A DNA stretch of 31,322 bases, taken from positions 1-31,322 of IMG/VR virus record IMGVR_UViG_3300005288_000102; one strand, written 5' to 3'. A program made the position numbers and the translations under genes. Below the pieces are notes generated by a model. The model was not told the origin of the DNA. It saw nothing but the letters and a program-made list of their open reading frames with translations, and searched no databases. This DNA is from a virus. This document shows positions 1-31,322 of the stretch, one piece after another (the first letter of the stretch is position 1; every line of letters begins with the position of its first letter).

Positions 1-2053
1 TGCCACCCCGCTTACGGCGCCCGCCATCACCGCCACCGCCGCCACCTGGCGCGCCCAGGCGCCCCAGCGTGGAATTCAAGCGAGCAACAGCCAGATCAGC
101 CTGGCGGGCCGTTCGCGCGGTACTGGCGTCGAGCCTGGCCCTGGCCAAGGCCCCAGCATTCCCACCTTGACCCAGCATCAGACCGGCGTACTTGATACCG
201 ATCGTCGCCGCCTTGAACGCAACAAAGCCGCCGGCCGCGATCGCCAGCGCCGACGTAATGTTCGGGAATTTCTCCGCGAGATTGCTCAGCCCGTCAGCCA
301 ACCACCCGAGCTTAGGCAGAATGAAGTCGACCGCCGGCAACATGGCGTTACCGATAACCGTCGATAGCCGCGTCATCTGCGCAGTGAAAGCGTTCCAGCC
401 GGTTCGCGAGGTGTTGGCCACCCCGGCCGCCTCCTGCATCATCGAGCCGTTTTCGCCCAGGACAGAAGTCGCATATTTCGACTTGTCGCCAACCATCTTG
501 AACGCGCGATCGACCTCGCCCAGGTTCAACAGCAGCGGCTGAATCGCGCCGATCGATTCCGAACCGAAAAGCTGAGTAGCCAGCGCCGCCTGCTTTTCCT
601 CCGGCTGCTCTTTGAGCTCCTGCAGAACGCGCATGATCGTCTCAGGCGCGTTTTTCTGCATGTCGACGGCCAGATCCTCAGGATCGAACCCGAGATCCTT
701 CCACGCCTCTTTCTGGCCCTTTGTCGCTGCCTCGCCTTTGGTCAGGGCCGACAGGAAGTTCTTGAAGCCAGTGCCGGCGATTTCTTTTTCGGTGCCCGGG
801 TTCAGGAACGCAGCCGAGAGCGCGGCGTTTTGCTCAGGCGTCAGGCCCGACGCCTTACCCACGGCGCCGTACCGCTTGACCACGCCGGCAATGTCGGCTG
901 ACTTGGCGTTGAAGTTGTTGCCCAGGTAGTTCACGGAGTCGGCCAGATCGAGCGTGGCCGTGCGATCGAGCATCATGGACGCTTTCCAGCCGGCCATGGT
1001 TTCGCCCGAGTCCTGCGCGCTCATATCAAAGGCCGAGCCCATGATCGCCGCGTCGAGCGTGAACTCTACAACCGCCTTTTGCTTCTCTACCTGGTCAACC
1101 TTTCCAGAGGCATCCTTTTTGTCGTTACCAATGCCCGATTGACCGGCCGCATACTCGATTTTTGCGAGATCGACCCCCGTCATTCCTGACGACGCAATGA
1201 GGCGATTGCTCGCCATCTTCAAGTTTTCAGAGGCCAGCGCCTCTTTTTGACCAGGTGCGAAGTCAATCACCTTGCCAACGTCAGCCATGGCCGACTGCAT
1301 ATCCATCGCCTGGTTAATTGGCCGCGTGGCCAAGTAACCGATGGCCGCCGTTTCCATAGCCTGCCCGCGCAGATCCGCGCGCTTAGCCTGGTTTGCGTCC
1401 ATCTTGGCTTGAGCACGACTCACCGCCTCAAGGCGCGCCTTCTGAGCTGCCAGCGCCGCGTTGGCCGACTTCGTCGACGCCTCGAGGCGCTTCTGCTCGC
1501 TGGCCATCTTGCCAGTGTCCACACCGGCCGCAGTCAACACCGCGCGCAGGCGCTGCAGCTCGTTGCGCTCACCGCGAGACGCCGCCTCGAGCGTGCGAAC
1601 ACTGGCGGTCGCCTTATCGCTCGACGTATCGAGCTTGCGAACCTCAGCAGTCGCCGAATTGAGCTCGCGCTGCAGACGACTGACCTCTGCGCGACCCGTC
1701 CGCATTTGCCCAGCCGTTGCAGCTCCCGAGGCCTCGAGCGTCCTAAGGGAGGCCGACGCCTGGTCAACCTCCAGCTTGAGTTTTTCCACCCGCTCGGCGC
1801 CGGCCTTCTGCTCGCGATTGAGCCGAACCTGCTCAACCCGGGCAAGCTGCAGCGCAGCCCCTGTCTTCGTGACCTTATCGGTCAGAGCGACATACCCGTC
1901 AGCTGACCGGGCGACGCGATTGAGCTTCTCCAGCTCCGCACGCTGGCTCTTTATATCCTCCTCGAGCTCGCTTCCCTTTTTCTTGAAATCGCCGAACGTG
2001 CTCGAGTACGCATCGACCGCCGCCAGGCGTAGCGAAAACTTTGATTCAGCCAT
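1..2053 (-). CDS. Tail tape measure protein (P2 gpT-like), 3' end outside the window
   Basis: The open frame starts at ATG 2053 behind an AGAGGT Shine-Dalgarno sequence six bases upstream and stays open to the left edge, so only the first ~684 residues are present. The first ~230 residues are Ala/Lys/Glu/Arg-rich with long coiled-coil heptads. A more globular stretch follows that resembles the conserved N-terminal region of P2-family tape measure proteins, and a Gly/Ala hydrophobic stretch lies at about residues 585-615 (positions ~210-300). Such proteins set tail length and enter the host envelope at DNA ejection. The position directly downstream of the frameshifting tail assembly chaperone is the standard one in P2/Mu-type tails. 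The call rests on length, composition and position; the C-terminus cannot be judged. Confidence 0.9.
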   Translation of the reverse strand, partial: MAESKFSLRLAAVDAYSSTFGDFKKKGSELEEDIKSQRAELEKLNRVARSADGYVALTDKVTKTGAALQLARVEQVRLNREQKAGAERVEKLKLEVDQASASLRTLEASGAATAGQMRTGRAEVSRLQRELNSATAEVRKLDTSSDKATASVRTLEAASRGERNELQRLRAVLTAAGVDTGKMASEQKRLEASTKSANAALAAQKARLEAVSRAQAKMDANQAKRADLRGQAMETAAIGYLATRPINQAMDMQSAMADVGKVIDFAPGQKEALASENLKMASNRLIASSGMTGVDLAKIEYAAGQSGIGNDKKDASGKVDQVEKQKAVVEFTLDAAIMGSAFDMSAQDSGETMAGWKASMMLDRTATLDLADSVNYLGNNFNAKSADIAGVVKRYGAVGKASGLTPEQNAALSAAFLNPGTEKEIAGTGFKNFLSALTKGEAATKGQKEAWKDLGFDPEDLAVDMQKNAPETIMRVLQELKEQPEEKQAALATQLFGSESIGAIQPLLLNLGEVDRAFKMVGDKSKYATSVLGENGSMMQEAAGVANTSRTGWNAFTAQMTRLSTVIGNAMLPAVDFILPKLGWLADGLSNLAEKFPNITSALAIAAGGFVAFKAATIGIKYAGLMLGQGGNAGALARARLDASTARTARQADLAVARLNSTLGRLGAPGGGGGGDGGRRKRGG

Positions 2054-2056
2054 GCG

Positions 2057-2787
2057 CTACCTCTTTTTTGCACCCAACTGCGCGATCGCCAGCTCGTAAC
2101 GACGCAGAGCCTTTCCGGCGCTCCATTCCAGTATTTCCGCCTCGCTTACGTGGTAAACGAGGGGCACGATGTCGAGGATTACGTCGATGTCGCGGACTGA
2201 AAGAAGGCACCCGGTTTGTTCAAAAAATCGTTGAGGCGCTCCTGCAGGTGCGACCAGTCCGGAAGGCTCAGGCCCTGCACGTCAGGAACGGACAAACCGA
2301 CGCAGTGAGACGTGACGAAGTCCGCGCGCTCGTTGGCCGTCTTGAGCTTGCGCATCATCTTCGAGACTTTCATCGGCGGCACCTCGATCTGCAGGCGATC
2401 GACAATCTTTGGCACGCCTTCCACAAAGGCACGGATCGGAACCAGCAGCGCGAAGTCATCCGGACTATCCAGCTCGACGCCAGTGAAGTACGACGGCGGC
2501 ATTTTGATGTAGTTGTAGATCCGCTCGACCAGGCTCACATAATCGGGCTGCTTGAGCTGCTCGAGCACGCTCGGCGCCAGGCCGGTGGCCACCTCGACCA
2601 ACGCCTCGAATTGCGCGTCATCATCCTTACCAGCCCTTGCCAGCGCCGCGCGGTGCTCCGCGACATTGATCGGTCGCAGCGGGATCTCGCTCAGCTCCTC
2701 GCCGCTATCCAGTCTGACCGGAAAGGCCAGTACATGAGGCGGCATCTGCCATTGTTCGACCTGGTTGTTTTGCTGTTCGGTTGGCAT
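2057..2787 (-). CDS. Tail assembly chaperone, predicted -1 frameshift product (gpE+E'-like)
   Basis: The short chaperone frame contains the heptamer T TTT TTG (2227 to 2221) in the X XXY YYZ phase. Slipping back one base there leads into an open frame that continues about 54 codons to TAG at 2059-2057, four bases before the tape measure ATG. I translated the extension: it starts around FEQTGCLLSV, contains ILDIVPLVYH and EAEILEWS, and ends AQLGAKKR. It has no start codon or ribosome site of its own and fills the gap to the tape measure gene exactly. P2 uses the same T TTT TTG signal for gpE+E', which guides tube polymerisation along the tape measure. The frameshift is inferred from sequence; its efficiency is unknown. 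Confidence 0.75.
2179..2787 (-). CDS. Tail assembly chaperone, unshifted form (gpE-like)
   Basis: The 202-residue product starts at ATG 2787 (start MPTEQQNN); the frame is open upstream to 2811, but that stretch falls in the terminator stem. The N-terminal ~100 residues have the layout of Mu/P2 tail assembly chaperones: a beta-rich start (FPVRLDSGEEL, then IPLRPINVAEH) and an acidic helix ending LVEVATGL. A ~100-residue C-terminal part is longer than P2 gpE and may be an added domain. It is a non-structural factor that binds the tape measure protein and recruits tube subunits. A hairpin terminator lies just upstream, between it and the tube gene, which should lower its expression relative to sheath and tube. 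Confidence 0.8.
   Translation of the reverse strand: MPTEQQNNQVEQWQMPPHVLAFPVRLDSGEELSEIPLRPINVAEHRAALARAGKDDDAQFEALVEVATGLAPSVLEQLKQPDYVSLVERIYNYIKMPPSYFTGVELDSPDDFALLVPIRAFVEGVPKIVDRLQIEVPPMKVSKMMRKLKTANERADFVTSHCVGLSVPDVQGLSLPDWSHLQERLNDFLNKPGAFFQSATST
2221..2227 (-). other. -1 programmed frameshift slippery site T TTT TTG
   Basis: On the minus strand the bases from 2227 to 2221 read TTTTTTG. In the chaperone frame the codons are GAT TTT TTG AAC, so the heptamer is in the correct phase for simultaneous -1 slippage of P- and A-site tRNAs. It is identical to the P2 gpE slippery heptamer. The -1 frame is open from here to 2057. Confidence 0.75.
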
Positions 2788-2809
2788 CTTCAATTTTCCT
2801 TGAGGCAAC

Positions 2810-2831
2810 AAAAAGCCGCCCGAAGGCGGCT
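2810..2831 (-). terminator. Intrinsic terminator after the tail tube gene
   Basis: On the minus strand a 7-bp GC-rich stem (AGCCGCC / GGCGGCT) with a CGAA/TTCG tetraloop is followed by five T residues. It lies 19 bases after the tube stop codon and before the chaperone ATG, which suggests partial termination between abundant structural proteins and the chaperone/tape measure genes. Confidence 0.85.
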
Positions 2832-2849
2832 CAGTGGGTAGAGGTAGAG

Positions 2850-3356
2850 TTACGGCATCAACGCCAGGCGGCGAGCACCCTTGAGGTAGTCAACGCCGTT
2901 GATAACGCACTTCTGCGTGCGCGTATCAATGTCGATAACCGGAACTCCCATTTCCAGACGCTGGTAACTGCGCAGGGAGATCTCCAGCGTGGTGACAGGC
3001 TTGTCACCCATTTTCAGCTGCTTATCTTCCTGCTTTTTCAGCTTGCCGGCGCAAACGTGGTAGGCAAACCATTCATTGCCGTCCTGATCCTCGCCCGCCT
3101 CTTGCACCGTCAACAGCACCTGGTCGCCACTGCTCACGCCCAAGGCGGTAAAAATCGGCAAGCCGACGCCCTGCAGAGTAATTTTTGCGATCAGCGCTTT
3201 CATGCCGGTGGCCATCTCCTCAGAGATGAAGCGACCGCCGCGCATTTCTTCCATATCGAACTCAATCGGCGGCGGGTCGAAGTCATCGACCTGCGCCATC
3301 AACGGCAACCCCTGCAGGGTCGCCGTCATCATTTGCCTTACGCGGTTGGTGAACAT
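2850..3356 (-). CDS. Major tail tube protein (P2 FII-like)
   Basis: A 168-residue protein. The start at ATG 3356 overlaps the sheath stop as TAATG, so the two are translationally coupled. Near the N-terminus it has the FII-type pattern: LQGLPLMAQVDDFDPPPIEF, then an EEMRGGRF segment, then alternating beta-strand segments to the C-terminus with conserved-looking VTTLEISLRSYQ and PVIDIDTRTQKCVINGVDYL blocks. Family members form the inner tube of contractile tails. Size is close to the P2 family norm (~170 aa). The gene sits directly behind the sheath gene, the standard FI-FII order. Confidence 0.9.
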   Translation of the reverse strand: MFTNRVRQMMTATLQGLPLMAQVDDFDPPPIEFDMEEMRGGRFISEEMATGMKALIAKITLQGVGLPIFTALGVSSGDQVLLTVQEAGEDQDGNEWFAYHVCAGKLKKQEDKQLKMGDKPVTTLEISLRSYQRLEMGVPVIDIDTRTQKCVINGVDYLKGARRLALMP

Positions 3357-4522
3357 TAGAGAACGTCCTCGAGAAATTCTTCGATGATGGCGTCGCTGGC
3401 GTTGAGCTGATAAATCATGTGCTCGTTTGGCGCGTAACGACCGTAGTCGATGCACACATACCAGGTGCCGTTTTTGTATTTCTCAACAGAGTTGAGCTCA
3501 GGGTGCAGATACACCTTGCCGCCAGGAATCACCTCGGACGCGACCAGATCCTGCATGAACGAATCCACGCGCTGCACTTCCTGCTCCATCGCCCGCTTCG
3601 TCAGGTTCTTGGCCATGACCTTTTGTGCGCCCTTGATGAGCTTGCGAGAGATCGCGTCCTCGAGGCCGACGTAGCTGATGAATTTGCCCGTGATCGAGCG
3701 GTTACCCAGCAACGAAAAACCGCCGAGAATGGTTCGCCCGTAGTAGCTGATCCCGTAGCGGTTAAGCAGATCCCCCTCGGTCGACTTGTCGATAATGTTG
3801 TACTCGACAGTGCGCGACACGTCGGCCGCGTAAGTGACCTGGTTGCCCGGGCTTTCCCACTGCTTGACCGCGCCCAGGGCGGCCAAAGCCAGGCTCGAGG
3901 GCGGCAGAAAAACATTTGCCTTCGCGGCCTTCGAGTAGACCGCCGGCATTTGGTGAATCAACAGGCAGCGGTCGTAGCCCAGATCGGCGCCGCCGATCGC
4001 CTTACTGTTGAGCACCTGGTCGGCGACGGTGACGTCTTTGCCATCCAGGACAACGCGCGCGCGCAGACGCTTACCCAGCGACGCAAGCTCGCTATGCACG
4101 GACTGCTCGGACGAAAACCCCGGGGCGCCAATGATTGTCAGATCCTCGGCCGCCGTAGAAAGCGCGGCCAGCCCCTGCAGCTGACCGGACGTCGCGTCGA
4201 CGCCGCCAATGACGTTATTGATCGTATCCGCCGGGGTTGCGCCGACCTCGACGACCACCACGTAAATCGGGATCTTGACGACCTTGAGGATGTTTTTGAC
4301 CGTCAGGTAAAGCGTCCCCGCCTCAGCCCCGGTCGGATCAAGCATTTCAGCCAGCAACTGACCATTGATGCGAAACGGCGCGTTCAATGGAACCGAGGCC
4401 GAGCGGTTGGGTGCGGTGCCGACGATGCCAATAACATTATCGCCGATCGCACCCATCGCATCCGGCGATTCGGTCGCGTCGATCGAGATGCCGTTGTGTT
4501 CAAAGTTCGTTACTTCCGCCAT
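3356..4522 (-). CDS. Tail sheath protein (P2 FI-like)
   Basis: A 388-residue contractile sheath subunit. The N-terminus begins MAEVTNFEHNGI and is followed by the sheath-family pattern of a beta-rich domain (NVIGIVGTAPNRSASVPLNA) and the VKIPIYVVVVEVG strand. The central region carries the LTIIGAPGFSSEQSVHSEL motif typical of FI proteins. The C-terminal domain ends with NEHMIYQLNASDAIIEEFLE, the strand-exchange arm region. Length matches P2 FI (396 aa). It contracts around the tube during DNA ejection. Presence of sheath plus gpJ/I/V/W shows a myovirus-type virion. Confidence 0.95.
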   Translation of the reverse strand: MAEVTNFEHNGISIDATESPDAMGAIGDNVIGIVGTAPNRSASVPLNAPFRINGQLLAEMLDPTGAEAGTLYLTVKNILKVVKIPIYVVVVEVGATPADTINNVIGGVDATSGQLQGLAALSTAAEDLTIIGAPGFSSEQSVHSELASLGKRLRARVVLDGKDVTVADQVLNSKAIGGADLGYDRCLLIHQMPAVYSKAAKANVFLPPSSLALAALGAVKQWESPGNQVTYAADVSRTVEYNIIDKSTEGDLLNRYGISYYGRTILGGFSLLGNRSITGKFISYVGLEDAISRKLIKGAQKVMAKNLTKRAMEQEVQRVDSFMQDLVASEVIPGGKVYLHPELNSVEKYKNGTWYVCIDYGRYAPNEHMIYQLNASDAIIEEFLEDVL

Positions 4523-4524
4523 GT

Positions 4525-4737
4525 TTACTCAGCCTTTGCAGTAGGTTTTTTCGGCGCCGGCACAGGCGCTGCAGCAGCTGCCTCAGCCTCGAGCAGCGCG
4601 GTTTCTTTGAGGCGACCCGCCGTTACCAGGGCATGCGCCTGAACGTCGAGCAGATCGAGGGTTGAGCCCTTGGCGGCCCAGTGGCCGCCGCCAGTCGGGT
4701 ACGGAACCAGGACGGTGTAATTTTTGCGAAGGGACAT
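4525..4737 (-). CDS. Small protein preceding the tail sheath
   Basis: A 70-residue protein starting at ATG 4737 (MSLRKNYTV), with a CTGGAG Shine-Dalgarno nine bases upstream; the frame extends seven codons further up, into the terminator-proximal region. The N-terminal half looks like a short beta-rich domain (YTVLVPYPTGGGHWAAKGSTLDL, judged by alternating hydrophobics) and the C-terminal half is Ala/Pro/Lys-rich and probably flexible. It ends two bases before the sheath ATG. Small proteins in this slot occur in Mu/P2-type tails, but I do not recognise a family with certainty and give no function. Confidence 0.7.
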   Translation of the reverse strand: MSLRKNYTVLVPYPTGGGHWAAKGSTLDLLDVQAHALVTAGRLKETALLEAEAAAAAPVPAPKKPTAKAE

Positions 4738-4756
4738 GCGCAGGATCTCCAGGCAC

Positions 4757-4779
4757 AAAAAAAGCCGCAGCGCGGCTTT
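4757..4779 (-). terminator. Intrinsic terminator, second of a tandem pair after the fibre genes
   Basis: On the minus strand an 8-bp stem (AAAGCCGC / GCGGCTTT) with a three-base loop is followed by a run of T. It lies between the fibre assembly gene and the sheath operon, only 20 bases before the next start codon. Confidence 0.85.
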
Positions 4780-4800
4780 CGATTGGTTGTAGTTTCAAGG

Positions 4801-4825
4801 AAAAAAACCCGTCTTCGCGGGGTTT
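4801..4825 (-). terminator. Intrinsic terminator immediately after the fibre assembly gene
   Basis: On the minus strand a stem AAACCC/GGGTTT with a GC extension (one bulge) is followed by seven T residues. It abuts the TAG stop of the fibre assembly gene and is the first of two tandem terminators. Confidence 0.75.
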
Positions 4826-5218
4826 CTATGGGATCTGCCCGGCCACCCACTCAGGCACAACTGGCCGGGACACTTCGGCGGGAAATTCCGCCGTTGCCGG
4901 CCAGTCACGCAGAGTCCTGATGTACGCCAACAGCTCGGCGTATTGCTCGGCCGTGAGCGTGGTTTCGTCGCCGATTTCGACCTCGTCACGGTGTCGATCG
5001 CGCAGCCAGCTCACCCGGGCAATTTCAGCATCACGCCAAGCCCGAGCCACATCCGACTCAGGAGAGGCCGAAAGCGGCTTCAGAAAATCCAAGTAGCGCG
5101 GATCATCCAGCGCGACCGTGCCTTGATAGGGATAAATTTCACTGTCCTGCGCGCAACTGAAAACATCAGCAATCCGTGCCTCGTCCACACCCGAGAACCG
5201 AACAAACACAACATCCAT
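4826..5218 (-). CDS. Tail fibre assembly protein (Tfa / tail assembly chaperone family)
   Basis: A 130-residue protein with an AGAGG Shine-Dalgarno seven bases before ATG 5218, 11 bases after the fibre stop. The C-terminal half has the hallmark pattern of the family: WRDAEIARVSWLRDRHRDE, an acidic ...TLTAEQYAELLAYIRTLRDWP block, then a Pro-rich end with RPVVPEW. The N-terminal ~60 residues are a variable domain with several Asp and aromatic residues. Family members help fold or trimerise the adjacent fibre and sometimes stay bound to it. Its location directly behind a collar fibre fits this. Confidence 0.85.
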   Translation of the reverse strand: MDVVFVRFSGVDEARIADVFSCAQDSEIYPYQGTVALDDPRYLDFLKPLSASPESDVARAWRDAEIARVSWLRDRHRDEVEIGDETTLTAEQYAELLAYIRTLRDWPATAEFPAEVSRPVVPEWVAGQIP

Positions 5219-5229
5219 AATCAGCCTCT

Positions 5230-7473
5230 TTAGAAAGTGTAAGCACTTGCCAGAATTTGAAACTGCGCCGACGCAGATGAAGACGTAGCGATGAAGTAAA
5301 GGGTTTGAGGGAAAATCAGCGGCATATCTGAAAAAGGCGCCTGCCCACTACTACCCGCACTCAAATAGGCGTTGTAATACTTGCCGCCAACGCCGTCGCC
5401 CGTGCCCGCCACGTCCATTGCAACAGTCCCAGCATTCACTGGCGATGCAATAAGCTGACCTGAGAGGGTTTTAGCATTTATCGGCACATAACCCGCAATG
5501 GACATCGCCGTAAGCGTACTTTGCTGCGTTGTCCCATTTAATAGCGGCCCCCAAAGGGTATGAATCCTTCGATTCTCTTGATAACCAACCACCAGTTTTC
5601 CCGCCTGCGTTCGCCACACGCTGACCAACGCAGATGCGGTATAACCGGCCGGCATGCTTGAACCGTCGTAAATATCACTCGCCCGGGAACTTGTCGCATT
5701 ACGAGCCACCAACGCCGAAGCCTTGGTAGCCGGATTGTAAATCGCATAGATCGCCACGAATCCAGCCGTCGGAGCCGCGCCGCTGTCCATTCCACCCGCC
5801 CCAACAGCCGCCAGGTTGATCTGCCCAGCAAAGTTGTTAATTCGATATGAACCAGCAGCGTCCTCGACGATCAGCTCGTCGGCATTAAATGTTGCCGTTA
5901 AAGATGCGACAGTGATGGTCATCACAGCATTACGCGACGAACCCACCACAGGGCCATTGATGCGCAGCTTTTGCACCTCCAGCAACAATGCTGCAACGTC
6001 AACATTCCCCTGATTGATTGGCGCGTTCCAAGCCTTAATGCACCACACCACCGCCAAGTTTCGCGGGCGCGCTACACCATAATGCGCCTGAGCAAAAAGC
6101 GAGGTTCCGGGGACAGCAGCACCGCTTGCCGTGTAAGCACCGGAGCCGGAATAGTCAGCCATCACCGGAAGATCCCAGCCCAACCCCGCACGATTAGCAT
6201 TGATAGCATTTAGCCCGTGAATCTCGGCACCATTGTCATCATTCCCGTGAAGCAACGAACCTTTCTGATAAGTGCCAATTGCGCGACCTGCATCAACCCC
6301 GCGCCCATGATCCCAGCCCCGCAGGAACTCACCGCGCGATTCCGGCAAGCGGAAATTGCCGGCACCCTCGTCACCCTTGTTGAAGGCCGTGCCGAGAAAT
6401 GCCGCCAGATCCGGATAGAGCGCAATGCTCTGTACGCTGCCGTCGAGCTCCAGAAACCCGGGCGCGATCTTGTTAAGCGGGAACGCGACCGTAGCACCTA
6501 CCGGAAGCGCCGAGGCCTGCGCGATCATGGCCTCGATTTCTGGCTTCGTGTAGGTGTCTTTGATCCCGAAACCGGCCAGCGTTTCCGGATTTGTGCCGGC
6601 CATCGCTCGACCGTATTTGTCGACCGTCAGACTCTTGTAAGTGCCTGGGGCGATGCCCGTCCGACCCGCCAGCATTTCGAACGTAAGCGCCGTGGTGTCG
6701 AGAACAATCGGCCCATTCGTGACCAGGTGCCAAAGCGAGTCGCCGTTTACAGCGCCCTCCTCAACCATCACGGTAAGACCCGGCGTCACCTTAGCGCTGG
6801 CGTTCGCATCAGCAGCGCGCGCCCACGCGCCATTGGCCGCGACCCAGATCCCGTTATCCTTGGCCACCGTCTGGAACGGCAGCAGCACCCGCTGACCAGC
6901 CGTCACCGCGACGCCGTCGATTTGCTGAGCACCGCTCAACACGACGTTACCAGTCGCCGCCACGCGAACCGATTGCTTGCCATCGAGCTTGGCCAACTCG
7001 TCGACCAGGTAACCCATCACCCACGCCCGGGTTGCCTTGACGACGGTGTCGTCGATCAGCAGCGTGACCTGCGCCGCGTTGCTCGTCTCAAAAATCGATC
7101 GGATATAGAACTCTTTTCCAGATCCAGACGTCGCCAATACCGGCTTGAACGACTCCGGATATTTGACGATCGCGTACAAAATTCCGGTATCAGTCCAGAG
7201 CCCAGCCTCGCGCACGTACCAGCCGCCTACCTCAGGCGGGATCGTCACCTCGGCCAGCAGCCAGCTCGGATTTTTCTCGTCCTGGAACAACGCATTGAGG
7301 GGGCCGCGCCACACTTCACGCTTGAGCGCGGTAGCCGTTGCAGCGGGGTTGTACACCGCGCCGTTGCCGTCACCGACAGACATTTGCGTGAGCTTGATAG
7401 GCACGCCGGCCGCCTTGCAGGCGTTTTCGTATGCGATCCCCGCATTGGTCAGCAGGGTGTAATAGTCAGCCAT
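5230..7473 (-). CDS. Tail fibre protein (P2 gpH-like, collar-domain fibre)
   Basis: A 747-residue fibre. Residues 1-~155 match the baseplate-attaching N-terminal domain common to P2-type and pyocin fibres (MADYYTLLTNAGIAYENAC, then a VTIPPEVGGWYVREAGLWT block). A beta-rich shaft with repeated short strands follows to ~300. A phage tail-collar domain lies at roughly 325-430 (LPVGATVAFPLNKIAPGFLE, then GNFRLPESRGEFLRGWDHG). The last ~250 residues are Ala/Gly/Ser/Thr-rich and probably form the receptor-binding tip. The start follows gpI by one base. The tip determines host range and is the part most likely to have been exchanged. Confidence 0.9.
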   Translation of the reverse strand: MADYYTLLTNAGIAYENACKAAGVPIKLTQMSVGDGNGAVYNPAATATALKREVWRGPLNALFQDEKNPSWLLAEVTIPPEVGGWYVREAGLWTDTGILYAIVKYPESFKPVLATSGSGKEFYIRSIFETSNAAQVTLLIDDTVVKATRAWVMGYLVDELAKLDGKQSVRVAATGNVVLSGAQQIDGVAVTAGQRVLLPFQTVAKDNGIWVAANGAWARAADANASAKVTPGLTVMVEEGAVNGDSLWHLVTNGPIVLDTTALTFEMLAGRTGIAPGTYKSLTVDKYGRAMAGTNPETLAGFGIKDTYTKPEIEAMIAQASALPVGATVAFPLNKIAPGFLELDGSVQSIALYPDLAAFLGTAFNKGDEGAGNFRLPESRGEFLRGWDHGRGVDAGRAIGTYQKGSLLHGNDDNGAEIHGLNAINANRAGLGWDLPVMADYSGSGAYTASGAAVPGTSLFAQAHYGVARPRNLAVVWCIKAWNAPINQGNVDVAALLLEVQKLRINGPVVGSSRNAVMTITVASLTATFNADELIVEDAAGSYRINNFAGQINLAAVGAGGMDSGAAPTAGFVAIYAIYNPATKASALVARNATSSRASDIYDGSSMPAGYTASALVSVWRTQAGKLVVGYQENRRIHTLWGPLLNGTTQQSTLTAMSIAGYVPINAKTLSGQLIASPVNAGTVAMDVAGTGDGVGGKYYNAYLSAGSSGQAPFSDMPLIFPQTLYFIATSSSASAQFQILASAYTF

Positions 7474-8115
7474 CTAGAGCACCTGAGGAAAAATTGTGGT
7501 CGTCTCAACGGCGTAGTGACCGGCGCCCCTGTAGGCCACGCCAGACGCTGAGACTCCGTCGATAACGATCGGGTAAATGGTGGCCAGCTCGCCGCAGAAG
7601 GTCGCGCCGCCGATGTAGTGCGTACCGAAGGCGCTAAGCCCCACGGAAACCGACAGGGTGTCGCGCTCGCTTTGAGCGTCCGCGAGGCGGCGATCGAGGC
7701 GCGCGTCGATTTCCTCGCTATATGGAATCTGCGAGAAAGCCCGCACGGTGAAGCTGTACGGCGGGCCTGGCGGTGTCTGCTCGTACCAGGCCGTAACCTC
7801 GGGCACCAGCTGCAGCCCCTTGACCGCATTCTCAAGCGCAGCACGCGTGCCGGCCTGGCGCTTCGTTGGCCAGGCAAGCGCGACCGTCAGCCGCTTTTCA
7901 GCCTCCGGAGCCGCAGGACTCCACTCACTGACGCCGCGATCGGCCGCCAGATACGGCAGAAACTCGACCGGCGTTTCATGAGGATTCATCAGCTCGGGAA
8001 ATTGCGGCTCGATCCGCTCCAGGAGCTTGGCGAACCCGAGATCGAGCCCAGCCTCGAGCGCCGATTTATTGGCCGGCAGAACGCTAAGCCGCGGCGGTGC
8101 GAGATCGTCCGTCAT
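7474..8115 (-). CDS. Baseplate protein gpI-like (tail protein I)
   Basis: A 213-residue protein starting at ATG 8115, which overlaps the gpJ stop as ATGA; the longer upstream frame is not needed. The N-terminus has the gpI pattern: LSVLPANKSALEAGLDLGFA, then RIEPQFPELMNPHETPVEFL and PYLAADRGVSEW. The middle has a WPTKRQAGTRAALENAVKG segment, also typical of the family. gpI joins gpJ in the P2 baseplate wedge. The C-terminal ~90 residues are less conserved-looking, beta-rich. Order J-I-H is that of P2. Confidence 0.9.
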   Translation of the reverse strand: MTDDLAPPRLSVLPANKSALEAGLDLGFAKLLERIEPQFPELMNPHETPVEFLPYLAADRGVSEWSPAAPEAEKRLTVALAWPTKRQAGTRAALENAVKGLQLVPEVTAWYEQTPPGPPYSFTVRAFSQIPYSEEIDARLDRRLADAQSERDTLSVSVGLSAFGTHYIGGATFCGELATIYPIVIDGVSASGVAYRGAGHYAVETTTIFPQVL

Positions 8116-9107
8116 AGCGTGCGCACCTCGACCTCTACGACCGTGCAGAACGGAGCCTGCGAGGCCGTGCACACGATCGGCGCGGCCGGCTCGAGGATCT
8201 CGAGACGAATAGCGCCGGCAGCGTGCAGGGTGTAATCGATCCAGGTAAGGTCGACGCGACCCTCGAGCCGGTGACAGGCCGTCGCGTAGGCCTGTAGCTG
8301 AGCCACAGCAGCAGCCTCAGTCAGAGCCGAGTCAGGCCCCGAGTTGATGTAAGCGATCGCGCGGATCTTGTAGTTAGTGATCTGCGCGGACTGGACCAGC
8401 ACCTGGTCAGTCTCCGGTTTCACGTCCGGCCGACTGAAATGCGATCGGACGGCGCCGAGGAGCGTTTCCGATGCCGTGCCGTCACCATCACGCGACAGCA
8501 CCGTCACCATCACCTGCCCGGGGGCCGTGCGGCGGCCGTTGCCGTCTTTGACCTGCGCGGCGAAGCCGTCAGGGCTGAACGTGTAAGTCACCGTTACCAC
8601 GCCGCCAGTCACTGGCTCGACCGACACTATCGGGCGCTCGCCCAGCGTCAGCACCTCGCGCCGGTACTGCATGCGCGAGCCAGCTGCTGGTGCGTGCGGC
8701 GCCAGGTAATAGCGCAGCCTGGCGTCGCCATCGGACTCCATCACCGGCAGCACAGGCGGGAATGCCGCCGGGTCACCTGGTGTAATGACCTGCCGCTCGA
8801 GGCCCATGTCGGCCAGCCTGGCGTCAAGGTTCGAGCCGTTGGCCCACCACGCAAGCATCTGCTTTATGCGGGCGTTGTATTTGCGTTCGTGCGTCTGCAG
8901 ACGAACCGTAAAGGCCTCGAGCGCCATGGTCAGCAGCTCGCTTTCGTTCTGCAGACTGACCTCGAGCTTTGCCGCGTTCTCAGGCGATCGGGCCGCCACA
9001 TACTCGACAACAAACGCCTTGAATTCAGCGAGCAAGGGCTCGAATTGCTCGACCTTGACGATTTCCGGCTCGGCCAGCTGGTTTTGCCCAGGGATAAGCA
9101 TGCTCAA
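8112..9107 (-). CDS. Baseplate assembly protein gpJ-like
   Basis: A 331-residue wedge protein. The N-terminal region reads LAEPEIVKVEQFEPLLAEFK, then RLQTHERKYNARIKQMLAWW and GSNLDARLADMGLERQVITP, which is the gpJ/gp47 family layout. A beta-rich centre with a RRTAPGQVMVTVLSRDGDG segment and a C-terminal domain with TDQVLVQSAQITNYKI follow. The start overlaps the gpW stop by four bases (ATGA). Acts in the baseplate with gpV, gpW and gpI. Length is close to P2 gpJ (302 aa). Confidence 0.92.
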   Translation of the reverse strand: MSMLIPGQNQLAEPEIVKVEQFEPLLAEFKAFVVEYVAARSPENAAKLEVSLQNESELLTMALEAFTVRLQTHERKYNARIKQMLAWWANGSNLDARLADMGLERQVITPGDPAAFPPVLPVMESDGDARLRYYLAPHAPAAGSRMQYRREVLTLGERPIVSVEPVTGGVVTVTYTFSPDGFAAQVKDGNGRRTAPGQVMVTVLSRDGDGTASETLLGAVRSHFSRPDVKPETDQVLVQSAQITNYKIRAIAYINSGPDSALTEAAAVAQLQAYATACHRLEGRVDLTWIDYTLHAAGAIRLEILEPAAPIVCTASQAPFCTVVEVEVRTL

Positions 9108-9436
9108 GTGGTCACCTCAAAAGTCATTTGGCGGTTTTTCCAGGTGCCAGCCAGGCGCAGGCTCAGACCGGTAGCGCCGCGCGTGGCGACGATCGTGTCA
9201 GGCGCAAAGTCGCCGATACCGTTTGCCTCGTTGCAGAACGCCTCAGCCGCGTAGCTCTGAGCCAGGATCAGCAAGTGGTCGCCCTGACTCTTTGCCAGCA
9301 GCGAATAGAGCTTGCTGCCGTACAGGGGGCGTTTCTGGCGGGTGCCGAGGGGAGTTGTCAGGGCGCGTTTCGCGCGCTCGACGAACTGAGGCCAGTCGTC
9401 AACCGTGGCCCCGGTGTCTCTGTCGATGCCGATCAT
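9104..9436 (-). CDS. Baseplate wedge protein gpW-like (gp25 family)
   Basis: A 110-residue protein of the gp25/gpW lysozyme-like wedge family. It begins MIGIDRDTGATVDDWPQF and contains LTTPLGTRQKRPLYGSKLY, the family's most conserved block (TP.G.R..RP.YGS). The end reads LRLAGTWKNRQMTFEV, the terminal strands. Length is near the usual 110-115. It couples sheath initiation to the baseplate. Adjacent genes are gpV and gpJ. Confidence 0.93.
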   Translation of the reverse strand: MIGIDRDTGATVDDWPQFVERAKRALTTPLGTRQKRPLYGSKLYSLLAKSQGDHLLILAQSYAAEAFCNEANGIGDFAPDTIVATRGATGLSLRLAGTWKNRQMTFEVTT

Positions 9437-9446
9437 TTGGGGGCCT

Positions 9447-10106
9447 TTAGGCGGTGCTGATTACGCGCCCCTGGTGATCTACTTTAGGGCCGGTGAAGTG
9501 AATCCCTTGCGCGTCGACCAGGACGCTACTCGCGCCGATCGTCAGCAGGGCCGTTTCGGTTGTCATCGCGAGCTTCGCCGCCCCGATCTGCAGGAGCGCC
9601 GACTCAGGCGTCAGCGAGAGTTTTGCCGCCTGAATGACCAGCTCTATAACCGCCTGTGAGGCTGTCACAGACGTTTGCCCGTTTTGCCAGCTCAGCGTAT
9701 GGCTTGCGTGGTCGTAGCTGCTTTGCGTGCCGTCCGGATACGTCCGGCGGTGCAGCTGCGCCTCTGTCGATGCCGGCGGGAACTGATCGGAGATCAATCC
9801 GCACAGCGCGACTGAGTGCGCGCTACCGTCGCCGCCGCCGTAGTTGATAAGCAGGCATTGCTCGCCAGCCGAAGGGTGCCGCGTCTCGCTGATTTCGCCA
9901 GCGCTGGGGCTCATGTACTTGACCCACGGCGTCATGAGATCGCCATGCTTGACCTTGCAGAGCCCAGCCGCCGGGTTGACCTGGTCAACGATGCCGATCC
10001 GATTATGGTTTTCGGCGCGGCGCCGTATGTCCTCGATCTCAGTCTCGAGCTCTGCCAGGCGCTCGATCAGCGGCTCGAGCTTTTGATTTACGAAAGCGTC
10101 GAACAT
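9447..10106 (-). CDS. Baseplate spike protein gpV-like
   Basis: A 219-residue spike protein. An N-terminal helix (MFDAFVNQKLEPLIERLAEL) is followed by an OB-fold-type segment with NRIGIVDQVNPAAGLCKV and GEQCLLINYGGGDGSAHSVA. The C-terminal ~90 residues contain short repeats with alternating hydrophobics (KLSLTPESALLQIGAAKLAM, then TETALLTIGASSVLVD), expected for a triple-stranded beta-helix needle. The terminal metal-binding HxH motif known from P2 gpV is not seen. Order V-W-J-I is that of P2. Confidence 0.9.
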   Translation of the reverse strand: MFDAFVNQKLEPLIERLAELETEIEDIRRRAENHNRIGIVDQVNPAAGLCKVKHGDLMTPWVKYMSPSAGEISETRHPSAGEQCLLINYGGGDGSAHSVALCGLISDQFPPASTEAQLHRRTYPDGTQSSYDHASHTLSWQNGQTSVTASQAVIELVIQAAKLSLTPESALLQIGAAKLAMTTETALLTIGASSVLVDAQGIHFTGPKVDHQGRVISTA

Positions 10107-10108
10107 GC

Positions 10109-10657
10109 CTACACCTCAAGCTGCTTGTATTGATCTGAATCTGCCAGATCCGGCTGATCGCCTTCGTCCGCCACCCTCCACGCCACCAGCGGCAAACTGC
10201 CGATTACCGGATCTTCTGGCGTGCGATCGCGGCCGATCGCCAGGCGCTGAGTGAAGGCACACCCCCACGCCTCATACCCGCGCTTTCCTTGCTGGAAAAT
10301 CGACGGGGCGCAGTGCATGTTTTCCGGCAAATCGCACTGCCGGCCCGGGAGCCCCCAGCGATTCGAGTCGACCAGGCGCTCGAGCGCGGTGGCCAGGTTC
10401 ATCGCCTCAAGCGGCGCAAACCTTCGCCACCGCGCCACGACCGCGTGCAGCGTCACCGACACGTTGTGAACATGGCGACCGTCTGCCAGTTTCACACCCG
10501 GCCCCGTTCGCTCGATCTCGATCAACACCTCGGCGTCTCCCACCTCCCCGCCGAACTCGTCATAGTTGCTGACGCTCACGCCGAGGCCGGCGCCGTGGAT
10601 CGCGTCGCCGATCGCGAAAAACAGATCGGAGACGTTATTAAGCTGTCTGGAAGACAT
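10109..10657 (-). CDS. Probable tail completion/terminator protein
   Basis: A 182-residue protein, start chosen at ATG 10657 (MSSRQLNNVSDLFFAIGD), which overlaps the gpZ-like stop by about 20 bases; a start at 10675 is possible. The N-terminal helix followed by beta strands (VLIEIERTGPGVKLADGRHV, then VSVTLHAVVARWRRFAPLEA) and the pre-baseplate position suggest a tail terminator of the lambda gpU/P2 gpR-S class. I do not see a decisive motif, so the role is inferred from position and overall shape. Confidence 0.6.
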   Translation of the reverse strand: MSSRQLNNVSDLFFAIGDAIHGAGLGVSVSNYDEFGGEVGDAEVLIEIERTGPGVKLADGRHVHNVSVTLHAVVARWRRFAPLEAMNLATALERLVDSNRWGLPGRQCDLPENMHCAPSIFQQGKRGYEAWGCAFTQRLAIGRDRTPEDPVIGSLPLVAWRVADEGDQPDLADSDQYKQLEV

Positions 10658-11162
10658 GGCGCGCTTCCTGTTCAAAAAGTTCTACAAACCGCTGTTCGGC
10701 GCGCTTTTCCCACTTCTCAAGGGCCGTAACCCCCTCACTCGCCCAGTCTTCCACCACCTTTTCCAGCGGCAGACGCTCGCGCCCCTTGCGCCGCCAGACG
10801 AGCAGGTGTTTCGTTTTCATGGGGGAGATAAACGCGTCTTCGTAGGCGCGGTGCCCAACCGAAACGCCGGTCGGCGTCTGCTTTGGCGTGCCCAGGTAAT
10901 GCACGCTCAGCGGCCGCAGACCGACCCACAATTTGACCTCTTTGGCCGTGGACTGGCTGAAAATGTCGAACCGGTGGCGAATCGGGCTCTGCGCAATGCG
11001 CAGCTCTTTGGCGATTTCCCGGGAGCTGTGCGTGCGCAACCACTGAGCCGTCTTGCGAAGTGCTCGAGCGGCGGCCAAGTCGAGCTTCTTGGCCGCCTGG
11101 CTGACCGCCATGTCGACAGCTCCCCAGCCGTCGACCTCAAACTTTAGTTGGAAGCCCGCCAT
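10638..11162 (-). CDS. Minor tail protein Z-like (gpZ family)
   Basis: A 174-residue protein with the gpZ-family pattern: AARALRKTAQWLRTHSSREI followed by AKELRIAQSPIRHRF near residues 30-70, a beta segment (VKLWVGLRPLSVHYLGTPKQ), and a C-terminal LEKWEKRAEQRFVELFEQEA helix. Family members connect head completion and tail. The start overlaps the preceding gene by ~19 bases. Confidence 0.8.
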   Translation of the reverse strand: MAGFQLKFEVDGWGAVDMAVSQAAKKLDLAAARALRKTAQWLRTHSSREIAKELRIAQSPIRHRFDIFSQSTAKEVKLWVGLRPLSVHYLGTPKQTPTGVSVGHRAYEDAFISPMKTKHLLVWRRKGRERLPLEKVVEDWASEGVTALEKWEKRAEQRFVELFEQEARHVFQTA

Positions 11163-11524
11163 GTCCCGCGCTCTCCAGGAGGCGCCGCGCGATCGCCGTA
11201 GGGCACCAACGTCAGAACGACACGCAGGCGGCCCAGCGGCTCGACGTCACCGATTGAGTATTCCAAACCGTCCGCAATCACCTTCGTCGTGCGCCACTGC
11301 TCCGGCGCTTCACCGCGAGGCAGCTGCAGGTGCCGCTGCTTTGGCGTGCCGCGAGACTGTGCGGCGCCCGGATCGATGCCAGAGCGGTAGAGCCCGCCCG
11401 AGCCGTCCGGCTTACCGAACATGCCGTCGACGTCGCGGGCGTCCCGGCCTGGCTCGATCAGCCGCACCGTGCAGCCGAACTCGTCAGGATCGAAAAACGT
11501 CGCAAAATCGTCATCACCTATCAC
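11144..11524 (-). CDS. Head-tail joining protein, lambda gpFII-like candidate
   Basis: A 126-residue protein starting MIGDDDFATFFDPDEFGCTV. It carries the arrangement seen in FII-type attachment proteins: an N-terminal D..FG segment, a mid GMFG turn, then IADGLEYSIGDVEPLGRLRV near the end. The start overlaps the upstream stop by four bases. It lies between the capsid region and the gpZ-like gene, the head-tail interface position. Assignment is by pattern and position. Confidence 0.6.
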   Translation of the reverse strand: MIGDDDFATFFDPDEFGCTVRLIEPGRDARDVDGMFGKPDGSGGLYRSGIDPGAAQSRGTPKQRHLQLPRGEAPEQWRTTKVIADGLEYSIGDVEPLGRLRVVLTLVPYGDRAAPPGERGTWRASN

Positions 11525-11910
11525 TTGGCGCCGGCCTTCGTGGCCTTGGCCTTCGCTTCCAGGGCGGTGACCTCCTCGGCCAGCTTGTCGCGCTGCTCTG
11601 TCAGTTGCTGCAGCTCGGCGGTCACCTGGCCCTTACTTTGCTCGAGCACAGCGACTTCGTCCTCGAGGTCGCCACGCTGTCGGGCGAGAGCCTCGACATC
11701 GTCACCGATAAGCTCGACAGCGCCCTGATCGAGGCGGTACTGCTCGACCTCCTGTTCGGTCGCATCACGCGCCAAGCGCGAGCCGCGCCAGTCATCACGT
11801 ACCGCCTTTTCCACCTCGAGGACGGTTCCCTCGTGAATTGCATCGCCCTGCAACATCATGTCGGTCAGCAAGACGACGATGTACGTTAAAGCCTGTTGAA
11901 TCTGACTCAT
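11521..11910 (-). CDS. Coiled-coil protein in the head module, function unknown
   Basis: A 129-residue protein. The N-terminal ~50 residues include a hydrophobic IVVLLTDMML stretch and a GDAIHEGTVLEVEKAV segment like the short beta domain of small Mu-type head proteins. Residues ~65-120 form a long predicted coiled coil (heptads in DDVEALARQRGDLEDEVAVL and on) with a Lys/Ala tail. It follows the capsid terminator and is coupled by ATGA to the joining protein. I do not recognise a named family; scaffold or head-completion roles are only guesses. Confidence 0.65.
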   Translation of the reverse strand: MSQIQQALTYIVVLLTDMMLQGDAIHEGTVLEVEKAVRDDWRGSRLARDATEQEVEQYRLDQGAVELIGDDVEALARQRGDLEDEVAVLEQSKGQVTAELQQLTEQRDKLAEEVTALEAKAKATKAGAK

Positions 11911-11929
11911 GGGTTCACCCTATAGGAAT

Positions 11930-11951
11930 AAAAAAGGGGGCCGAAGCCCCC
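11930..11951 (-). terminator. Intrinsic terminator after the capsid gene
   Basis: On the minus strand a GGGGGC/GCCCCC stem with a TTCG loop is followed by six T residues. It lies between the capsid stop (11978) and the next gene's start (11910). Typical of a capsid gene expressed above its neighbours. Confidence 0.9.
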
Positions 11952-11977
11952 AGCACCTGCCCGCTATTTCAGGTTCG

Positions 11978-13867
11978 TTATGCAGCCTTTTTCTTGCCCA
12001 GGCAGAACGACGATTTGCCGCGTACAGTGGCGTCAACGTCCTGGAACACACGAATCACCAGGCCATCGCTACCCGCGAGGGTCGAAGTGTCGATTTTCAG
12101 ATCCAGCACGCCCCACAACCCCATGACCATCTGCGAGAAGTCGCCGAACAGCCAGGCATCGTCAGGCATTTGGTTCGTGTCCTCGGCGCGGTAGCCGTTG
12201 ACCTTCCCGTCTTCCCAGATGGTGCGACCGGTATTGGCGAAACGCTCGGTTTGCTGAGCCAGACCCGCCTGCGTAACGCTGGTCAAATAGCCCAGGGCGC
12301 CGGTCGCGGCGTTGAAGCTCGCCACCTTTGTACGCATGTCCACGGCCTTACCGTAGGTCAGGCCCGGGCCATCGAACTCGACGAGAGGAAGGCCCTGGTT
12401 GAGCAGGCCCAGCAGCTGGTTGCCGGTGCCAGGGCCGCGCAGGCCGCCCAGGTCGATTGCAACGCCGAGACCTTCTACCAGGTCATCGATAATCAGCGAC
12501 TCGATCGAACGCGCCGCCTGCTTGCGCAATTTACGAGTAACCGGAATGCCGCCTGCGATCGTCTTCGGCGACATTGGCAGGGTGGTCAGATCGAAGTCGC
12601 TCAGGCTGGCCTCTTGACCCTCGCCGAGCCACGCAAAGTTGCTACCGCTGATTTTCTTCGGCAGATCGAGATCGCCAACCAGGCCGCCGAGCATCCGCAT
12701 ACCCATCTTCGCCAGCACGGTTTTATTGCGCAGAATGTCGATAAACTCGTCGAGGCGCAGATCCTTGTCCACCAGCGCGCCGCCCTTGCCGGCCTCGCCC
12801 TTGGACATGCCGCGCATCAGCAGATCATGCGGCACATAGAAGCCGCGAGCCTCTTTCTTGGTGGCATCAGCCAGAGCCAGGCTGACATTGCGTTCGAAGC
12901 CCGCCTTGCTCCAGTCGTTGTCCGCTGCAGCGTTGATTGCACGCATCAGCGAATACTGCCCGACCTCTTTTTCGGTCAGGCCAATCGCACGCGACGACAC
13001 GTCCTGCATGAACCCCGGCAGCTCGCGCGCATCTTTTTGCGGATTCAGAGGATTCAGCGGCGCCGAGGAGGGTTGACGCTCCAGAATCAAACCGCGCAGC
13101 TGGTCGGGGCTGTAACCCTTGGTCACCGCTTCCTGCGCCAGTTCCGGCTGATTAAAGCGCTGACCGATGGCGAAGATATCCGCAGTGCGCTGACGCTCGG
13201 CGGCGAGCGCATCAGTGCCAAACGCAATGGACGGCTGAGCGCGGGTTTCCGGAGCTGGATCGACCGCCGGGTTTTGAGTAGTGCCAGACATGTTGTTACC
13301 TCTAACAATAATGGTGTTCGTGGTTGCTTCGTGGGAGCGGCCCAGCCCGACGGTCGGGTCTGCAGGCACGGAGACGCTGGAGACCTCGAAAGGCTCCCAG
13401 CGGGTGACGCGGTAAAATTCCTGATTGCCCTCGGTTCGCTCGAGGGTCATTTCAAGCGGGATGTAGCCGATCGAAACGTTCTGGCGAATGTTGTCGACCA
13501 AATCCCGCCAGATTTTTTCGGCCTCGTCGTTGCGCGAGAGCTTCACCTTGACGTGCAGGCGCCGCTCCTCGAGCCAGGCCTCGAGCACGACGCCGATCTG
13601 TCCCGACCAGGCGTTGTGCTGCAGCAGATACGGCGCGCCGTTGCGCATCCGAGTCAGATCGACCGACGCCTCGCCGTGGTCGAGCACTTCCATGCCAAAC
13701 CAGCGCGCTACGGGGTATTCACTGGAAGCGGAGAAAACAACCGTCCGAGCCTCCTCGTCGATCGTTCCGGAAACAAAAGACAGGTCGCGCTTTAGCTTCC
13801 CGCCTGGAATTTCTCGCAAGACCGGCAGCGGCGCGCCGCTAGTCTTCACTGTCGTCGTGCCGGTCAT
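11978..13867 (-). CDS. HK97-type prohead protease fused to major capsid protein
   Basis: A 629-residue fusion. The start at ATG 13867 has a TGAGGA Shine-Dalgarno and overlaps the portal end by ~29 bases. Residues ~1-180 are a prohead protease of the U35/S78 type: LLQHN around residue 75 gives the catalytic His, and NVSIGYIPLEM gives the catalytic Ser region. From ~193 onwards is a capsid protein with an N-terminal helical delta-like region (ERQRTADIFAIGQRFNQPEL) and an HK97-fold body ending ...DGLVIRVFQDVDATVRGKSS. The protease normally cleaves the delta region during maturation. An internal ribosome site at 13298-13303 could also give the capsid part alone. Fusion of protease and capsid genes is known in other phages. 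Confidence 0.92.
   Translation of the reverse strand: MTGTTTVKTSGAPLPVLREIPGGKLKRDLSFVSGTIDEEARTVVFSASSEYPVARWFGMEVLDHGEASVDLTRMRNGAPYLLQHNAWSGQIGVVLEAWLEERRLHVKVKLSRNDEAEKIWRDLVDNIRQNVSIGYIPLEMTLERTEGNQEFYRVTRWEPFEVSSVSVPADPTVGLGRSHEATTNTIIVRGNNMSGTTQNPAVDPAPETRAQPSIAFGTDALAAERQRTADIFAIGQRFNQPELAQEAVTKGYSPDQLRGLILERQPSSAPLNPLNPQKDARELPGFMQDVSSRAIGLTEKEVGQYSLMRAINAAADNDWSKAGFERNVSLALADATKKEARGFYVPHDLLMRGMSKGEAGKGGALVDKDLRLDEFIDILRNKTVLAKMGMRMLGGLVGDLDLPKKISGSNFAWLGEGQEASLSDFDLTTLPMSPKTIAGGIPVTRKLRKQAARSIESLIIDDLVEGLGVAIDLGGLRGPGTGNQLLGLLNQGLPLVEFDGPGLTYGKAVDMRTKVASFNAATGALGYLTSVTQAGLAQQTERFANTGRTIWEDGKVNGYRAEDTNQMPDDAWLFGDFSQMVMGLWGVLDLKIDTSTLAGSDGLVIRVFQDVDATVRGKSSFCLGKKKAA
13291..13303 (-). 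promoter_or_regulatory. Internal ribosome binding site for a free capsid protein
   Basis: On the minus strand AGAGGT (13303-13298) is followed by six bases and ATG at 13291, in frame with the protease-capsid gene at codon 193. Translation from here would give a ~436-residue protein starting MSGTTQNPAV, the size of an HK97-fold capsid with its delta region. The site is better than that of the full-length start. Confidence 0.55.
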
Positions 13868-15350
13868 TCGGCGATTCCTCATCAGGGGTTTGCGGCTCGT
13901 CGACGAGCAGCCCAAGCTCGCGCAGGTGCTGTTCCTCGGCTGCGATTTCTTCGAAAACTTCGTCGGGGTCATCGCCGTTGAGGCGGATGTAGTGAGATCG
14001 GGACTTGATGCGGCCCTGCACGCTTTCGCGGGCCGCCTTGGAGTCCTTCAGCGGGTCGACCCAATCCCAGCCGCGCGGCTGCCAGGTCATCTCGGAAACG
14101 CGCTGCAGGTCGCGCGGCGGGATCTTGATCGCACCGCTCAGAAACGCGCTGTTAAACCACTCGTCGCCCAGGCGCTTGAGCAGGGAGCTAATCGTGAATT
14201 CCTGAACGCACTTGTAAAAATCGCGTTCGTCGATTTCACCTGATCGGAGCGACGAGTAATTCACGCCCTCGAGATCGTTGGCCAGACGGTTGTAACTCGG
14301 GCCAAGGCCCGCAGCACTGCCGCGCAGGGTGTCTTTCACGAATGGCGCGTAGTCACTCGCCGGGATGCTGTTTTGCGCCGGCACATAGTCCAGACCGTAG
14401 GCCATGACTTTTGCGGTACCGGCTTCCACTTCCTCGAATACCGGGGCGTCCTGGCCTTCGTCTGGCGGGTCGAGCCATTCCGCGTCCTGCTTGAAAAAAC
14501 CGGTGATCTTCGACGCGTGCTCAGCCTTGACCATCGTCGAGCTACGAAACTCGCCCAGATGATGGATATCGACCGCCGCCGCATGCGTCCAGGTGAAGCC
14601 TCGCGACTGGTGCGGTCGCCACGGGTCGAAGGTATGGATCAACTCGCTGGCCAGGATGCGCGTGTAACGCTCCTCAGCACTGCGAATCACGTCGCCCGGG
14701 TGATCGTTGAGCATCCAGTAAGCGACAGGGCGTTCCCAGGAATCGAACTCGACGCCCATCCGGATACGATTACCGTTGTCCAGGAGCGTGTTTAGATGCA
14801 GATCCAGCCGATCGGCCTCGAGGATCTGCACGGCAAACCCCCAGCGGTTCGGCCAGTTGCGCACCAGGCGCACCAGCACCTCACCATCACGGGCCAGCGT
14901 CTCGATCCAGAGCCACAGGAACGTGACAAAGTCGAGCTTACCGGTCACGTCGAAGTTGCCCATTTCGCCGAACTGCGCGAATTCTTTCTCGATCAAACGA
15001 CGCGTCGCGCGATCGGATTTCCCATCCGGCAGCACCGCCTTTGACTGCAGGCGGATACCGTAAGGCCCGATTACGTTCTGCCTCAGCAACCGATAAAAAC
15101 GCTTGAGGTACGACGTGTTGATCGACTGCTCGCGAGCTCGCTGGCGCAGCGTTTCGTGATCGCGAAAAATCGCCTGATTCGCATCAGCCGCGCTTTGTCG
15201 ATCTGACCAGGACGCCGTCAGACGACCGCCGCCGGCCATCTTGAAACTACGTTTCAGCGTCGGCTCTACTCGGCCAGCAGGCGCCGCCGGATCAGGCGCG
15301 CGCTTGCCGCCGCCTCGCCACCGGGAGAAGGCTTGTTTGAAGGGATTCAT
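13839..15350 (-). CDS. Portal protein (lambda family)
   Basis: A 503-residue portal. A basic N-terminus (MNPFKQAFSRWRGGGKRAPD) precedes the lambda-portal pattern SINTSYLKRFYRLLRQNVIG at ~95-115, the clip/stem regions with VTFLWLWIETLARDGEVLVR and LEADRLDLHLNTLLDNGN, and HTFDPWRPHQSRGFTW at ~240. The C-terminus is acidic (PDEESPNDRHDDSED). It forms the dodecameric ring at the packaging vertex and binds TerL. The start lies three bases after the upstream stop. Length agrees with family (~500). Confidence 0.93.
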   Translation of the reverse strand: MNPFKQAFSRWRGGGKRAPDPAAPAGRVEPTLKRSFKMAGGGRLTASWSDRQSAADANQAIFRDHETLRQRAREQSINTSYLKRFYRLLRQNVIGPYGIRLQSKAVLPDGKSDRATRRLIEKEFAQFGEMGNFDVTGKLDFVTFLWLWIETLARDGEVLVRLVRNWPNRWGFAVQILEADRLDLHLNTLLDNGNRIRMGVEFDSWERPVAYWMLNDHPGDVIRSAEERYTRILASELIHTFDPWRPHQSRGFTWTHAAAVDIHHLGEFRSSTMVKAEHASKITGFFKQDAEWLDPPDEGQDAPVFEEVEAGTAKVMAYGLDYVPAQNSIPASDYAPFVKDTLRGSAAGLGPSYNRLANDLEGVNYSSLRSGEIDERDFYKCVQEFTISSLLKRLGDEWFNSAFLSGAIKIPPRDLQRVSEMTWQPRGWDWVDPLKDSKAARESVQGRIKSRSHYIRLNGDDPDEVFEEIAAEEQHLRELGLLVDEPQTPDEESPNDRHDDSED

Positions 15351-15353
15351 TGA

Positions 15354-15869
15354 TTACCTCAACCGGTAAAAGACCGGCCGGCCGGTTGGCCAACTGGTGT
15401 TTTTCTCTCGCTGCAGTTCGCGGCGGTACTGCAGGCGCAGCGCGTTCAATTTCTCGATCGGAATCCGGTCGAGCCGCTGCCCGTCGATTTCGTAGCTCTG
15501 CTGATCTTTCGGAATGCGCTTTTCGAGCGCGGCCTCGACCAGGGCGAGCATTTTTTGCGCATGGGTGCGCGCGTCGGTTGGGTCGGCCGTCTCGAGGTTG
15601 GCCATCACGTCCAGGGTGCCGGTGGCCACCGTCAGGCGCTGATCGCCCCGGAAGGCCAGAGCGACCCAGCGGTAAAGACCAGGCGCCCAGCCCGACGTGA
15701 CCGCAGCGCTGACCTCAACCTGGTACGGCGTTGTCTGCAGCGCCTCGACGATTTGACGGCTCGGCCCGCTGAACACGTAGCGCAGCCCCCAGCCGGCAGT
15801 TGCCGGGCGATCGGGCACGTCACGCGACCAGGCGGCAGAGTCGCCGGCATGAATTTTTGTCGGTTCCAT
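15354..15869 (-). CDS. Probable head-tail connector (small protein between TerL and portal)
   Basis: A 171-residue protein, start taken at ATG 15869 (GTG 15878 also possible). The N-terminal ~100 residues form a beta-rich domain, with GLYRWVALAFRGDQRLTVAT centrally. The C-terminal ~65 residues form a gpW-like unit: an AQKMLALVEAALEKRI helix, then SYEIDGQRLDRIPIEKLNAL and a final basic helix. The slot between TerL and portal usually holds gpW-type connectors, so the C-terminal part probably acts at the portal. The N-terminal domain makes it longer than lambda gpW (68 aa). Confidence 0.6.
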   Translation of the reverse strand: MEPTKIHAGDSAAWSRDVPDRPATAGWGLRYVFSGPSRQIVEALQTTPYQVEVSAAVTSGWAPGLYRWVALAFRGDQRLTVATGTLDVMANLETADPTDARTHAQKMLALVEAALEKRIPKDQQSYEIDGQRLDRIPIEKLNALRLQYRRELQREKNTSWPTGRPVFYRLR

Positions 15870-15905
15870 TGGATTCACTCGACGCCGGCAGGCGGCGCCG
15901 AGGCG

Positions 15906-17963
15906 CTACCTGCTCGGCTTTTTGATGATTTTGAATCGACTGCGAGCCTTGGCCGATGGGGCATCGACCTTGCGCTGCCTGGTCGGCTTGGCCGGCTCTG
16001 CAGCTGGTGGCGCCGAGGGCGCTGCCGGCGGCGGCACCTTGACCGGCTCCACCTCCTGCAGATCCTCCGCTATGGCTTCTTGCAACGGCCCAGCCTTCAC
16101 CGCATCGAACAACTGCACGCGGGTCAGGGCGCCCAACTTGCGGCGCTGCAGCTTGTCGCGCAGGGCCATGATGTATTGCATCGCCTCGCAGTCCAGGGCG
16201 TGGTTTTCACCGACCTTGACGAAAACCCCCTCAGCCTCGCGCCACTCCTCACCCACTACCTCTTTGCAGTAGCCCTCGGTTACTTGCTGGTGCAGCAGCC
16301 ACCAGCCCGTGCGGGTGTCCTCGCGGTTGAAGCGGCCGTGTACCCAGCGCTTGGCGAACGGCGAATCGAAAGCCCATCGAGCGTCGCCGCGCTTGCGCGT
16401 TTTACCCTTGGCGTCGACCTCTACGATCTCTTTCCGAAACGGCTTGTCGAGACGATCGCGACCACGCAGGGCAATCACCCTGTTTTTGTTGCCGTCGTTG
16501 ATGAACCGATAGACCTGGTCATCGCGATAACCGATGTCGATCCCGGTCATGTTGATCGGATGGCCGTCGTATTCGGTGTCGATCAGATCGCCGAGCTGAT
16601 CCCATACGCCGTCCTGGTCGGTATCGCCCCACAGTTCGCCATGCTCGAGGAGCATCGAGCCCATGCCGGCGAACCAGGCACGAACAACGTAGACAAGACG
16701 CCGCTTTTGAACGTCGACCGTGCAATAGATTTTCAACGGCTCGAGCAGCAGCTCGCCCGCCTTGTAACCCCAGCACATGGCCCTGACCTGATCCCACGTC
16801 GGCACGTCGCCGGCCTGCGCGTAGCACTCGCCGAAACCGGTGTTGTAAACGGCCAGCAGATCCGCAGGGTCGCCCGACAACTGCGCCGCCAATAGATCCT
16901 TGGCCAGGGCGCCGTATGTCTTTTTCGAGGAGAACGAGCACAACCCCGAAGCCGCGTAGGTGAAGTGAGTCGAGCCTGCAGTATCCGCAACGCCCGTCAC
17001 CTCACCGTCGCGGCTGATCGATTGACCAGGAGCAACAGCACGGCCGCGCTCGTTCATCCAGGGGCGCCATTTGCTTTCGATCTGGCAACCACTGGCGCCA
17101 CAAGTGAGGCGAGCGCCCCGCTGCGCTTCGTCAGGAGTACATTCGTTCTCAGCGCCCTTGCCTGGCCACCAGAGCAGCCCCGACCAGGGGATAAAGTATT
17201 CGCCGCACTCAGGGCACGGCACCGCCCATTCGTGGCGCGTGCCTGACTGCCAGAGCTTCCAGACCGCCGAGCCGAGCGATTTAACCGAGGCCACCGCCCA
17301 ATGCTCGAGGCCTGATTTTTCGTGCCGGCGCTTGGTCACCCGGCCGTGTGTTGGCGTGGCCGTGTAACCAATTTTCGACCCGTCGTAGGCATCGCCTCGG
17401 CGCTCGACCAGGCTCACCGTCGAACCCTCGCCCGTGTTGACGATCCGATCGACCTCGTCGACCAGGATCAGGCCCGCCGAGTCGGCCGACAGGCCAGAAG
17501 GCGAGCCGGCCCAAACGAAACGCAGCTTCACCCCTGCAAACCACTTCACGAACGTCGTCGATTTCTGCACGTTCATTTTTGCCAGGAGCGACTCACACTC
17601 GGCGAACATGTCGTCGAACTTCGGCACTACGGCGTCCTTGAGCAGCGGCGCGGTCGGCGCGACGTACATGATCGGCGTCGGATCTTCGTCCAGTCGGTGG
17701 CCGATAACGTTTTCCATCGTGACCGACTTGCCCATCTGCGTTGCCGTGATGAATGTCACCCGATCAAAGCAAGGCTGAGCGAAGGCCCACGAAACGGGGC
17801 ACATGTAGGGGTTTACGTCAGGGTTGAATGGCCCGGGCCGAGGCGAGCTCGGCGGCATGATTCGCTTGTCGCGAGCCCATTCGTCAGACGTCCTCGGCGG
17901 CGGCGCCTTCACCAGCTTCGCGGCGTAATGAATCGATGCGATCAACGTCCGAAGCGAGCTCAC
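15906..17963 (-). CDS. Terminase large subunit (lambda GpA type)
   Basis: A 685-residue packaging motor if started at GTG 17963 (overlapping terS by 80 bases); the frame extends to ATG 18050, also without a good ribosome site. GpA signatures in order: APPPRTSDEWARDKRIMPP at the N-terminus, a Walker A-like ITATQMGKS with Lys near residue 79, a Walker B LILVDEVD near 169, a zinc-like CPECGEYFIPWSGLLWW with two later Cys, and the nuclease segment YCTVDVQKRRL followed by TGIDIGYRDDQVYRF. A basic, Pro/Ala-rich tail (last ~70 residues) probably contacts portal. It translocates DNA into the prohead and cuts at cos. Confidence 0.93.
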   Translation of the reverse strand: MSSLRTLIASIHYAAKLVKAPPPRTSDEWARDKRIMPPSSPRPGPFNPDVNPYMCPVSWAFAQPCFDRVTFITATQMGKSVTMENVIGHRLDEDPTPIMYVAPTAPLLKDAVVPKFDDMFAECESLLAKMNVQKSTTFVKWFAGVKLRFVWAGSPSGLSADSAGLILVDEVDRIVNTGEGSTVSLVERRGDAYDGSKIGYTATPTHGRVTKRRHEKSGLEHWAVASVKSLGSAVWKLWQSGTRHEWAVPCPECGEYFIPWSGLLWWPGKGAENECTPDEAQRGARLTCGASGCQIESKWRPWMNERGRAVAPGQSISRDGEVTGVADTAGSTHFTYAASGLCSFSSKKTYGALAKDLLAAQLSGDPADLLAVYNTGFGECYAQAGDVPTWDQVRAMCWGYKAGELLLEPLKIYCTVDVQKRRLVYVVRAWFAGMGSMLLEHGELWGDTDQDGVWDQLGDLIDTEYDGHPINMTGIDIGYRDDQVYRFINDGNKNRVIALRGRDRLDKPFRKEIVEVDAKGKTRKRGDARWAFDSPFAKRWVHGRFNREDTRTGWWLLHQQVTEGYCKEVVGEEWREAEGVFVKVGENHALDCEAMQYIMALRDKLQRRKLGALTRVQLFDAVKAGPLQEAIAEDLQEVEPVKVPPPAAPSAPPAAEPAKPTRQRKVDAPSAKARSRFKIIKKPSR

Positions 17964-18456
17964 GTGCTCGATGTTCGATGCGGTCGGCAGTAGCTGCTCG
18001 GACTCGCCTCGTTTCTTCAAATAGTCGAGCTCGGATAAGTGCAGGGTCATCGATAAGCGCCAGATCAGCAGCACAACGGCTCGGCAGCGCATCGAGTTGC
18101 GTTGCGTACACGGCCGCGATGCTGGTGGTTAGAGAGACGAACGTTTCGTTGGGGATCAGTCGGCCGCGCACCTGGTCAATTTCAAGCTGCAGCTTTTCGC
18201 GCCTGGCGCGCTTGAGTAGCCGATCCTCAGTTGACGCGGAACTGAGCCCCTCCTCGTCGTCGCCGTCGTCGCCCATTTCTCGGCGAACTTCCTGCAGGAT
18301 CAGCCACTCGATCGCGGCCTGGCTGTCGATCTCAACGGCAACCCCACGGCCCCCGCCACCTTTGACGGGCAACCCCTGCTCGATCAGCTTTGTGATCCAC
18401 CGCTCTGACTTCCCCAGGAGATCAGCCAGCTGTTTTTTACTGATGATCTGACCCAT
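17884..18456 (-). CDS. Terminase small subunit (Nu1-like)
   Basis: A 190-residue DNA-recognition subunit. The N-terminal ~50 residues are a Nu1-type winged helix-turn-helix (IISKKQLADLLGKSERWITK, then a Gly-rich wing before VEIDSQAAIEWL). The rest is a helical oligomerisation region beginning RLLKRARREKLQLEIDQVRG. Nu1 homologues bind cos and hand DNA to TerL. Its 5' side is the longest non-coding gap of the structural half, consistent with a cos region there. Ends within the terL frame. Confidence 0.9.
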   Translation of the reverse strand: MGQIISKKQLADLLGKSERWITKLIEQGLPVKGGGGRGVAVEIDSQAAIEWLILQEVRREMGDDGDDEEGLSSASTEDRLLKRARREKLQLEIDQVRGRLIPNETFVSLTTSIAAVYATQLDALPSRCAADLALIDDPALIRARLFEETRRVRAATADRIEHRARELASDVDRIDSLRREAGEGAAAEDV

Positions 18457-18699
18457 GGGAGAAAGGACTCAAAAGGGCAAAAGTGAAAATGTACAAAGGT
18501 ACAAAAGTCCTTTCTGACTTTTGTCCTTTGGGCACTCGCGGAAGTAGGTCGAGGCCCCGTCGCACCTGGCCGAGCGGTCAGGCTGGCGATGCAGGCCGGG
18601 GGGCCTCAAGTTAGGAAGTAAGGACTGGACTTTCAGAAAGCGACACGCGCGAAGGCCGCGAGTTAGTCACCCGTGAAGGGGGAGGGGTCGAGGGAGTAC
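18457..18699. other. Non-coding gap before terS: candidate cos and regulatory region
   Basis: No convincing ORF in 243 bases. It holds an AT-rich cluster near terS (18471-18530) with two GTACAAA heptamers and the 13-mer AAAAGTGAAAATG, followed by a GC-rich part containing the 8-bp inverted repeat GAGGCCCC (18551-18558) / GGGGCCTC (18600-18607) and an AGGG-rich stretch (18678-18696). Cos sites of Nu1/GpA phages lie just upstream of terS, so cos probably is here. The cut site cannot be placed from sequence alone. Confidence 0.45.
18501..18524. repeat. 9-bp inverted repeat in the terS leader
   Basis: ACAAAAGTC (18501-18509) and GACTTTTGT (18516-18524) are perfect complements around a six-base loop. 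Too AT-rich for a typical terminator; operator or protein-binding dyad more likely. The left arm overlaps a GTACAAA heptamer (18499-18505). Confidence 0.6.
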
Positions 18700-19179
18700 C
18701 TAAACCTTTTTGGCTGCACCATTCTGGTGCGTACGGCCGGCCGCGGGCGCCATCAGCTCAGCGCAGAAGCCGCTCGCAACATCACCGACGAACGATTGAT
18801 CGCCGCCCAAACCTTCGTTGACGTAAGCGCCAAGACCGGCGAGCAAGCCAGACTTGCAGGCTTGCTGAAGGTTCTTACTGAGGCGATAACCCTCGAGCTT
18901 CCACAGTTCATCCGCTGCCAGCGTCTTGGCCTTCGAGATCGCCGCGTCGCGACCCAGCTTTTCATGGAAGTTCGCCGGACTGACGCAAGACGACGTGCCC
19001 AGCGCGACGACGAATCCCGCCGCATCGATCGCGGCCGCGACTGTAGTTGTCGTGCCTGGAATGACGTAAGTGTGAAAGCTGAGGCTGCGCGTCAGTGCCT
19101 CGATCTGTGCGGGAGTTACACGGGGAGCTGTCAGGCCTAAAGCCGTGATTTGCTGCTCGAGCGCTTGATCGCCACTCAT
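18700..19179 (-). CDS. Phage gp49/66-family protein
   Basis: A 159-residue protein with a GGAG Shine-Dalgarno eight bases before ATG 19179. The conserved core is at ~37-85: FHTYVIPGTTTTVAAAIDAA, GFVVALGTSSCVSPANFHEK and GRDAAISKAK, the pattern of a small family seen in many Pseudomonas and enterobacterial phages. An Ala/Gly-rich C-terminus follows. No biochemical role is established for the family as far as I know. It closes the lysis operon on the 3' side. Confidence 0.75.
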   Translation of the reverse strand: MSGDQALEQQITALGLTAPRVTPAQIEALTRSLSFHTYVIPGTTTTVAAAIDAAGFVVALGTSSCVSPANFHEKLGRDAAISKAKTLAADELWKLEGYRLSKNLQQACKSGLLAGLGAYVNEGLGGDQSFVGDVASGFCAELMAPAAGRTHQNGAAKKV

Positions 19180-19193
19180 AGGGAATACTCCTG

Positions 19194-19697
19194 TTATGGG
19201 GCCTTGGCGGCGCCCTGGTACTGCAGCAGCAACGCCTGCAGCTGCGTCAGCTGCTCGGCGTTTTGCTGGCAGCTGGTGTAATTGCCGGCGACGGTTTTGC
19301 CGACGGTAGAGAGCGCAATCCCCGAGGGGGCTGCATCAGCGTCGCCGGCAGGATCAGGGGCTGGCAGAGGCTGGCCGCTGGCGGCGTAGTCGTGCAGCCG
19401 TACAAAGCCAGCGTTAACAGTGCAAGCGGCGTCAGCTTTCGCAGAGACATAAACCGGAACCTCTTTAATGAGCGTGGCGCCCTTCTTTTCGATTACCTGG
19501 ACGCGGTCGACGTACTGAGTGACGACCTGGTCGCGCACAACGCCCAGCGCCTGACCCTGCTCGAACGCCTTGGCGAGCCGGTCGCTTTGCTCCTGAGCTG
19601 CCTGCGCCTGGACATGATCGCCGCGCGCCATCCAGCCGAGGCCGAACAGCAGCACGCCGACCAGGAGCGCAGCAGCGACCCCGTAGATACGACTCAT
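19194..19697 (-). CDS. Rz: Inner-membrane spanin subunit Rz
   Basis: A 167-residue type II membrane protein, start ATG 19697 overlapping the endolysin stop as ATGA. It has a single N-terminal transmembrane helix (VAAALLVGVLLFGLGWMA, residues ~5-23), then a long periplasmic helical region (EQSDRLAKAFEQGQALGVVR on) predicted to form a coiled coil. It pairs with outer-membrane Rz1 to fuse the two membranes in the last step of lysis. Length is close to lambda Rz (153 aa). Rz1 is embedded in another frame. Confidence 0.9.
   Translation of the reverse strand: MSRIYGVAAALLVGVLLFGLGWMARGDHVQAQAAQEQSDRLAKAFEQGQALGVVRDQVVTQYVDRVQVIEKKGATLIKEVPVYVSAKADAACTVNAGFVRLHDYAASGQPLPAPDPAGDADAAPSGIALSTVGKTVAGNYTSCQQNAEQLTQLQALLLQYQGAAKAP
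19247..19450 (-). CDS. Rz1: Outer-membrane spanin lipoprotein Rz1, embedded in Rz
   Basis: A 67-residue ORF in a shifted frame wholly inside Rz. MSLRKLTPLALLTLALYGC is a lipoprotein signal with the acylated Cys at position 19 (LYGC is a slightly atypical lipobox because of the Tyr). The mature part is Pro-rich (TTTPPAAS, ILPATLMQPP), as is usual for Rz1. Embedded Rz1 within Rz is the lambda arrangement. Confidence 0.85.
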   Translation of the reverse strand: MSLRKLTPLALLTLALYGCTTTPPAASLCQPLILPATLMQPPRGLRSLPSAKPSPAITPAASKTPSS

Positions 19698-20242
19698 GGG
19701 CGCACCATATAAACCTGACGTTGAAGTTCGCGGCGGACAGGAATACCGCCGCAGTTGTTTTTCGGCTGGCGACAGTCCCGGCCGGCTACGAACATCCACC
19801 GGCCGAACTGTTTCGCCGCCAGGTCGTGCAGGCCTGCTTTCGCGTACTGCAGTAGCGTCGACTTGGCCAGCGCGCGAAGCCCGAGGTTGTAAGCAAAGTC
19901 CGCAAGCGCGATTTTCTGGAACAGCGAGGCGCTTGGCACCTCACGCATCACAAAATCAACCGCATCGCCGAGATCTGCCCGCAGGTAGGCCGCGCACTGC
20001 GCCGGACTGGCCTCGTCGCCACGGCGGACGCCAAGCGTGTGACCGGTGCAGATCGTCCATACGCCCCCGGTGTCGGGGTAGGCCTCGTAAACCGTGCCTT
20101 CCATTTCCGGTGTCATCACCAGCAGCGCCGCCATGATGGCAGCACGCTCAACCGGCGCCGGCAGGCCCGTCTCGTTCACCGTGAAGCCCGCAGCGGCGAG
20201 CGAGAACGTCACAGCAGCGACAATGCGCTGCAGGAGCGTCAT
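19694..20242 (-). CDS. SAR-type endolysin (phage lysozyme, GH24)
   Basis: A 182-residue muramidase, start ATG 20242 overlapping the holin stop (ATGA). The hydrophobic, Ala-rich N-terminus (IVAAVTFSLAAAGFTV, ~6-21) suggests a signal-arrest-release segment. The GH24 catalytic pattern is in EMEGTVYEAYPDTGGVWTIC followed by TGHT: Glu, Asp and Thr are all present. A Cys replaces the usual Gly in the T-I-G-Y-G-H-T motif, as in some SAR lysozymes. The C-terminal FAYNLGLRALAKSTLLQ and RRELQRQVYM segments are typical of the fold. It degrades peptidoglycan after release from the membrane. Confidence 0.9.
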   Translation of the reverse strand: MTLLQRIVAAVTFSLAAAGFTVNETGLPAPVERAAIMAALLVMTPEMEGTVYEAYPDTGGVWTICTGHTLGVRRGDEASPAQCAAYLRADLGDAVDFVMREVPSASLFQKIALADFAYNLGLRALAKSTLLQYAKAGLHDLAAKQFGRWMFVAGRDCRQPKNNCGGIPVRRELQRQVYMVRP

Positions 20243-20502
20243 TGCTGACCCCCGGGATCTCCCGGCGCCTGGTCTGGCTTTCGAAAGCGCGACCAGGCGA
20301 ACGACCAGGCGAGTTTGACGATCGGGTAAACCCACTTCCGACCGATGCTGTCGACGACCAGGAACAGCGCATAAAACGCCATCAGGCGGATCGTCCATTC
20401 TTGATAGGTCAGGCCATAAATCAGCAAGCCGCCGCCCATGGGCGCGACCTTCGCCCCCTCAGCCTTGGCCAGGCTGAGCAGCGATAGTTTTCCGTCTTCC
20501 AC
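20239..20502 (-). CDS. Holin (small two-helix membrane protein)
   Basis: An 87-residue protein starting at GTG 20502 with AGGA about nine bases upstream. Two hydrophobic segments are visible: VAPMGGGLLIYGLTY (~19-33) and RLMAFYALFLVVDSIG (~39-54). A basic/Pro-rich tail (SRFRKPDQAPGDPGGQQ) should face the cytoplasm. Directly overlapping the endolysin start, it fits a class II holin or pinholin. The family could not be named. Confidence 0.8.
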   Translation of the reverse strand: MEDGKLSLLSLAKAEGAKVAPMGGGLLIYGLTYQEWTIRLMAFYALFLVVDSIGRKWVYPIVKLAWSFAWSRFRKPDQAPGDPGGQQ

Positions 20503-20522
20503 AAGCGGCGTCCTGAAATAGA

Positions 20523-20546
20523 AAGCCCCGCACAGTGGCGGGGCTT
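20523..20546 (-). terminator. Hairpin before the holin, terminator-like
   Basis: AAGCCCCGC (20523-20531) and GCGGGGCTT (20538-20546) form a perfect 9-bp stem with a six-base loop. On the minus strand it is followed by CTTTCTATTTC, a weak U-tract. With the 20610-20636 hairpin it makes a tandem pair between early and lysis genes. Confidence 0.65.
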
Positions 20547-20552
20547 GAGAGC

Positions 20553-20568
20553 GCAGGATCGATCCTGC
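20553..20568. repeat. Perfect 16-bp palindrome between the two terminators
   Basis: GCAGGATCGATCCTGC is fully self-complementary with two GATC sites. It lies between two terminators in non-coding DNA upstream of the lysis genes, so it may be a protein-binding site. Confidence 0.7.
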
Positions 20569-20609
20569 AAAGAGGCGGCGCCTCCCGTTTTTGCGAATCC
20601 CGGAAACGC

Positions 20610-20636
20610 AAAAGCCCGCTCTAGTGGCGGGCTTTT
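20610..20636 (-). terminator. Strong bidirectional-looking terminator ahead of the lysis cassette
   Basis: AAAAGCCCGC (20610-20619) and GCGGGCTTTT (20627-20636) form a perfect 10-bp stem with a seven-base loop, with a T4 run on both strands. It would stop minus-strand transcription from the early operon before the holin unless antiterminated. Confidence 0.8.
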
Positions 20637-20659
20637 GTGGGATGTATCGCAGAGTGGTT

Positions 20660-20689
20660 AAAGTACCCTTTTTCGCGTTACTTTTGCAA
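20660..20689 (-). promoter_or_regulatory. Possible late/lysis promoter (weak match)
   Basis: On the minus strand TTGCAA (20689-20684) and TACTTT (20665-20660) are separated by 18 bases. It sits in a 70-base AT-rich gap before the terminators, where a pR'-like promoter for an antitermination-controlled late operon would lie. The -10 match is poor. Confidence 0.3.
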
Positions 20690-20709
20690 GGGGCATTTTC
20701 ACTTTTTCA

Positions 20710-21171
20710 CTATTGGCCATTTGTACCTTTGCCCCAAAGCAAGGCGTGCGCACGATTCAGGCCCGCCCGAATACTACTCATAGCCGAAACGAAAGTTTGG
20801 TGCTCGAACAGCTCCGGCTCCCCTTGGTCATTTGTACCAATGGCCCCCGGATCAAAAGTACAACGGGCCACGCTATGGCTCGACTTGAGAGGAACCGGGC
20901 CAATCGGCTCGCACTTCGACACGCCTTCAGACAGAATCATCACCGCCTGCCTGCAGGCACAATCAACACAATCGCCGTCGAAGAATTCGCGCCCCTGGTA
21001 GTCAACCCACACCGGCTTCGCATCGCCTTTGCGTACTATGTTCGTATAACCAGCCGGCTCCCTGCTCAGATAGCAGTCGGACTCCTCGCGCAACAACGGA
21101 ACAATCTTGCCAACCAGCCCCGCGTACCACATAGCCCCGTCTTTGCAGTCTGTAATCTTCAATTTGCGCAT
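20710..21171 (-). CDS. Small phage protein (MRKLKITDCKDG type), unknown function
   Basis: A 153-residue protein. The start at ATG 21171 overlaps the upstream stop as TAATG, with GAGG just before. Residues 1-55 form a block recurrent in phage early regions (MRKLKITDCKDGAMWYAGLV, then a YLSREPAGYTNIVRKGDAKP strand). A Cys cluster follows (DCVDCACRQ at ~70) and a ~60-residue tail. Its coding sequence contains two 15-base elements differing at one base (20713-20727 and 20824-20838), giving GTNGQ and GTNDQ. Last gene before the lysis terminators. No function can be given. Confidence 0.75.
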   Translation of the reverse strand: MRKLKITDCKDGAMWYAGLVGKIVPLLREESDCYLSREPAGYTNIVRKGDAKPVWVDYQGREFFDGDCVDCACRQAVMILSEGVSKCEPIGPVPLKSSHSVARCTFDPGAIGTNDQGEPELFEHQTFVSAMSSIRAGLNRAHALLWGKGTNGQ

Positions 21172-21491
21172 TACAACCTCACAGCGCGAGCCCAGCCGGC
21201 CCGCGCGCCTTCGATAGTGGCATAACCCTCGTCGACAAAGTCGCAGCATGGGCAACGAGAACCCCAACGACCCGCCCTGGCAAAGAACCTGGCCACGCCC
21301 TGGCCCTTGCATGTATGCAGCGGAAACTCAGGGTCATTGACCAGATCCCAGCTCGCCAGCGCCCGAGCCTCACTCGGCGCCGCATCGCCTCGGTTGTTGC
21401 AGACCGGGCAGATCCACATAACAAGCCCGGTGCTCTCCTGGTGGCGCCGCTCGGGCGCCACGCTGCAGTGCTGGCAGAGGCGCGCCGTCAC
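21171..21491 (-). CDS. Double zinc-finger protein, Lar-like modules
   Basis: A 106-residue protein starting at GTG 21491. Two consecutive Cys-rich modules resemble the Lar/restriction-alleviation zinc fold: first CQHC then WICPVCNNRGDAAPSEARAL followed by ASWDLVN; second HTC, then GSRCPCCDFVDEGYATIEGA followed by RAGWARAV. Each has the CxxC...Gly...Ala..Trp spacing of that fold. Lar proteins reduce host type I restriction, but many single-module relatives have no known role. Function is therefore only suggested. Confidence 0.65.
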   Translation of the reverse strand: MTARLCQHCSVAPERRHQESTGLVMWICPVCNNRGDAAPSEARALASWDLVNDPEFPLHTCKGQGVARFFARAGRWGSRCPCCDFVDEGYATIEGARAGWARAVRL

Positions 21492-21493
21492 AG

Positions 21494-21865
21494 TCAGTAG
21501 CTCGCCGGTTCGTAGTTGCTCGAACTCGACTCATAAGTCGGCGTACTGCAGCTGTACGCCGAATCACTGGAACGGCTCCAGGAATCGTCCGAAACAACCG
21601 GCGAGCAGGTATCGCGCACCGGCTCCGGCGAGGCGTAGCCGATCGAACTGGCCATATTCAGCGGCGACAGCGGGCTCAACGGATGCAGCGGATCATGCTG
21701 CATTAGAATCGGCGCAGAATGGCCGCTCGAGGCCGGCACGCCCGACTGGCGAGCCGCGATCCGCTCCAGTCGATCAGTCTGCACCGCCTGCTCTCGCAGC
21801 TTTTTACGCTGAGCCTCGGCCGCTTGCTCGCGAGCCAATCGACGCCGCTTCCAGAATCCGAACAT
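21494..21865 (-). CDS. Small protein with basic helix and Ser/Tyr-rich tail
   Basis: A 123-residue protein, start ATG 21865 chosen because GTGGGG lies eight bases upstream (ATG 21871 is too close to it). The N-terminus (MFGFWKRRRLAREQAAEAQR on) is a basic amphipathic helix to ~residue 42. A Pro/Ser linker (HPLSPLSPL) and a low-complexity end with many Ser/Tyr (SSDSAYS, then SSSSNYEPASY) follow. Proteins with this layout occur in other phages' early or late regions; I know no function. Confidence 0.65.
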   Translation of the reverse strand: MFGFWKRRRLAREQAAEAQRKKLREQAVQTDRLERIAARQSGVPASSGHSAPILMQHDPLHPLSPLSPLNMASSIGYASPEPVRDTCSPVVSDDSWSRSSDSAYSCSTPTYESSSSNYEPASY

Positions 21866-21883
21866 TTGCATACCCCACGTTGA

Positions 21884-22714
21884 TTAAAGTTTCTTCCAGA
21901 GCGCCGACAGCGCCTCAGTGTCGAGCCCATCGAGAGCCGATTGCATGGCATCCCAACGGGCGGCCCAATGCTGGCGATAGTTCACCTCAGTGACGCCCAG
22001 GAGGATCGACAGCCCGGGGCCGTCGTAGCGAGGCGTTCCGGTGTTCTTCAAAAACTTGTGATGTTGCACAGCCAAGTGGGCGAGACCCTTGGCACGCTGC
22101 AGCGTCTTGGCCTGCATCTTTCCGAGCTGAGACTGCACGCGCGTCCACAGCAGCACCACGCAGCCGGCCTCGTCGTCCCACTCGAGCGAATCGGCGTAGG
22201 CGTAACGAATCCAGCGACTCAGCTCAGTCGATAGCGTGGCCACCGTGCGCACCAGGTGCGCGTCCTCGAACGCCGTAGGCCCGAGCGGGATCGCGCTTTT
22301 TTTCTTTTTCCGCGTCTCGCTGCAGGTCACTCGCGTGGTATCCCTGGCCAAGCTGGCCACGTAGTCAAAGGGGAGATTTTTTGCCTCGGCCTCACCTTCG
22401 AGAGGGCACTCAGCGAGGACACTGGCGCGCTGTCGCGGGAATGCGTCGCGCAGGCGCCCCGTCTCAATCACCCCGACGCCGTCCGGCTCAGGCGGTCGCT
22501 CAGTTTCGCGGTAACCGGTGGGCGCCAAGTAGGCGAACAGCAGCCAATCGCGCAGCCATACCAGATCCTGAGCCGTTGGCCCTGCAGGAACGGCATCGCG
22601 ACGGCGAACGACCGGGCGCGAGCAGGGGCCAGGCAGCAGCACCCAGCACTCAAGGTCGTCGACGGGCGGGAACGGGTGGCGGATCTCGAGCGAGAACGAT
22701 TCGCGGGCCGTCAT
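21884..22714 (-). CDS. Unknown early protein, possible Q-like antiterminator
   Basis: A 276-residue protein with start ATG 22714 overlapping the TraR-like stop (ATGA). The N-terminal half is acidic with an RLRDWLLFAYLAP-type hydrophobic helix (LVWLRDWLLFAYLA). A KKKKS patch sits in the middle. The C-terminal ~90 residues contain a helix-turn-helix-like SILLGVTEVNYRQHWAARWD followed by MQSALDGLDTEALSALW. It is the largest protein before the lysis terminators, where a Q antiterminator sits in lambdoid phages. The role is from position and this weak resemblance only. Confidence 0.7.
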   Translation of the reverse strand: MTARESFSLEIRHPFPPVDDLECWVLLPGPCSRPVVRRRDAVPAGPTAQDLVWLRDWLLFAYLAPTGYRETERPPEPDGVGVIETGRLRDAFPRQRASVLAECPLEGEAEAKNLPFDYVASLARDTTRVTCSETRKKKKSAIPLGPTAFEDAHLVRTVATLSTELSRWIRYAYADSLEWDDEAGCVVLLWTRVQSQLGKMQAKTLQRAKGLAHLAVQHHKFLKNTGTPRYDGPGLSILLGVTEVNYRQHWAARWDAMQSALDGLDTEALSALWKKL

Positions 22715-22956
22715 GCCTTGCGCTTCCACGCAAGACTTAGGCGGTGATTCCTGGCCAGAGTAAGGTTGTCTATGCACATCGAGCAACGGGTCGCATTCGG
22801 CCTCAGGGCCAGGCGTGCGTCACTGATCGGGCGACCACAGGCACCACAAAGACGCTGAGTCAGCAGACCAGCCTGCAGGAAGTCGTCGACCTGGAACGCG
22901 CGAGCGATCGCGTCGTCTTGGCGCAGCTCGAGGCCACTGGAAACGTCAGCAAACAC
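22711..22956 (-). CDS. TraR/DksA-like zinc-finger protein
   Basis: An 81-residue protein starting at GTG 22956 behind a GGTGGGGG site. The N-terminal helix (DDAIARAFQVDDFLQAGL) and the four-Cys finger CGACGRPISDARLALRPN followed by CSMC match TraR-type proteins: CxxC-x(16-18)-CxxC. Plasmid TraR (73 aa) binds the RNA polymerase secondary channel and mimics DksA-ppGpp. A phage copy may alter host transcription. The acidic coiled-coil tip of DksA itself is missing, as in TraR. Confidence 0.85.
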   Translation of the reverse strand: MFADVSSGLELRQDDAIARAFQVDDFLQAGLLTQRLCGACGRPISDARLALRPNATRCSMCIDNLTLARNHRLSLAWKRKA

Positions 22957-23188
22957 GCGCACCCCCACCCTGCAGCAAGCGGGCAACAGCCATGCCTGCG
23001 TTCTTCTGGCTAAATGATTGGACGAACGCGGCGCACTCGGCCGGCTCGTTAAAGTGAAGGTCATGCACCTTGTTCTGCGCCGCCGCTTTCACCACGACGC
23101 GAGCCTCTGAAAGGCCCTGACGGCGAGGGAGCTCGAGCACCAGGACAGACTGACCACCAGCGACACGGAACAGGCGAACCGACTTCAT
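22946..23188 (-). CDS. Small early protein, function unknown
   Basis: An 80-residue protein starting MKSVRLFRVAGGQSVLVLEL, overlapping the upstream stop by four bases and the TraR-like start by eleven. Short alternating strands precede an Ala-rich helix. I do not recognise a family. Confidence 0.6.
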   Translation of the reverse strand: MKSVRLFRVAGGQSVLVLELPRRQGLSEARVVVKAAAQNKVHDLHFNEPAECAAFVQSFSQKNAGMAVARLLQGGGARVC

Positions 23189-23649
23189 TCCTCGGCCCCC
23201 TTGCGTGACGGCGGGGCGATCAGCAACTCGAAAGCGTGACGGTCACGCTTTGCCAGATCTGCCCCGGCGAGGGCCAACGCGGCCAGCACGGGAGCGAGGA
23301 GGGCCGCGAACGCCTGAGGATCTTTCCCCGCAAGGCGGGCGCCGCCGTGAGCCAGCAACGTCAGGGCCTCGGCTGATTCTTCGAACCCGCCGGCCTTGCA
23401 CACGTCGATCATCGCCTGCACGGTGCCACCGTAGAAGGTGATCGCCGGCAGGTGGAACGCCTCAGCCTTGAGCTTGGCCTGCGCATCGCGCATGCGCTTT
23501 TTCTTCTGACGCTCGCGGTTCTGACGCTTGACCTTGTCGGCCTTGCTCTCACCAGGCACAGCGCCGAAGCGCTCGGCCAGAGCCTCTTTATCGGTAGGAA
23601 TGACGTCAGACTTCGCAATCGAGCTGACCAGGCGCAGGGCGGCACTCAT
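23185..23649 (-). CDS. Early protein with a basic segment, function unknown
   Basis: A 154-residue protein, coupled to the upstream gene by ATGA. Residues ~35-62 are strongly basic (ADKVKRQNRERQKKKRMRDA) and could bind nucleic acid. The rest is an Ala-rich helical domain (ALTLLAHGGARLAGKDPQAF on). No family recognised. Confidence 0.65.
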   Translation of the reverse strand: MSAALRLVSSIAKSDVIPTDKEALAERFGAVPGESKADKVKRQNRERQKKKRMRDAQAKLKAEAFHLPAITFYGGTVQAMIDVCKAGGFEESAEALTLLAHGGARLAGKDPQAFAALLAPVLAALALAGADLAKRDRHAFELLIAPPSRKGAEE

Positions 23650-24248
23650 GCCGATTCACCTTTCAAGCGAGACAGAAGCAGCATCGGCAGCGGACGGCCG
23701 GTGCCGGTCGACAGGGCGATCATTTCGTTAAACATCAGCGAAATGGCTTCGGCCCCCTCCTCAAGCATCCGATCAACGGCCGCCGGGTCATCGGCGCCGT
23801 CGTATTTTCCGTCGTGCGCCGGCTCACTGGCCGCGATGAAATCGCCGATCGCCCTCGTAACCTCGCCCAAGTTGGACAAGGCTGCCGAAGTTCCGACCAG
23901 ACCGGCGAGCGTGGGAATTCGAACGTCAAAGCATCCAGCCATGGCCAGCAGCTGGTGCCGCGCGGCTTGCTGGTACTCAGGAGGCAGACAGGACAGCCAA
24001 ACCCATTTCCATTCGAGCGGGAAGGGCTGCGTTTCGTGAAAGATGCGCGACACGCGGGTCGCCCAGGCCTTGCGCACCTTCTGGTACGTCTCGACGTCTT
24101 CGGGCGTTTCAAGCGGTTCAATCAGGCGAGCATCAGCTAGAGCTGGCGCCAGGCGTTCGCTTGCAAAACGCTCGAGTGACCAATCCGAATGGGCGAACCA
24201 TCGGCTAGTCTGATCGACGAGTACATCCCTTTCAGTTCGCGTGGTCAT
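23646..24248 (-). CDS. First gene of the early operon, unknown (possible regulator)
   Basis: A 200-residue protein. I chose ATG 24248 (MTTRTERDVL) with AAAGG just upstream; the longer ATG at 24293 would lie in front of the predicted transcription start. Trp/Pro-rich segments (FPLEWKWVWLSCLPPEYQQA) precede a helical C-terminal half with TRAIGDFIAASEPAHDGKYD and EEGAEAISLMFNEMIAL. Being divergent from the repressor and under its likely operator, it takes the place of a cro/CII-type regulator, but no helix-turn-helix is obvious. Confidence 0.65.
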   Translation of the reverse strand: MTTRTERDVLVDQTSRWFAHSDWSLERFASERLAPALADARLIEPLETPEDVETYQKVRKAWATRVSRIFHETQPFPLEWKWVWLSCLPPEYQQAARHQLLAMAGCFDVRIPTLAGLVGTSAALSNLGEVTRAIGDFIAASEPAHDGKYDGADDPAAVDRMLEEGAEAISLMFNEMIALSTGTGRPLPMLLLSRLKGESA

Positions 24249-24275
24249 AGCACCTTTCCCTGTAAATACGGTCGC

Positions 24276-24293
24276 ATGTGGCTCTAACCACAT
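24276..24293. repeat. 6-bp inverted repeat in the early-operon leader
   Basis: ATGTGG (24276-24281) and CCACAT (24288-24293) flank CTCTAA. It lies at the predicted start of the early transcript and could be a second operator or an RNA hairpin. Confidence 0.5.
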
Positions 24294-24294
24294 T

Positions 24295-24308
24295 CTCTAT
24301 ATTTAGAG
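24295..24308. promoter_or_regulatory. Candidate repressor operator over the early promoter
   Basis: CTCTATATTTAGAG is a near-palindrome (CTCTA / TAGAG arms). A 13-base part recurs in opposite orientation at 25079-25091, on the other side of cI. It covers the predicted -10 of the early promoter. Confidence 0.55.
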
Positions 24309-24323
24309 TGAAAATGCAAACAA
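24296..24323 (-). promoter_or_regulatory. Predicted early promoter (PR-like)
   Basis: On the minus strand TTGTTT (24323-24318), a 16-base spacer and TATAGA (24301-24296). The region is AT-rich and divergent from cI. Transcription would start near 24289, leaving a ~40-base leader before ATG 24248. Confidence 0.5.
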
Positions 24324-24395
24324 AATTACTAAATAACGAGTGGTGCCGCTAAGCATCCAGAAGGGACAATAATTACGGGAAAAGGAGAGGGAACC

Positions 24396-25061
24396 ATGCA
24401 ACGCGACTCAACAATCGGCTCCGCGATACGGAAGAGGCGGCAAGCCCTTGGATGGTCGTTACAGCGCCTGGTCGAGGCGTCTCATATTGAGATGTCAACC
24501 GGGCATTTAGCGACCCTCGAAACCAAAGACATGGCGCCTAGCGTCTACGTCGCCGAAGCGCTCGCGAAGGGCCTCGGAACGACCGTCGACGTTTTGCTAC
24601 GCGAGGCGAGAGATCCGACAGCTTTTGAGGCCCCCACCGAGCACGCTCAACGCGTGCCAGTAGTGCCGTGGGATCAAGCCGCAAAATGGGCTGCAAACCC
24701 TGATCCTAGACGCCTTCCGGCCGGTTCATCATGGGTCATGCCAACCGATACACCTTCGGGCAAAGTCTTCGCCCTTAAGGTTCGTGATGAAAGCATGCAA
24801 GCCCCGAGCGGGATCAGCTTCCCGGCTGGCTATACGATCTTCGTCGACCCTGGCCGCAAGGCACTTGCCAATGACTTTATCGTGGGCCACCTTGGCGACC
24901 CGACTGCACCAGTGTTCAAGAAATTGACACTTGATGGCTCGGCGTACTGGCTCAGGTCGCTGAATCCGCAGTTTCCCATGCAACAGGTGGGTGATACATT
25001 CGAGGTGATAGGCGTCGTCGTCGGCCTTCGTGCGGCGTTCGACAAGGGGGGAGTTCTATAA
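24396..25061 (+). CDS. CI-like prophage repressor, HTH plus S24 self-cleavage domain
   Basis: A 221-residue repressor with AAGGAGAGG before ATG 24396. Residues ~5-70 are an Xre-type helix-turn-helix (AIRKRRQALGWSLQRLVEAS, then a HLATLETKDM segment). Residues ~85-215 are a LexA/CI S24 domain: VRDESMQ with Ser133, and VFKKL with Lys175, spaced 42 as in lambda CI (43). A possible cleavage region is RRLPAGSSW near 107-115 (AG pair). It should be inactivated by RecA during SOS. It lies between the early promoter and repA and has matching operators on both sides, so it probably controls both lysogeny and copy number, as CB does in N15. Confidence 0.92.
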   Translation: MQRDSTIGSAIRKRRQALGWSLQRLVEASHIEMSTGHLATLETKDMAPSVYVAEALAKGLGTTVDVLLREARDPTAFEAPTEHAQRVPVVPWDQAAKWAANPDPRRLPAGSSWVMPTDTPSGKVFALKVRDESMQAPSGISFPAGYTIFVDPGRKALANDFIVGHLGDPTAPVFKKLTLDGSAYWLRSLNPQFPMQQVGDTFEVIGVVVGLRAAFDKGGVL

Positions 25062-25078
25062 AAAGAGCGCGTCAGTCT

Positions 25079-25091
25079 TCTAAATATAGAG
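25079..25091. promoter_or_regulatory. Second candidate repressor operator, before repA
   Basis: TCTAAATATAGAG on the plus strand equals the minus-strand sequence of 24295-24307. It lies 18 bases after the cI stop, so bound repressor could act on cI or repA expression. Confidence 0.5.
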
Positions 25092-25156
25092 TGGACGACG
25101 TAAAGTAGCGGGGCTACCCGCTAACGAGCTATTTTTTTTCAAAGCTGGAAAAGACA

Positions 25157-25189
25157 AAGGCCGGGGGGCTTTAGCAACCCCCCGGCCTT
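25157..25189 (-). terminator. Perfect 12-bp GC hairpin, terminator on the minus strand
   Basis: AAGGCCGGGGGG (25157-25168) and CCCCCCGGCCTT (25178-25189) pair perfectly around a nine-base loop. On the minus strand it continues TGTCTTTTCC after the TT of the stem; the plus side lacks a T-run. Could end an antisense RNA and attenuate read-through from cI. Confidence 0.65.
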
Positions 25190-25285
25190 CGCGATAGACG
25201 CACACCTTGCGGTGTCTACTGGTGCAATCGGTTATCTGTTTTAGCGGGCAGGTAACACGACTTACTACTCGAACTTTGCCGTTCA
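25157..25285 (-). ncRNA. Candidate counter-transcribed RNA in the repA leader
   Basis: From a predicted start near 25285 (promoter 25292-25319) to the hairpin at 25157-25189, a ~130-nt minus-strand RNA would be complementary to the repA leader. Antisense control of rep genes is common in plasmids. No expression evidence. Confidence 0.3.
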
Positions 25286-25291
25286 GTGCCC

Positions 25292-25319
25292 AGTTTAGAC
25301 CCGTGTATACGGACGTCAA
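25292..25319 (-). promoter_or_regulatory. Possible antisense promoter in the repA leader
   Basis: On the minus strand TTGACG (25319-25314), 16 bases, TAAACT (25297-25292). The -35 is good, the -10 moderate. Confidence 0.35.
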
Positions 25320-25322
25320 TCG

Positions 25323-25380
25323 TTTGTACTTTTTCACCTTTGTACTTTTGACCAAAGGGACAAAATGACAAACGTACAAA
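25323..25380. repeat. AT-rich TTTGTAC / GTACAAA repeats at the repA start
   Basis: TTTGTAC at 25323-25329 and 25339-25345, and the inverse GTACAAA at 25374-25380, inside repA codons 4-6. They resemble the clusters at 18479-18505 and 20694-20726. Possible binding site of an element-encoded regulator or of RepA itself. Confidence 0.5.
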
Positions 25381-28300
25381 AGGGCACAGGGCTGGAAGCC
25401 TTCTATCAGGAGCGGTTTAACTCCGATCCGTACAGCCTGCTTGATTTTTTCGACGCCGATATTTCCGCCGTCGCGGGTGACGCTTTCGTCAACTGGTCGT
25501 CGGTTCGCGGCCTGGTTCGCCTCAATGGCGAACGCTTCAAGGCCTACTCAAAAGCGAAGATCCTCACCACCGATAGCCGCTACGACGGCAAGGTCATGGT
25601 ATGGGGCGAGCTCAAGAAAACCGACCCAAAGCCCGCGACCGACGACCGCCCAGCACTGGCGGCGATCGAGTACCCGGCCCTGACGTTCAGCAACAACGCC
25701 GCCTCTCCGTCGTACTGGTCTGGCTTCACAGCGCTACTCGATCTGTACCAACGCGAAAAAGGGATCGATACCAGCGATCGCGACCGCGAGTTTTTGGCGA
25801 AGCAAGAAGCCAAGCGCCTCGAGCGTGAAGCCCGCCAGGCCGCCGAGGAAGCCGCGCAACGCATCCGCGAGGAGCGTATCCAGGGCGAATTTTCTGCCTA
25901 CAAAAATGCTTGGCTGACCGGCGAGCGCGGGGAATTCGAATACGAGGGCACCCGCAAAGACCGCACCACCTTCATTGCTCGCGGCTTTGTCGAGGTGATC
26001 GGCGACGAGGACGGTAGCTCGCCTTACCTGCAGAAAAAGCAAATCGGCGCCATCGCGTCACGCTTCAAAATGAAACGCATGCGTGACAGTCACGGTGTTT
26101 TCACAGCCGTTCCTTTGCTCAATATCCACGGCCAATTCCTCGGCCTGCAGCGCCTGTACGACGACAAAAAGCTGCAGGGCACGGGCGTCAAGATGGACGG
26201 CGCCCACTGCATTTTCGGCGATATCGAAACCGCCGAGATCCGGATTTCGGTCGAAGGCTTCGCGACTGGCGCCAGCGTTTACCTGGCCGAGCTCGAGGCC
26301 GGCCGCAATATCGCCGTGGTCGTCGCGTTCAACGTCGACAACCTGGTCAAGGTACTGCGCATCTACGACAAGTTTTATCCGGGCTGGCGTTTCCTCAACG
26401 CCGCCGACAATGACCAATGGAAAGACGCCGGCAACGCCGGCATGCTCGCTGCGCTGGAGATTCACCGCGACCTGCAGCACGTCGCCACCGTGCCGACTTT
26501 CGAATCGATGAGCCTCGACGAGGTGGCCAAGGCCCGGGAAACCGGCAAAGGCCCCACGGACTGGAACGACTACCACTGTCGCTACGGGCTGAAATCGACC
26601 GCCAAGGCGCTGCACGCTCGCGACAGCATGCACCGGGCCGAAAAGGACTGGTTTAGCTACTGCCTGCAGCGACTGGCTCACAGCGGCGGCAAGGATCGGG
26701 TAGAGAAAGCGGCCAAGATGGCGGTTAACGCCGGCCTGCTCCTGGTGCCGATCAAATACAGCGTCGACGAGGTCGTCGCCCGTGTGATCGAGAACCTGCA
26801 CCCAAGCACCCCCGTTGCCCTGCACGCGAAAATGCGCAGCCTGGCGCACTGGATCTGCCGTCAGAAAGTCAATCAAGCCCAGCAGCTGCGCGGCTTCTCG
26901 GTCAAGGCGCTGGCAAACCCGAATGTTCGTTACATGAAAATCGAAGGCGTGCGCGCCGAACACGGCGGCATTGAGCTGCCGGCGCATATGGCCGACCTGA
27001 TCGAAAGCCTCGAGGGCGTGATCGTTGTCCGCGCGCCGATGGGATCGGGCAAAACCGAGAAACTGATCGCGCCGCTCATGAAAGCGTCGACGAAAGCCGC
27101 CTACATTGCGCACCGGATCTCTCTCCTCGAGGACGCCGCCGCGCGCCTCAACGTCGAACACTATCAGTTGGTAACCGCTCGCCAGATGCCGTGGGTTTCG
27201 CACATGGCTTGCTGCGTCAACAGCCTGACCGCGCCGAAGTTCTACAACGCCGAGGAGCGCAGCTGGTTCACTACCCTTGAAACGCTCTGCATCGACGAGG
27301 CCTCCCAGGTGATCCGCCACACCACAACCGGCCCGGTTGAGGGGCGTGTGCGCGTGCTCGACTCTCTGATAGAGGCCGTCGCGGCCGCGAAACGCGTTCT
27401 GCTCTGCGACGCCGACGCCAACGACGGTGTTATCGAGTTTTGCGAGATTGCACGCCCTGGTGAAGTCATCACCGTTCTGGATATCGTCGGCACGACCGAC
27501 CATATCCGGGTTGACCACGGCGACGACGAGACGGTCTGGCAATTGGCGATCGATCAGATCTGCGCCGGCCGGCGCGTGCTGGTCGCCAACGACTCGGCCG
27601 AATCGGCCAAGAAAATGGCCGCTCTGATCGAGGCCAAGGTCAACGAGGAGGAGATCGCACCGGTTCGCATGCTCCTGGTTCACGCCGACAGCAAAGCCGA
27701 CCCCGACGTCGAGGAGTTTCTGCGCAACCCGAACGAGGAGGCGCTCAAGTACGACGTGCTGATCTACTCGCCGGCTATCAGCTCCGGCGTATCCATGACG
27801 ACGCCCCATTTCGAACATCATTTCGGCCTGTTCAGCGGGAACACTGTCGGCCCGTCCGACGCCGTGCAGATGCTGCGCCGCGACCGTACCGCCCGACATT
27901 ACGTCGTCGGCATTGGCCACACCTCCGGCCAGCGTGAAACCGACCCTGAGTCGCTATATCGTGGCCTATTGGTCGCCGAGGATCTGGTCTGCCAGTTCCA
28001 GGAGACGCCCGAAGAATTCCGCCTGACCCGCAAAAAGACCGCTTTCGACAAGATCTGGCTATCGACCGTCACCTCTGAGAACAAAGCGCGCAACAGCTTT
28101 GCGAACAACCTGCTGCTGATGCTCTCCGGCGAGGGTTACCAGGTGCAGCGCCTGGCGATCGATCCTCAGACCATTGACGACCTGACCGACATGTCGCGCA
28201 AAAACCGCAAGTTCGCGGGCGAATTGGTGTTTGCCAAGCGCATGGATCTGATTGACAGCGTCGAGACGCCAACCGAGGAGGCTTTCCTCAAGCTCAATCG

Positions 28301-29228
28301 TCAAGAAGTCCGCAGCGAGGCGGAAAGCGCCCAGGTCGATCGCTACCACATCGAGCACCAGCTCGGCGTTGACGATATCCGCGCGGACGACGTCGCATTC
28401 TATGACGATCGGGGGATCGCCAAGGTTGTGCAGCTCGAGCTGCTGCAGGCGGACGAATCTCAAGCGAAGGCCTACGACATGGCCCAGCGCAAGGCGCGGG
28501 TAGTCCTCACTCAACACCGCTTCAAAACCCCAGCGCACGCGCTGCTGAAACAGATATTCGAGATCCTCACGCTCGATCGTCATTCGGGTACTGGTGAATT
28601 CAACAGCCTGCAGTGTCGCCAGGTGCTGGAACTGCTCAAGCGCGACCAAGCGACGCTTGATCTGTACAACGCTCTGAAACTCGGCCGGCACGTCGCCAGC
28701 CTCAACGCAAAGGCCTGCGCAACCACGGTCGTTAAGTCGATCCTCGAGCGCCTCGGCCTGGTCACGAAAAAGCGTAAGACGAACGGGCAGGTTCTTTTTG
28801 CCCTCAACATGGATAATTGGGCGTTCGTTATGGGCTACGTACAGCGCCGTGCAGCCAAAAACGTCCATTCCCTGACCACCCATGACCACGAAACCACGCA
28901 CCAGCCCCTGCTGGCCCCTGAGGAGCTCGCAGAAGCCCCCAAAGCGCAGCGCGCCCTGACGACAGCGGGCGCGGCGGACAGTGACACTTTGCAGGTAGAG
29001 GGTGTAAGCACAGTTGAAAAGTATCCCTTGGAAGTAGCAGAACGAGCATTCGCTTTTGCTTCGCTTTGCGAGCTCCCCGCCGGCACGCCAGTTGTGCAGC
29101 TGATGCGGGAGATCGATCCGGGGGTCGTGCGGCGGATGGCGGATCCGGGGACGGAATTTAAAGTCCTGAAATGGATGCTCGGATATGCGGCAAAGCTACT
29201 ACGGCCAGAGGCGCGTTATACTGTCTAG
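25365..29228 (+). CDS. repA: RepA-type replication protein: TOPRIM primase and SF2-like helicase
   Basis: A 1287-residue protein, the size and build of N15 RepA (1324 aa). Residues ~130-180 are a charged helical linker. A TOPRIM primase core follows: EGFATGAS near 295 (catalytic Glu), LNAADNDQWKDAGN near 343 (Asp pair) and the GPTDWNDYH block near 395. The helicase part has Walker A VRAPMGSGKTEKLIAP near 555, Walker B LCIDEAS near 642, SPAISSGVSM near 805 and the QMLRRDRTARH arginine motif near 834, like origin-binding helicases. The last ~400 residues hold no motif I recognise. One protein can thus open the origin, unwind and prime. In N15 the origin is inside repA; I saw no iterons here. 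Confidence 0.92.
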   Translation: MTNVQKGTGLEAFYQERFNSDPYSLLDFFDADISAVAGDAFVNWSSVRGLVRLNGERFKAYSKAKILTTDSRYDGKVMVWGELKKTDPKPATDDRPALAAIEYPALTFSNNAASPSYWSGFTALLDLYQREKGIDTSDRDREFLAKQEAKRLEREARQAAEEAAQRIREERIQGEFSAYKNAWLTGERGEFEYEGTRKDRTTFIARGFVEVIGDEDGSSPYLQKKQIGAIASRFKMKRMRDSHGVFTAVPLLNIHGQFLGLQRLYDDKKLQGTGVKMDGAHCIFGDIETAEIRISVEGFATGASVYLAELEAGRNIAVVVAFNVDNLVKVLRIYDKFYPGWRFLNAADNDQWKDAGNAGMLAALEIHRDLQHVATVPTFESMSLDEVAKARETGKGPTDWNDYHCRYGLKSTAKALHARDSMHRAEKDWFSYCLQRLAHSGGKDRVEKAAKMAVNAGLLLVPIKYSVDEVVARVIENLHPSTPVALHAKMRSLAHWICRQKVNQAQQLRGFSVKALANPNVRYMKIEGVRAEHGGIELPAHMADLIESLEGVIVVRAPMGSGKTEKLIAPLMKASTKAAYIAHRISLLEDAAARLNVEHYQLVTARQMPWVSHMACCVNSLTAPKFYNAEERSWFTTLETLCIDEASQVIRHTTTGPVEGRVRVLDSLIEAVAAAKRVLLCDADANDGVIEFCEIARPGEVITVLDIVGTTDHIRVDHGDDETVWQLAIDQICAGRRVLVANDSAESAKKMAALIEAKVNEEEIAPVRMLLVHADSKADPDVEEFLRNPNEEALKYDVLIYSPAISSGVSMTTPHFEHHFGLFSGNTVGPSDAVQMLRRDRTARHYVVGIGHTSGQRETDPESLYRGLLVAEDLVCQFQETPEEFRLTRKKTAFDKIWLSTVTSENKARNSFANNLLLMLSGEGYQVQRLAIDPQTIDDLTDMSRKNRKFAGELVFAKRMDLIDSVETPTEEAFLKLNRQEVRSEAESAQVDRYHIEHQLGVDDIRADDVAFYDDRGIAKVVQLELLQADESQAKAYDMAQRKARVVLTQHRFKTPAHALLKQIFEILTLDRHSGTGEFNSLQCRQVLELLKRDQATLDLYNALKLGRHVASLNAKACATTVVKSILERLGLVTKKRKTNGQVLFALNMDNWAFVMGYVQRRAAKNVHSLTTHDHETTHQPLLAPEELAEAPKAQRALTTAGAADSDTLQVEGVSTVEKYPLEVAERAFAFASLCELPAGTPVVQLMREIDPGVVRRMADPGTEFKVLKWMLGYAAKLLRPEARYTV

Positions 29229-29237
29229 ATAGACAGT
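29217..29237 (+). promoter_or_regulatory. Operator-like palindrome overlapping a -10 element at the repA stop
   Basis: TATACT (29217-29222) is a good -10 sequence but has no clear -35. ACTGTCTAGATAGACAGT (29220-29237) is an inverted repeat with 8-bp arms and a two-base centre. It covers the repA stop and lies 45 bases before the small gene's TTG start. Confidence 0.45.
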
Positions 29238-29281
29238 GATGGCAATTAAACATCGATAGGAACAAAGGGGAGGGATTCACC

Positions 29282-29554
29282 TTGCAGTGCCAAGAAAAAA
29301 TGGACAGAGCGTCCGCTAAACTCAGCCGCGCCAGATCGGCGCTCAGAATGGCCATGATGGCCGGAATGGAAGCAAAACGAGGGGATCTGCTCGACATGAT
29401 CGAGACAGCGCTCGAGAAACTAGAGGAGGCTGAGACAGAGCTCAGATGCGGAGAAAATCAGGATGTTCTGCCGGGTCGACTGATCCCGGCAGAAGATTTG
29501 ACGCCATGTCAGGCAGTGGTTTTACCGCTCGCGGCTTCGAACAAAGCCCTTTGA
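29282..29554 (+). CDS. Small helical protein with TTG start, unknown
   Basis: A 90-residue product. The TTG start at 29282 has a strong GGGGAGGG site seven bases upstream; ATG 29300 has none. Residues ~7-55 form amphipathic helices (SARSALRMAMMAGMEAKRGD, then METALEKLEEAETEL-like heptads). The C-terminus is neutral. Its last 46 bases overlap the 3' end of the protelomerase gene tail to tail. A control or antitoxin-like role is conceivable, but nothing shows it. Confidence 0.6.
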   Translation: MQCQEKMDRASAKLSRARSALRMAMMAGMEAKRGDLLDMIETALEKLEEAETELRCGENQDVLPGRLIPAEDLTPCQAVVLPLAASNKAL

Positions 29555-31140
29555 GCCTCCTCTCTGCTGTCACCCTCTGCTCTGGCGATCTCGACGCCAT
29601 TTAGCTTGGCCACAGCAACGAAACGACCCTCCGAGATCTCGAGCACCGAGACTCTCGGTCTAGCATTCGCCACCTCTGCCGGAACAGCCGGCGCAACCGC
29701 TCGAGCAGGGCGGTTCGGGGTGGCAAGGGCCTCGCTGGCCATCGACAGATAATCCTTGATCGCCTGGCGGTGACTGCCCACGTTAACCGAGATCGCTTTC
29801 TGCGAGATCAGTACGTCAGGCGACGCAGCCACAGCCTTTTTCACCCAACTGTGAATACGCTGCGAAGCGACGCCGCCAGCGGCTTGCTCGTCGAGGGCCT
29901 CGAGGGCCTCGAGCCGACTGGCGTACTTGCTCACTGGCTCAGCCGGTGCCTCGTTGGCGTAGCTGATTTTGAAGGCCTTGTAGCTTTCTTGGGTGTCCAT
30001 GTCCTCATGACCCAGCATTTCACGCCAGAACACTGTCTCGTTGACAGTTTTCCACCGTGCGTCCCTGGTGAAATGGATCTCGAAAACGATTCGAGCCCAG
30101 ATCGCGCGGCTGTCTTTGAATACCCGGGCCTCGCTGCCAAGCACCCGCTTTGCCACGGTGTTTAAGGTTTTCGCGACGCGGCGATTGATCTCGATGTTGT
30201 CCAGGTGCTGCAGCTCGAGCACCTCAGGCAAGGCCCGTAGTCGATCGAGCGCCTCGAGCACCTGGTCGGCCTGAATCAGGCTGTAGATCCGATAGCTCGC
30301 GCCATAGTCGACGCCGCCACGGCGCTTGGCCTGGCCGCTGAATTCGAGCTCGTACTCACCTACCTTTTTGAAGCGGCCGAGCTTCAAAACCTCAACCTCA
30401 CGACGGCCGGTTACCATCGCCAGACCCAGCGCGAGCGACGAGAACCGCTGCACGGCCTCGCCGTTGGTTCCGATCTCGGCGTCGGTCAGTAGCCGGTGCG
30501 CCGCCTCAATGTACTGGTAGTAATTGATCTCGACGGTATTCGTCGCGCGCTCCTCGAGCGTGGCGGTGGCTTGGGTCGCGAGCTCCTCCTTGATGGCCTT
30601 AGGCAGTACCAGGTGCCGCATCACTTCGTGGTCGAGCTTCATATCCTGGATGGCTTCGAAGGCTTCGTGGTCGCGATCCTGGCGAACCTGCGCCAGCAGG
30701 TCACGGTGCGCGAGGCGCAGCTCAGTGATATCGGTCAGTTCAGCCAGAGCATTCAGCTGCTCGGCGTAACGCGGGTGACGCTTTGCCAGGCGGCGCGCCG
30801 ACTCTTCAATCGCATGATGCCGCCAGTTTTTAGCGGTGACGGCCTTGCGAACAAGCGTCAGATACCGGCGATAGCTCGAAGGCTGCAGCTTGTCCTCGTC
30901 CTTGCGGCGCTTGTCCTCATACAGGCGTTTTTTCAGGCTCTCAGCGACCCGCGTTATGCGTTTGGTCTTCTCACTGCGCGACATGTGCGGGTCTGAATCG
31001 ATCAGCTCGACGTCGTGCAACATCTTGTCGATCAGGGGCTGCAGCTCGACTTTCTGCCGAGTGGCCCCGCCGTAATTGCCAAAGCTGGCGCGTTCCTGGT
31101 CTGGTTGCATTTCATCACCTGTCATCAGTTCGTCGCTCAT
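29509..31140 (-). CDS. tel: Protelomerase (hairpin telomere resolvase, TelN/TelK family)
   Basis: A 543-residue enzyme; start ATG 31140 (MSDELMTGDE) with AGGGG about seven bases upstream. The catalytic set of the TelK-type tyrosine recombinases is complete and keeps the TelK spacing: Arg247 in TGRREVEV, Lys272 in GQAKRRGG (25 apart, as R275/K300), Lys342 and Arg345 in FKDSRAIW (as K380/R383), His378 (33 on, as H416) and Tyr387 in LGHEDMDTQESY (nine on, as Y425). It cuts a palindromic telRL site and reseals the ends as hairpins. It is shorter than the ~630-640-residue N15/PhiKO2 enzymes, mostly at the C-terminus, nearer the size of those of Vibrio/Halomonas myovirus plasmids. The AT-rich repeats upstream may control it. 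Confidence 0.95.
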   Translation of the reverse strand: MSDELMTGDEMQPDQERASFGNYGGATRQKVELQPLIDKMLHDVELIDSDPHMSRSEKTKRITRVAESLKKRLYEDKRRKDEDKLQPSSYRRYLTLVRKAVTAKNWRHHAIEESARRLAKRHPRYAEQLNALAELTDITELRLAHRDLLAQVRQDRDHEAFEAIQDMKLDHEVMRHLVLPKAIKEELATQATATLEERATNTVEINYYQYIEAAHRLLTDAEIGTNGEAVQRFSSLALGLAMVTGRREVEVLKLGRFKKVGEYELEFSGQAKRRGGVDYGASYRIYSLIQADQVLEALDRLRALPEVLELQHLDNIEINRRVAKTLNTVAKRVLGSEARVFKDSRAIWARIVFEIHFTRDARWKTVNETVFWREMLGHEDMDTQESYKAFKISYANEAPAEPVSKYASRLEALEALDEQAAGGVASQRIHSWVKKAVAASPDVLISQKAISVNVGSHRQAIKDYLSMASEALATPNRPARAVAPAVPAEVANARPRVSVLEISEGRFVAVAKLNGVEIARAEGDSREEAQRALFEAASGKTTA

Positions 31141-31141
31141 A

Positions 31142-31290
31142 TATACACCCCTAACCCTACGATAAGAATAGCCAGCCAAGCCTATACACCCATACCCCGC
31201 CTGACCGTGTGCACAATTGTACACCCATAGCCAGCACCTGTATACACCCATAGCCCAATCTCATTAACTATACACCCATAGCCCAATATA
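31142..31290. repeat. Five iteron-like direct repeats upstream of the protelomerase gene
   Basis: Copies of TATACACCCATAGCC with variations: 31142-31156 (touches the start codon region), 31183-31197, 31219-31232 (GTACACCC), 31241-31259 and 31269-31290, the last two extended by CAAT. Spacing is 41, ~35, ~23 and 28 bases. Probable binding sites for a telomere or control protein. Confidence 0.8.
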
Positions 31291-31317
31291 CTGACATTCG
31301 AACATGCTATATTGGGC
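31281..31317. repeat. 10-bp inverted repeat at the right edge, part of a possible telomere site
   Basis: GCCCAATATA (31281-31290) and TATATTGGGC (31308-31317) are perfect complements around 17 bases (TTCGAA near the centre). The left arm is the end of the fifth direct repeat. GG at 31321-31322 again pairs with CC of CACCC to the left, so the symmetry may continue beyond the window. The centre is not palindromic, unlike known telRL sites. Confidence 0.65.
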
Positions 31318-31322
31318 AAAGG

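Follow-up and report, generated by a model that had tools for sequence, protein, structure and literature searches.

The combination of a linear-plasmid replication module with a contractile tail raises the question of whether the virus record IMGVR_UViG_3300005288_000102 joins two unrelated phage types, or belongs to a lineage in which both occur together. The window analysed here is the whole record (31,322 bp, 60.8% GC), in which the original prediction saw an N15-style module, at positions 23646–31322, attached to a contractile-tailed phage. That stretch holds only the immunity and replication genes, the tail genes lying at 2–10106, and we have very little doubt that the record represents about four fifths (~31 kb) of the genome of a temperate Pseudomonas phage with a contractile tail, belonging to the phiHAP-1/VP882 (Hapunavirus) lineage and kept in its host as a linear, hairpin-ended plasmid. 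Neither the telomere tip nor the arm with ParA (~7 kb) is part of the window. A near-identity search of the window against phage records gave no match, and tRNA and Rfam scans of it were likewise empty; it is a distinct phage, and a true new member of the already described phiHAP-1/VP882 group.

Protelomerase and replication module

The protelomerase (telomere resolvase) is encoded on the minus strand at 29509–31140. Its open reading frame extends to 31251, and the most likely start is the ATG at 31140, which has AGGGG 7 nt upstream and is kept in relatives, giving a protein of 543 residues. It matches Pfam ResT-TelK_cat (PF16684; 102 bits) and TelK_stirrup (32.5 bits), each with a cut-off of 27, as well as the TelK structure 2v6e (E=3e-57). 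Alignment with 2v6e, using the catalytic residue numbers of TelK, bore out the expectation of six catalytic residues (R-K-K-R-H-Y), found at R247, K272, K342, R345, H378 and Y387; their spacing of 25/70/3/33/9 differs from that of TelK (25/80/3/33/9) solely in one loop that is ten residues shorter. On its catalytic and stirrup domains we assign the protein to the TelK/TelN family, and hairpin formation by this copy at a palindromic target is predicted from the dimeric records of its relatives and from where the window ends, both described below.

In translated searches the nearest Pseudomonas relatives of the protelomerase were 86–87% identical; among plasmid records those of P. aeruginosa and P. 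monteilii reached 86% and that of P. corrugata 74%, with further matches in contigs of P. frederiksbergensis, P. alcaligenes and Pseudomonas sp., and at 16 loci in virus contigs, of which two share a record. The searches against known telomere phages that the original prediction had proposed placed phiHAP-1 (54–55%) and VP882 (48–51%) nearest among phage records, followed by N15, phiKO2 and PY54 at 29–34% (N15 29%). In a protelomerase tree the window falls inside a seven-row clade (100/100) with P. frederiksbergensis, P. monteilii and P. aeruginosa PaLo418; phiHAP-1 lies outside this Pseudomonas-containing clade (join 98/96), and N15, phiKO2 and PY54 stand apart. Pseudomonas is, judging from these relatives, the most likely host. 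A related protelomerase was found in just 2 of 399 sampled species genomes of that genus, so such elements are rare there.

The giant primase-helicase that had been predicted is RepA, a CyRepA1-type protein of 1287 residues (25365–29228, plus strand), which matches NCBIfam CyRepA1 at 354 bits (cut-off 200) over residues 550–1137, with a Walker A motif at 557; a weak Toprim_3 match (22 bits) falls under its cut-off of 27. It is 86% identical to RepA of the P. corrugata element, 50% to that of phiHAP-1, 45% to that of VP882 and 28% to that of N15. RepA and the protelomerase thus have different nearest relatives within 25365–31140: RepA is closest to the P. corrugata element (86% vs 67% to PaLo418), and the adjoining protelomerase is instead closest to PaLo418 and P. 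monteilii (86% vs 74% to P. corrugata), which suggests recombination near 29.3–29.5 kb.

Between the two genes, and overlapping the 3' end of the protelomerase gene, lies a plus-strand frame of 90 codons (29282–29554), 56–80% identical to counterparts in Pseudomonas relatives and with no family match above cut-off in Pfam or PHROGs. It is the only frame in this interval, where family scans and gene comparison detected no LuxR/VqmA gene. The immunity genes include the predicted S24 repressor, a prophage repressor with HTH_3 and Peptidase_S24 domains (24396–25061, plus strand; 70–82% to Pseudomonas relatives), and, on the minus strand, a CII-like transcription activator (23646–24293; phrog_4834, E=2e-51), a DksA-like zinc-finger protein (22711–23064; phrog_54 and a weak Pfam match) and antitermination protein Q (21884–22786; Pfam Phage_antiter_Q). 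The predicted lack of an integrase also held: none was found among the window frames scanned against Pfam or PHROGs, and none is annotated in the ~7 kb of the complete relatives that corresponds to the missing part of the window.

Virion genes and place among known phages

The other 23 kb of the window form a collinear virion module, with contractile-tail, head and lysis genes and a lambda-type terminase. All of its annotated genes lie on the minus strand, and they contain the P2-type sheath, tube and baseplate that had been anticipated: a tape measure protein truncated where the contig ends (2–2053), the tail tube (2862–3371; TIGR01611 below cut-off, 85% to an annotated tube), the sheath (3356–4522; phrog_23, 87% to the P. 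corrugata element and 58% to phiHAP-1), a tail (collar) fibre (5230–7473), P2-like tail protein I (7474–8172; phrog_48) and P2-like baseplate proteins V, W-like and J (8112–10106; family matches and relatives). Family matches also identify a prohead protease/major capsid fusion (11978–13972), the portal protein (13839–15350), a lambda GpA-type terminase large subunit (15906–18092), a Nu1-type small subunit (17884–18456) and an endolysin (phage lysozyme; 19694–20398). The conserved non-coding block before the small subunit gene (18457–18699), aligned with relatives, is the probable cos region; it contains CTTCACGGGTGACTAACTCGCGGCCTTCGCGCGTGT on the minus strand and is common to phiHAP-1 and the Pseudomonas relatives.

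Two stretches of this module have histories of their own. The tail-fibre gene has a counterpart only in the P. corrugata element (67% identity), PaLo418, P. monteilii and NY5520 not sharing it, and is probably a swapped host-range segment. Across 11978–15350, P. aeruginosa NY5520 is the nearer relative for capsid and portal (61% and 76%, vs 47% and 61% to P. corrugata), in contrast to the tail and RepA, which are both nearest P. corrugata.

Nearly all of the 33 frames tested have collinear counterparts in Pseudomonas elements, and most structural ones also in phiHAP-1 and VP882. Five public records of Pseudomonas linear phage-plasmids (pPHPALO418, CP075795; pSTW0522-72-1, NZ_AP022474; pPcorr-B21-055, NZ_CP102178; pNY5520-NR, NZ_CP096940; pF010_1, NZ_CP115281) share the gene order throughout, with 69–86% identity in the protelomerase, 65–86% in RepA and 77–87% in the sheath, and the nearest of them share the spacing of the elements beside the telomere; the DNA, however, is just ~75–81% identical, and the tail-fibre region is common only to the P. 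corrugata element. phiHAP-1 (Halomonas; Hapunavirus HAP1) resembles the window in module order, contractile tail, telomere core (ATAC/GTAT, the slash marking the centre) and lack of a VqmA-type gene, but differs in host, telomere flank sequence and repeats, and several early and lysis genes are not shared. Vibrio phage VP882 (Hapunavirus VP882) has collinear structural genes, but carries the LuxR-type VqmA where the window has its small frame, so that the vqmA-qtip arrangement between protelomerase and repA, associated with VP882-like quorum sensing, is absent here.

Escherichia phage N15 (Ravinvirus) has a homologous protelomerase and RepA and the same type of prophage replication, yet it is a siphovirus with an unrelated virion module, its telomere sequence differs and its TelN has 631 residues rather than 543; the window encodes a sheath and baseplate. 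The resemblance in gene types and order to the N15 module might suggest a recent chimera, in which an unrelated P2-like phage had lately acquired a linear-plasmid replication module of N15 type. We rejected this as extremely improbable: the proteins are just 28–29% identical to those of N15, and the same linkage of module to tail, in the same gene order, recurs in phiHAP-1, VP882 and the five Pseudomonas plasmid records, making it ancestral to the lineage. The predicted protelomerase/RepA module in a contractile-tailed phage therefore stands, and its description as an attached N15 module does not. As in phiHAP-1 and VP882, the protelomerase, RepA and repressor/CII/Q genes are linked collinearly to contractile-tail and lambda-type terminase genes, which places the window with the phiHAP-1/VP882 (Hapunavirus) group; its proteins are about 34–60% identical to those of phiHAP-1 and VP882, a figure drawn from a partial genome and independent of formal genus clustering, and the Pseudomonas clade may deserve a genus of its own. 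The further expectation, that a relative in a GC-rich, perhaps Pseudomonas, host would widen the group, was right as to the most likely host, but the group had already been widened, by the five plasmid records and by the telomere phages reported from Pseudomonas as relatives of VP882 and phiHAP-1 (PMC12042878). HAP-1-like phages have also been clustered, and IMG/VR mined with the protelomerase domain (PMC12802170), and the window record may already be in the tables of that study.

Telomere and probable hairpin ends

Alignment to relatives with hairpin read-through places the edge of the protelomerase-side telomere at 31295–31322, with its tip missing. Repeated 16-bp elements, spaced identically to those of relatives, serve as a ruler that puts the predicted hairpin centre, between CATTCTATAC and GTATAGAATG, 29 nt beyond the last base of the window; the contig thus stops at the telomere. 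An inverted repeat within the window (31276–31290/31308–31322) was rejected as the telomere, since relatives put the true centre 29 nt past the window end. Among the contigs that carry this protelomerase, seven, counting the window, end less than 50 nt from the telomere centre (window, +29 nt; others, +33, +44, -14, +2, +38 and +46). By our own estimate a single contig would end in such an interval with a chance of about half a per cent, so chance does not explain the clustering, which reflects either a physical end or an assembler stop at the palindrome, both of which need the palindrome to be present.

Three plasmid records of relatives (75476, 77056 and 79236 bp) are head-to-head dimers of ~38–39 kb, perfect or nearly so, both of whose centres are CATTCTATAC and GTATAGAATG back to back. 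The two inverted halves are identical base for base in NZ_CP102178 and NZ_CP096940, and measure 39617 and 39619 bp in NZ_AP022474. Such dimers are the outcome of reads passing round covalently closed hairpin ends, and IMGVR_UViG_2713897325_000002 (31688 bp), an inverted dimer centred on the telomere at the protelomerase side, with a perfect arm of 9696 nt, is likewise a read-through of that hairpin. NZ_CP115281 is a noisier head-to-head dimer whose second copy looks degraded by sequence errors; it, NZ_AP022474, NZ_CP102178 and NZ_CP096940 were deposited as circles of 75–79 kb, their true form being linear and half that size, ~38 kb. In other relatives a joined telRL lies inside the contig as a perfect or near-perfect palindrome with 30-nt arms, as expected of virion DNA and of replicating DNA. 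Reads running across the telomere, which the original prediction took as refuting it, do not do so by themselves, as relatives show both joined telRL and hairpin read-through. The telomere centre of phiHAP-1 itself is formed by GCCCATACTATAC and GTATAGTATGGGC.

These joined telomeres, the circular labels of some records and the kinship of the enzyme family with tyrosine recombinases could be read as signs of a phage that is circular or integrated in the chromosome, with an ordinary tyrosine integrase for a "protelomerase". We consider this highly improbable, given the stirrup and TelK-type catalytic domains, the exact head-to-head dimers, the contig ends at the palindrome and the lack of chromosomal flank in the relatives examined; joined telRL is, moreover, what virion DNA and replicating DNA should show. 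The lifestyle of the window phage is very probably that of a hairpin-ended linear plasmid, its hairpins and partition being predicted from relatives at 70–87% protelomerase identity. In the life cycle that we propose, the lambda-type terminase would package virion DNA from cos; in the host, cos would be joined, and the protelomerase would cut the palindrome telRL (centre ATAC/GTAT) beside its own gene and reseal each side as a hairpin, yielding the linear plasmid. RepA would then replicate it, the protelomerase would resolve the joined telomeres of the product, ParA, whose gene stands by the other telomere in all complete relatives examined and is predicted in the missing part, would partition the plasmid, and the S24 repressor would hold lysogeny.

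Repeats beside the telomere

The novel detail here is a telomere-like element, GGGCTATGGGTGTATA, repeated five times on the minus strand (31142–31287; pattern search with at most 2 mismatches, and relatives' spacing) up to the protelomerase start codon. The copies are confined to the last ~180 nt of the window, and even at up to 4 mismatches no further one occurs elsewhere in it; matched random sequences held a mean of 0.0055 copies. They lie at +67, +95, +118, +153 and about +194 from the telomere centre, against +67, +95, +118, +153 and +193 in relatives, and the element recurs in phase at +10, inside the telomere palindrome, and on the ParA arm (outside the window) at +50, +73 and +97. Of the five copies, the innermost shares bases with the likely ribosome-binding site of the protelomerase gene, as do others with a promoter-like site at 31244–31216. 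In a 7-mer test, likeness between the repeats and the phage's own telomere was positive in the window's clade and phiHAP-1, and weak or absent in P. aeruginosa NY5520, VP882 and one other relative, which gives partial support only to an origin of the repeats from the telomere.

As far as sequence can suggest, the array is most likely bound by the protelomerase or a telomere-bound partner, which would repress the gene, cap the ends, or both. Flanking repeats are known beside telRL of N15 too, according to work cited in PMC12624138, and TelN is known to shield hairpins from Mre11-Rad50 (PMC12624138).

A competing account of the repeats, which leaves the identity of the element untouched, makes them a centromere at which a ParB-like partner of ParA would act, and not sites for the protelomerase. 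Repeat centromeres are common next to small ParA genes, and repeats also occur between the other telomere and parA; we hold this account to be a serious contender, though probably not the right one. The same element lies in phase inside the telomere palindrome, it overlaps the promoter-like and likely ribosome-binding sites of the protelomerase gene, and the phiHAP-1 repeats resemble the telomere of phiHAP-1 and not that of the Pseudomonas phages, all of which favour binding by the protelomerase or its partner. The fullest form of that reading, in which both telomere arms carry telomere-derived elements at fixed spacing that load protelomerase, capping the ends and shutting off its own gene through the copies at promoter and start, is tentative and on balance unlikely.

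The window opens no new kind of system. It extends the Pseudomonas branch of linear phage-plasmids by one member and supplies that branch with a clean sequence and location for its telomere. From the conserved array of elements comes a concrete and testable idea for protelomerase self-regulation and end protection; if that idea is true, feedback on the resolvase would be built into the telomere itself.
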